Assembly: GCA_950295325.1 (NCBI GenBank)
Contig: OX485806.1
Location: forward strand, 51,205,169-51,269,168
Direction: 5' to 3'
DNA: 64,000 nt
DNA from: Polytrichum commune
Lineage: Eukaryota > Streptophyta > Polytrichopsida > Polytrichales > Polytrichaceae
Shown: piece by piece, positions 1 through 64,000 of the stretch
How positions within the stretch are numbered: the first letter of the stretch is position 1
Layout: the number at the start of each line of letters is the position of its first letter
Program-made: the position numbers and the translations under genes
Notes under the pieces: model-generated
What the model was told of the DNA's origin: nothing
The model's input: the letters and a program-made list of their open reading frames with translations, nothing else
The model's database searches: none

Positions 1-1120
1 ATGTTTAAGTAGATATTTCTTGTGTGTTCTGGTTCGGCCTAGTTGTAAATGGGCTGGAATAGGACCCTCTCGGATCCGAGAGGGTCATCATGTAGGCTCA
101 TAAGGGCCTGATTATGATAGAAATGTGTGTGAGGCAGATATGTTTAAATGGATATTTCTTGTGTGTTGTGGTTCGGACTAGTTGTATATGGGCTGGAATA
201 GAATCCTCTCGGATTCGAGAGGGTCATGGAGTAGGCCCCTGAAGGGTCATGTTTTAATTATGATGTGTGTGAGGCGTGTATGTTCAACTACATATTTCTT
301 GTGTTTTGTGGTTCGGCCTAGTTGTGTATAGGTTGGGATAGGACCCTCTCGGATCCGAGAGGGTCATGGGGTTGGCTCATAATGGCCTGATTTTGATTGA
401 AATGTTGTGAGGCATGTATGTTCAACTAGATATTTCTTGTGTGTATTTGGTTCGGCCTAGTTGTGTGTGGGTTGGAATGGGACCCTGTCGGATCCGAGAG
501 GGTCATGGAGTAGGCCCCTAAAGGGCCAAATTTTGATTTGAATGTGTGTGAGCCATGTATGTTGAACTAGATATTCCTTGTGTGTTGTGGTTCGGCCTAG
601 TTGTGTATGGCCTGGAATAGGACCTTCTCGGATCCGAGAGGGTCATGGGGTTGGCTCATAATGGCCAGATTTTGATAGAAATGTGTGTGAGGCATGTATG
701 TTTAACTAGATATTTCTTGTGTGTTGTGGTTCGAACTAGTTGTGTATGGGCAGGAATAAGACCCTCTCGGATCCGAGAGGGTCATGGAGTAGGCCCTTGA
801 AGGGCCTGATTTTGATTTGAATGTTCTGATGCATGTATGTTTATGTAGATATTTCTTGTGTGTTGTTGTTCGGCCTAGTTGTGTGTGGCCTGGAATAGGA
901 CCCTCTCGGATCCGAGAGGGTCATGGAATGGGCCCCTGAAGGGCCAAATTTTGATTTGAATGTGTATGAGCCATGTATGTTGAACTAGATATTCCTTTTG
1001 TGTTGTGGTTCAGCCAAGTTGTGCGTGGGCTGGGATAGGACCCTCTCTGATCCTAGAGGGTCATGGGGTTGGCTAAAAGGGACCTGGTTTTGATTGAAAT
1101 GTTGTGAGGCTTGTATGTTT
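1..1120. repeat. Tandem array, about 139-bp unit with 24-bp palindrome
   Basis: About eight head-to-tail units with a period near 139 bp; palindromes start near 63, 201, 342, 481, 621, 761, 899 and 1038. Each unit holds GTTCGGCCTAGTTGTGTATG-like sequence and then a palindrome with half-arm GACCCTCTCGGA followed by its exact reverse complement (BamHI site at the centre). The palindrome is better conserved than the rest of the unit. The array runs off the left edge. It ends just before the first putative exon of the ParB/methyltransferase pseudogene, and its last part resembles that gene's introns. Confidence 0.9.
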
Positions 1121-1383
1121 AATTGTCTCGGGATATGACATTTGGATCAGATTATGACTTCAATGTTTTCTTGCATTTGTGTAGGAATCACAATCCATGG
1201 ATCTCATTCTATCGGTGGATCCCTCAATGGATGACCATAATGTTTAATTGGAGGTTCCTTTGGTATGATAATAAGCCATTGCTTTAATCCTTGAGTTTTT
1301 CGTCATTTCCCAAACATCGCCTCGCTTTCATTGTATTTTTAATAATTTTGGCATTATCTTATGTTTTTATGGTTGCCCTTGTA

Positions 1384-1965
1384 GAATGATGCACCAATTG
1401 CATCTGACTCTTTGCGTCCTCTTGATGAGTCCAACCAAGAGGAGACTGAGTTCTTGATTTGGAGATCGCAAAAAGAAGACTCTAATGTTGTGATTCACCG
1501 GGTTCAAATGAAACCTTTTCATAAGTCGCGTTTCTCTATCCCATTGTGCCGCTTGCAATGTCTTCCACTTGTTTGTCCCATCAACGAGGTTGATGTCGCT
1601 CGGTTGGAAAATGAGTTCGTTATGGGTTACCGTGACGGTGACCGAGCCTTGTATGTCTCTCCCTACAACAACCTCAATGAGGTACTCAATGTCTCCAATG
1701 ACATCCACAATTCTTGGAGTTCATTATGGCAAGAGCCCAATGAGGAATTCGATGCCATGCTCCAAAATGACCCTGACCTAGAACACCTTTTTGGCAAGAT
1801 GTTCTACGTGTGGGAGGGGAACCACCGTTTGTCGGCTTGGTGGAGGCACATTAATAAGCATCATTCGCTGGATAAAGATTGGCATATCTCTGTTCACTGT
1901 ATTGTCGTGGATCCAAGAAATTGCACCGCCGTCTTCTTGATAGCCATGAATGACATCAATAGATA
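1384..1965 (+). pseudogene. Exon with ParB/Srx-like domain (part of the 1,174-5,941 pseudogene)
   Basis: This is the longest open stretch of the gene, about 190 codons after a CTTGTAG acceptor. The block FYVWEGNHRLSAWWRHI, then VHCIVVDPRNCTAVFLIA, matches the ParB box pattern: a strand, G-x-H-R-x-x-A, a helix, and a hydrophobic strand ending in V. In ParB/Srx proteins the GxHR segment binds or hydrolyses nucleotide. The exon ends near AATAGATAAG, where an in-frame TAA lies against the donor, so the 3' splice choice is uncertain. An internal ATG at 1412 exists, but the acceptor at about 1383 suggests coding starts in an earlier exon. Confidence 0.6.
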
Positions 1966-2926
1966 AGTTCACGTTTCTTTCCCTTCTTTCTTTTCCTTTT
2001 TCGGTTTCTTTTATGTTTCACTTTTTTGGACCCTCATTACTTCATCTTTTAGGTCCACGGAGCACGATCATGTTAAGGACAACCTCCCCGCCAAATTGCT
2101 TTGCATTCGTACATTTGGAAAAATGAAGCTTGAGGATTTCAAGGACCTCATTTCGGTTAACGACTACAAGATGTGCGAGGCTAAGATGGAGAAGAGTCCT
2201 ACTTGGTATCCCCTCACATTGGATGTCTTTGTCAAGTTTTTGTACAAGGTAATATTTCTCCTACCTCTAGTTTTTTCCTTTCTCATGTTTTGTGCATTAA
2301 TCCTTACACACATTTCTGTTTGTTTTTTAGAGAGAGCTCCAATTTGGCGGATATTGCTGCACGGTTATACCGTGAGGCCACACCCGAGGCTCTTAGATCT
2401 GCTCCTGGGATTTGGGATACTATGACAAAAGCCTAGGATAGATTGATCAAAAGTATTCGATCTCGGAGCTTTGAGAAGTTCATCTCCGTCGCCCACAAGG
2501 ACAACGGCGATGACTTCTTCCAAGAGGTACTCCCTGCACCTCTTCAATTTTTGTTTGCTTGCACCTTCGTTTTTTTCTACTTGTACTTTATGTATATTCC
2601 CTTACATTACACGATTCATTTTTTCAGATTGACCGTCATTTCTCCACCTTCGTCGTCCCGGATATGACTATTGAGAAACTGCAAAAGGTGGCAACTACAC
2701 ATGTGGATGCTTCCTTTAAGGCTAGATGGCTTCGGTGGTGGAATTTCCCCGCCAAGGTCAAAACCAAAAACAAGTTCACGTCTTCTCTTCCTCTTCGCGA
2801 GAAAGCCCTCGATGACTGGCTTCACAAATCTTCTTTTTGGGCACAGGTGCTCCCATACCTTATACTTTTTGGATTGTGATGTTGGGTTGTGATGTTGAAA
2901 TAGTTTGGTGTGCTCTAGAGGACGAC

Positions 2927-2950
2927 CCTCTCGGATTCGAGAGGGTCTTT
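2927..2950. repeat. Single copy of the array palindrome inside an intron
   Basis: The intron between exons 2628-2846 and 3013-3254 contains a one-mismatch-per-arm copy of the 24-bp palindrome (centre ATTC instead of ATCC). It is followed by TGAGGACCAGATTTTGA, the same text that follows the palindrome in the 270-bp units near 7,100-7,700. This ties the arrays to the gene's intron sequence. Confidence 0.8.
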
Positions 2951-4132
2951 TGTTGAGCGTATGAGGACCAGATTTTGACCAGATTTCTAACTTCATGTTT
3001 TTCTCATCTTAGTTGGAGAAAGGGATTGAGGGTGAGATCGCCTCATTTGAAAATGAATGCTCCATCGACATCGAATGGATTTCTACGGAAGATCTTTTGC
3101 AACCTGCTCATTTTGTCGAGCATTGGAGGCTCATTTTGTGGGACAAGGCTTTTCGGGTGTATTTTGATGACAAGGGAATCTTGAAATTCACCAAAAGGAT
3201 CGATCTTATGGAGTTTGAGGAAGGTCCCATAGCTATCAAGCGCGTTGCTTACCAGTATTCATTTTTGTTTTTCTTTTCTCCTTCATATCTTCCTTTGTTT
3301 TCATTATTTGAACTCCGTTCCTTCTGATGTTCTCCGATGTGTAGGTACATTCAGCGTGAGCTTGTTGTTTAGAATGCTCTTCTTTCTTTGTCATTGTCGT
3401 CATTCCTTGACGATGGGATCGATGACAACTCAAATCTTTGTGTGTACACTCCCATGCAACTTGTAAAATTTCTACGCGTGCATTTGGTGGTTGGTGGTTG
3501 GTACTTGGATTGCTCTCGTGGATTCGTTCCCGACGTAGAATAACCCCTCTACAGCAGCCTCGCTTCCTCTGCCCCTGAGGTAATTGAATTGGAGCAAGAG
3601 CCGGAAGAAGATGAGAATCTGGCTCCTCCCACCATTGACAAGGAGGTTGCACCGGTGAAGGCCAAGGCCAAAGGCAAGAGGGAGGCAAGAGAGTCAAGAC
3701 TCCACCCGTTCTTTCACTAAGGCCTCCGTTCGGGGCACTGCAGCTCCAACTACCACGGTTGTAGGAAATCCAACGGCAACTCCTTCTGCCCTTCCTCGGG
3801 ACCATGTTCCCGCTCCTTCCCATAGCGGTGTCACCATTCCCTCCGTGCCGCGCAAGAGGAAGGCCGTTGCTCCGAATACCTCCGTAACTTCTTCGGAGAA
3901 GTCGTTTTCTCTCTCTTTGATTGAGAATGTCGACATGGGGACCTTATAGAGGATCTCATGGCGTCTAAAGTTCCCCCTCGCGCTTACCGCCGCATCCAAA
4001 AATTCCTTACTAAGGTCTGTACGACATTCTCTTGTTTTCTCGTTCATTCATTCTAATTCAACACTTATTTTCTTATATTTTTCTATGGATTTTTGCTTTC
4101 CAACTTGGAACGGGTCGTACTTGTCTTAATAG

Positions 4133-5589
4133 CAAGCCTAAGGTGCACACAGGGCTTGATCTATTCTTTGCAGATGTGCTTGAGAACCTCCGTGTACCGG
4201 ACATCTCGTCATCATCATCGGATGTTCCCCAATGGAACAAGCGGTCTTCGACTTACCACGGGTAGATCACTCTAAGGCATTTTTGTGCACCACGTGCGGC
4301 TGGGTTTTTTTTCTTTTGGGGGCTATTTACCTTCAAGGGCTGAATTAAAGCCTCCCTATAATTACTTAATTTTAAAAAATGGCCCATTTGTTTGCACCCT
4401 TCCATTACTCATATTATACAAGTCACTGCAATTTTTTGTACTCTATATTCCTTTAAAGTAATTTTGGACAGACGGAAATCCCAATTATCATCCATCCCCG
4501 TGAGTCCTAAACCCATTTACATACCATACTAAACACACCTTCAAGAATCTTTATCTTCAGCCCCTATATTAATTTTACAAAAAAATAATGGCCCACGTTT
4601 TATGTCCATCTAACTTACTTATAATGGGATTGTCTATATTTAATGGCCCCTTTATTATTTGGAATTCCGTTATAATTTTTATTTCAAATGATTTTAATCC
4701 TCTCTATATTATGCCGCACGTCATTTTTAAAATGCACTAAGTGATCTACCCGTGCGACTTACTTTGAGGTTTTGTTTGCCTTCGTAAACGCCAACCTCTG
4801 TGACGACGGCGTTCTTGTCTTTGCACACGCCGCTGATCCTGATGTGTCTAGATCCATACATAACTGGGCACATACAGAGGACTTCTACGTTGCCGAAGAC
4901 TAGTTTGGCATGAATGACCTCGAACTCCAATCGCCTACTAATCCATCGGAGTTTGTAATTCCTTTCTTGGCTCATCATTTTGTATTTTTTTTCCCTTGCA
5001 TTTTTGTATTCCTATTTCTATCATTCTCATTTCTTTCAAACTCGCAAGTTCTTCATCAAGGTTCTCGTGCGTAATGATTATGTTTTGAATGTCCGCACCT
5101 TGGAATTCGAAGACATGGGTTACAATCTCAAGAGAGATTATTGGTTCAATAGCTTCGCCGATTCGAAGAACTAGGGAAGACGAAGTGCCTTGGAAAGGTA
5201 CTCGTGAAAAGCGCCTCGAGTTCTTATCCAACCTTTTCTCCGCCTTCACGGACAAGAACAACATTATCATGGATTAACAATGTGGCCTTGGTTGGTTTAT
5301 CTTCTCTTTGTTTCTCATGACTTTGTTCTTTATTGTTTTGCTTTCTCTTTTCTTGTTTCATTTCCCATTCATTACCTTATGCTCACATTTTCGCATGTCG
5401 TTCTTCTAGAAGGTTCCGTCATTGCATGTTGATCCATTCAACGCCATATTGTGGCGCTTGAGTCGGATATCGACATCTTCAAGTCCATCATGCTCCCCAT
5501 ACGTGAGACTAAGCAACAACACACTTTTCAACATACTGCCCCACAACGAGGATCGGTTTTTGCTCCTCCTCCCCGGAAGATGGCGAAGC
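4133..5589 (+). pseudogene. Exons with beta-class DNA amino-methyltransferase-like motifs (part of the 1,174-5,941 pseudogene)
   Basis: With the MITE at 4257-4754 and one target copy ignored, the frame runs straight from SSTY into FEVLFAFVNANLCDDGVLVF, so the exon was whole before insertion. Exon 5049-5290 gives VLVRNDYVLNV, GYNLKRDYWF, then after a frameshift EVPWKGTREKRLEFLSNLF and NIIMD*QCGL. Exon 5410-~5589 continues EGSVIAC*SIQRHIVALESD. In amino-MTases of the N6-adenine/N4-cytosine beta class the order is motif IV, then the AdoMet-binding motif I (D.F.GxG) near the C terminus, followed by an acidic 'xxVExD' strand. All of these have counterparts here. Motif I is weak (QCGLEGS) and motif IV lacks the canonical PPY, so any product would probably be dead. 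Confidence 0.55.
4257..4754. mobile_element. hAT-type MITE, 498 bp
   Basis: A non-coding AT-rich insertion with terminal inverted repeats: left CACGGGTAGATCACT, right AGTGATCTACCCGTG, with weaker pairing continuing inward (GTGCGGC ... GCCGCAC). It is bounded by an 8-bp target duplication CGACTTAC (4249-4256 and 4755-4762). An 8-bp duplication and CA...TG ends are typical of hAT elements. Removing it with one target copy restores an open frame in the surrounding exon. No transposase lies inside, so it is non-autonomous. Confidence 0.85.
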
Positions 5590-5941
5590 GTAATTTCGAT
5601 TTTTTGTGTGCATAAGTTTGTTCTTGGCTTCTAATTTGCTTGCTTAGATTTCTATCTTCTCCATTCCGGATTTTTGTCATGTGTTAAATTTTTTTTTATT
5701 CTATATTTTTAGAGTTCATATTGACAGCCCGATTCGTATCCTTAATGTGGACATGTTTGCAGCCCCTTCGACGACATTTGAGCTCCCTTTCTATGCTGCT
5801 AACCTTGCCCATGTTTTGGCGTAAGCACCGTTCCCACCTCCTAGTCGTACCCGCCCTTCCAACAAACTAGTTTTGGATTTCCTAGAGATAGAGGCCGACC
5901 AGGGCGAGGATAATGATAGAGATGGTACTCCAAGTTCTTGA

Positions 5942-6120
5942 CTACGCCTTGTGCGTTTGGAACCTCCATCTCCTATATATTCTTTATGTTTAAGTTTTTT
6001 ATAATTTCATTTGTTGAATTTCCATGTACCTTTTTCACACCACATTTTTGTACTTGGAGGGCATTAGGACCACATTTTGACTTCAAGGATAGGTACTTTG
6101 TATGTGTAGGTGGGTAGAAC
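5942..6120. other. 3' flank of the pseudogene, no gene seen
   Basis: T-rich sequence after the last stop. From about 6,060 it reads AGGACCACATTTTGACTTCA, which resembles the array unit and marks the transition into the second array. Confidence 0.5.
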
Positions 6121-7881
6121 TTAATTGGACTGGTTCGGCCTAGGTGTATATAAGGGCCAGATTTTGATTTGAATGTATGTGAGGCATGTATGTTTAAGTA
6201 GGTATTTCTTGTGTGTTGTGGTTCGGCCTAGTTGTGCATGGGTTGGAATATGACCCTCTCGGATCTGAGAGGGTCATGGGGTAGGCTCATAAAGGCCAGA
6301 TTTTGATAGAAATGTGTGTGAGGCATGTATGTTTAACTACATTTTTCTTTTGTGGTGTGGTTCGGCCTAGTTGTGTATGGGTTGGGATAAGACCCTCTCG
6401 GATCCGAGAGAGACATGGGGTAGGCTCAAAAGGGCCAAATTTTAATAGAAATGTGTGTAAGGCATGTATGTTTAAGTAGATTTTTCTTGTGTGGTGTGGT
6501 TCGGCCTAGTTGTGTATGGGCTGGCATAGGACCCTCTCGGATCCAAGAGGGTCATGGGGTAGGCTCAAAAGGGCCAGATTTTGATAGAAATGTGTGAGGT
6601 ATATATGCTCAACTAGAAATTTCTTGTGTGTATTCGGTTCGGACTAGTTGTGTATAGGCTAGAATAGGACCTTCTCGGATCCAAGGTGGTCAAGAGGTTG
6701 GCTCATAAGGGCCAGAGTTTGATTGAAATGTGTTTGAGGCATGTATATTTAAGTGGATATTTCTTGTGTGTTGTGGTTCGGCCTAGTTGTGTGTGGGCTG
6801 GGATAGGACCCTCTCAGATCCGAGAGGGTCATGGGGTTGGCTCATAAGGGCCAGATTTTTATAGAAATGTGTGTGAGGCATGTATGTTTAAGTAGATTTT
6901 TCTTGTGTGGTGTGGTTTGGCCTAGTTGTGTATGGGCTGGAATAGGACCCTCTCGAATCCGAGAGGGTCAAGAGATTGGCTCCTAATGGCCAAATTTTGA
7001 TAGAAATGTGTGTGAGGCATGTATGTTTAAGTATATTTTTTGTGTGGTGTGGTTCGGCCTAGTTGTGTGTGGGCTTGGATAGGACCCTCTCGGATCCGAG
7101 AGGGTCTTCATTTCAGGGCTTGAGGACCAGATTTTGAATTGAAGGTTGTTTATGTTGTATGTGTAGATGGTGTAGACTTGTGTGCACTAGTTTGGTTGAT
7201 AGTGTCGGGTAGGACAAGTTGGGGTTGACGGGTTGAACCTGTTTTTGTTGGGTTCATATTTGTCAAATTAAGGGGTTGGACTATGTAGGGACCCTCTCGG
7301 ATCCGAGAGGGTCATGGACTAGTTCGGCCTAATTGGGCATGGACTAGAGAAGGGCCTTCTCGGATCCAAGAGGGTCTTCATTTCAGGGCTTGAGGTCCAA
7401 ATTTTGAATTGAAGGTTGTTTATGTTGTATGTGTAGATGGTGTAGACTTGTGTGCACTAGTTTGGTTGATAGTGTCGGGTAGGACAAGTTGGGGTTGACG
7501 GGTTGAACCTGTTTTTGTTGGGTTCATATTTGTCAAATTAAGGGGTTGGACTATGTAGGGACCCTCTCGGATCCGAGAGGGTCATGGACTAGTTCGGCCT
7601 AATTGGGCATGGACTAGAGAAGGGCCTTCTCGGATCCAAGAGGGTCTTCATTTCAGGGCTTGAGGTCCAAATTTTGAATTGAAGGTTGTTTATGTTGTAT
7701 GTGTAGATAGTGTAGACTTGTGTGCACTAGTTCGGTTGATAGTGTCGGGTAGGACAAGTTGTTGTTGACGGGTTGAAACTCTTTTTGTTGGGTTCATATT
7801 TGTCAAGTTAAGGGGTTGGACTATATAGGGACCCTCTCGGATCCGAGAGGGTCATGGACTAGTTCGGCCTAGTCGGGTATG
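6121..7881. repeat. Second palindrome array (139-bp, then 270-bp higher-order units)
   Basis: Seven or so 139-bp units related to those at 1-1120 (palindromes near 6251, 6391, 6530, 6667, 6807, 6947 and 7082) are followed by a longer unit of about 270 bp. Successive TCTTCATTTCAGGGCTTGAGG blocks start at 7105, 7375 and 7645. The longer unit contains two palindromes, one intact and one with a GCCTTCTCGGATCCAAGAGG variant. Adjacent 270-bp units are nearly identical, which suggests recent amplification. The third unit is cut by the gypsy insertion at 7,882 and resumes at 13,821. Confidence 0.9.
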
Positions 7882-8062
7882 TGTCAGCCACCAACCCCCA
7901 CCTCTAAGCGTTGTAGTCCAGGTGATAGTTGGCGGAAGACATGTAACACTTGATGCCTACCAATATTGCAAGAAGCCTCTAGTCCATATCATAGCAATGT
8001 CAAGCCACAGTTTATTTCATTACACGGAATACAAGCATTTATAAATGTTCTTCTAGATTGTC
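7882..8062 (-). repeat. Remnant of the 3' LTR of the gypsy element
   Basis: This stretch, from TGTCAGCCACCAACCCCCAC to GATTGTCCTCC, matches the start (plus-strand view) of the full LTR at 12333-12513 with about ten substitutions. Similarity stops abruptly at about 8,062, where gag/protease-like coding begins. That is the deletion breakpoint. Confidence 0.85.
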
Positions 8063-8290
8063 CTCCTATTCACCGGCATTCCCTCCTTGAGAGTTTTATG
8101 AGCCATAGGTGATATCTCCAACAACTGTCCAATGGTAATGCTGGCCTTAAGTGAACTCAGGTCGGCCCATAAATCATAGCCACTTGACTTCTTCACCTTC
8201 ACATTACCAACACCATCAAATTCCTCCAAGGGAATTCCCAGTTCTTCCCATTCTCCCATCTCACTACCCTTTAGATCATGAATGACATTA
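8063..8290 (-). pseudogene. Ty3/gypsy gag-protease border fragment
   Basis: Minus-strand translation gives VIHDLKGSEMGEWEELGIPL, then YDLWADLSSLKASITIGQLL and EISPMAHKTLKEGMP. This resembles the stretch just before the protease in gypsy polyproteins. Joined across the insertion at 8291-9227, it continues the frame of the gag ORF (…QDRERPN | VIHDLKG), so it belonged to the same polyprotein. It stops at the breakpoint with the 3' LTR. No protease DTG/DSG is present. Confidence 0.6.
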
Positions 8291-9227
8291 TGTCGCGCAC
8301 CTCTCCATGAGGAGTGCCCGCAACACCATGGGCACAAGGGGGACCCCGGAGTGACACCCGGGACTTGTGGCGTCATTGGTGAGAGGGCCCAAGTACTCTT
8401 AGTGTGGGTGAGGGCCCCGGGCGTTAAGAACGCCTCTCACCCATGGGGACTAAGAGTCATGAGGGTAAGGCCATAAGTTATGAGTAGCTTATGGCGGTGG
8501 AATTCTAGAATGCTAAGGAACACCTCAATCGGAGGTGCTAGCTAGGAGATATGGCCATTTGAGTGGGGCGCTGTCCCGGGACAGCACCCTGGGACAGCAG
8601 TGACCTGGGAGTGGTGCCCGGGACTGCCAAGGTTTGAGGAGCCATAACTTCCTCAATACTTGCCCGAATGGGGCAGGTGAGGAGTCCATCGGCATCTACG
8701 CAAAGAGTAGATGACGATAAAGTGGTCGCTTGAGAGCATCCGACATCATATGTAGAAGTTATGGTGGTCTGAAGCTGCTGGGAGGTTCTAGCCCCAGCGG
8801 CTAAGGGAAAATGTCCACTTGGCCCCAACCCTTGTAGAGAGACAAAAGGATACTTGATGGTGGGGTAGGGGCCCCGCCCAAAGTCCTAGAGGCTTATATG
8901 GGTGAGGCGGCTTAGCCGACCGACCCCCCCGGAGCATACTTGGCAATGTGCTCCGGGTAGTTGTAGTGTTGTTTTGGCAACACGATGATCAACTCAAGAG
9001 TGGACTTCCATGGATGGAAGTCCACCTTAGCCATTGGCTACCTATTAAGGGGAGAATCCCGAATGCATGTGTAGGAGGGTTTGGTGACCTAGCCATGAGC
9101 TTGAAGGTCCGCGGTTTTGGGAGCTAACCATGCATATGCGTGGGATGTGCAGGTTAGCGCTCGTGGCACTTGCTAGGTGGGAAAGGCGGTCAAGCTAAGT
9201 GAAGAAAAACTAGCAAGGGTTGCGACA
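8291..9227. mobile_element. Solo-LTR-like insertion, copy 1 (937 bp)
   Basis: It starts TGTCGCGCACC and ends GGTTGCGACA, giving short inverted ends TGTCGC/GCGACA, and is flanked by the 5-bp duplication CATTA (8286-8290 and 9228-9232). TG..CA ends, a 5-bp duplication and no coding content fit a solo LTR. It contains a palindromic GCTGTCCCGGGACAGC near 8570. Related copies lie at 16951-17924, 17925-18060 (inverted, partial) and about 45950-46223 (partial). It is inserted in the gypsy coding region, so it is younger than that element. Confidence 0.75.
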
Positions 9228-9232
9228 CATTA

Positions 9233-11431
9233 GGCCTCTCCCTATCTTGGAGAATTACATTCTCCTTCTCTAGTGCCTCAGTGGCTCTTCTAGCTGTCCT
9301 AGCTACTTTCTCTAAATCCAACAATTCGGGAGCCTCTCTCGAAAAATCCTCCTCATGTGGCTCCACATCTTCCTCTTGTGGAAGACTTCCTCTCATAGCT
9401 CTAGTGGTGATCGCCAATGCCGGCGCCTCATGAGTAACTTTATTATCTAAACCCCTCAATTCATAGGTGATGGCATTAGTGTGTAGAGGCCATTCACCTT
9501 GTTCCTCACCAACACCCATTTGAAAAGGGATAGACTTATCACGGTGTGGCTCCACTACACCCTCCGTGAACTTGACATCCTGAGAATTCGACGGACCCGG
9601 ATTTATGGGAGGGGTTTGCCTCCGATTGTTGAAATTCTGGGGAGCCCCTTGCCTATTGTGAATCGGAATGTATCCGTTTGTCGTTTGCAATCCCGACGGA
9701 GGATGAAAATTTTGCCTCGCATTCCCATGATCATAATACAAATTTGGCGACCTAAGCTCATTCGGTGGCCCACCTTGTGGTCTAACACCCCTCATGTTGT
9801 CCCTCGCTTGTTGTTGTGGATTGGCCACCCGGTAAGGCATGTTAATGATCTTATCCGGTTGACGACATTCGTCCGAAGGATGGTTTTCTCCACAATTACT
9901 ACAACCATAATCTTGTCCCTCGGACAAACATTGACCATGTACATGCCATCTTCCACAAAACGGATGGAACTCCTTCTTCTTCATGTTTTGACCACCCTGT
10001 CCTCTAGAAGTAGGTCCTCTATTGTTATCCTGTCCGTACTGAATTTATCCTTGATCTCTTTGGTTTTGTGGAGGTGGACCACCGTTCATTCTTTGATCCC
10101 AGTTTGGTTCATTCCTACAAAATTGACGAGTGTGATCCAATTGGCTACACTGAACACACCACAATCCCGAGGCATGCCTATCCGATTCAATTTGAGGAGG
10201 AGGACCAAATTGTTGGCTCCTAACCATCAATGACATTTGGTCCGTCAGACTTTGCATTTGCTTAATCATGGCATCTTGAAATCCCAACTGACTGGCTTCT
10301 AATCTCTTCTCCACTTCCTCTAAATGAGGGTCCACTGTAGAAGCCGATAATACTAAAAGTGGTGCCGGTTCCCTAACCGCCAAAGGACGTGGACCCGCGT
10401 CAATGAGAGCATATGGAGCTTGACTCCCATACTTACCTTGCTCTCCCTCCACCATTCTCGGTCGAATAGGAATGAATTGAGGGATTAATTCATCCTCCCT
10501 TCTCCACAATCTTTTATGATCCCTATCCAAATTCTCCATCTTCCTAGCCGCTCTCTTGGCATCCGCCAAAGTCTGAGAACCCCTCTCAAGAACATCCCTA
10601 ATTGTTCCCGACTTAAAAAAACCTTAAATGAAGAATTGTTTTAGTGTGTCATCATTGAGCATGGTGCCCACAAATCGTGTACACACTAAATCAAACCTTC
10701 TAATATAAGCGGAGATCTCTTCTTCCCTACCTTACTTCATTGAAGCCAATGCCCTCAAAGCCCGTACTTTGGCCAACCTCTGGCCTTAAGTCATTGAGAA
10801 ACTCCCTTTGTAATTGCTCCCAGTCTCTAAAATGTCCCTCGGCATGGTCTCTATACCACTCATAGGCCTCACCCTCTAAGGTAGTCAGAAACCACACCAA
10901 CCAATATCCCTGATTAGTCACAAGAGAACTAGCCAACCTCTCAATGTACCTCTCTATATGCCTAGATGGATCCTCATCCTTAGTTCCATAAAACTTAAGG
11001 AGGTGGGATGGCATGTCCACCGCCGCTAAATTTTGTGGAACCACAATTGGTAGAACTCTCGGTCTAACAAATGGATCAATGGGGTCCACCGGTGGTATGG
11101 GCCCATCTCCGTCTCTTTGCTGTGCCATGTTGACTAGTGGATCTTCTCCTACGTCCCTATCAATCCGTATTGAATTGCCTTCCCTAGGTGTATCAACCTC
11201 TAATGCTATCTCGTCACCCAACTTAGAAAGAGTTTCCTCGTTGTCAACTTGAGCCTCTTCCTCTACTATTCCTAACAACAGACTAACACTAGGCTCCGCA
11301 TTCAAGCAATTTTCTAATTTAATTACAACTTCTTCTCCAACTTCGGGAATCCTTGACAATCTTCTCCTACATGTAACTTTGTCTACTCCTAATTCCAACC
11401 TTGGTTTTTGAGATCGAGTCTTACGTTGCAT
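9233..11431 (-). pseudogene. Ty3/gypsy gag (retrotransposon capsid/nucleocapsid), broken
   Basis: Three open segments (11431-10727, 10569-10045, 9984-9233) form one gag. The first holds the retrotransposon-gag core (MPSHLLKFYGTKDEDPSRHI, LEGEAYEWYRDH, WEQLQREFLNDLRP). The second holds a CCHC zinc knuckle (WCVQCSQLDHTRQFC, spacing CX2CX4HX4C), and the third a Cys/His-rich tail (FCGRWHVHGQC, CSNCGENHPSDEC). Gag forms the virus-like particle and packages the element RNA. A frameshift near 10,727, an in-frame TAA near 10,624 (FFI*GFF) and another after QRDQG near 10,045 disable it. The 5' LTR lies 0.9 kb upstream on the same strand. Confidence 0.8.
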
Positions 11432-12332
11432 TCCCCAAGGAATCGATCAACCCTCATTCGACCAAGCATATCCCTCACTACTTTCACTAATTAATGTTTT
11501 CACTTTTCTTAATATGGTTTAAAATTGAGGTGAAGAAAGAGAACCTGCAAGCCCACTTAAGTGAAAAATCCCAAACAGGGGATAGGCATATTCATGTCAA
11601 TTCTTAGTCGAGCCGAAGAATCACCTCCGCACTCTTCCTCAAATTGGCACTCACCATAATACCGAGAGTGAGGGGCTGACCTTCGCCATACACTGCATTA
11701 GGGAATGAGGCATCACCCTCTCGTCTCCAACACAATGCGATGATTAGGGAATTACCCTCTCCAATGGATAACGACAAAGACATGTACTAAAATCCTTCCT
11801 TAATTAATTAGCAATTTCACTTTGAAGAATGTCATACCTCAAGCAATTCGTTTCCCCCTACACGTTAGTACTCGCCCTCGACCGTGACTCAATGTGACAT
11901 TAACACCACAATTCTAAACTAACAATTCTAGTCTACTCATCAAATTCAAAAATCCCCTAACTTGGAAACTCACCCAAAGGTAAGCATTTCAGTTGATTCT
12001 TCCTAAATTTAATTATCCCTCTCAGATTTTAGTGAGCTAATGATTGCAAGCTTAGTGTTATGTCCTTATGCCATTCCCAAGAGAATTTAGGCATACCTTA
12101 GCAGTGTTTCTTCCTCAAAACAAAATTGCATAAATCACAATGCAATTCATCCCAAGGAATGAATCAAAATGAAACTAAACTAATTAAACCCAAAACTCAA
12201 AAACCAATGTGAACACTTACCATTGACCAAATGCTTCTTCCTCTCTCACAAGGTCGTGCGTCCAAGTCTTCCCTAATCGCCTCCAAATCTTGTCTCCTAA
12301 TCCCGCTTCACTCCCGGTTGACGCACCATTTA
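11432..12332 (-). other. Gypsy leader between 5' LTR and gag
   Basis: No long ORF. On the minus strand the sequence next to the LTR (12330-12310) reads TGGTGCGTCAACCGGGAG. It starts two bases from the LTR edge, as a tRNA primer site would, but I could not assign the tRNA. The rest is AT-rich untranslated leader. Confidence 0.5.
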
Positions 12333-13820
12333 TGTCAGCCACCAACCCCCACCTCTAAGCGTCATAGTTCAGATGATAGTTGGCGGAAGACATGTAACAC
12401 TTAATGCCTACCAATATTGCAAGAAGCCTCTAGTCCATATCATAGCAATGTCAAGCCACAAGTTTATTTCATTACACAGAATACAAACATTTATAAATGC
12501 TCTTCTAGATTGTCCTCCCCTCACTAATATCCCCTCACCCCTCGACCCTCACACACACCCGATCTCCCCCTAAGGCTTAATCTAATGAGGATAAATGGTC
12601 TTTCAACTACCATTCCCTCTTAAGCCCTAACTTCCTACCTAATCAACCCATTCTCCCTCCGAGTGGCCCATAAGGTGCCCTGTCCATTGCCCCTTCGGTG
12701 AGGCCTAATCAAATCCCAGCAGTAGTCCCCCCTCAGCCAACAATCAACATTGTTCGGCCAAGGCCCCTTGGCCGTCAAAGCCCATCAAGCCCGTCACTAA
12801 AGTCGGGGACCTCACCCAGCTCGCCCAGCTTGCTGGATTCGACTCTCTTGCCAGCTTGCCCCTACCTTCCTCCAATCCAACCAGCTGCCAGAATGACCTT
12901 ACTCGCAATGTGGCCTCCTCCTCCCTTCGGGGATCAGGGGAGCCTCCTCGCCTTCGACTTGCTGCCAGTTCGGCGCAACCGCGGTGTAAAGATTTCAGTA
13001 TGAGAGTTGTCAATGCTGCATACTTAGCCACACACCAAATTGTAGCCCCCCTTCTAAACCCGAGGCCGACCTAATCTGTCCCTCACGATTCTTCCGCCCT
13101 TGGTCTTTTATTATCCACACACCAACTCCATTTTTTACTGTCCTTTATCCCTGAGGGATCCCTCCCCTCTCGGTTGAGCCATCCTTCTACCCCGCTGGGT
13201 TTCCCAACAGTTTGGCCAATTCGGAGCTTCTTTCGAAATCCACATTTCGGTGCTGCCTGTTTCAGCCTCATCCTTCACCTGGCTATCTATTCACTTCCCT
13301 GGCACCCCCCTTTCGGGCGGGGAAGTCACATTCCCATCCCAAAATTCCCCTCCCTACCTTGCTGTCTCATGTTGCCTTGCCTTGCCGCCACTCCAGCTGA
13401 CGACGTCCGTAACCCCTTTTCCCTTGCTTGCTTCGAAGAGAGCAACCTCTACCTGCTGGCCGAGAGATCCAGGGCTCTTCCCTGGATCCAGGACTCAAGG
13501 GCCTTACCCATAATGGACAACGGTCTCGGGTCTTTCTTGGCCAACCACCACACCTTAAACGAACACATTCCGGTGACGAGGACGAAATAAAGCCAAGCTG
13601 CCTATCTAATTGCCTAAGTTGAAGACTCTTTTACTAATACTTAACTAAACTCTTCATTTTACCCAATAACAAGAAACCTTGTCCTAGTCCAAGGTCAAAA
13701 CCACACGCCCACTCAAAATTCACTCTTTTTATGTTTTAAAGATCTTAAATAACAATCAAAGCCTCAATGCTAATGCATCCTAGTGTTAAGACTAAATGTG
13801 GGCACCGTAGTGGGCTCACA
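12333..13820 (-). repeat. 5' LTR of the gypsy element (1,488 bp)
   Basis: It runs from TGTCAGCC (plus-strand left edge) to GGGCTCACA, next to target copy GTATG. Its first ~180 bp match 7882-8062. Proline- and serine-rich open frames inside (for example 12698-13003 and 13174-13590) have no recognisable domain and are probably LTR by-products. LTRs carry promoter and polyadenylation signals; none was pinpointed. Confidence 0.8.
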
Positions 13821-14399
13821 GTATGGACTAGAGAAGGACCCTCTCGGATCCGAGAGGGTCTTCATTTCAGGGCTTGAGGACCAGATTTTGAATTGAAGGT
13901 TGTTTATGTTGTATGTGTGGATAGTGTAGACTTGTGTGCACTAGTTTGGTTGATAGTGTCGGGTAGGACAAGTTGGGGTTGACGGGTTGAACCTTTTTTT
14001 GTTGGGTTCATATTTGTCAAATTAAGGGGTTGGACTATGTAGGGACCCTCTCGGATCCGAGAGGGTCATGGACTAGTTCGGCCTAGTTGGGTATGAACTA
14101 GAGAGGGACCTTCTCGGATCCGAGAGGGTCATGGACTAGTTCGGCCTAGTTGGGTATGAACTAGAGAGGGGACCCTCTCGGATCCGAGAGGGTCTTCATT
14201 TCAGGGCTTGAGGACCAAATTTTGAATTGAAGGTTGTTTATGTTGTATGTGTAGATAGTGTAGACTTGTGTGGACTAGTTTGGTTGATAGTGTCGGGTAG
14301 GACAAGTTGGGGTTGATGGGTTGAACCTTTTTTTGTGGGGTTCATATTTGTCAAGTTAAGGGGTTGGACTATGTAGGGACCCTCTCGGATCCGAGTCCA
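13821..14399. repeat. Continuation of the palindrome array after the gypsy insertion
   Basis: The array sequence cut at 7,881 resumes here with the duplicated GTATG. It gives palindromes near 13,837, 14,044, 14,108 (variant) and 14,170, and 270-bp-type text (TCTTCATTTCAGGGCTTGAGG at 13,859 and 14,191). It stops inside a palindrome at about 14,397, where GGATCCGAG joins unrelated TCCACGGG. Confidence 0.85.
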
Positions 14400-14660
14400 C
14401 GGGTTGGGGGTTTGATCCAGATTTTTGCATGTGGCATTATAGCCATAATGTTATAGATTGCATCCCTGGTCATTATGTGGTGTACTAGGTAGGATCCCCT
14501 AATTAAGTTAAGAATGAGCCCATTAATCTAATGCATTAAAAACATATATCCTCCCAATTATTGTCACATCCCCGTGCACCTTTTTCACATGTGAGCGCTC
14601 CAAGCACAATGGAAGACTTCCAAGCACAAGCATTGTGAACACACAAGCGCTCCATCCTAG
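14400..14660. other. Spacer, no gene seen
   Basis: Short unique-looking sequence between two arrays. It contains CAAGCACAA..TTCCAAGCACAAG duplications but no coding potential. Confidence 0.4.
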
Positions 14661-15580
14661 TGAGTGTTCGGACTCTCAACTTTGTGTGAACCAGATTCTC
14701 AACTTTGATTCAGGTGATGAATCTATTTGAATTTAAAAATGCTCTCACTTCCGTTAGCCTAGATGGGTAGGCCACATTCTCAACTACGATTCATATGATG
14801 GCAGTTGGGTGTTTTCTTGGATGCTATCACTTCCGATAGCCTTCAACCCTAAACCAAATTCTCAACTTTGATTCAGGTGTTCAATGGTTGTGTGTTTTTG
14901 GGTGCTCTCACTTCCGAGAGCCTATATGGGTAGGCCACATTTTCAACTTGGATTCAGGTGTTGAATGGTTGTGTGTTTTGGATGCTCTCAATTCCGAGAG
15001 CCTTCATGTGTGAAAAACATTCTAAACTTTGATTCAGGTGTTGAATGGTTGTGTGTTTTGAATGCTCTCAATTCCGAGAGTCTACATGTGTGAACCAGAT
15101 TCTCAACTTTGATTCAGGTCTTGAATGGTTGTGTGTTTTGGATGCTCTCAATTCTGAGAGCCTACATGTGTAAACTAGATTCTCAACTTTGATTCAGGTG
15201 TTGAATGGTTGTGTGTTTTGGATGCTCTCAATTCTGAGAGCCTACATGTGTAAACTAGATTCTCAACTTTGATTCAGGTGTTGAATGGTTGTGTGTTTTG
15301 GATGCTCTCAATTCCGAAAGCCTACATGTGTGAACCAGATTCTCAACTTTGATTCAGGTTTTGAGTGGTTGTGTGTTTTGGATGCTCTCAATTCTGAGAG
15401 CCTACATGTGTGAACCAGATTCTCAACTTTGATTCAGGTGTTGAATTTTGTGTTTTTTTGGATGCTCTCACTTCCGAGAGCCTACATGTGTGAACCAGAT
15501 TCTCAACTTTGATTCAGGTGTTGAATGGTTGTGTGTTTTGGATGCTCTCACTTCCGAGAGCCAGATTTTCAACTTTCATT
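14661..15580. repeat. 80-bp tandem array
   Basis: About eleven units of roughly 80 bp, each with TCTCAACTTTGATTCAGGTG, then TTGAATGGTTGTGTGTTTTG and GATGCTCTCA..TTCCGAGAGCC. The core CTCTCA-N-TCCGAGAG is again a small imperfect palindrome. The central units (15,020-15,500) are nearly identical and the left-hand units are more diverged. The array ends directly at the start codon of the ORF at 15,584. Confidence 0.9.
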
Positions 15581-15583
15581 CAT

Positions 15584-16147
15584 ATGATGAATGTTTGTGG
15601 TTTGGATGACGTATCAGGTTGGGGAAGATCGCGCCAATCCCACTTGATGGAGCCTCTTGCATTGTATTTGGACGAAGATGTACAATTGACGGTCTTGGTC
15701 CCAAACTTGTTGGTGGGTGCCGCAAATGTGGATATGGGTGCAGAAACGGCATTGGACACCCAACTCCGTTTCTTGCTAATCCATAGTTTGAGGCTATCTT
15801 GCAAAGCATGGAAAATGATTGTGGATAAAAGTGCGGAGTACAATGCTCTTCGTTTGGCTCAATATAAATACGCGATGGGTCCCAATGTTGTCACAAGGGT
15901 TTGTTTGCCACGCGAACATAACCTCATCACTCAATTTCAACTAAACTTGATGTGGTTCTTACTAGCCGCCACGTCAGCATACAAGATTTCGCGGAGGATT
16001 CTTATGTCGGATTTGGGGGATTTGTCATTGCGGAGATTATCTAAGCTAAGGGATGAATTGGAGATGTCATTCTGTGCGGTGGAGTTCTATGGCACCAGCT
16101 TCCATCCAGGTGCACCGTATTGGACATGCCCGGCCGATAGGATGTAG
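15584..16147 (+). CDS. Uncharacterised protein, possible F-box-type fragment
   Basis: This is an open frame of 187 residues from ATG 15,584, chosen because upstream in-frame codons lie in the 80-bp array. Visible features are an acidic/hydrophobic N-terminal half (LALYLDEDVQLTVLVPNLLV), then LRLSCKAWKMIVDKSAEYNA followed by LRLAQYKYAMG. The second stretch resembles the 'vCk.Wk..vd.s..y..lr' helix seen after F-box motifs in some plant proteins. The C-terminal third contains LRRLSKLRDELEMSF and ends in PYWTCPADRM. I do not recognise the family with confidence. It could be a terminal exon of a larger gene whose upstream part was replaced by the array. Composition is less AT-rich than the flanks, which supports real coding. 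Confidence 0.45.
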   Translation: MMNVCGLDDVSGWGRSRQSHLMEPLALYLDEDVQLTVLVPNLLVGAANVDMGAETALDTQLRFLLIHSLRLSCKAWKMIVDKSAEYNALRLAQYKYAMGPNVVTRVCLPREHNLITQFQLNLMWFLLAATSAYKISRRILMSDLGDLSLRRLSKLRDELEMSFCAVEFYGTSFHPGAPYWTCPADRM

Positions 16148-16950
16148 ACACGTGGAGGAGCCAAATGGATTTTTTTGCGCACACATTTTTTTCTTTTCTG
16201 GAGTAAATTATTTATAGCAAATTGAATTGGATACACATTTTTGTAAGTCTTGATTTTGGCATCTAACTTCACCTACATTATCTCGGCCAATCAAATATTT
16301 TGTGTATGGGAATTCTGGACATCTAAGAGTTCTTGGAATGAGTACCATACCATTCAACTTCTTCTTCAACATATGTTTTGATGTTTGATTTCAATTGATG
16401 ACGTCAGCCCTAATTTAATATGAAACCATTTCAAAACCTAGACTATAAGATCTTTCATAACAAATACATTCTTCCACGCCTTTAGGTTCCGTTTGTTCCT
16501 CGACCTAGGTTGGGTCAATATCTCCACGGGATTAAGGTGCCTTACAACAAATTGAATTCAAACTATTTATAAATTCCACGGAAATAAGCACTGTTTGTCC
16601 TATTTTTACCCTACAAATTCAAAATTTTCCGCTCTCTAATTTCCGCTCTACGCTCACACTACTAAGTTTCCCGAGCCTAACGGGGGAGGCCCCAAAAGAA
16701 GGGCAACCCAAGTGAGTCCCAAAGTAGGTGGGTCTAGTGTAGGATAGGTCCTTGGAGGGTAGATCCAAGGTCGCTAACAGACCACCTAGGAACGACACCT
16801 TTGGGACTATGCCAAATTTGAAGATGCATTGTGGGGGTCGCGCCCTAAGGTAAACACAATGCCGCACCATAGAGGATGGCACCTTGAGAATTGGTGTGCC
16901 AACTACGAGTATAGTCAATGAGGGCATCGACTCCGTTTGGTGGGGGTGGA
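16148..16950. other. Intergenic, no gene seen
   Basis: AT-rich for 450 bp, then a GC-richer stretch (16,670-16,950) with no recognisable domain on either strand. The open frame on the minus strand here continues into the repeat copy and looks like chance. Confidence 0.5.
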
Positions 16951-17924
16951 TATCGCGCACCTCTTCATGAGGAGTGCCTGAAACACCATGGGCACAAACG
17001 GGACCCCAGAGTGACACCCGAGACTTGTGGCGCCGTTGGTGAGAGGGCCCAAGTGATCCTAGTGTGGGTGAGGACCCCGGACATTGGGAATGCCTCCCAC
17101 CCACAGAGACTAGGAGGCACAAGGGTAAGGCCATGAGCTATGCGTAGCTCATGACGTGGTGATTCTAGATTGCTCAAGATCACCTCAATCGGAGGTGTGA
17201 GCTAGGAGTTATGGCAATTTGAGTGGGGCGCTGTCCCGGGACAGCGCCCTAGTACAGCAGTGCCTGGGAGTGATTCCCGGGACTGCCAAGGTTCAAACAG
17301 GCATAACTTCGTCAATACTTACTTGAATGGCGCAATGGAGGAGTCCATTGGCATCTAAGTAAAGCGTAGATGATGATGGAGTGGTTGCTTGTTAGGATCG
17401 GACATCATACAAGGAAATTATGATGGTTTAAACCTGCTGGGGGCTTCTAAGCCCAACAACTAAAGGAAAATGTCTACTTGGCCCCAACTCTTGGTAGAGA
17501 GACAAGAGGTTTCTTGACGGTGGGGTAGGGGCCCCGCGTAGAGTCCTAGAGGCTTATATGGGTGAGGTGGTGTGGCTTCACCCACCGGAGGCCGAACGGC
17601 ACGGCCTCCATGGGCATTGGCCCAATGTGAGGCCATAGTTGCCTAGCACGCTTCGGGTTGTTGTAGTGTTGCTCCGGCAACACGATGATCAATATAGGAT
17701 TGGACTTCCATGGATGGAAGTCCACATTGAAAAAATGGGTTACCAATTAAGGGGTGAGTCCCGAAAGTAAAGTAGGAGGGTTGGTTCCCCTCTTATGAAC
17801 TCGAAGGTCCGGGGTAGGAGGAACTAACCATTAGCATGGCGGAATGCAAAGGGTTAGCGCTCGTTACCTTTGCTAGAAATGAAAAGAGACAATATTGCTA
17901 AGGGGGCTAGCAAGGGTTGCGACA
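16951..17924. mobile_element. Solo-LTR-like repeat, copy 2
   Basis: Full-length relative of 8291-9227 in the same orientation. It runs from TATCGCGCACCTCTTCATGAG to GGGTTGCGACA and includes the same GCTGTCCCGGGACAGC palindrome. No 5-bp duplication is visible, because the right side runs directly into an inverted partial copy. It is more diverged than copy 1 would be from a fresh insertion. Confidence 0.75.
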
Positions 17925-18060
17925 CAACGCCCGGGGCATTCACCCACAGTTCGATCCCTTGGGCCCTCTCACCAACGACTCCACAAATCCCGGGTGTCAC
18001 TCCGGGGTCCCCCTTGTGCCCATGGTGTTTCAAGCATTCCTCATGAAGAGGTACGCGATA
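17925..18060. repeat. Solo-LTR-like repeat, inverted partial copy
   Basis: The reverse complement of this stretch (TATCGCGTACCTCTTCATGA onward, through GTGACACCCGGG and GAGAGGGCCCAAG to GCCCCGGGCGTT) matches the first ~135 bp of copies 1 and 2. With copy 2 it forms an inverted pair whose outer ends both read ATATCGCG. Confidence 0.75.
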
Positions 18061-18241
18061 TAAAATGAGGAATAAAGGGCAAGACAAAGGGTGGAGGAGA
18101 CCGTCTCACTCCAAACATTGTTCATATGTCATTGTGTATGTAATTTTTGTTATGAAATTTCATCTTTTGTCTTGTTAAATACCAAGAAAAGTTGGGTACA
18201 CTAAACATATGGCTTAGGCTTTAATTATGATTTATTTTTCA

Positions 18242-18673
18242 CTAAATATTATATGTAGTATTAAAAACTTTGTGGATTTGATGTATTGTCGATTTGGTGG
18301 ATTCAATGATAGTAGTTGATATCTCTAGATGGGATGAATGAGGGTTGGCATCAAGATACATCAATTCAAATTTTTCAAAAAATATCCAAAAATTATTTTC
18401 ATTACTCCTTGGAGAAATGTTGGTGCATTGGTCAATCAAATACCCAATTTTGAATTGATATTGACCAAATGGCACCATAGATGCATTTTGGGATACATTT
18501 TCTTTTAAAATTCTAGTTTGATGATACCTTTGAGCAAGATCAATGAACAAAACATACAAAATTATGCCAATTGTTCATATAAATCATCAATTTTTGGTAA
18601 TGGATATTAATTATTTATGGTTAAATCATTTAAAGCTCTAAGATCTATCACCATTATGAAACCACCATCTTTC
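18242..18673 (-). pseudogene. Ty3/gypsy reverse transcriptase relic, downstream part
   Basis: Minus-strand translation gives GFIMVIDLRALNDLTINN, YPLPKIDDLYEQLA, LIDLAQRYHQTRI, PFGQYQF and FELMYLDANPHSSHLE. These align with the gypsy RT blocks DYRALN, YPLPrIDdL, iDL..GYHQIRI, ..YGhYEFlvMPFG and ..YLDDilv.S...eeH. YLDD has become YLDA, and frameshifts and stops are present. The relic is cut at 18,673 by the copia element and resumes on the far side at 23,545. Confidence 0.75.
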
Positions 18674-18936
18674 TATTGAAGGATTCAATAGGAGTAGAGA
18701 AAATATTGCATAAACATTCACACATACACAAAGGCATATGAACAATGCTTGGAGTGAGATAGTTTTCCTCACCCCGGCCTTGCCTTTTATTCATAAGTTT
18801 AGGTTACATTGTCCCGGCCAACCCTAAACCGAGCGTTGACTTTTCGGTTTTCGTTGACTATTTATTTTCTAATGCAACGTTTGACCAAGAGCAACATTAA
18901 GGCTTTCTTTCTCCATTCAAAGTCTTTCCTTCTACA
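18674..18936 (-). repeat. 3' LTR of the copia element
   Basis: On the minus strand it starts TGTAGAAGG and ends CCTTCAATA, a TG..TA end rather than the usual CA. The same ends occur in the other LTR, and the exact abutment of target duplication and primer site supports them. It lacks ~33 bp present in the 5' LTR around the CGGCCAACCCTA motif repeats. Confidence 0.85.
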
Positions 18937-19655
18937 CTCCCACTTTGCGAATTGTCAAAGACTTCTAAGCCCATTGCCGTACTTAATGAATGATGCCTAT
19001 TCTTTGCTAATGCTTTTGTTAGTACATCCGCTATCATATGCTCCGTAGGACAATAACTCAAACATATCTCTTTCGTCTCTAATTTCTCCATAATGAAATG
19101 GTGTTGGATGCCGATGTGTTTGGTGCGGCAATGATGCATGGGATTCTTAGCAAGTTGTATGCAACCTTGGTTATCACATATGATGGATGTGGCTCTTTCT
19201 TGCACATATCCCACGTCCGCCAATAGTTGTCGTAGCCAAATCGCGTCTTTTGTACATTGACTAGTAGCCATGTATTCCGCCTCCGTTGTGGACAATGCAA
19301 TGGTGGGTTGTTTCTTGCATTTCCATGAAATGGCTCCACAGCCCACAATAAATACGTACCCCGTCGTAGACCGTCGATCATTGGTGTCGCCCGCCCAATC
19401 CGCATCGCAAAATCCTACCAAAGATATGTCGTTACCTCCAAGGGAAAGTTTGAGTTCCAAAGTCCCCTTCAAATACCTCAAGATACGTTTCACGGCCATC
19501 CAATGCAACGGACCAGCCTTGGCCATGAATTGACTCACCGTATTTACCGCAAATGCAAGGTCCGGCCGTGTGCCCACCATGGCATACATGAGAGATCCCA
19601 CCGCCACTTTGTTCCTTATGATGTTGCCCGATGCATCCTGTTTGGTGCGAAACAC
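18897..19655 (-). pseudogene. Copia RT C-terminal end + RNase H domain
   Basis: The frame is open for about 250 codons. It starts in the RT-initial WVFRTKQDASGNIIR and jumps at about 19,605 into AVGSLMYAMVGTRPDLAFAV, which normally lies some 200 residues later. RNase H follows: LVGFCDADWAGDTNDRRSTT, ALSTTEAEYMA, ICDNQGCIQLAKNP, HIGIQHHFI and ADVLTKAL. These carry the DxE...D residues of copia RNase H and look complete. RNase H removes the RNA strand during reverse transcription; without the YVDD palm it cannot support transposition here. Confidence 0.85.
18937..18947 (-). other. Polypurine tract of the copia element
   Basis: On the minus strand AAAGTGGGAG lies immediately before the 3' LTR (TGTAGA...). 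This is the expected position and composition for plus-strand priming. Confidence 0.75.
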
Positions 19656-20132
19656 CCATTTGCACCCAACACTCCTACGACCCTCGGGAAGGGTGCTTAA
19701 CTCCTACGTTCCGTTGGCCACGAACGAGTCGTACTCCTTTTGCATTGCGGTCTCCCACTTGCTCGCATCCTCGGATCGTATCGCCTCACACAAATTCAAC
19801 GGGTCGTCTACAAGTGCCACATTGGTACGTTCTCGTTCGTGTTGGGGAAGAATGTGATTTTTCCACCATTCTCCGCGTGGCCGCCATTCCCTCAAAGGAT
19901 ACCTTCCATCCTTACCAAAACTCTCTCCATTGCCATCACTCAATGTGCGTATTGCATCACGAACATTCGCTCCATTGCCATCACTCATTGCATGCGGTTG
20001 CGGAGCCTCACCAACTCTCTCATCCGTGCCATCACTCAATGTTGGTCCTCCATTTTGAGCCACATTATCTCTCACTCTCTCCTTACACTCATCATTATGC
20101 ACACGTTTTGGAGATTCGTCCACAATTACCAC
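19656..20132 (-). pseudogene. Copia integrase-RT linker and RT N-terminus
   Basis: An open frame with SDGN/SDGT-rich low-complexity linker is followed by LCEAIRSEDASKWETAMQKE, YDSFVANGT, a TAG in place of the conserved Trp, then ELSTLPEGRRSVGCKWVFRT. That is the typical start of the copia RT domain (a.. W..Am..E..sl..n.TWeLv.lP.g.k..gcKWvfk.K). A frameshift near 20,130-20,150 separates it from the integrase. Confidence 0.8.
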
Positions 20133-21235
20133 ATTTGGTCCTTCATTTCTCCCATTTGGACGTATCTCCGAATCACCCCCATGCTTGTAGAATCCTCTAA
20201 GAATTCCACGTCCCTACATTTTATGATTTTCTTCGTTTGCAAACACATAAGCCTATAGGCCTTAGTACCTTCACAATATCCTAGAAACAAACATTTGGTG
20301 CCTTTGGTGTCAAGCTTATCCCTCTTCTCTTCCGGCATCATTGCATACGCCAAGCATCCAAACACTCGCATATGCGCAACGCTAGGTTTCCTCCCGCTCC
20401 ACACTTCCTCGGGAGTCATGCGCTCCAATGCCCTTGTTGGACACCGGTTTCTCGTATAAACCACGTCCACCACCGCTTCCGCCCAAAATGATTTGTCGAG
20501 CTTTTGAGCATGGATCATGCTCCTTGCCATCTCTACAATGGTACGATTCGCACGTTCTGCCACTCCGTTTTGTTGCGGCCGATACGGTGTAGACGTTTCT
20601 TTGGCGATGCCGTGGTCCACCAAAAACTTCATGAATGCCTTGGACATGAACTCTCCGCCATTGTCCGAGCGAAACGCCTTGATCTTGTGCTCGGATTGCA
20701 TTTCTACAAGCGCCTTGAATCCCTTGAACCTTATGAAACATTCGTCTTTGGTCTTCAACACGTACAACCACACCTTCCTCGACAAATCGTCAATGAAGGT
20801 GACAAAATACTTTGCACCGCCCATGGATGTGGTGCGCATGGGTCCGCATACGTCGGAGTGCACAATTTCCAAAGGCTTTGTGGCTCGCCTCGCTCCTTCG
20901 GTGGGAAATGGCAACCGATGTTGTTTGCCTTCAATGCATGCTTCGCAAACCAAAGGCAAAGGACAAGAAACTTTGGTGAGGTCGATGCCGGTCACCATGC
21001 TCCGGAGTGCACGTACGCCATTCTCGTTCAAATGACCGAGGCGGCCGTGCCAAAGTTGGAGACCTCCGTCTCCTCCATTAGATTGCACCAAGTTGGCCGC
21101 ATTTATTCCGTGTACCTTTACAACATGCAAGTGATATAAATTTCCCTCCCGAGGTGCCATGGCAACGGGATGACCATCGGAAACCTGAATGATGCATTCA
21201 TTGATGTTGAATTGCACCTTCAAACCGCTCGACAC
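20126..21235 (-). pseudogene. Copia GAG-pre-integrase + integrase
   Basis: This open stretch has the pre-integrase zinc-binding pattern (WHGRLGHLNENGV...CEAC) and an integrase core with D (IVHSDVCGP), D (FRSDNGGEF) and E (NGVAERANRTI), so the catalytic DDE triad is intact. ARVFGCLAYA/GTKCLFLGYCEGTKAYRL-type blocks follow, as in other copia integrases. Integrase inserts the cDNA, leaving the 5-bp duplication seen at the element ends. The frame is separated from protease by a frameshift near 21,220-21,235 and from RT by another near 20,130. Confidence 0.9.
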
Positions 21236-21480
21236 AAGTTACTCACCAAGAGCAAATTGGCATGCAATTTCGGTACATGGAGGCATTCATTGATGCGGAT
21301 CTTATTAATCTTGCCTCTCACCATAACCTCCGCCACAATGGATCCAATACCGATTGCCTCCAAGATGCTATCATCTCCCAAATGTACACTTCGTGAAGTG
21401 AATACCTCATATATGTCGAATGCGAGGCGATGAGAGGTCATGTGCTTCATTGCTCCAGAATCCATTATCCATTCCGACAT
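21220..21480 (-). pseudogene. Copia protease
   Basis: EWIMDSGAMKHMTSHRLAFD carries the aspartic-protease active site DSGA in the normal copia context, followed by LECLHVPKL-type sequence (INECLHVPKLHANLLLVSNL). It lies downstream of the zinc knuckle in the expected order. Protease cleaves the Gag-Pol polyprotein. A TAA just upstream (FAFTV*HTPH) breaks the link with gag. Confidence 0.85.
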
Positions 21481-22299
21481 GCTCCGCGCATGAGGTGTGT
21501 GTTACACGGTGAATGCAAAATCGGCGTCATCCTTCACAATCTTGGCGTTCTCCCTCTCCTTGTTCTTGGCCTTGTGACAAAACCGGGCAATGTGACCCGG
21601 TTTGCCACAATAAAAGCACGTTCGTGTGCCTTGCCCAATTTGGCATGAAGACGATGTATCCATCTTACCTTGCCGCAACATTATTGCCGCATCCTCACTT
21701 CACGGGTTTTTTTCCTTGCGCTTTGACACCTCGTGCATTAATCGCACCGTGACGTAGTCCATCGTAAGCTCCGCCCTCGCCTTGGTCTCCAATGTCGTGA
21801 TCAAGTATTCGTACGAGGGCGGCAAGCTCTCGAGCAACGTTATGACGGTGTCCTCGTCTCACACGGGTACCTCCATGCATGCAAGTTGATCCGCAAGTGC
21901 CTTTACGTGGTTGATGTGATCCAAAACATCTTCTCCTTCTTGCATCTTGCACGTGAAGAACTTGCGGCGGATGAATAGAATGTTGGACAAATTCTTTGTC
22001 TCATGGATGTTACAAAGAGTCTTCCACGCCTCCGCGGGTCCCTTACAACTCTTGATGTGGGCAAGTTGGTTGTCGGCCAAGTTGAGGCCAATCACGGTCA
22101 TGGCCTTCCTTACACGCCGCTCGTATTCCTTCTTCACCTTCGGATCCGCATTTGAGGGTGGAGCCTCCTCGGATCCATCAATAATGTCCCAAAGATCCAT
22201 GGAGGCCGAGAGCATTTCAATCTTGAACTTCCAAAGGTTTAACATTTCTCCATGGAACTTATCAATGGTTTTGGCACTCTCGCCCTCAAAAGAAGCCAT
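21481..22299 (-). pseudogene. Copia gag with CCHC zinc knuckle
   Basis: It starts MASFEGESAKTIDKFHGEML at 22,299 and contains the copia gag/UBN2-type core (WKFKIEMLSASMDLWDIIDG, AWKTLCNIHETKNL, EDVLDHINHVKALADQLACM, then LLESLPPSYEYLI). The knuckle CFYCGKPGHIARFC (CX2CX4HX4C) is at 21577-21618. TGA at about 21,858, another TGA after KEKNP and a TAA before HTPH break the frame. All three are explained by single C-to-T changes of CGA or CAA. Gag forms the particle that holds element RNA. Confidence 0.85.
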
Positions 22300-22439
22300 C
22301 TCTCAAATGCCTTCACTAGGATCCCTCTCTATTCAAGGATGGTGTAAGAAGCCTAGAATCATTCAATAAATCCTCTTTCCATTCAAAGCTCTCAAGTTGG
22401 ATCTTCTAAAAGTCTCACAATGTTAAATTCACCTCAACA

Positions 22440-23050
22440 AATGAGTGTCCACTCAAATCCTTCTTCATTCAAAGAGACTAAGAGAACACTCAAATCACTC
22501 AAAAGAGGAGTTTCTCACCTCATATGCACCTCAAACTCTCAAGTATGTCCATTCAAATCTTTCTTCAGTCAAAGAGACTAAGAGAGCATTCAAATCACTC
22601 AAAAAATAGGAGTTCCTCACCTCATATGCACCTCAAGCTTTCAAGTATGTCCACTCAAATATTTCTTCAGTCAAAGAGACTAAGAGAACATTCAAATCAC
22701 TCAAAAGAGGAGTTCCTCACCTCATATGCACCTCAAACTCTCAAGTATGTCCATTAAAAAAAAATTTAACTCAAAGAGACTAAGAGAGCACTTAAATCAC
22801 TCAAAAGAGGAGTTCCTCACCTCATATGCACATCAAACTTTCAAGTATGTCCATTCAAATCTTTTTTCACTCAAAGAGACTAAGAGAGCACTTAAATCAC
22901 TCAAAAGAGGAGTTCCTCACCTCATATGCACATCAAACTTTCAAGTATGTCCATTCAAATCTTTTTTCACTCAAAGAGACTAAGAGAGCACTTAAATCAC
23001 TCAAAAGAGGAGTTCCTCACCTCATATGCACCTCAAACTCTCAAATGCAT
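22440..23050. repeat. 100-bp tandem repeats in the copia leader
   Basis: Five to six units of almost exactly 100 bp: TCAAAGAGACTAAGAGAGCA, CACTCAAAAGAGGAGTTCCTCACCTCATATGCAC-type text and CTCTCAAGTATGTCCATTCA. They lie between the 5' LTR and gag on the minus strand, i.e. in the untranslated leader. Open frames across them on the plus strand are repeats of one translation and not a protein. Confidence 0.9.
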
Positions 23051-23235
23051 CACATCATATTGTAATGCCTCAAAAATGCATCAAAAAACAAAAAAACAAG
23101 TGAGCAAGAAAAGATTACAACCTCAAGACCTCGCCTCCTTCAACCGCCGGTCGATGCCGCACCTCCCGAAGCTCCGGCCGCCACGATCCACCCGCAACAA
23201 GGATGCACTCAAATCTCTACTTCCACTAGCATGAA

Positions 23236-23248
23236 TGGGCCCATAACC
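23236..23248 (-). other. Copia primer-binding site (half-tRNA iMet type)
   Basis: The plus strand reads TGGGCCCATAACC directly against the 5' LTR edge at 23,249. This 13-mer equals part of the anticodon arm of plant initiator tRNA-Met (GGGCCCAUAACC, with the CAU anticodon), so the minus strand is complementary to the middle of the tRNA and not to its 3' end. Drosophila copia uses the same internal-fragment priming. Confidence 0.85.
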
Positions 23249-23544
23249 TATTGAAGGATTCAATAGGAGTAGAAAAAAGATTGCACAAACATTCACACAT
23301 ACACAAAGGCATATGAACAATGCTTGGAGTGAGATAGTTTTCCTCACCCCGGCCTTGCATTTTATTCATAAGTTTAGGTTACATTGTGCCGGCCAACCCT
23401 AGCTTGGTGGCCAACCCTAACTCGGCCAACCCTAAACCGAGCGTTGACTTCTTGGTTTTCGTTGACTCTTTATTTACCAATGCAACCTTTGACCAAGAGC
23501 AACATTAAGGTTTTTTTTCTCCATTCAAAGCCTTTGCTTCTACA
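23249..23544 (-). repeat. 5' LTR of the copia element
   Basis: 296 bp, homologous to 18674-18936. It contains a ~33-bp extra block with repeated GGCCAACCCTA. The 5' edge (minus strand) TGTAGAAGC abuts target copy CTTTC at 23545-23549. Confidence 0.9.
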
Positions 23545-23760
23545 CTTTCTTCTCAACAAATAAGATTGGTCATCCATAAGGTGAAGATTTTGGTTTTATC
23601 CACCTTGTGTGAATCATACGTGTTTTGCTAATTTCCTTTTGGTCCCTTTAATCTCCGATGGACTAAGCCTATAAATAAGTTCAGAAGAGTGTTTATGTTT
23701 TTTATTGAATGTTATAGTGTGAGTTTTTTCTCTCTTTTAGGTGGGAGCCTAGGGGTGTTG
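23545..23760 (-). pseudogene. Ty3/gypsy reverse transcriptase relic, upstream part
   Basis: Minus-strand translation, with frame changes, gives YRLSPSEIKGTKRKLAKHV, then FTQGG/WIKPKSSPYG and PILFVEKK. This aligns with the gypsy RT entry (PYRLsp.E..elk.qL.eLl..G.I.pS.SPyGaPvLFV.KK). It connects through target copy CTTTC to DGGFIMVIDLRALN at 18,665, so the copia element landed exactly inside the KKDG stretch of an already decaying gypsy pol. Confidence 0.75.
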
Positions 23761-26640
23761 GTTAGAAAATGATTCCATATTCTTGTACCAAAGGCCTTAC
23801 CAAGCTATCTTCTACCTTTAGAGAAACAAATATCTTTGGAGAAATTTTCAATAATTCTCAACTTTTTATCTTTTTCAAATGGACAAGTTTAGGTTGACAA
23901 CCATTTTTTATTGCCAATTTTGAAATGTAATGCGGATAGGGTTTTATCTTGAGGGTTGAACTTTTTTTTGTTAGTATTCATAATAAAAATAATGAAATTT
24001 GTTTTTTAATGCAATATACATGTTTTAGACGCATAGTCAATTAGGCTCTATATTTAAAAAAATATTCATTGCCCTAATTCAAGTCAAAACCTTAATTTAT
24101 TTTGTAAATAAACGTTAAATTTAATATTGATATTTTTGAATCTTGACATTCACTTTGACACTCCCCTTTTGTTCCATTTCTTAGTCTAACCTTACATGCA
24201 AACCGATATGTCTAGCATATGATGGATTCAAATTACAATGATTAGCAACGATATACAACAAAACATACGCATCCATTCTAGAAACATCCCCTTTATATTG
24301 CATGGCTACACTACTACTCAAACTTAGAGTATTGAAGATTTTTAAGCTTAGGTGGATAACAATACACATCCAAATCTTTCTCCTTGTCAATCCAAAGGCA
24401 TCTCTTTAAGTGTATTTACACTCATATAGCAAAAAAATCTTAACAATTGTCCATAATCATTTTATTTTTTGAATAAGCCCTCTTATTTTGAACAAAAAAT
24501 ACAAACACTTGTCTTAAATTTTTTGTGTTGATATAAATTTGGCTAAATTTTCAAGAAAATGATCAAATTATAAGCATTATTCATAAACATTAGAATTTTT
24601 AGCAAAAAAATGGTCTCTAGGGAGCTATGAAGATTAAGCAATTTAATTTCATATCAAAGTTTAGAATCCTATACAAAATCAATAGAACTTCCTATCTTGG
24701 ATTGTAAGATGGAAACGAGAGATTCCAAAAATTTAAATCTATAGTTCGTTTCTTCTTCAAAAAATTGCTCACTGTTGTTTTTTGAAGATTCAAATACCCT
24801 TCTTCTCACCATTAGACTTTTGGGAATTCTCAGAGCAATTATTTCTTCTACATCTCTATTCTACACAATAATAGCCATTTCTTTCTTTCTTTCTTTCTTT
24901 GTGAAAACTATATTTTTGTAGTCAATCTAATCACCATCATCGACTTGATAAGAAATTTCCTTTAAGTTTTGAGGGGACCAACAACTCCTTTTTTGGTGGT
25001 AGGACTTTTCTTCTTGATACTTTTGCTAGGTGTTTCCCATAATGAAGCCCTAACTTGCTAAAAATCAGCATTGATTGAAACAACATCTATAAACACTTTG
25101 AAAATTCCCCCAAGGTTAAACATTATTCATTGGGTCTTTTAATCTTATCTTTGGTTTCGGTCCAAAAATGATTCATTGAATTTTGTCTCTAATACTCATA
25201 AGTAAAGTTACAATCTGTGCACATAAATTTTGGAACTTATTTGCATGATTTTCCACAAAATGAGGTTGGAGTCAATTTTTCTAGTTTGGTTGTTATAAGT
25301 GGCTTAGAGTTAGCATATCCATAGGCTTTAATATGTGCCTCTTTGAAATGCACTCAATCCTTAGCTCCTTACGCCTAAGTGCCAACTTCTTAGCAACAAT
25401 TTGCCATGTTGAGGAGCTTTGAACTCCAATTTGTTTTTCCAAATTAATCCAAATTTTGTGGGTAATATTTCTACCTTGAATATGATTCTTTATCACATCC
25501 AACCAAGCATTAATATGCACTTGCCCTTCTTGAAACTTCTTAGGATTCACTAGCTTGAACCTAAATACTTGTATTTTTTTGCAACTTTCAAAATTGCAAT
25601 CTTCAATTTAGCATGATCTTTTGCCACCTTCAACACATGTATCTCAACCGTGAGCCATTGAATAGTGAAGAATTTATAAAAAAAACTTTTTAAAACCACT
25701 ATCCATAACAATATCTCTAGAAACATTTTTTCCCCCAAGAACATTAAAATTGGCTTTGATACAAATGCAATGAATATCTACTATGTCCACCTAGAACTCT
25801 AGCCAGATCTAGCCAAAATTCTACATGGCATTGGCATGAACCACCCAACCATAAGGTACTTCCAGGCATTTAACCCCAAACATATACATTGTTTAAGTAT
25901 AAAGTGGGTTCCCTTTGCCTTTGGAAGGTCTACCACCATGCCTATTTGTTTTCTAAAGGTAAGGGACAATTCCTACTTATGTAAATTTAATTAAAATTTA
26001 ATTCTATTTTTATTTCAATATCTTAGGATCTTAAAATCGTAGTTCTTTTAATTCTTAGCTAAACTAGCTTCATTTTGATTTATCTTAGCCAATGCTACAT
26101 GGTATGTCATTTGATAAATTTGTGGGGCCATGATATGGTCTAGTAAAGCTTGTGAAAATTGGATCAAATGCGGAATTCTCCAATGATTAATTCTTTGTTT
26201 CATATCTTGCCCTGATGTTATTATGATCACATGGTTTCTACAAAGAACCTCTCCCCCTCCCCTCCCATCTATACTTTCATCATCCTCATCAATTTCTATC
26301 CCTCCCTCTTCCTCTCCCTCGACTTCCATGACCCCTAGCTAGTTTTCTACTTTATGCAATGTCATCCTCACCATCTATCAAAATAATAAGGCTTCCACTG
26401 CTTGCCCTTTATTTTCCTCTCCCCCTACCCCAACCATTGCAAACCTCACTATCTAGCCCAATCTTTAAAACAAAAAAACAAGGTAAGGACCTCACACTCG
26501 CTTTGCAACATGGTAACAACTCGTTATAGGATAAGTTGCACGATAATTTGGCAAGATCTTAACCCCGAGCTAAAAAAAATTATTTATCCTCCCTTTGGAG
26601 CCAAAATGCATGAGTGATGGTTCATGGAGCCGACACTTGA
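23761..26640. other. AT-rich tract, no gene identified
   Basis: About 2.9 kb, possibly the older remainder of the gypsy element (upstream pol/gag would lie here). Short open frames on the minus strand (24,390-24,181; 25,550-25,293, with LDVIKNHIQGRNITHKIWIN) show no motif I can name. A (CTTT)n run lies near 24,885. Confidence 0.45.
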
Positions 26641-26652
26641 GACATTGACAGC

Positions 26653-27156
26653 TTGCCCAACAATAATAAATCACAACACCCTCCCAAACAAGATAATGCA
26701 CGGCCCATGCCACCAAATTTTGTTGACCTCAAACATGACGGCCTTCCCAACCCAAGAAACATTTTCATGCTTAGATGGCAGATGACCATTGAGTTTTCCA
26801 TTCAAGCTGGTGGTCCAACACCTTGCACAAGAAACAATACCCTTTGCATTCGCAACAAAATGTTGTTGGTGAACGGCAAGCATAAAACCCAACACAAATT
26901 GCACATCTACCAACTAGAAGTGGTGGCCACTTTGGACCTCCTCCCCCCCCCCATTTGTGTGATGCCTATTCAATCGTGCAATCCCTTTGAAATTAATGTT
27001 GTTCTTTATCCTGCTGCACATGTGCGGCCTGCTATCCCTATGGCACATTTTACCCATATCTCTCCTATGGACACCTCAAAAGGTTTGCATGATATGGCTT
27101 TGGGGCTGCAAAAGGATCTACATGCTTTCTATGTGAGAGCCACACGTGGATCTTGA
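26653..27156 (+). CDS. Unidentified ORF, 167 residues
   Basis: An open frame beginning MPNNNKSQHPPKQDNARPMP, with FVDLKHDGLPNPRNIFMLRW and QLEVVATLDLLPPPICVMPI. It is Pro/His/Asn-rich and has no membrane segment or known motif. Further open text just downstream in another frame (27,216-27,350: FDLECGKLHAFQENIDKWKD) suggests a broken or spliced gene that ends against the LTR-like repeat at 27,736. I cannot assign a function, and it may be a chance frame. Confidence 0.25.
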   Translation: MPNNNKSQHPPKQDNARPMPPNFVDLKHDGLPNPRNIFMLRWQMTIEFSIQAGGPTPCTRNNTLCIRNKMLLVNGKHKTQHKLHIYQLEVVATLDLLPPPICVMPIQSCNPFEINVVLYPAAHVRPAIPMAHFTHISPMDTSKGLHDMALGLQKDLHAFYVRATRGS

Positions 27157-27735
27157 AATGAACATCCCCAAACTAGGCCCTGAGGCCCCTAATACAACCC
27201 CTATGTTTATTCCATTTGTTGGCATGTGCTTTGTTGAAGTTTGATTTGGAGTGCGGCAAACTTCATGCCTTCCAAGAAAATATTGACAAGTGGAAGGACG
27301 ACCCATCGTTCATGGATGAGTTCTTTGATGCCTACAATAGATTTTACTCTCCTTCACATCAAGTACAAACTATATTTTGTTTCCCATCCATTCATGTCTT
27401 CTTTGCAATTTATGATATTCTGCAATGTTGTAACATTGGACGATGTGGTCATAGTGGATTGTAGTCATTGTGCCGATCCTCTTCATTTTGTATTTGATCT
27501 TTGTAACATGTGTTAAGGGATGATAATATCTTTGTAACATGTCACTTCTATGCTTATTCAAGCCAGGCCATATATGATACCAATAACCACGTAGACTATC
27601 ATGGCAATTGTTAGTAAGGTACATGGCACTACTACTGTTGCCATTGAGATTGGTGTTTTATTCACTTACGTGCAACACATCTATATGATGCGGGAGGTGA
27701 CAAAACAACAAGAACAATACAACAAAAACCGTCAG

Positions 27736-29008
27736 TGTGAACCCCTAAAGTGGTTCACCACACCACATGGTCACTTTAGGTTAGGATTTTAGCATTAAAA
27801 ACTAGAATTGATAGGGAATTATAAAAAAAATTGTTCATCTAGTAGTTAACCCAAAAATGGAAAGATTAATTACTGAGGACTTTGGGAAAAAAAACTAGTT
27901 AAAGTGGGGTTAGTCAAAAGAAAAACTAACTAGTGATAGAAACTAGCTAAATTAGATAAAAATGCTAACAAACAAAGAAACTAGCTTAGTAAGACAAATT
28001 TTTGGCTATTAAAAGCAACTAGCTAAGATGTTAAGTAAGTAAAAACTAGCTAAGCAAGAATTAGTCTATTAATCAGTGTGGGCTATACAAGATAAATGGA
28101 GGTGTTTGGCGTAAGAAGGAAAAATAGGCATGAATTTTTTTTTAAACATATAATTTTTTTTTTAAAAAATGATCACTTATCCACTTGCTTCTTTGCTAAC
28201 TCGATGGCAAAATATTAGGAAAAATTTGAAGGACTCCCGTTAGAGCCACCTCGGCAAAAATGTGACAATCTCAATTGACAAAAATCCTTGAGCCCAAATT
28301 GGAGGGGTGGTTCAAGAGAATGAGGCCAATGGCAATGGGGTCCAACCATTCTTTTTAGAGGGTTTAAAGACCTTTTTTTTCCAGATTGTAATATTGATTT
28401 TCTTCTCAACGCTTGGGCGAAGCCCTACCTCTATGTAGTTGGTAAAAACATTCTTCAATTTCCTTTCAATTGCCTAGTAGTTTGGCTTGAGGAAACCCTT
28501 TCTTTACTTTCTCGTAGTTAGAATGTGTATTTGTTAACACACAACTTTTCTTCTTAGAGGTAGGTTAGAATGCATGTTTACAAGTTGACACATTCTAGAC
28601 CTTGGTTGTTGATGGCATGAATGATTGGTTTACCATGTAGACCTAAAAGTTTTTCATTTATTTCTTAAAGAGATTTTCTATAGCTATCCATAGCCGTTTT
28701 TCATTTGCAAATTGGTTGAGGTAGCAAATGGTTATGAATTTTCAAAGTTGGAAAGAAAAGTAGGATGTTCATTTGAACAACGGCTACTGGATCAAACTTG
28801 CTAGCCTGATTAAAAATTCAATCTTAAGTTTTATTTTATTTTCCATGTAGAGTTTTTATCTCACTTTGTATGTCCATTTAGAAAGTGTGATTTCAGTGAA
28901 TAATGAATTAGATATGGATTTCAAAAGGTGGGATACAAAGTTTGAGGTTTTTCAGTTGACAACTACATTACAGATAGGTTGGTAGATCCATCTCAGCTTA
29001 CCTTACTA

Positions 29009-29040
<32 letters not shown>

Positions 29041-29970
29041 CATTTAGAGTTTTATAGTTTTATTTATAGTTTTTAATGATGTATGGTGAACCCCAATCTA
29101 AGCAATAATGAATTAACTATAAGTATTTGAATTTATAATTAAGATAGGTGGAGGTAGAAGGCTTGGTTGAATAGATATCGCGTTTTCAAACCTCGTAATT
29201 TTTGCAATTTGTATCCGACTAAAATGAATTTTATATCTCTAGAAACTAATGATGTGTACTATATAAATTAATTATGGTGAGGCCAAAGTTATATTGCATT
29301 AAAATGATGTTTTAATCGTTGAATAACCCAAACTCCATAACCAAGTTAGTTACAAGCAAAGAGACAAGGTCAATGTATGGGAAGTGGAGCAAGGGAAGGA
29401 TGTAGCCCCTTGGCCTACATCGAGCCCAACCAAACTAGGAGCATTGAAATGAATTGTCAAACGCTCAATTAGAGTTGGAGGGAGTGCAACCAATGTATGC
29501 ATTCCTAAATCTACTCACCTATTGCGTAAGGTAAAGTGATTTGATCACTTGATCATTAAGGGAAGTACCCACCTTCACTGTTTTCAGGACCCCTTGGTAT
29601 GTTTTGTGATAGTATTTTTTATTATTTGAAAAGTTCTGTATGTGGTGAAGTCGGATTAATCACCGATACAACCACTCTGAATGTCGTTGGTGGAATAGCC
29701 TACGTATTGTTTTTCACCCTAGTCCCAATAAGTTGCATTTTGTGGTCTATCTAGTGTAAACACACTTAACGATAAAAAACATAAAAACATATCGTGAACC
29801 CTTGTTGGTAAGTAGTTTGAATTGGAAATTTAACCCGATAGGATAACACCACCCTTCGGACCATTGAAGTCCAAATGGCTTGAGTTATCACACGACCTTC
29901 AAGGGGTTTCAGAAGGTTCTGAACTAAGGGGTGCATCAACCATGCAATGGGTGATGCGTAATACATGAAT
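27736..29970. repeat. LTR-like direct repeat, copy A (left part)
   Basis: It starts TGTGAACCCCT and matches 38,975 onward over its whole length: TTAGCATTAAAA..AGAATTGATAGGGAA, CTCGGC..GTGGCAACCTCAA-type text, GGGCGAAGCCCT, TCGGATTAATCACCGA and CACTCTGAATGT. Similarity is interrupted at about 29,970 by the Mutator-like element and resumes at 37,368. It includes a (TA)n run at 29,014-29,040. No coding region was recognised. Confidence 0.75.
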
Positions 29971-30224
29971 AAGGGAAACTAAGACATGAGAAATGAGCAA
30001 TAAGTGGTGAGTAATAAAAACTACCATATTTTGAAAATAAAGTTGGTTTTAATGTACACATTCTAAATTTGATATATGTATTTGGCAAGAAATTGTATAA
30101 AGTGTATGCATTTTGCAAAGAAAAATAAATGAAGGGAGCCTATAACTATGGATAACTAAAAAACTATCAATTCATTATTGATTTTTATAATAACAATCCA
30201 CACTAATACATGTCATTGAAATTG

Positions 30225-33220
30225 TCAAACATGCGATTGAAGACAACCCTTGTAATAAAATTCATAGTCTACCATACTTGCAAGTTCAAGTAGCCGCATG
30301 ACCTCATTATAGGAGTACGTTGGAGCGTGAATGAATTTGTCACTATTGTAATCAACATTGCACAAAAATCTAAACACATAATAAAGATGTTTGCAATACA
30401 TCCATTTTCTTTTTCTTCCCAAGGATAGAGTTGACATTTCTGTGAAGTTAGGGCATGTGCATTGCGATATGCAACATCGCACATATCAACATTGCATATC
30501 GTGTCACAATTGCACATATCGCAATGCACATGGGAATGTCTCTTCCTTGGAGACAATGTTGATTGCAATTCCAAATCCACGATATGGAATGGCAGTTACT
30601 CCAACCACATAAGAACCGTCCATGAGCCCAATGTTCTCCCATTTGCTTTTGTGTTTTGCCATTGGTATCGCTAGATTATGGCGCACTGGCTTTCCAAACC
30701 TAAAAGTTGGGTGGACATCCGGGTTTGGTGGAGCACAGAAACCCATTTGAGGGATTGGAAGTGTGGTGACTATAGAAAACCTCCCTCTGCTGCAATTGGA
30801 ACCTAGAGTCTTCGAATGCCAATACCTCATGCTTTGAGAGAATGATAACTATCTTCATCGGCCATGTGTTGGGTACTACAGGCCAATCCAACACGTTTTT
30901 TTTGTTATTATTTATACAACGTTTAATGTTGTCAGGGCAAAACCAAAACTCATACTCCACATTGTTGGTGGAACAATATTCCTTCTTCAATCATTTGTAC
31001 GTAGGAGCAGGGATGCCATGTTTTCCAATCCCGACTTTGGCGTTGCAAAAAACCCTGGTATTGGTTTGCATGGCCCAACATCCTCTGGCAGAGCTGGGTG
31101 GCATTCTTGCAATATGCGAATGGAAAGAAGGATGATCAATCTCTAACATAGATGTGCTATGTTCCACACCATGCTCTTTAGAATTCAAGGATTCCTCTAT
31201 GCATGTCTTTTTAGCTCTTGTAACCGGACGAGGAATTGAGGAGTTCATTTTGTCAAATCGATGTGAATCGCAATCTGCACCTAGTGGTAGATTAAGCTTA
31301 CGTTTGGTAGATCCAAAAAGCTCAGAACCCTCTAGAGTACAATCCCTAGTGTTGAGAGCTTCCACCCGTGGATAGAACTTCATGGCTTCTGCCAATAGTT
31401 TTGGATCTCCACACATAGCAGCAACCTTCAATTTCAATGACAAGGAATCAAGGCCTTTACCAGCTGAACCACCTTACAACCCTTACCTATAATTTGCAAT
31501 TTGCATAAATGCATGGATCAAATCGTCCATTGTTGTTTTGTACAAACAAGTCATTTTATTTCCGGATTGTTGGAGCCATTTGTTGTGCATCGTCTCTGCA
31601 AAATTACATGTTGGCATTTTAACACGTTCATTTATAGTCATATCCTGCAAACATTACAGAAATTATAGTAAATTTCATATACCATCGATATTAATAAACA
31701 AAAAATATTATATAAAACAAAGTGGTGATGTATACACAAGAATCATATGACCACCTCATTACCTATAACGGAAGTGCCAAAAACCCAACCACTCAGAAAG
31801 CCCAAGAACGCCTTCCTCTTTGGCAGCTCCAAATGACAACCATCATGAACAAATGACATGATATTTAGTTTTGGCTTCATCCATTGTTTTTGCGTCCTTG
31901 TAGTCTTTGCATAAATTTTTGTGGTGAAATTGTAAATATATCTTGATGTATTTATGTGTAAACTTATCCAAACTTTGTGACCAATAAAAAAGACAAATAC
32001 GCTCGTGACCCATCATTGGCAAAGTTGGATCACCTTCATTATATATCTTTCTAACCGCAATCCAATTCGTTTGCACACTGTCCGCCATAAAACCTTTAAA
32101 ATTCACGTTTGACACACCACTCTTCGCCATCTTCAGATTGCATATCACAACACGCAATAGTCAATACCTTGTAATATTTGCTATCAAACACATGGCAAGC
32201 AAGGGTAGTCTTGTTCTTCAGACGTTTGACATAGTCAAATATTGTCCATGGGTTTTTCATATCTCTTCCAACTTGTATACGCTTAATAAGATTCACACCA
32301 CTCCCTTGAAGATCTACATACATTTTCAAGACAAGTACTTTGTCTTTGGATTGGCCATGAAATCTACTACCATGGACATATTTGAAGCCCGAATGATCTT
32401 GAAGCGCCATTATACTATCCATCATTATCATTCCACTATGAATAGAAAGTTTAGAGCTTAATATAAAGTTACAACAATTTGGAGAAGCAAGAATACTAAA
32501 TTTATCCATGACAACCTCTAAAAATGAACATGCTAGGTGTTACCCTTTATTGTTTGATGGAGATTTGAGGAGATGGTGTGCAAGAAATTGTTTGCTTACT
32601 GCTATTACTATAGCAGAGTTCTTGGCAGTGGGTGTTTTCATGACCTCATTAGCAACACATTGATAAGCTACGTCTAGTGACTCACGGCATATACCATTTG
32701 ACACAGGGTGTTCATGAATACCAAGATGTATAAGCCCTTGACATCTCTAGGGATATAGAGTGGATATATATTATCCAAGCATGGTACAATGAAATTCACA
32801 CGGGTGTAGTTTGACATATGTTACATTCAAATCTTGTTTTTTATGGGGCAACATTCCCCACAAAAATGGGACATGAGTTGATCCAACCCATTCAGTGTTG
32901 TTAGGAACACCTTCATTACGATACATATAATCACAACAGTTTTTTACACATTGAAGATGACCAACAAAAGAATAATGTTTGAAAGACAATCCAAAATCGT
33001 TTTTGATATTAGTTATGCACCAAGGATGGCCGTCACACATCTTATCCATGCCATCCATAGCACGGCCATACGTACTAAGAACATCCATAGACAATGGGGG
33101 CAACACAAACAAAACTTCACCATCAAACGAAGGACGCAAATACTTGACATCACGTAGATCTATGTTATCAAAATCAATTGTTGTAAGATCGGATTTAGAC
33201 CTTCTTCTAGACTTGGTCAA
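30225..33220 (-). pseudogene. MULE-type transposase with SWIM zinc finger, broken
   Basis: Reading order: N-terminal block (VKYLRPSFDGEVLFVLPPLS, YGRAMDGMDK, GHPWCITNIKNDFGL, GHLQC..CDY); a Cys/His block recovered with a +1 frame change (HEHPVSNGICRESLDVAYQC); a DDE-like core (FSILASPNC, IMALQDHSGFKYVHGSRF, ACHVFDSKYYKVLTIACCDM, NFKGFMADSVQTNW, ERICLFYWSQSLDK); then FWFCPDNI..DWPVVPNTWP; and a C-terminal SWIM-like finger (CTCPNF...YCKHLYYVF). Position and residues fit a Mutator-type transposase: D in CCDM, D in MADS, and C..FxW in place of the usual CxxH. At least five frame changes or stops break it (near 32,770, 32,510, 32,100, 31,740-31,440 and 30,500). It cannot encode a working enzyme. 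Confidence 0.7.
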
Positions 33221-35100
33221 TTATAAGGCATCGACGATACTCAAACATAAAGAAGATGAAGAAGGGTAAAGATGTGGACGGGGAGAAGGAGATACATGAG
33301 GAGGTAGTTTTTTCAATGGTAGACTGCAAGAGATATTATCAACATCTGTAGGAAACACACTTGGTGGAGTGGAAGTTCCACCTATTCTAAAAAAAACGAT
33401 GTATCAAAAAAATCAACAACATGACAAACATCATCATCCGAATTGGAGAGCAAAAAAACAATATTTTCAGTTGGTTTAATCTTCATATTAGAGAGTTAGG
33501 TACTTAGACAATAGATGTGCAAGAATTGTTTGTAAGCACAACAGTGAATGATTGAACCTATGAATAAAAAATACCTATAACTCTAAATGGCCCAAAACTC
33601 CAAATCCAAAAATAGCCAACTTCATTCATGGTCTTCTAAAGCAAAATAGTTTCCAAGATATCAATGTCCATACAATACATATCTTGCTCCACATCCATAA
33701 TTCCTATTCGGAGATTGAACCTCAAGATAAACAAATCCTCGGAGACATTCACATGACCTTGATCCGTAAGCGGTAAAGTGAAGGGCACAAAGGATCCAAG
33801 AGCTCTGATGATAACTATGATGAAGTAAGAGGGAGGAAATGAGATATTGGACATCAAAATAAAACCATTATTTGTATTGGCAATATGGGATTGATTTAAT
33901 TGCATAATTATAAAATCAGAGCACATAAAAGGTTTAAAAAGATGGCGAAAAACCTAATGGCTGAACATATATATCAATATAATGAATGCATTCATGTTAT
34001 TATAAGCATGATGTATTACAAAGACGAACATAATAATATCCAAATACCATAAATAAATAAATAAATAAATAAAAATTGTAGAGTGAAAAAAACCAAAAAC
34101 CACTATAATAAATGTCCCAAAATTGATTCCCTGGCGTAGAAACCCTAAATCAATGGGCCATGTTCTAGTCCGTCGTACTAGGATCTTTGATACCAAAAAT
34201 ATAGGATGTGTTGTAGATCATTAAATAACATGCATATTGTACGTTATCATAGTAATTTTGTATAATTATTTTAAATACAACAATAAGAGAAGATGTAAAA
34301 CAAAATCTAATACTCATATATAGAATTTTGCACCAAACATTATATGAGTGTAACAAAGGGTATGTGTATAGCATTTGGACAACAATATCACAAATGTTAG
34401 ACGAAGAACAACATGAAAGTGGTAATGAATTGAGTGGGAGAAAAATAATGAGACGGAGACTATTGTATTTTACAACAAAGAGAGCTCGTGAGTAAGCGAA
34501 TAAAATGAAGAAAAAAATCTCAAAACGTAGTTTACAAAGATGTTGTTGATTTAACTAAAACAAAAAACTATATAGAACTTTCTAAAATGAAAGAGAACAA
34601 TGAGGGGCATGAAGTAGACTTGGATGCAAATGCAACTCAACATATAGTACAACAATTCCAAAATCAAAGTGTCAACAGTACGAGCTTAGAAAAATGACAA
34701 ACCAACACTGATAACAAAAACAAAAAATGCGACGAGGAAAACGAGCTACACGACAAAAGTATAAAACTCCCACATAACGATGCATGATATGTTGTATTGA
34801 TGCAAAAAAATATTTAAAAAGATTCTATGCACACAAATGTAGGAAATTCTTTTATGTATCCATTATGTTATATTTTTTGCTCAACCACTAGCTCATTGGA
34901 AAATAACACTAGTCAATGCAACCAACCAGATTCAAACCCAAGTTTATATAGACTGACACACGAGTCTCTTTATATTACTCGCGTCTATAAACAGATGTCT
35001 TGAACTGTTCTTGCCACAATTATAGTCATTTGTTTAAGGATAATGGGCGTTTCTAACATGGTTTGTACAAATAACAGAAACGAGGTATGGGAATGCAAAA
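33221..35100. other. MULE interior, no gene recognised
   Basis: Very AT-rich, with an (AAAT)n run near 34,049-34,075. The minus-strand open frames at 33,926-33,636 and 34,374-33,954 are hydrophobic or low-complexity with no motif. Confidence 0.45.
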
Positions 35101-35565
35101 TATATTGGTAGCACTGCCAATATCCCCCTAATACGAAATTAAAATTACGTATGAGAGCCTTGGATAAAAATGAAAATTAGTTTTGGAGGCCCGAGGTATT
35201 AGCAATGCTACCAACACTCATGGGGTGAAGGAAAAAATTAGTTTTGAAGTCCCTTGGGATATTGGCCTCACCCCCAATACCGTAGAGAGTGGGGGATAAA
35301 CAAAAATTAATTTTCACTGCCTTAGAGGTATTTGGAGGTGCCACCAATACCCAAAGAGTAAAATGAAAATTATTTTTAGAGGCCCGGGGGTATTGATGGT
35401 GCCACCAATAGACAAGGGAGAAAAAATAAAAACTAGTTTAGAGGTCTTGGGGTATTGGCCATGCTGCCAATACAATACCCTGGGGGTTAAAATGAAAATT
35501 GGTTTTAGAGGCCCTCAGGGTATTAGCGGTGCCACTAATATCTAGGGGGATAAAAAAGAAATTTA
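35101..35565. repeat. Imperfect ~75-bp tandem repeats inside the MULE
   Basis: Six or so diverged units with GAGGCCCGGGGGTATTGG, GTGCCACCAATACC and GGGGATAAAAATGAAAATTAGTTTT-type blocks. They lie immediately upstream of the methyltransferase-gene-like segment on the same strand. GGTATTGG and CCAATACC are inverted within each unit. Confidence 0.75.
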
Positions 35566-35570
35566 GTTTT

Positions 35571-36700
35571 TCAGTGTGAGATTGCCGATGCCAGAGATCT
35601 TGCAAAAAAAATTCAGCTTACACGAAAGCTAGAGCGGTCCTCTGAAGGTGTATCTAAGGTTATGAATGCAGCAATGGACACTAAATGTGTCAAGATGGAT
35701 TTTAATCTTACAAAGCATTTGCCTATTACATATCCTTCTTTAGGTCTTGATTTCTTAGCTTAAATTAAAAATATTATGACTTGTGCTTCGATGAGCCGCG
35801 AATGAATTAAGAAACACTTCAACATCTTTTGACATCGAAAGTGGATTCTTAACAAAAAGTAAAGTGGTTGGAGCTTTGGAATTTTACTCCTGTTTTTTGG
35901 ATGGCTTTGAAGTTCCCAAAGATGTTTGTCTCCGATAAGGCTTTTGATATTTGGTTACACAATGCCACACTTTGGAGTTAGATGTGCATATTATTTTTGT
36001 TTTGTTTTTGTTCTCTATTTTGTACTTATGCTTATTTTTTTCCATTTTAATCATTTTTTTTATGTTTCCATTTTTATAGTTGGCTAAAAAAACTTCTGCA
36101 CTTTACGATTCCATTGATCTTGAGTGGAACATTATTATCAACGTGGATCCAAATGCAACTCAACCTTTGCCAACTTTTGCTAATTATATGAAGTTTTGAA
36201 AAGTGTCATACTGAAAAACGATTTTTTTTTCACATTTTCAAATCGGCTGATGGCGTTATAAAACACAAAACCTTTGAAAAACAACCTAGTGGTTTTCAAG
36301 CCATGAGACAGATTATTTACAGATACCCTCATATATATTGTAGCATCATTAATGTAATTTTTTTTGTTTCAAATTTTTTAATTTTGATTTTTTTTTGACA
36401 TATATTTTAAACACATCTTATTTCCTCCTAATGCTTTGGACAAGCTATCACATTTCTTTGATAGTTTCAAGGATGTTCAATCAGAGAATTCCATGTTCAT
36501 TCTTGAAATATACAAACAATAGAATGAGGTTTATTGGTATGAATGTGGATGGTATCTGGATAGTCCACCTAATAAAACTTCACATTTTGAATTGGAATTG
36601 CGTGACCATCTTGAACCAAGATCTACCATATACAAAGCCTATAAGAGGAAAGAGAAAAAAAATTACTCAAGTCTCTAACCATTCTAAGGAAAATGACGTT
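35571..36700 (+). pseudogene. Second, diverged copy of the ParB/MTase gene's middle region, carried by the MULE
   Basis: Plus-strand translation gives KWLELWNFTPVFW and FVSDKAFDIWLHNATLWS, followed by an intron and then LAKKTSALYDSIDLEWNIII, PLPTFANYMKF and, after a frame change, FKSADGVIKHKTFEKQPSGF. These align in order with the pseudogene at 2,628-3,350: RWLRWWNFPAKV, PLREKALDDWLHKSSFWAQ, intron, LEKGIEGEIASFENECSIDI, AHFVEHWRLI, YFDDKGILKFTKRI. The intron falls at the same point and both downstream exons begin with TTGG. A later segment (FFDSFKD...GWYLDSPPNK) matches LSSFLDD...GWYLDCSRGF. Neither the ParB nor the methyltransferase end was recognised here. Multiple stops are present. Confidence 0.65.
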
Positions 36701-37367
36701 ATGAGTGGTGAACCTTCTGCCAAAATACGTAAGGTGCTTCAACCTACTACTTCATCTTATACCAATCATGTCATTTATTCAATGTTGGAGTCTTTCTCCT
36801 CTTTTAAATCAAGACTAAAGCTCCTAAACTTACGCCATGTAATTCTAATCAGAATTCATTCGAGCTCATTTTAAATGACTCGTTTTTTATTAGTTCTTTG
36901 GTAGCACTTGTTCAAGTACCATAATTGATGTTTTTTCTTTAATATACTTTTATTTATATCTTGGAGTTATACATGTTTTCTATCCATTTTTATCTTCCTT
37001 GCATTTACTATGTTTGTATTGTATTATTGACTTATTGCAATATTAAGTTATATTTTAATATGTCATATTTTCTTTTTATGTTGGTCTTACTATAAATGTT
37101 AATGATACTAATTATTATCATGTCATATGGGATGCAATACCACAATTTAAATTTCTATATGATACATATTTATATGTCCATTGTCATTTTCACTACTTAA
37201 TGTTTAATTCTCACTACTCATAATCTAGAATTTTTCTTTTTAACCTTACAACTGTGCCAAAATACCACGCTAATAAGATACCAGTGGACCTATTACCAAA
37301 TATTCTTCATTCCTCACCGCTTACGTGTTACCGCTCACTGCTCACCACTCATAAGATAATATTCCCC
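36701..37367. other. MULE right end, no gene seen
   Basis: Ser/Lys-rich coding-like tail up to about 36,880, then AT-rich sequence leading to the right inverted terminal repeat (about 37,320-37,367). Confidence 0.4.
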
Positions 37368-37895
37368 TACATGAATGTAGTTAGGTAGGATGTGTAAACA
37401 ACATTAACTAAGTAAGAAAGAAGTTGTGTAAAGGTGGGACTTAAGCCAAATCCCCCCACTTATGAAAGTTAAATATAATTAAATAAGGAAGTAAGAAAAG
37501 ATTGAATGGTCGTTCAAACTGTCATTATTCCGTCCATTGAGCTAGGGGTGGTATGAGTCACATCCGGTTAGTGTGTACCAAAGAAATTTCAATTCATAGG
37601 TTATGATTGCCTTGGTTCCAAGGTTTGTGTGTGTGTGTGTTTAGACTAGGTTGTAGGTCTAGGTTAGAACTAGGTATGAAATGGATTAGTGGAATTTAAA
37701 GCCATAATAATAAAAACTAAGGCCCAATCTTTGGAGGTACTACAAGTGCAATTCCAATTCCCCTCCAAAAATCTATGCACTCATCGTATACACCTACCAT
37801 CCGGAATTGGCTTGGGACCCTGCAAGTGCAAACTATCCTCACCAAAGGACTTGTGTAGCACTTTTAGGCTCCCTCAAAGGGGGGTGGCCCAAAAG
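37368..37895. repeat. LTR-like direct repeat, copy A (right part)
   Basis: This continues copy A after the MULE and matches 41,278-41,801: AAGGTGGGACTTAAGCCAAA, GGTATGAGTCACATCCGGTT, ATTGCCTTGGTTCCAAGG and GGCTCCCTC..AGGGGGGTGGCCCA. Both copies diverge just after GGTGGCCCAAAAG, so the repeat probably ends at GGCCCA. Confidence 0.75.
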
Positions 37896-38974
37896 CGTAG
37901 TAGTCAAGAAAAAATTAGTGAAACCATTGCCAAGGCCATGAAATAATGGGATGACGAGCATTACCCACATTTGTTGCAAGCTACTTAGGGTTGGCACGTT
38001 TTCTATCCTTTGATTGTAGCTAATCCTCTTTGTGCCAACATCAAACCTACATAGCCTTTGTATGATTCAGTTGTCTAGGGTTGGAATGCGCATGCTATAC
38101 TCTTGCAACAATCCCATGTTCAAAGGGTTTACCTTGTATCTTGGTATGTCCTTTTTCTTTGTTATTTCCTTAGATATCACAACCTATTGCCCCCTCTGAT
38201 ATCACACGCTTTGATTGGTTGTATTGTTGCCAACATTACAAAATGGTTGAAGCTTGCAGAAGAAATCAATGAAGCTTGCATAAAAAATCAATGAAGTTTG
38301 TATAAAAAATCAATACGTCAAACAATTTTGGTCCAATGATTGGGTGATTTGTGATCGTCCCACTATTTTTTCGCCCTCTTTTGTATGCTACAAATGGTGG
38401 CTACAACATTGCAAGGACCTTGACATCAGATATGTCCTTGCCAACCCATGTAATCTTACACACTCCCATTTGTTACATGATGCTCCGTTTACAACATCCC
38501 TTCTTAAGGTGCTCACCATAACAATGCCCATGTATTTATGGTTTGGCAAACGTTATGGTCCCACCATAGGAACCCAGTGAGTACATGTACGAGCTTCAAA
38601 ATATGGTAGAAAATAGTGTTAGAGAGCGATGCAAACATTGGAAGTGTATCCGCCAGCACATACTTGGCATGAACTAGATGTTCAATGTTGTGAGGTGGCG
38701 GAGGTATTTGGTAACAATGTGAATAACATAGGCAATTTGGGCAAACGAGAGGCCTCAAAGGATGTCCAACCCCGGTGGAGCTACATTCCATAGATGATGC
38801 AAACAACTCTTCCTCTATGCATGGAGATGTGCATGTTGGACCTACATTCCACATACCCATGAACTGGAGAGGACTTTACAAGGATTTCCTAGTTAACTAC
38901 ACTTTGATTAGCAAGATTCAATGTCTTTTAGTCCTATCCTTGCACTTGGTACAATTCAAAATTTGGACGAGGAG
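37896..38974. other. Interior between the two LTR-like repeats
   Basis: 1.08 kb. Open frames (38,103-38,294, with an N-terminal hydrophobic stretch, and 38,344-38,580) have no recognisable domain. The last bases GGACGAGGAG, directly before copy B, are purine-rich as a polypurine tract would be. If this is a retroelement, nearly all of its interior is gone. Confidence 0.4.
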
Positions 38975-41801
38975 TGTGAACCCTTTGAGTGGTCCACCAC
39001 TCTGCGGGATCACTTTTAGTTAGAATGTTAGCATTAAAAGTTAGAATTGATAGGGAATTTAGGAAAAATTAGTTCATTTAGCATTTAGCCTAGAAGAAGG
39101 AAGGTCAAAATGAAACTAAGTAGTGCTAGAAGATAGCAAAGTAGAAAAAATGTGCTAGCTAGTAAAAACAACTAGCTAAGCAAATATTAGTAGATGCTAG
39201 CTATTAAGCAAATGTTAGTAAATGCTAGCTAAGCAAGTGTTAGTTTATTAGTAGTGTGAGGCACACAAGACTATTAGAGGTGGTTTAGGTAAGAAGATAA
39301 AATCGGCGTGAAGAATTTTGAAGACAAAAAAGAAAGAGACCAAGGGGGATACTTGCCCACTTGCCCCCTTGCCAACTCGATGGCGGAAAAATTAGAAAGA
39401 TTTCTAAAGGTTTTTTGTCGGAGCCACCTCGGCGAGAGGGTGGCAACCTCAACCGGGAAAACCCCCGAGCCAAAATTTCGGGAAAGGGTTTGAAAAATGG
39501 ATCCGGTGGAGGAGGGGTCCAACCCTTTTGTGAGAGGGTTTAAAAACCCCTCCTTCCACCTTGTAGCTCTTTCTCTTTCTCTAGTTTTTGGCGAAGCCCT
39601 GCTTCAATGTAGTTAGGAAAAAATCCTTTAGCATGTATTCTCAATGGTCTAGAAGAAAGGCTTGAGAACCTCCTCTACTCTCTCTCTCCTAGTTAGGTTG
39701 TGTGTTTATTAACACACCAACAAAAGTATTCCTTCTTTTGTAGAGGTAGGTTGGATGGTAGAATTTTGAGTAGAGGCATTATAGACCTCATCTGCCAATG
39801 CCCTGAAGGCTTAGTTCAAAAGCTAGAACAAGATACTTATCATTTTTCTCTTAGAGAGATTTCATATAGCTATCCATAGCCGTTTCCCATTTGTGATTTG
39901 GTTGAGATGACAATTAGTTATGGATTTTCAAAGATGGAGTAGAAAAACTGGGTGGTCTTGTGGGTAGCGGCTGCTGGATCAGACCTGCGAGCCCAATAGG
40001 AATTTTAATTCCAAGAAATTATATTTTTTCCAAGTAGAACTTTTGTGTAGCTTTCCAAAATGGCTTAGAACATTTGATTTGAGCATGATTTGAATTAGAT
40101 ATGAATTGTGCAAGATGGGACACATAGTTTGAGAACTTTTGGTTGACTGCTGCATTACAGAGGACCTGCTGGGTTCACTTCGGCTTACCTTTCTAATCAC
40201 ATATTTTTATCAAATACATCTTTTTAATATCTCTCCAGGGTCATATAGAACGTTTGATTTGACTAAGATTTGAATTAGATATGAATTGTTGAAGGCGAGA
40301 TACATAGTTTAAGCCTTCTTGATTGACTGCTGTGTTACAAGGAGTCCGCTGAATTTCTATTAGCTTAACCTGCTGATGTCATAATTTTTTCTAGTTAGAG
40401 CTTGTTCATAGCTTTCCAATGGTATAAGGAAAGCCTAGATCCAAGTAGTAAGGAATGTGCTATGAATTTTTGAAGTTAGAAGGTAGATAGGTGGGTTGGA
40501 AGGGTCGGTTGAATCGACCTCACACTTCCAACCCTCATAACTTTTGCATTTCTTATCCGATTAGAGTGATTTTTAGATCATTGGAAAGATAATTTGGTGC
40601 ACTAAGTATAAATATTATGCTTAGGATTAAATTACAGGGAAAAATAACACTTTATATTTTAATTGTTAACTAAGGTACGCTTACTACCAAACTAGTTACA
40701 AAGAAGGAGGCAAGGTCGACGCTCGGAAAGTGGAGCAAGGAAGGAGGTAGCGGCTCGGCCTACATCAAGCCCAAATCAACCGAGGAAAATTGAGGTAAAT
40801 TAACTAACCTTAAGTCTTCCATTTAGGATTGGAGGGAGCACGGCTAAGGTACGCATTTCTAAACCCACTCACCTATCTCGTAAGGTCAAGTGGCTTGACC
40901 ACTTGACCGCCAAGGGAGTACCCAATTCCATTGTTTTCGGGGCCCTTGGTATGTTTTGTGGTAGTAGCTTCATTTATTAGCAAGTTTCGTGTGTGGTAAG
41001 TCGGATTAATCACCGACACGACCACTCTGAATGTTGTTGGTGGAAAGGTGGGGTTAATGACCCGCGAATCCACTATTATGTTGTTGGCCCCATAGATTGG
41101 GAGTAATGGCCCCAATTTATGAAGATTGCGCAACAGGTTGAACCTACAGGTCGCCCGTCACCCTGGTCCCATTGAGTTGCATTTCGTGGTCTATCCAGTG
41201 TAAACACATTTAACAATCAAAACATACAAAATAAATCGTAAACCCTTGTTGGCAAGAGACCCGAGGTAAGGGGTGATGCCTAATATGTTAATGTAGTGAG
41301 TTAGGACGTGCAAACAAAAGTAAGTAATTAAGAAGGAATTTGTGTGAAGGGTGGGACTTAGGCCAAGTTCCCCCGCTTAGAAAACTAAATAGAACTAAAT
41401 AAAGAAATAGGAAGAATTGAATGGTCCATCAAATTGTCGTTATTCCGTTCGTTGAGTTAGGGTGGTATGAGTCACACCCGGTTGGGTGTATCAGAACCAT
41501 CCCAATTCACAAATTAGGATTGCCTTGGTTTCAAGGCTGGTGCGTCTGCGCGTAGAATAGGTTGTAGGTTAAGGTTAGAACTAGATATGAAATTGGTTAG
41601 TGGAGTTTAAAGCCACACTAGTAAAAAACTAAGGCCTAACCTCCGGAGGTACTACGACGCATATTTAATCTTCCTTAAAAATCTAACTACTCACGTTATA
41701 CACCTATCATCCGGGTTCGGCTTGGGCGCCTGCAAATGCAGGCCACCTTCACCGAAGGGCTTGTGTGATATTTTTAGGCTCCCTCGAAAGGGGGTGGCCC
41801 A
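38975..41801. repeat. LTR-like direct repeat, copy B (about 2.83 kb)
   Basis: Uninterrupted relative of copy A in the same orientation, starting TGTGAACCC and ending GGTGGCCCA (TG..CA). No reading frame of note. No 5-bp duplication matching the flank of copy A was found, so pairing as the two LTRs of one element is an inference. Confidence 0.7.
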
Positions 41802-42880
41802 AAAGTACCACAAGGAGCTTAATGTGGTGTGCATGCCCCAAAATTCCACGCCACCCATAGCCGTGGACATAGACACATTTGTTGAGGTTTCCCAATTGCA
41901 CACGAGGTTGTCATGGATGCCATACAAGAATCATTCACTTAAGTTCTAGACCTTAGGAGTACAAACACGAATGTTATTAGTGTTGCCTCCAAGATTACAA
42001 GTTAATTACATGTCGCAAAAAATAAATAGTATGGGTCTAAATTTATTGATGAATAACGTTTGGGTGGGGATTGAAGAGAAAGCTAGGAAGGAGTAATTTT
42101 TGGGTTCAATAGAATCTCCCATTTGATGTAAAATACCAAAACCAATACCCAAAACTTGTTTCGATTTATTATTGATTTCAAAACCCAGTTTACTATGTAA
42201 TATCATGGAGTTGTTGAGAATAGACGGAATGACACTATGGAGCCCAACTTGGCCTATACATCTTAGTTGGTTTTTGGTATGCCTTAAGTGGATCGTGTGG
42301 GGGAGGCGTAATGATAAGAGGTGGGATTGTTAGCTACCGAACAACCTCAGCATGTCACCACCTGAATCAAACGCTCCGCATTGGAGAAAATAGCCTTTGC
42401 ATGGCAATTGTTAAGGATATCACAGCTGAATCAGAGCCTAGAATTGTCGCCACATACTAGTTTTTGGCACAACGCACATGAGTTTTTGGAAGCGTGTAAA
42501 ATTCATCATTAGAAATTCCATGAATTAGTCCAATGACATCAAAGCATCTGTAAACCGCTTCCAAACATCTGCACTAACTCGTGTCACGTCAAAAAACACC
42601 AAGGTGAAGGAAAAGAGGTAGTTGGCAAGATTCCATCCAACATGCCAACCATTAGTGAGTTGCATTCAAAAAATTATACATAGAAAACGGGAAAATGAAA
42701 CAAGGTAAGGTGGAAGTGAAAGGCATGTCCAACCTTTATATAAGCAACATCGCAAGCTCATCCTACATGTGAGAAGGAATATAGCATGTATAGGTTACAA
42801 AACAATATCAAGCGTCATTACACATCTATCGACAAAGCTCCAAGAAGTTTTTCCTATGCTTGAAGGACATGGTATTGCCA
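41802..42880. other. No gene seen
   Basis: Mixed sequence with many stops in all frames. It may contain the 3' part of the transposase relic that follows. Confidence 0.4.
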
Positions 42881-44090
42881 TTATCGTTGGGCAAAAAAGC
42901 AGCTACGTTTGGAATGGCTCCACCTATCCATGTTTGATTTGAGCCAACAATGTTTTTTTTTCCTTCAAACGACGTGCAAGTTAGCCAATAGGTGTTTCAA
43001 CATGGAAGTATCACATATGGCAACGTCTAGGTTGCAAACATGTTTTCCCATGTCCTCCCTAGATGGTGTGAGATATCGGCTACCACTAGCATGCAACACC
43101 ATTAGGGCAGGGCATGGTGGTCTAGTATCATAACAATTTTTTGGGAAATGTACAACAAATTCCAGCATGTTACCATACCCTCCCTCAAATGTGCCTATAA
43201 GAGATTTATAGTAATGTGTAATTGTCCTATCTACAAGGATATGATGGAGTATCATCAAGATCTTTATCTAATGTTTACACATATGTTTTCTTTTAGTGCC
43301 CACACGCAATCACAACAACCCCACTCATAGTCTAGGTTGTGCACATAGTACAAATTAGCTGCGTTGTTTTTGGAAGTTACTAGTGCTAGACAATCATTCA
43401 CAATGGGGAGAGTGACACAACTGTCGCGAATTCCTTGAGCTTTGAGCACTACATTGATAACAAATTTCTTTTGTTTCAAGTTGGGGACAAACCCGTGTTG
43501 TTTTTTCATTGCATGGTATTATTAATGGGAAAGAATTTCCTCTATCAATTTGTATATGACCCAATCCAAATGACAACTACATATTGTATTTTTTGATACA
43601 TGCGAGGTGATTTTAAGGTTGGAAAGGTAGCTTTCGATTGCTGCATTTATGATTTTCTCAACATATGAAAGGGTGCGATGGTCCACAACCCACATATGGG
43701 TCTTATGTGCCTATTGTTCATCGAAATAAGCCCAAATATTGCTCACAATGGAAAAGCTATCCATAGGAGCATTCAATTCCCGAATAACCGAAGGCCCCAT
43801 CCCATCTCCCTGAGAGCACTTTGTGTCGTACATAGTACAACCCAATTTTTTTACTACACTAGCACGGATAGCATGGTCTTTAATTTGGCTACTGCCTTTT
43901 TCTCCCATACATAACAAACATGCCACATGCATAAGAATACTTTCACTCAAGGCCATACAAACTGCAACCCTCCAATCTCAGGTTGCGCACAAATTGTAAT
44001 GAATGCATTTGGCATCCAATTTTCTTGCACCGATTGTGAGCCACTCAAACCTCTCACGGGTTGAATTAAGGCCCACAATCTATAAAAACC
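42880..44090 (-). pseudogene. Second MULE/SWIM-type transposase relic (C-terminal half)
   Basis: Minus-strand text after an AG at about 44,086: IVGLNSTRERFEWLTIGARK, LDAKCIHYNLCAT, a stop, then DWRVAVCMALSESILMHVAC, NIWAYFDEQ, stop, HKTHMWVVDHRTL, INAAIESYLSNLK, and then YYVHNLDYEWGCCDCVWALK followed by ENICVN. This resembles plant transposase relatives with 'AAIESYHSNLK' and a SWIM finger 'CxCxW....NxCKH'; here CKH has become CVN. It differs from the transposase at 30-33 kb, so it is a separate family. Stops and frameshifts make it non-functional. No terminal repeats were located. Confidence 0.6.
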
Positions 44091-44480
44091 AAAGAAGTTA
44101 ATTATTAGAAATAATTAGTGTATAGGTGGCTACTAGGTTTTGAGACATCCGCCTATGGATGCGAGTTGTGCAAGAAACTGGTATTAGATATGGACAAACC
44201 CGGGTTCAAATCCAGTTGGTTACATTGACTCGCGCTATCCCAAATTGAGCTAGTATTAAAGCAAAAATATTCTATAGGCAGATACAAAGAAAAAATACTA
44301 CACGGGTATGCGTAGAACTTTCTCGATTATTTTTTATCTTTAGAAACTTGTTATTATCTATCCGTATGAATCAATCAAACTGCTCATGGTTGGGTTGTAG
44401 TCTAAATAGAAATGAAGTTTGTAAATAGAAATTAGATTTATGTTAATTAGTTAGTATGAAGAAATTTAGACAATGCATGA
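44091..44480. other. No gene seen
   Basis: AT-rich sequence upstream of the transposase relic, with no open frame of interest. Confidence 0.4.
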
Positions 44481-44680
44481 GGGAGAGCGAAAGACAACGT
44501 CAAATGGATGAAAAACAACGTAAAACGACGTCGAATGGATAAATAACAGCGTAGAATGACATCGAATGGATGAATGACATCTTAGGACGACGCCTAATGG
44601 ATGAATGACAGCGTAGAATGACATCGAATGGCGGAATGACAACGTAAAACGATGTCGAATGAGAACAACAACGAATAGAA
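44481..44680. repeat. 33-bp minisatellite
   Basis: Five to six imperfect units of about 33 bp with TCGAATGGATGAATGACA and GCGTAGAATGACA cores. Open frames across it (minus strand, HSMSFYAV-type repeats) are repeat translations. Confidence 0.75.
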
Positions 44681-45159
44681 AATGATGTCAAACGGATGAG
44701 ATGTTGAACGGATGAAGGCCATTGGATCAAACAATTGGGAAACCAAGACCGTTAAATCTAGGGGTTTAGATAATGGCGGCTAGGGTGTTGGCGGCCATGA
44801 ATGCCAACCGTTAGATGTAGGTATGACTATATCTACGGCCAAAAAGGCTTGGTGGTTAGAAGAGTAGTCCCCCGAAGGGAGCACGGGGGCTAAACTCTTA
44901 CTCTTGTGGTTAGGACTACTCTTCTCGCTCCCCCCTCTCCATGTAGGTAGATGAAAAGAGTTGTTGAAGGGTAGGAATAAGAATGATGGACAAAAAGGTT
45001 TTATAAACCCCTATGGATGTTGAATAACAACATTTTTGAACCCTATGAATGTTGAATAAAAGGGTTTTTGAACCCTACTAAACAAAGGTGTTATTATCTA
45101 GTTGTATTAGTTTTGATATCCTAATTTATTGGATTTTTAAATTGTTACTTAATCTTTAA

Positions 45160-45850
45160 CTCCAATAGTTATTGCCTTAGTCTATATACTAGTTTATGTG
45201 TTAGCCTTTGCATTATTATTATATCAGTCCTCTGCAATAATTTTCTATGTTATTCTCTTGCATTACGTTTTACATTGGAACTTGGATTAATCTCTTGCAT
45301 CAGTCTCCTATAGTAAACTTTTGTATTATGTTCTACATCAGTCCGATGCATTAAGCTTCTATATTAGTCCCCTGCATTAGATTTACATTAGATTCTGCAT
45401 TAGTCTTATGCATCAGTATTTTATAATACTCTCGTGCATTATGTTCGGTATTATTCTTTTACATTAGGTTTTGTGTTAGACTTTGCATTACTAATCTTCA
45501 TTAGTCTTCTACATCAATATCCTACATTCGTGCTCAATATTCATGTTTTGCATGTTATACAGTAGTGTACTACATGTCATGTAGTAATGTACTGCGTGTA
45601 ATACAGTAGTGTACTACGTGTTATGTAGTAATGTTCTACATGTCATGCAGTAATGTCAGCGTGTTATGGAGTAATGTTCTGCATGTTATGGAGTAATGTT
45701 TGTGTGTTATACAATAGTGTTCTGCATGTCATGTAGTAATGTCTGCGTGTTATGCAGTAATATTTTGTATGTCATGCAGTAATGTTTGCGTGTTATACAG
45801 TAATGTTCTACATTAATCATCTGTATCAGACCCTACATTAGTTTTCTACA
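45160..45850. repeat. Short-period repeats (CTGCATTAG and ATGTAGTAATGT types)
   Basis: The left half has scattered TTCTACATCAGT/TTTTGCATTAG motifs every ~20 bp. From 45,540 to 45,810 there are units of roughly 20-44 bp built from TGTTCTGCATGTCATGTAGT and AATGTCTGCGTGTTATGCAG. No coding content. Confidence 0.7.
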
Positions 45851-45949
45851 TTATAGGAATTAGAAGGTCATTGCTCGGAGGCATTAGAATAGTACACCCA
45901 TCCGGCCAATCTTATGGGTTGTTACTTCGCTTGAAGTAACAATTGTCAT

Positions 45950-46223
45950 CACAGGTTGTTATAGTATTGCTCTAGCAACGCAATGATCAACATAAGAGTG
46001 GACTTCCATGAATGGAAGTCCACATCTAAGAATTGGTTACCAACTATGGGTGAGTCTTGAAAGCAAAGTAGGAGAGTTGGTTCCCTTCTTATGAACTATA
46101 AGGTCTGCGCAATGGGGAATTAACCATAAGCATGGCGGAATGTGAAAGGTTAGCGCTCGTGACCCTTGCTAGAATTGAAAAAATGACCAAGATAATTAAA
46201 GGGTGCTAGCAAGGGTTGCAACA
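45950..46223. repeat. Solo-LTR-like repeat, partial copy 4
   Basis: It matches the last ~280 bp of copies 1 and 2: TTGCTCTAGCAACGCAATGA, TGGACTTCCATGAATGGAAG, TTAGCGCTCGTGACCCTTGC, ending GGGTTGCAACA. The 5' part is missing or too diverged. Confidence 0.7.
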
Positions 46224-49200
46224 TGAATTGTTTCCAACATACATTCCAACAAATTAGGTTTTCATTTTGTTCCACGGTGTAGAAAATGTGATTGGTTGTA
46301 ATTTGTCAAGTAATCCCTTGGTAATCCTCTCAAATTCCAATTCTATTTTAATTTTTGATTTTCTTCAAAACATCTCCACATTTGATCAATGTTTATTCGG
46401 CTCATACACAATACTAAGGTAAAACATTTGTTGATGCTAGTCCATTCCTTGCTTTCATGTAGTTGGAATATTCCCATGGCCAACTTTATATAAATTTTCT
46501 TTGATTGGTTGTTAAAATCTCCTCTACCAATTTGTTGTGAGTGTTTTTCAACTCTTGTTTGCCACTCATGAAATTTTTAATTGTGGTTTGTCATAATTTG
46601 TAAAATCGGGTTTTTCTAGGTCATTTTATTTGGATTTATTTTGAGCCTCGCTTCCCTTAAATATAATTTCACAAAATTTGAGGAAGCTCAGTTCATCCAA
46701 AGTAGTTTATATCTCCTGATCGTTATTCGTATGTGTCCTTTCACTTGTCATTCTTCCAATTAAAGTGCATATTCTCCAAATGTGCTAGATCTTTGTTAAA
46801 TAGAACTTCATTTAGTACATATTCCGTTGTAGTCCTCCGATCGGTACATGCTTTGAGTAAGCATTGCCAAAATCACCAAAGCATGTTTATGGCAAGAATT
46901 TCCCAACATCGTTGCCAGAATGATCAACACCATGGGTTATTCCTATGCAATAAGCTAGGATAATTCATGTTGAAACACCATGTTAATTTATAATTGCATA
47001 AGCACTATCGTATTTCATTAACATGCTTTATTAAGCCCTTCAATAACTTTTAAACCTCCTTTCTTTTTATGTTTTGATTAAAAATATTTTTGGAGTTAAA
47101 AGATCTCAATCTTAATTATCTCATTCTCAATGTAAGGCTCATTGATTGTAAGAAATAATCAAGATAGAGTAAGATCTTGGAGGTGTGTCAACATCCCAAA
47201 GTTCCCTTCATATCATACTATGCTAAGCCACGTTAATCAACATACTCTCAACACCGCTTTGTAAAAAGGGATGGCTCCTAAAATTTGAAATACTTGAAGA
47301 TAAGGTTCAAGGCATATCCAAATCTTGAAGTTAAATGGAAATTAATTAAAACTTGGAAAATAGAAATTGAGAGAGTAATGGGCATATTGTCCATCTACAA
47401 ATCCATGTGCAATCACAGCTTAAATCAAACCAACACCAATCATGAAATTGAATGTTTCAATGAACACATTGGAATCCAATGGTGGTAATTCCTTGTAGTA
47501 AGTTTTTGCTATGTCTCAAAACAACAAAACCCAGGGAACGATGTCTCCAGGAAGACTGAGATAGTGTCTATAAGGGTTAATATCACATTGGATTAAGGTT
47601 CTTAATAACATCTTAGGGTATTTCTTCCTTCATCCTTTCATTATTCCACTTATTCGCCACTCTTATGGTTCCTTTGTGTTTTCTCAATCGTGAGTGATTC
47701 CGTCCTATCTTCAGGGAATTTTCTATCACTCTATGTCTTGACCTATTTCAGTCGTGAAGCTCAAAAGCTTGGCAAGTTGTCCTTGGCAATTGGTCGGGAC
47801 CGTAGTCCGGGATAATGTCTTTTTGCATGCCACATTGTCTTTCACAACAAGAATCGAGCTTTTGCAATAATCTCAAATTAATCATTTTTAGTTTAACTTA
47901 CAATCTTTCGGCCATTCTTCTCAAAACTATAACCATCCTCCTCATCTCCCACTTATCTGGCAACTCATCGCCACAAACAACACAAGATCATACATAATCA
48001 ATGTATCAACAATTCAGGCGATATTCCTTGATTAATACTTAAGTTCATTTTAAGCTTAAAAGGATGCACCTTTGGTAATGTCTTTCACTAAGTAACAACT
48101 TCTCTCTCATGAGAGGGTAATGTCTTTTTGCAGCACATAGCCTGCTACTAAGTATGTTTTTGTCCTTACAATCCTACATCGGCTTCACGCCAAGTAATGT
48201 CTTGTAGCCATGCTTAGGCTTTCATCTGGTACACTTGCCTCTCAAGAGCCTTCTCTCTCTCAGGGAGGACACCTGTAAAGGCTATGGTCTAGCCAGTCTT
48301 CTCCTCTTCCCACTCTGACTCACTCAACGGCCATGAAGACTATTGCTCTCCTTCTCATGTTAATTGCCTCTTTGGTTACATGTAGGCGATAGCCAAATAA
48401 CACAGGCGATTGCCTTTCTTGGACTTCCTGCCTTCTCTGTCTCCTCTCCTTCTCTCTCCCTCTTGACTCCTCTCGATGCTGGCTATGGCCTTTATCCTGT
48501 CTCTACTCTTACTGGTCTCTTCCGAGACTCTACCACTCACTCGCCTACTTGCCGATGCTCTCAGTCACTTCCTACGGCTATTGGCCCTGCTTTCGCTCAA
48601 GGTCTATAGCCCTTTTTGCTCTCACTTCAGACTTCAAAATGCCTCTTTTTTTACTATGGCCACATTCAGACTTAGGCCACTCTTCCTGTCACAACCTTTC
48701 TTTCTAAGTTTCCTCGCCCTCTTGGCGTATGATAAGTCAATTCAAGACTCAAGACTATTGCCAAAAATCAGATAAACACTTCTTTATTCATCAACAACTT
48801 TCATACCACAACAACTTCCACTTCAAAGACTATTGCATGTCCAAGATACTTTACTCATATTGTTCAAGATCAAGGTTTACTGAGAATCTGAATCACTCAG
48901 CTCTCCACTCCGTCCACTACTGTCGGCCTCATGCTCGGCATTGCCTATTGCTAACTTGTTCGGCCTCAATCACTGAGTGCTTGAACGCTCCTAAACTGTC
49001 TAATTGCTCCTACCTGAGACTATGTCTGATACTACGATGAAAATAACCTACTTCGGCAATGGCCAGCCTCCTCCTTATTAGCGGGGGAGGAGAAGTTAGT
49101 TACAACTGTCTGCAAAATGGCTATTGCCCACTGTTCACACTGGCTAATTGCCCCTAAGTGACTATTGCTGCTAATAATCACTAAGTTAGTGGGTTGGGCT

Positions 49201-49432
49201 TTGAAGCCAGGCGATTGCCAAAAAATTGAGCTTACATATAGCCCCACACTAATCTTTTTGCGTCCCGCAAAAGCTACCTCTTTGCGCGCTTATTGCCTGC
49301 ATCCGAGTATCGGAATGGTCTCTGGGATGAGGGGCCATAGTCTTCAACATATCCTGGGGCCATCACCTCTTCTTGTGGAACCATTGTGTTGTGAATCAGT
49401 TTTTGATTCTTTAATGCTCTACTGAGAACACC
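46224..49432. other. No gene identified
   Basis: 3.2 kb of AT-rich, then CT-rich, sequence. Hints of retroelement-like text on the minus strand (46,250-46,950) were too weak to call. Repeated TAATGTCTTTTTGCA and CTATTGCC motifs occur between 47,800 and 49,300. Confidence 0.4.
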
Positions 49433-50006
49433 TTACCTCATGGTTCCAAACTCGTTCACTAGACTATGGTGTGGGCCAATGATGAAGTACGTCGCACACA
49501 TTGCCTCTAGACAGCGATACCACCGCGAAGAGTTGTAATTTATCTTCGTCAAAAACATTGCCTCCCGGTTAGCTCGACTTAGCAAATTGACATTGTAAGC
49601 GAACTCATACCTCTTACACCAGAAGCCAAGGATAGCTGTAAAGATCGCGGCACGGAACCACATTGGGTCTTGATGGTCGTGGTGAGCATATGAAAATTGC
49701 ATATTGGACTCGTAACACTCCTGATAGGTAACAAAACTGCCCGGGATAACTGGCCAATTGTACTCCAGGCTATCGATCAAGGCTTGAGGTGGCCACTTCC
49801 AACGTCTTAGGAAGTCACAGAATCTCGGGTCATTAGTAACAGTGACGGGAGGCTCGGAGCTCCATCCATGGCAAATTCGTCGATACACTACGTCGTGTGC
49901 CTCCTCTGGTCTAGTGTCGATTTGCCGGGATAGGCCTACGTCTTCTAGAATCCACTCGAAGGCCTTCCAGCTCGGAATTGGCTCCTCAAAAGCAATGTCA
50001 AAAAGG
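49433..50006 (-). pseudogene. Unidentified ORF interrupted by the CACTA element
   Basis: The frame is open from the transposon edge at 50,006 down to a TAG at 49,433, about 190 codons: LFDIAFEEPIPSWKAFEWIL, EDVGLSRQIDTRPEEAHDVV, YRRICHGWSSEPPVTVTNDP, then Trp- and Tyr-rich text (WFRAAIFTAILGFWCKRYEF) ending VNEFGTMR. No signal peptide or known motif. The frame runs right up to the CACTA terminus with no start codon needed, so the 5' part of the gene should lie on the other side of the transposon, beyond this window. Two hydrophobic stretches are short and probably globular core. Function unknown. Confidence 0.45.
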
Positions 50007-50095
50007 CACTAGTAGAAAACATGGTTAAAAAAAACCGCAGTCGTTTTTCTATTGCGGTTCTTTTTACCACTATTTTAATAGTTTTTTTGGGGGGG
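50007..50095. repeat. CACTA left terminal and subterminal repeats
   Basis: The terminal 13-mer CACTAGTAGAAAA matches the common plant CACTA consensus. Within 90 bp lie AAACCGCAGTCG and TTTCTATTGCGGTTCTTTTT, whose ACCGCA/TGCGGT cores are inverted; these are candidate transposase-binding repeats. A (TA)n run follows at 50,166-50,189. Confidence 0.75.
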
Positions 50096-50189
50096 CGATA
50101 ATTACCAATATTGGGTCACTGTCATTCAAGGTTTTAACTGTTTACACATCCTTTACGTACGTAAAATATATATATATATATATATATAT

Positions 50190-51132
50190 GTCTGGGTTAG
50201 TTCAGGTATGTACGTATCAGCAAGTGTTTGGTGCCTTTCGCAAAGAGTAAACGTTGATTCGGAGTTAATTCGAAATCACACTCCCATGTCATTCCATGAT
50301 CGAGCTATATATATGACTTTCAGGAGATATGCAATTGCTTGCCAAGTCCATATTATGTGAAAACACAGGTATGTCCTCGATTGCCTCTGCAACAATTAAT
50401 GCACACCTGGGGAGAACCCGCGGATCTCATCCAATCGTGCCCAATGCGCTCTTAGATCGTTGTTCTTCAATTCCTACGCGTGTTTCAATCGACCAACAGT
50501 GCACACACTCCCTTTAATTGTGGGACGGGTTTGTCCTATATTGACTGCCACGCACACCGACATGCTCCTACGTATTGGGTTCAGCCCTAGCTGCAATGAC
50601 GATGGCTGTCCAATGCTTGTTGGAAACATGTGGCATTTGGATGCAACTTGTAGTCAAAATACAGTTGCAGCTAACTTCCACTGTCTTCTGAAAACGAGTG
50701 TCACTCGATTTCCACTGGCACTGGAAATCGAGTGACACTTGATTTCCATTGACACCCGCAATGCGTTGTGCCTCAAGCGGACTGAACCCAAGAACAATTG
50801 CACATGCATTCAACCTACACTCGAATGCTACTTGCTCTTGTATTCAAATCATAGATTACAAATGGGACAGGTCAATGAGCAAGAGACACTGGAACTGAAA
50901 AAACTGGTCTGTACAATGGTTGCAATGATAACTACATTCCCATGAAAGAAAGTCGTGCACAGAATTACACACATACATGTCTATCAAGCGTCATAGTCTG
51001 CACACAAACTTCACATCATACATTTCAGCGATATGAAAATTTTGGGCAACATACTAGAGTTTCATTGTTTGGCAACTCCAATGAAGCTACACTAAATTGC
51101 GCATTCACTGTCAATAATATTATCTGCCATGC
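50190..51132. other. Transposon interior, no gene recognised
   Basis: Contains a partly palindromic stretch near 50,700-50,745 (ACTCGATTTCCACTGGCA / GGAAATCGAGTGACA-type text). No coding motif was identified. Confidence 0.4.
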
Positions 51133-53822
51133 TCAGTTAATACTGCGTCCCACATCTCTTAAAGTCTCAATGGAATTGCATTCAATGGTCCCAATATGTT
51201 TGAACCTTTCTTCTCTAAAAAATGAACTACTGTGGATGACATGTTCCAACAAGTACAAATTTGCTATTGAATCTATGGCCACATTTCGAACATTGAGCAG
51301 AGAACAGGATTGGCGTTCCGGGTCCAGGATGCTGTAGCGCTTCAAAGCCGCTGCCACAGTCCTTAAGAGTTCCAGACTTGCCAATCTGCACAATTAATTA
51401 CACTTTCAGGATTTATGCTTTGTACACTAAACAACTCTACATTTACTGACTGACATAACAAGTAGATACAAGGCATGAGTTTAGTGGAGCTTGTCATTTA
51501 CTCTGCAAAGTATACAGCTCCAAGTCCAACTAACAGAAGGAACCTTACACTAAACTCACTATAAATTGATGCAAATACTGCATGAATAGGATAATTGCCA
51601 TGTCATCTCCTTAACAAGTTAAAAACTACATTACATATTAATATCTATTTGAAGACCGTTTGAACGAACAAATAAAGCCCACAATGCAAGCACGGATCAT
51701 GTAAAAAGTACAAGCACGAATAACGAGTCAAAATTTTACCTGGAGAGGAGCAGTTCATAGCACCCCAATTTGGAAAGGCCGGTTAGATGAACACATGCGT
51801 GTCTTTGTATATGAAGAATACAATGATTCGATTTCAAATTTATGGAGTCAGGTTGAATGTAGCTAAACATGAAACCCAAACATGGCATGCCTACATTCAA
51901 CCTGACGCCATAAACTTGACCTCAAATCAAGTTTAGCAACCCCCAAGGACAACAGACCTCGGATCCGAGGCCTTCTGCAAAGTAGCCTATTGCAAAACAC
52001 CCTTCACACTTACCCGAACTATGCACATGTGAGACTGTACAAGACTCACGAAATCCAACTTTTTTGAGGTATGTCCATCCCCTGCCAAACTATGAGTGGT
52101 TTCTGCCTATATGTACACAATGCAAATATGGAGGGAAGAAGAATCTATCCATCATAAAGACCCGGGCCTCCATCAAAGTTGACAACCCTAGCCTCATTGG
52201 TGTATTGCAAAACTGCCACAACTAACCCTTCCCATGCAGTCTTCCCTACGCATTAATGCAGCCTGTTAAAAAGTTTGCATGCCTTCCTTCGCGGCGAAAC
52301 CACTAAATGTAAACTCCCACTCTGCATGCTTAACCTCCGCAGACTGAGACACCCCTTGATTGACATACTCTAGGGGAACATTTCTATATTATAAATTGGG
52401 ATTTTAAACGGCCTCTATAGTTTTCACAACATTAACTGCTCAAAACGATCTCCTGCTCCCTTGTTGGAAAGTTGGCGACTTCCAAACGTACTGCTGCAGC
52501 AAGTGACGGTTCGCAAGTCTTATCCATATTCTAAGTGTACCTGCCAATGTATGACCACTTCATGCATGTCAAGACGCAAAATATAATGTTCACTGGAAAC
52601 CTGTACTATGATAGCATGGTTGAGTTTAGCAGCTTGGTCTCTACATAAGGCACTGCAAAATTCAGCTGCATTGTACAGTAATTAGCTCTTGGGACAAATT
52701 AACGCATGTTGTGTGTAAGGGCAACCTCAATACGCCAATTAAAAGCTGCACTTCCCTACAACTAATGATATAATTATGTACTGACAATTCATTAGCTGTC
52801 ACTTGCAACCTGCAACAACTAGGATAAAAACACATTCAACGAACAAAGATATGGCACCATGCAAGCTCATAACATTTATATACAGCTGTTGTGTGAAGGG
52901 ATACATAATGTTACCTGAACAGCCCTATCCTCGGACTCTCAGAATCCAACCATGTGAGGTTGCTTAGGTTTTCCATCTGCGCAAAAGCACCACAATGAGC
53001 CTCTTTCTTTATGTTTGTAGACCATTCTGCCATGCACCTCCCTGCGGATGTGACCTCACCATCCAGCTCGAAGCCGACATATCACCCAAAATCGCATCCA
53101 ACACCTACACGATTACAATATGAGCAACATAGTCGTACACCAAACCAACAATAATTGATTGAAAACTCAAGACCATTTCATGCAGGACTACAGAAGACTC
53201 AACACAATGACTGCCTTACCATGAATTGTGCGAGGGTTGCCATGTTTCTTTGTGGAAGTCCACGATGTTGAGCTCGATGGGAGCTTCCCCAGAAACGACT
53301 AATGGGCAATGAACACATTTTCGTCGATGTCACTGCAACTTGAATGGATGAACATGCACAACCAGCGCATTCCAAACCTCCTCAACAGTCACATACCGCA
53401 CCGTCTCGGGAACTGGTAAATACTGCTAGATCCCCAAGACCCGGTATTAAGATAGCCGAAATGGTGCGGTGTAAAGCATGAATACAATTATTTTTCTGGG
53501 AAGGGCCCAAGAATAACACGACCCCAGGTACGTTGCCAAGCTCGCCAACCTGCGCATACTATGGCATCACAAATGTAAGAAACACCAACATCACTTCTCA
53601 TCAATTTACGATCCCAAGCCTCATCATCCACGCATTCTACACATTCGGGTACTGCATATGTAGTGTAACCACACCGGGGGCATAGGTTAGCCTGCCCCAA
53701 CCAAATTCACAGGGACTGATACACATGTGGCATAAGCCCACCAACAATCCCCTGTCATCATCCAAGGGTGCACATTGCCAATCACATACCCGTTGAGGAT
53801 GCCTATATGCTGCCAGGTTCAT
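51133..53822 (-). CDS. Possible spliced gene of unknown function inside the CACTA element
   Basis: Minus-strand coding-like segments: 53,822-53,488 region (LCPRCGYTTYAVPECVECVD with a CxxC..CxxC pattern); 52,980-52,917 (MENLSNLTWLDSESPRIGLF between AG and GT); and 51,388-51,133 (LASLELLRTVAAALKRYSIL ... ETLRDVGRSIN, stop). Typical plant splice borders surround the last two. CACTA elements often carry a second gene besides the transposase, and this could be that gene, on the same strand and downstream. The exon set is incomplete, and I cannot show that the pieces join in frame. Confidence 0.25.
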
Positions 53823-54056
53823 ACTAATTCACTAAATGAGTATTGAAGCAGAACACAATGAACTAAGTTAGCGTTGCAAGATATTCAGGTGATAGCATGC
53901 TACCTGTACACATCCTACCAATTTCCAGAGTAATAGTTATATCTGACAAAAACAAGACTGTGGCCTGGCCATGTCCCTATACACAAAAATGAGGTGCAAT
54001 GGGACTACACTCATAGAAGCCAACACGACTAGAGAAGCTAACTCCATTCTGTGGAA

Positions 54057-57000
54057 TTAGTTCATATTCCTCCTAGGTAGTCTTCTCCTCCTGCCTGCCC
54101 TTCCCCTACCTCGGCCCCTTCGTGCAGGGCCTCTCGCCTTGGGTCCATTCTCATGTCCCTCCCCCCTCACCAGTGCATTCAACCTGGCCAATTCTGCAGC
54201 GGGGACTGTTTCCCCAGCTTGCATAAGATTTGTGCGGAATTCGACAGCATTCATGTCTACCGGTAGTTGTAACCCTATCAAATCTCCTGATATGCCTAAA
54301 ATTTGTTCGTCGTTGTTGTCCACGACTCTCCTTGACCGGGGTTCCTTCTGGAGCACCACGCGCCACCCTCGATGTTGCCAGTCTTGGATGAAAAAGACCT
54401 GCTAAGCAAGTAAGCATTGCCAAATGATGACAAGACATTGGTTCAGAAGTTACAAATACAGTCTTCAACAATACATCATGTGGAGGACGTTTCAACAAGC
54501 GGTGCCACATTCCAGCAAGCAAACACATGTTAGATGTGCATGAATTACCTGGCGGACTGTTGCCGGTAGCACATACGGTTCCCTTTCTCTTGCAACCCGG
54601 TCGTTGAAACGTACCACGGTGAATCCATACTGGTCTACCTTTGTTGAAGATCGTGGCCCAGGTACATTGCGGATCCAAGATCCTCGAAAAACAATTCTCC
54701 TTTGTGCCGAGTATCGTACAACAATGATCTCCTTCAAGACGCCTACCACGCTCACGCCAGCACTTCGTCCCTCTTCTGCTCCAAATATACTGGCGATGCC
54801 ATTATCCTGCGTCACGAATGCGGAGTCGTCTCCCTCGTTCACCACCCTGTAGTGATTCCCATATGCCCACATTTGTTGGTAAGTCTCGGCTTCCCTAGAG
54901 GGGAGAGCCGAGAGGCGGAGTAACTCAATGTCAACATTGCCCGAAACCTGGGCATGTACCAGTTGGTTTGTGTATTGAGGCAACCACTCCACAAAGTCGG
55001 GCAGGTCGTGCAAGATGTCATCTGGATATCGATATTGCTCTCTTCGTGTAAGCCCTCTGGATGCGGCATCCCTTCTGAATGCTTCCCTATCTGCCTCCAG
55101 CTGCTCAGCAAGGGCCTGGTACTGCCTACAACATGCGAAGTCAGATTTTAATTCAAGTCTGGCGGAACATGAGCACATTAAACATGAGCACAACTATTAG
55201 AGTGACCGTGCTTGATAGAGATTATGACTGCCAAGATATACAAATAGTTTACCTCCAAGGCTCACTGGTAGCTTCAGAATTTCGTATAATCCAAGAATGG
55301 ATTCCTCGTCTTTCCTCACTCGTTAGTTCTCGCTTCGAGGCTTTTCCCTCCAGAAATTCTCCACAATCTCCTAGCTCCTCCTCATCGTCCCATATCCTTC
55401 GTCGTGTGAAAGGATACAACTTCAAGTACTCGATGCAGAAACCTAAAGCCTCGTCATACATATAAGCGTTTGCAATTGCACCTTCGGGATTTGCCCTATT
55501 CCGGACATATTTTTTCAGGACATTCAAGTGTCTCTCCACCGGATAGCACCAAGCGTTAGCAATCGGACCACACATCTTCACTTGTCTAACAAGGTGGATT
55601 GGCAAGTGGACCATAATGTCAAAAAATGATGGTGGGAACCATATCTCCATCAAACACATGGTTTCCGCTGCATAATGTTGTGTAAGCTCTAACTCGGCTA
55701 CATTTATGACTTTCTTGCAGATCATAGTGAACAACCTTGCCAGTCGAATTATGGCTTGTCTAGGCCCACATGCCATAAGATGCCTCAAACAAACAGGTAG
55801 CAGAAACTGAAAAAAGATGTGGAAGTCATGAGACTTCATGTTACCAATTCTGTTGTGCAGTATGTTCTTCTTTATTGGCCCGCAATAACCCGTGGGTACT
55901 GTGATGCCACTCAATTGCTCCAAAAAGATTTTCTGCTCTTCCTTGGTCAATACATATGGGGCGGCCGGCTTGAAGTAATTACCCCCCGCTACCGGGCCTC
56001 GTCGAACCCACAAATGTTCTCGTACTCTCTCTTCCTCCATATCTCGACGCGATGCAGCAGTATCTTTCGCTCCAAATAGCAACTTCAACAAACTGTCGCA
56101 TATGTTGCGCTCTATGTGCATTACATCCAGCAGGTGCCGAATTGGGAGCTTCTGCGGCTTGGTCATGTGGCATGTTAAACATATTACAACATTGGAACAT
56201 CATTGAATAAGCTCTATGGAAATTGAATACTATGACAGAACATGGATGAGGATTGAATCGCGCGACATTAACGTGCACACTATAGTATCCCCATTTCAAC
56301 AATACCTCATTCCTGCCTATTAAACAACATGCATTTGCCATACTGGTTGGGATAAATGCTCACAGATTCTACAACATGTACAATTTTTGTGTGGGAATAC
56401 ATCAAAAGAGATTGTGTTTAGAAAATAATTGACATTGGGTGCTAAACTAATGCTGAAACAGAAAGCAAAGGGATATAGCTAAAGCTGTGACAGTGACATG
56501 GCAGTCACCTGCGACTCACGTTCGCAGTTCAGGGTTTTTCCTTCCAGTCCAGGATCGATTTATGGGGAAGGGATACACCCTGATATTATAATGATATTTC
56601 AGGACAACATTAAGAGTTCTAAACCTCTTAACAGACAAGAAGGCAGTGATGTACAATATTCAAACAAGATACCACAAAATTTTTAATTTAATGCAAATCA
56701 TACCTGGCATGTGAGGAACTAATTTAGTTTGACTTGGGCAATTTGGATGGAACCCGGAAAATTGGCATCAAGTAAGGATCTCGAGTCCTATGAGTTAATA
56801 TGGTATCAAAAACAACATTACAATTTATAGGTTGACTAAGTATATCATTGACATAATTGACAACATGCAATTGCACAATAGCCATCAAAATTCACAGGCT
56901 TTGGCATGGAAGACTAACCCGCCAGTATGGTAGCTGGTATAGTGCGGACACCCTCTTCACACCGTGCTCCTTGGCAGGAAACTCATCATCCTTCTCCGTG

Positions 57001-59407
57001 CCGCCGCCGTCAATGTAGGCCTCCGATTGGCGGCCTCGTCGAATTGTCTGGTTCCCTATCAATGGCTCCTCTGACGTTTCATGACACGCAAGCCCGTCGA
57101 ATGCAGCATCCGCACCACGAAAGTAGTGGTCTTCAGGGAGATACCTCCTATGGCATTTGCAGTACACGTTTTTCTTAAGTATTTTTGACCTGCGGGATAT
57201 TGTATGTGGTCGACATACAGGGCATGCTTTAAACCCTTTTGTGGTCAGTCCAGAGATGAGCCCATATGCTGGAAAATCGTGAAGAGTCCACATCAAAATA
57301 GCCCTCAGATTGAAGTGTGACATTCCCATATACGCTCTAGCGTCCCTGGTTAGAACCCCGGTCCGACTCCAGAGCTGCTGCAACTCATCTACCAATGGTT
57401 GTATGAACACATCAACATTCAACCCAGTTAGACTTACTTTTTTTGGAATTAGAAGACACAACATGACAAAATATTTTTTGGTTACCAACCACGGAGGCAG
57501 ATTGTAGTTGAAGGCAATAACCGGAGTCAAGCTCAGAGTACTGCGCTTCTCGGAGTATGGGTTCATGCCGTCCAAGGCAATTCCCAGATGTATATCCCGT
57601 GGATCTCGACCAAATGCATGATTCCCCGCTTCGGGTTCCAATTCTATGTGGACAAAACTCCACTGCGGAGAGTCAGCTGTGTGCCTCATATTTCCATCTA
57701 CTGACTTGTTAAAATGATGCCATAAGTTTAGCTTTGACAACTTCCTCGAACTAAACATCCTTTGCAGCTGAGGAATTAACGGGAAATGGCGCAATATCAA
57801 TGTGGGTACCCTTGAACGACCGCACATTCTATACCTATCAGCCTCGCAAACTGGACATGTTTCTTTGTCCTCTAAATTGCCCCTAAACAAACAACAACCA
57901 TTCCGACATGCATGTATCATGTTGTACGCCAAACCAAGTCTTCGCAGAATTTTGCTCGCCTCGTACTCTGTTGAGGGCAAGCAATTCCCCACAGGCAAAA
58001 TGCTCCCGCTTAAAAGCATGAGTAGTTCGTTCATGAACGTGTTGGAGACACCATGTGTCTTGCAACAATTCACAATCAATAGAGTTGCGCTTAACATTGA
58101 CAAGGTACTTCCCTCATACAATGGTAGCGTCGCAGCAATATCCATCTCGGGATTTGATCCCATGCGCTCGGTTGGAACTTGGCCCATCAAGTCTTCCACG
58201 TCCTCCCCATCACTGCCATTGTCATCGGATGCCTCCCAGTCATCCTCGCTTGAAGATACACTTGTCTCCTCCTCCGGGTGAACATTGTCTGGCCTGCCAT
58301 CGAAGTCCTCCTCTCCGCTACATCGTCCACTGCCATTGCCTTCTCCGTGTCTAAATGGTACCTGGCTGTGAGAGTCACCTGACTCAGAGGGATTCGACCC
58401 CGGGCTTGAAGGTTCAATTTCTCCACCACCTCTATCCCTTTGGTTTGTGTTCTCAACGCCAAAATGATCCCCGTCTCCAGACAGCTCATGGTGAATGGGT
58501 GAGTGATCCCCAACTGTAGTCGGGGAGCTTCCAGCCGTGGTCGCCCGCAAGTGAATATTGTCCGCACGCGCAAATGCGTTCCTAACCATCATTCCAATTC
58601 CAACCCCATCGTCTAGTGCTATCTCAGCTATGGGCTCATTAAGGCCAAGAAATGCTCTTGCATGACCCCCAATGTGTTGGTCCCACTCTTCATCTGAAGA
58701 GTCAAAGTCATCACCCTGAATGCAATGACGAACACATTAGTGGGAGCTTGTGCACAATAAGACTTTCTGCACAACCAAAATGTAGTGGAACTTCACAAAT
58801 TCAGCTTCTCATGGCAGGTGCATTGAGACTTTGGACACAACCAAGATGGATTGGAACTTCACAAAACCCAGCTTCTCATGGCAGGTGCATTGAGACTTTG
58901 AACACAACCAAGAAATAGATTGACATTCACAAACCCAACTTCTCATGACGTGTGCATTAATACTTTGACCACAAGCAAAATATAGATTGAGATTCACAGA
59001 GCCAGCTTCTCATGACACCTGCATTAATACTTTGAGCACAACCAAGATATAGATTGAGATTCACAAAGCCAGCTTCTCATGACATCTGCATTAATACGGA
59101 TAACACAACCAAAATAATATGGAAACTCACAAAACCAGTTCCTCATGGCAGGTGCAGTAAAAAATATTACCTGGGTCCAACCTCTCAAGGCACCATGCCT
59201 ACCTCGATGCCTTAGGTGACGTGCGACTGTGCTAGTCTTGTAGGGTCGCCTCCGACCCCCACAAAGATTGCACGGGCATCTGTACTCCGACAATTCATTC
59301 CTGTTTGCACGTACTTCATCTCGGAGCTGCAACTTCAAGTCCCTTGCCTTGATGCGGTCTGGATGATGTAGTGGTAGTCGCGTTCTCAATTCACCCTCCA
59401 TATTCAT
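54057..59407 (-). CDS. CACTA transposase, TNP2 type (five exons, intact frame)
   Basis: Exons by eye: 59407-59171, 58715-56919, 56151-55253, 55125-54549 and 54398-54057, all with GT..AG borders. They total 3,852 nt, i.e. 1,283 codons plus TAG/TAA-type stop, and every phase agrees. Exon 1 is the transposase-associated domain (SEYRCPCNLCGGRRRPYKT, HLRHRGRHGALRGWTQ). Exon 2 starts GDDFDSSDEEWD and holds the TNP2 core: HLGIALDGMNPY, PAYGLISGLTTKGFKACPVC, CKCHRRYLPEDH. Exon 3 has IRHLLDVMHIERNICDSLLK and the DUF4218-like block (MKSHDFHIFFQFLLPVCLRH, CGPIANAWCYPVERHLNVLK). Exons 4-5 carry the DUF4216-like region (VVRYSAQ, VFFIQDWQHRGWRVVL) and an Arg/Gly-rich basic C-terminus. The protein should bind the terminal repeats and cut and paste the element in the nucleus. 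The start is the first ATG (MNMEGEL); an ATG two codons later is also possible. Confidence 0.85.
58770..59165. repeat. 67-bp tandem repeats in intron 1 of the CACTA transposase
   Basis: Six units of about 67 bp with CAGCTTCTCATGGCAGGTGC, ATTGAGACTTTGGACACAAC and CAAGATAGATTGGAACTTCAC blocks (GCTTCTCATG near 58,803, 58,870, 58,937, 59,005 and 59,069). They lie wholly between exon 1 and exon 2. Confidence 0.85.
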
Positions 59408-60607
59408 ATACCCTCAGTACACTCTGACGAACCCAGACCGGGTTTGTGATCAATCATGCACCTCGTAACGACTCCTTTGGTAATGGATCTGCACATATCA
59501 AACGACAGTCACCATAATGACATTTAACAATACATGCACAAAGCCCATATGCAACATGAACACATACGAGTTTGCTTAATGAAGCATCGGTTCGGATGCA
59601 TATGTTAACAATATGTAATCAAGATATGAATGCAGAATGACCAAAGGCCATGAATGCACAGGTGTACAGTATCCGACCAAGACTAGTATCTCATACTTTA
59701 GTACCTACCTTATTGTACTGCGTGTGGTCGACAAGCCAGATCCTTCAGGGACAGGCATTCAACACCGTTAGTAAATAACCGTCTCCTTATGACTGTCTCA
59801 AGCAAGCTTGTAATCCAAAAACAAGTGGCAGACATGAAGGAATTCTACATCAAACAAAGAGCAAGTTTCATTGATAAATCTGTGCATAAAGCGCCTGTTA
59901 GGTTCACCTGAATACTTGCATCAACACAATTGTCAACATTAACCTGCACATTCCAGAGCAAGTTTCCAACCGATTCTATAACATCGTGCGTTGAACCATA
60001 CTTGTGTCAAGGGAGATGTATCGACATGTGCATGTACCGATCGCGGGTTACCCCTCCCAACTCCTCCCCAACAAATCTATCTATGAAAAAGGATTTCCCA
60101 TCCTAAAACCCACGACCTGGGAACACGGTGGCCATGGGCTTGTTTGAGCACCCTACACAAACCCTCACTACATAAAATACGTGCATGGAAACAGGCCTAC
60201 CATATTTGTGCACACTCGTAAGAGTGCAGAAGCGTTCATGCCTGAAGGTAATGGAGACTTTACAGTTAAAGAAGGCAACCAAAACTATCGCCAAATTAAG
60301 TTGACCTCTCCACGATCTCACGTACTGCAAAATCTTACAGCTAACAGGCCGCGCCTCACTATGAAGACTTGTGTGAAGCATACTCTAAACACCCCGGTCA
60401 TGGACAATCCAACAGACAACAAAAGGGAGGGCATCCCTTCTCACAACACACCGGCATGCTGCCACATGACCTCCACTATCGCACAACTGCATAAAATTCA
60501 GGTGTTGCCGAGCTCATTCATGGCATTGTGCACAGCGCAGTAGCTTTGCTTAGTGGCGAGGGGTATCGAGAACCACGAACAGATGCCATAGGAGGCAGGG
60601 ATGGCGA
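59408..60607. promoter_or_regulatory. Upstream region of the CACTA transposase, no gene recognised
   Basis: 1.2 kb 5' of the transposase start codon; any promoter should lie here, but no TATA box could be singled out. Open frames at 60,181-60,543 (plus) and 60,381-60,103 (minus) lack motifs. Confidence 0.3.
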
Positions 60608-60624
60608 GTGCAGAGTGCTCGCGA

Positions 60625-60830
60625 AAGCAAAGGGATGCACAAAGCAAATGGGATACACAAAGCAAAGGGATGGCGAAGCGAAAGAAAATGGGATACACAA
60701 AGCTGCGGGATGGCGAAGCGAAAGAAAATGCTATACACAAAGCTGCGGGATGGTGAAGCGAAAGCAAATGGGATACACAAAGCTACGGGATGGCGAAGCG
60801 AAAGCAAAGGGATGGAGGAGGTGATGAAAG
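60625..60830. repeat. 40-bp minisatellite
   Basis: Units of 40 bp (GGATACACAAAGCTGCGGGA + TGGCGAAGCGAAAGAAAATG) with starts at 60,691, 60,731 and 60,771 and degenerate units on both sides. The open frames across both strands here are translations of the repeat. Confidence 0.85.
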
Positions 60831-61069
60831 GGATGGAAATGACAGGAATGACAACGGGAACTAGATGATGATGTGTACCGTAGGATGAGCCCGCCGTCAA
60901 AAAAAAAATCCCACCTGCCCGGGCTAATCTCCGTCGTCGATGGGGAGCCCAACGCTGCCCGGCACAGCTCCCACCGTCGATCTCAGCTTCTGTACCGGGC
61001 TAGCCCATATGCCGTAGGTAGGGACACTCATGGGAGGGAATGCGGAGGTGGTGGGAATCACCTGGATGT

Positions 61070-61159
61070 GCCCACATCATTGCCGGGGGCTGCCCATAAC
61101 TCGGCCATTACCATCGCCATGCTCCCAGATCTAACCCAGCCCCCGGCAATGATGTGGGC
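61070..61159. repeat. 23-bp perfect inverted repeat
   Basis: Arms 61070-61092 and 61137-61159 are exact reverse complements, separated by 44 bp (outer text GCCCACATCATTGCCGGGG). Transcribed, they would form a stable hairpin. The arms lie in a GC-richer patch with no known gene. Confidence 0.9.
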
Positions 61160-63080
61160 CAGATCCCCTTGTCATGCGTACCCCATCTGGAGGTTCTTTT
61201 GCTTTTGTGAGGCCACAGGGGCACTTCTCCCCATGAACTTGGTGAACGAACTTTGGAGTGCACTAGACTTGCTAGGTGGGCAGTTGGCTTACCATGCCGG
61301 CAACCCACGGAGGGAGTATTCGACTGCTTCTATGATTGTTTGTATACTCGTGAATTCTCATGACACCTGCATTAAACTTGTGTTTATTTCTCTTTCGCAA
61401 CACCGCCTTTTGCTTTTGTTGGCCTCCACGTCGCAATTGTCTTCGGCAACTTCAGTGTCACTTGCCTCTGGACCACCCTGGGTGGTAGGGAATGACAACG
61501 TCTGGATATGGTGGGTATGGCGGAGCAACTCGTTAGGCACGACAGTCTTTTAGAACCAGTGTCTTGCATTCTAAGTATTGCTGAGGTATCCCTCTCATCC
61601 ATTGCATCCAACCACAAGTCATCCAGTTCTACAGTGTGCACGGGATGGCTGTGGCCATCTAACTCTTGTATTGCCTCAAACACAAGCATGTGTTTGGCAG
61701 TTTAGCTCTTCTTTTTGCAACCATCCACTGTGCTGACATTTGCATGTGGCAGTAACTTGCCGCAACGTTGCGCGGAACATTGAGGTGTTGGTGTCCGTGG
61801 CGCTACATGAACTTCGGATAACTTGTGTATTGTGAAAACTGTTTGTGTCTTCTTGACAAGATGTAAACCATATCCCCTTGTCTGGAGCACAGCGGCCCCA
61901 GTTCTCTTCACCTTTTTACAGTAGCCGGTGCAGCTTCTTGTGGGTCTGGCAATTTCGCCAGGAACTTGCGACATGCCAGGAAGTTGCGACAGTTCATTGT
62001 TTTATAGCAACCAATCTCTCCTCGCATTCCGGTGGAAATGTGGAAGTCCGACGGACAGGCTTTGTCGCATTCGCTCTGTTCACTTCAATGTGATTAGACT
62101 GCAATTCATTGCAGTCATTTCCTCCAACGCAAATCTCAATTTTATTAAATACTGCAAATCGCAGGGGAAACCCAGCGTTGTGATGGAGGGATGTTTGTTG
62201 GTTTTATGGTCGTGTACTAGAACTTGTAGCCTCAGGTCCCGATCCAATCACATGTTTGTATCTGTGTGTTTCCCAAGAGATGTGGGCTGTGGATGTGCAG
62301 GATGCTCGAAGGAGGAGCCCCAACATAATAGATTTTAAGGCGCTGTCATTTTTGTTTTGGCTGAACAATCATGTTGTGAATATTGTATTGGGTCCCTCGC
62401 ATGTTTTTGAAGATGCAGGTCTTCGTTTTGCTTTCGTGCGGCTTGGTCATTCCCATGCTCCCGATCTCTCCCTACTCTGTTTGACCTCCGGATGCATCCC
62501 GACACGTCCCGATCCGGTGTGTAGGATTTGGCGGATGCGGTTCCCCATGGGCGTGCAGTGATCTCGGGGCTTCTTACATGTGCAGGGCCGATTTCCGTTG
62601 ACATGACTACTTCTACATAATGGCCCATCTGCACCTTCGTGCAGGGCCTCTATAAACTGTGATGAAGATCAACAATGCTCTGGCGGAAGGTGACATCTAA
62701 TCTCCCACCCTCATTTTGAGATGGTCGCATAAATTGTGCTCAGCTTCGGACTTGTTGTGCTCCCCAGGCGGTCTAAGTAGTGTCATTTGCATTGTCATGG
62801 CACGTCCTTGTCATTTGTAATGCCATTGTCCTCGCGGTAAGTGTAGATAGTACGACTTTCCAGTGCACTCCTAGCCAACAATGTCAGGTATATTCTGCGG
62901 ATGACCATTTGCAAAGTGCACACATAGAATCTCAATTGATTCACATGTGGATGGGATCGCACATGGGATGTGACAACTGATGCAGTTCAAAACATGTAAT
63001 GTGCAGGTTTTTGCTGAAAAAGGTGCCCGAATAATACGGTAGTCCACGCAGGTATCCCTACACTCCATTCTCAACAAGAA
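61160..63080. other. No gene recognised
   Basis: Moderate GC content and several open frames of about 100 codons on both strands (plus 62,256-62,561; minus 61,689-61,384 with ELDGHSHPVHTVELDDLWLD; minus 61,974-61,702), but no motif or clear splice chain. It may be part of the CACTA element or flanking sequence. Confidence 0.35.
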
Positions 63081-63111
63081 TGACATTTTCTGGTATATCT
63101 GCTAATGAAAC

Positions 63112-63866
63112 ATGAAACCAGAAGCAACTGAGTTGCAAATGTACAGGATCTCGTTCTGTGGTGTTCATATGTGTCCTGCATACTCTTGGTCATTAGATAC
63201 GCAGTTTGGTCGGTTCTCGTATGCAACTTTGGCATTTGCGTCCTACACAAAAGACGATTTTTTGGGAAACAGAAGTGCTAGACGTGGGAAATTTTATTTG
63301 CAAGACATGGCTGAGAAAATGATAAATGACAAAGAAAAGATCAAAAGTAGGATGTCCACCAATGAATTTGTTGCTGTGAGGACAGTCCTTGATATCTTCA
63401 GCTGTTTGGTATGCATTGCTGAAATGCAAGGTTCATTGTTGATATAGTACTGCATATCATAGTTGTATGCGCCACACCTGCTGTGTTTCACCCTGCATTT
63501 AGCAGTTGACATTGACAACGACAGATTACACAGATATACCATGGAATCACAGTATGAGAATGTGAATGTGGCCGACTACGATGTTGTGAGAAACACACAA
63601 TTTGTGGACGACATTCCGCCTGGGGTATGTGTCTGACACATTTTCGTCGTTGCGTTCGACAGCCTGCATGCGTGGCATACTGGCAATATGAGTTGCAAGA
63701 CATGCTATCTACAAATCTGGAGAGGTTAGAAACGATACGCCAATTCTGTCTATTCACCTTGGATTTATTGCCTCCTGTGTATGTACAGGTTTTTAGAGTC
63801 GGAGCAGCGCAACCACAACGGTTCGATCAAACACAAGTTCGCCACGTCCCTTTCTCATTGTTATAA
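63112..63866 (+). CDS. Possible spliced gene of unknown function
   Basis: Three coding-like blocks with plausible borders: ~63,112-63,409 (SARRGKFYLQDMAEKMINDK, MSTNEFVAVRTVLDIFSCL, then GTATGC donor); ~63,505-63,622 after TTTAGCAG (VDIDNDRLHRYTMESQYENV, TQFVDDIPPG, then GTATGT donor); and ~63,662-63,866 after TTCGACAG (PACVAYWQYELQDMLSTNLE, RLETIRQFCLFTLDLLPPVY). The second donor is a strong plant consensus. No family recognised and no start codon fixed. It is on the opposite strand to the CACTA transposase. Confidence 0.3.
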
Positions 63867-64000
63867 TAATCCATCGTTATACATTCTGTCATTCACATCT
63901 TTGTTTGAACGCTATTCACATTAATGTATCGTAATGGTTTTTGCATTTTGTTGAAATCCTTGGATGCCATGAACGACATATGACCACTTGGAATGTTTAA

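Follow-up and report, generated by a model that had tools for sequence, protein, structure and literature searches.

DNA transposons which carry, besides their transposase, a gene for a protein combining a ParB-like region with a DNA methyltransferase have already been described. In the brown alga Ectocarpus, Sola1-1_Ec32 encodes such an accessory protein on the strand opposite to the transposase, and green- and red-algal ParB-methyltransferase cases are cited in the same article (PMC12477816). How transposons recognise themselves, escape silencing and spare their host is still an open question, for which VANC of the Arabidopsis VANDAL elements offers a worked example; the targets of VANC are tandem repeats in noncoding regions, varying between related VANDAL elements (PMC5735166; PMC10398659).

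The window, a stretch of 64,000 nucleotides of Polytrichum commune (C4:51205169-51269168 in a 408-Mb genome), contains two copies of a gene of comparable layout, hereafter copies A and B. WRKY matches, together with TTTAGGG arrays at the end of a contig, point to a plant genome. The segment 35571-36700 corresponds to exons 4-7, in decayed form, of a gene with 11 exons (copy B) on the strand opposite to a Mutator-like transposase, and the element that contains it comprises the following features, where E5 is a related element and G3 a subfamily treated below:

29962-29970, + strand: left 9-bp target-site duplication TACATGAAT (direct repeat)
29971-37367, no strand assigned: decayed Mutator-like element with copy B, target-site duplication TACATGAAT on both sides
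30225-30485, - strand: C-terminal exon of the transposase with a CxC..CxH (SWIM-like) pattern, recognised by eye
31732-33854, - strand: transposase exon in broken pieces (31-51% identical to the G3 transposase by tblastn)
35099-35544, no strand assigned: seven degenerate B-type palindromes GGGGTATTGGCGG-CA-CCGCCAATACCCC, 6-11 mismatches each
35578-35745, + strand: copy B exon 4 (58.6% identity with E5 exon 4, E 3e-17)
35769-35978, + strand: copy B exon 5, KWLELWNF..WLHNATLWS (72.9% identity with E5 exon 5, E 4e-33)
36080-36226, + strand: copy B exon 6, partial (E 7e-5)
36403-36600, + strand: start of copy B exon 7, GWYLDS (74.2% identity with E5 exon 7, E 2.5e-29)
37368-37376, + strand: right 9-bp target-site duplication TACATGAAT (direct repeat)

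Copy A lies near the left end of the window, flanked by arrays of a palindrome:

1-1122, no strand assigned: upstream array of copy A, palindrome GACCCTCTCGGATCCGAGAGGGTC, period ~139 (Tandem Repeats Finder)
1397-1960, + strand: copy A exon 2, ParB-like domain (exon comparison)
2054-2248, 2329-2526, 2628-2846, 3013-3252 and 3346-3919, + strand: copy A exons 3-7 (exon comparison)
4104-5935, + strand: copy A exons 8-11, methyltransferase-like region (exon comparison)
6150-7871, no strand assigned: downstream arrays of copy A, palindrome GACCCTCTCGGATCCGAGAGGGTC (Tandem Repeats Finder, WL 16150-17871)

Several readings of the initial annotation were confirmed by these data. The transposase pieces (33854-31732, minus strand) and copy B (plus strand) lie on opposite strands, as it had stated, and TACATGAAT borders the element at 29962-29970 and 37368-37376, in agreement with the 9-bp duplications it had proposed. 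The ordered peptide similarity between the copies also held, KWLELWNF (35862-35885), DSIDLEW (36107-36127) and GWYLD (36547-36561) of copy B having plus-strand counterparts in RWLRWWNF (2724-2747), CSIDIEW (3058-3078) and GWYLD (3496-3510) of copy A. When the copies were aligned locally exon by exon using BLOSUM62 and scored against shuffled copies, exon 5 scored 114 (shuffle maximum 56; 0/2000 shuffles reached 114) and exon 7 scored 39 (2/2000), exons 4 (34; 14/2000) and 6 (32; 23/2000) being marginal by themselves. The four exons joined scored 137 against a shuffle maximum of 65 (1000 shuffles), so that the similarity exceeds the shuffled controls overall, chiefly owing to exon 5. The shared intron of the annotation separates exons 5 and 6 and interrupts the identical codon in both copies, with the GT donor retained in A and decayed in B. 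The annotation had placed copy B inside a Mutator-like element as a second copy of part of the ParB/MTase gene; its location in such an element was upheld. A related transposase adjoins copy A immediately to the left of the window (C4:51198857-51202729; compared with the G3 transposase, 89% identity over residues 303-761 and 55% over residues 40-308), and copy A is thus transposon-borne rather than a host gene.

Both copies are damaged. Copy B retains exons 4-7 alone and contains in-frame stops, and in its relatives the similarity reaches past 35571-36700 to cover exons 2-11. Copy A has stops in exons 4 and 7-11, and its exon 8 is in two parts (4104-4259 and 4757-4948). The ~500 bp that split this exon (4260-4756) have ends that look inverted (GGGTAGATCACT ... 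AGTGATCTACCC), and the insert looks like a small inverted-repeat transposon. Upstream of the palindromes of copy B, a lysine-rich plus-strand frame (about 34440-34697) resembles positions 7631-7960 of the related element E1 by eye; it could represent either a third gene or an exon at the 5' end of the accessory gene. Outside the element, the stretch directly to its right (about 37374-37895) is 79% identical over 524 bp to 41290-41805, forming a local repeat.

Both ends were found for four elements, namely that of the window, G3a, E1 (on C1) and E5 (on C5). G3a measures 16,665 bp between its CTCGGGTGG duplications, and TATGTGAGCGTAGAGCG is common to its two ends beyond the first bases, the terminal repeats being short and imperfect. 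E1 and E5 possess duplications of their own (GTATGCGAC and CATGAGTAT, respectively; including a further base extends the match to 10 bp). The target duplications differ among the four elements, each being of 9 bp. The ends of the window element agree at 13 of 25 positions, again short and imperfect, and its termini are similar to those of E1 and E5; homology to E1 extends over about 30128-33889, 35570-36887 and 36963-37351. In transposase and gene, E1 and E5 align at about 94%, large insertions also being present. The G3 element is apparently recent, with 99% identity between two copies along most of the sequence; for this pair both ends are known for G3a alone, the left end of G3b having been sought and not found. 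In the extended G3a locus (reverse of C3:8685001-8707000), a charged open frame (2468-2953, + strand) was noticed inside the element, between its left end and the point where the transposase gene ends.

Target-site duplications of Mutator-like elements (MULEs) measure 9-11 bp. The transposase was labelled Mutator-like because of the 9-bp duplication, the SWIM-like pattern and its acidic residues, two D and an N-x-x-E-S stretch that we took by eye to be the acidic-residue motif. This sequence-based assignment is provisional: the Pfam MULE domain did not match the transposase, the only Pfam match of the window piece 30225-30485 was DUF6208 (E 0.015), and the E1 counterpart of the SWIM-like exon matched Pfam SWIM with E 0.004 and 17.1 bits, under the cut-off of 19.6.

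The complete form of the gene was seen in G3a, where 11 exons separated by GT-AG introns of about 80-110 bp make up 1088 codons including the stop, in frame and transcribed away from the transposase. The reading frame is interrupted by one internal stop, and the 99%-identical twin G3b has a single stop elsewhere. Exons were found in the same order in E5, E1, L023, L024, L025, L028 and L034, some being absent in the diverged ones, and recurred across subfamilies down to about 25-45% identity, also in L035-L037; for L022, L026, L027, L029 and G2 the retrieved sequence did not yield the later exons. Many gene copies contain stops, both window copies among them. The dN/dS ratios were calculated by the Nei-Gojobori method with stop codons left out, many pairs being saturated at dS and giving no value. 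Between subfamilies with finite dS, they were 0.06-0.26 outside the linker exon and 0.10-0.44 within it; the ParB and middle exons gave 0.06-0.10 in most of these pairs and up to 0.26, and the methyltransferase exons 0.16-0.20 (three pairs among G3a, L023 and L034, all G3-like there). Judged from these ratios, the accessory gene is under purifying selection. For E1/E5 the overall ratio was 0.54 and that of the methyltransferase part 1.24, values that fit decay.

The association between the gene and the transposase was assessed over the genome, in which the DNA of copy B matched 44 stretches. The ParB exon of copy A (best 150 scored of 1269 candidates), the transposase exon (best 150 scored of 1217) and the G3 sequences (best 59 transposases of 2424 candidates and best 150 ParB exons of 1278) were used as queries; the 59 transposases derive from 60 listed stretches, two of which belong to one transposase, with every remaining row kept. 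A divergently oriented ParB exon from among the 150 scored occurred within 25 kb of 45 of the 59 scored transposases, in comparison with a mean of 0.29 and a maximum of 3 pairings in 1000 random placements. The other 14 had none within this distance among the best 150 of the 1278 ParB candidates, and since the scored lists are the best of longer lists, absence there is no proof of absence from the genome. Three further transposases of a different group (742-aa frames; L035, L036 and L037) were picked for having no nearby ParB match among the matches listed, and all three proved to have the gene in the 10 kb upstream on the predicted strand, with exons 2-5 and 7-10 in order in L035 and L036 and exons 2, 3, 5 and 7-11 in L037. 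The gene or a fragment of it lies inside the target duplications in 4/4 elements with both ends found (G3a, E1, E5 and window B). At first look, candidates for the ParB/methyltransferase gene number more than a thousand and belong to many subfamilies. The gene is present in most members studied, on the opposite strand and in a fixed layout, and of the two origins that the initial annotation had left side by side, a capture event and a standing accessory gene, the latter was borne out by the kind of check it had suggested. We read the segment as the decayed remnant of such a standing gene, one that belongs to a large clade of Mutator-like transposons. Pack-MULEs lack a transposase and carry fragments of host genes; this class was rejected, since a transposase is present in the window element and in the 45/59 pairings. 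By eye, many of the copy A-type ParB exons among the best 150 crowd at 41-59 Mb of C4, and the G3-type ones among the best 150 are spread over the large contigs. Directly upstream of one gene copy (L002 1-900), a mariner-like transposase fragment was noticed by eye, apparently a nested element.

Between transposase and gene, Tandem Repeats Finder detected tandem arrays containing palindromes of 20-28 bp, the sequence of which mostly differs from one subfamily to another. The G3 unit contains GAGGCCTCGGATCCGAGGCCTC, that of E1 and E5 contains GGGGTATTGGCGG-CA-CCGCCAATACCCC, and the 742 group has GTTTGGGTCGATCGACCCAAAC plus AAACCCTGTGCGTTAACGCACAGGGTTT. The E5 array (L011 6431-6926, period 64) is better preserved than that of window B, and the upstream array of copy A extends leftward beyond the window (WL 9420-11122, corresponding to window -580 to 1122). 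A-type sites thus occur on both sides of the copy A gene, and a near-copy of the A-type palindrome was seen by eye in its intron 5 (about 2924-2947). The prediction that each subfamily has palindromes of its own was tested in the 4-4.9 kb upstream of seven more subfamilies. It was clear in 3/7, namely L023 (the G3 site, plus a second, non-palindromic 75-bp array), L024 (AATCCCACGGATCCGTGGGATT) and L027 (GTGTCTCGGTGCCGAGACAC); weak in 2/7, L026 (GGTTTCGGGACCGAAACC) and L028 (29/300 and 11/300 shuffles, respectively, with one mismatch allowed); and failed in 2/7, L029, where 53/60 shuffles were as good as the array unit, which has five near matches to the L027 site, and L025, without an array in 4.9 kb upstream. 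Over twelve representatives (G3, L023, A, E5, 742, L024, L027, L026, L028, L029, G2 and L025), the outcome was clear in 7, weak in 2, an array without a significant palindrome in 2 and no array in 1; the unit of the 60-copy G2 array is not palindromic (296/300 shuffles as good). Perfect arms were equalled in 0/300 shuffles each for G3, A, E5, 742 and L024 and in 1/60 for L027, these shuffles preserving base composition and not dinucleotides. Four unlinked control arrays, a small control, gave no significant palindrome (best 10/60), and palindromes as a general property of tandem arrays were rejected.

By eye, most palindromic sites have a CCG core in common and arms specific to the subfamily. 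The matrix of motif counts over 17 loci is nearly diagonal, the off-diagonal sites including 6 of the 742 type in G3a. Exact sites numbered 1903 for G3, 330 for A and 1591 for 742 in the genome, and the reversed control gave 0 each. Among the first 50 listed of the 1903 G3 sites, all on C1 in three arrays plus one stray site, 49 fall in intervals bounded by a transposase and its paired ParB exon, and such intervals make up 140 kb of the 77.9-Mb contig C1. For the A type, 38 of the 51 sites listed (of 330) are at most 6 kb away from a ParB exon out of five chosen ones. Elsewhere in the window (14683-15562), an array with an 80-bp unit contains the near-palindrome GCTCTCAATTCCGAGAGC, which is not significant (86/300 shuffles) and resembles the half-site of the A group. 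Neither a ParB exon nor a transposase match adjoins this array in the window, and it is perhaps a remnant of another element.

Two loci bear on the part of the element that the site follows. Across almost the entire exon, the transposases of L034 and G2 share 86-89% identity with the G3 transposase, a value of 86% having been obtained for each. Exons 7-10 of L034 are likewise close to G3 (74-89%), whereas its exons 2-6 are 72-91% identical to the A group (copy A, L022 and G2) as compared with 55-72% to G3, a pattern by which L034 is a natural recombinant. Its sites are of the A type (ACCCTCTCGATTCCGAGAGGGT), with no G3 sites, and G2 combines A-like ParB exons with an A-like half-site (by eye) and no G3 site. 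In these patterns, the palindromic site follows the 5' half of the gene. Since the array adjoins this half, the correlation in L034 could also be plain physical linkage.

The same loci weigh on the explanation that the palindromes are sites of the transposase or of a host factor, the accessory protein acting otherwise, for example by nicking in transposition. Other transposases do bind internal repeats, and with only 55% identity to G3 over residues 40-308 the A-type transposase differs in its N-terminal part, as the sites do; L034 and G2, however, have G3-like transposases without G3 sites, and the A-type sites of L034 and the A-like half-site of G2 match their A-like ParB exons, although linkage could mimic this match. 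Nicking itself has a parallel in the nonspecific nicking by the Bacillus cereus ParB-methylase, cited in PMC5512222. Taken together, we regard the transposase or a host factor as an unlikely reader of the palindromes.

The encoded protein begins with a ParB/sulfiredoxin-like region, continues through a middle region and a linker of low complexity, and ends in a domain resembling beta-class amino-methyltransferases. A profile of the C-terminal exons matched M1.HpyAVI (E 2.4e-5) and CcrM (E 0.02) in the PDB. The fold modelled for the C-terminal part (pLDDT 61.1; the model includes an insert derived from an intron) matched CcrM (E 2.5e-10), M1.HpyAVI (1e-8) and a rotifer N4-cytosine methyltransferase (1e-7) in Foldseek, and M.MboIIA (Z 15.7, rmsd 4.8 over 186 residues) and CcrM (Z 15.7, rmsd 4.3 over 200 residues) in VIA. 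The motif order IV...X, I is that of beta-class DNA amino-methyltransferases, and the SAM-motif stretch is kept (DWQCGVGGS in G3 and DLTCSTGAS in the 742 group). PHROGs gave weak methyltransferase matches (best E 0.0032), and Pfam searches with single exons of the gene and transposase returned chance-level matches alone. According to the model and profiles, the C-terminus is predicted to have a beta-class DNA amino-methyltransferase fold.

An active DNA N6-adenine or N4-cytosine methyltransferase marking its own transposon would agree with this fold, with the retained SAM motif I and motif X, and with the dN/dS of 0.16-0.20 in these exons (three pairs, G3a, L023 and L034), and such activity was suggested by the authors for the brown-algal relative in PMC12477816. 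The tetrad position speaks against it. The catalytic tetrad of beta-class amino-methyltransferases is (D/N/S)PP(Y/F/W). We found DIPE (G3, L023, L028, E1 and E5), DIPK or DISE (L033 and L034), DVLE (decayed copy A), DVPD (L024), EYPD (L025) and QFPD (742 group) at this position, and none of the loci with a readable exon 8 has a DPPY-like tetrad, the aromatic residue being always absent. Active methylation thus appears doubtful, slightly more so than the transposase reading. Of the "transposon-borne DNA-modification system" envisaged in the initial annotation, the transposon-borne gene (by the census) and the methyltransferase fold stood, and modification became questionable with the missing tetrad.

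The ParB assignment of the N-terminal exon is plausible but weak. This exon shows an invariant GNHR in a 13-row alignment and looks ParB/Srx-like by eye, and the nine best Foldseek matches of its model (pLDDT 53.5) were sulfiredoxin chains (E 0.5-3.9). The Pfam ParB model matched 0/13 members, VIA returned no Z of 2 or more for the model, and the exon profile retrieved nothing credible from the PDB. No relatives of exon 2 were confirmed in viral and prokaryotic contigs, scans of a kind that miss remote relatives.

A ParB-like protein together with palindrome arrays is the layout of bacterial partition, and palindromic-site arrays adjoining the gene were clear in 7/12 representatives; a true ParB-parS-like device that tethers or clusters elements, or keeps excised copies through division, is nevertheless improbable in our judgement, given the weak ParB assignment, the lack of a ParA-like gene recognisable by eye among the ORFs read, and the fact that integrated elements need no partition. 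Pack-MULE-style capture of a host ParB/methyltransferase gene fragment by one element, to which the introns kept in the fragmentary copy B and the similar copy A about 32 kb away had pointed, is rejected because of the census and is highly improbable, copy A adjoining a transposase of the same kind, the gene accompanying 45/59 transposases and 3/3 more in one fixed orientation, and a full 11-exon gene lying within target duplications elsewhere.

We return to an accessory gene that serves self-recognition through the palindromes, which is our favoured explanation and in our judgement reasonably likely. The accessory protein, as a dimer, would bind the palindromes of its own subfamily via the N-terminal half, and we consider such binding somewhat more probable than not. 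The bound protein would coat or mark the noncoding centre of the element and would allow expression of the two divergent genes in the face of silencing by the host, in the way that VANC does for VANDAL, with the methyltransferase-like domain serving as a DNA/SAM-binding module instead of an enzyme. By this analogy the accessory protein is probably a VANC-like factor of self-recognition and anti-silencing; anti-silencing as the outcome is, taken separately, a fair possibility at somewhat less than even strength. More tentatively, and with less confidence than in anti-silencing, the fusion of a ParB-like part with a dead methyltransferase might behave as a ParB-parS-like system, loading on subfamily-specific arrays, spreading, and blocking or resetting silencing, with protein halves and site arrays exchanged by recombination to give new specificities.

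Among known systems, bacterial and phage ParB-methylase fusions likewise join a ParB domain to an adenine methylase, and differ in being prokaryotic (PMC5512222). The TET/JBP genes of fungal DNA transposons are similarly a transposon-borne enzyme family tied to DNA methylation; unlike the present gene they encode dioxygenases, in fungi, and ParB has 0 occurrences in PMC12730594. Extra ORFs are frequent in MULEs, as exemplified by mudrB of MuDR, and the word methyltransferase is absent from the main text of a survey of these elements (PMC6446971). VANC is likewise the second gene of a Mutator-like element (PMC5735166), and its tandem-repeat motifs differ between related elements, for which protein-target co-evolution was proposed (PMC5735166; PMC10398659). 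The VANC21 motif is YAGTATTAY, and the string "palindrom" is absent from PMC5735166, in contrast to the palindromes here. The function of VANC has been demonstrated (PMC5735166; PMC10398659), whereas that of the present protein is inferred.

The closest counterpart is Sola1-1_Ec32, which as described in PMC12477816 resembles the present elements in the size of the protein, about 1,100 aa (1104 there and 1088 codons here), in the ParB-like region, a tentative assignment here, in the N4C/N6A-type methyltransferase on the opposite strand, and in being a giant DNA transposon (21.5 kb there versus 16.7 kb for G3a). It is a Sola1 element of a brown alga (same source), whereas those analysed here are Mutator-like with 9-bp duplications in a plant, include more than a thousand candidates at first look from many subfamilies, lack a DPPY-like tetrad and contain palindrome arrays, "palindrom" not occurring in the main text of PMC12477816. 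The literature searched, which included few subscription journals, returned no such gene in Mutator-like elements and no loss of the tetrad or palindrome arrays for such a gene. A transposon ParB-methyltransferase gene is thus already known from Sola1, and the Mutator-like host, the lost tetrad and the palindrome arrays are new here. Next to VANC, the elements present a second, seemingly unrelated protein architecture with candidate target sites alongside in several diverged subfamilies. They also suggest that the annotation "transposon DNA methyltransferase" may conceal a non-catalytic protein. With candidate sites beside the gene and natural recombinants at hand, the specificity between protein and site and its evolution become directly testable.
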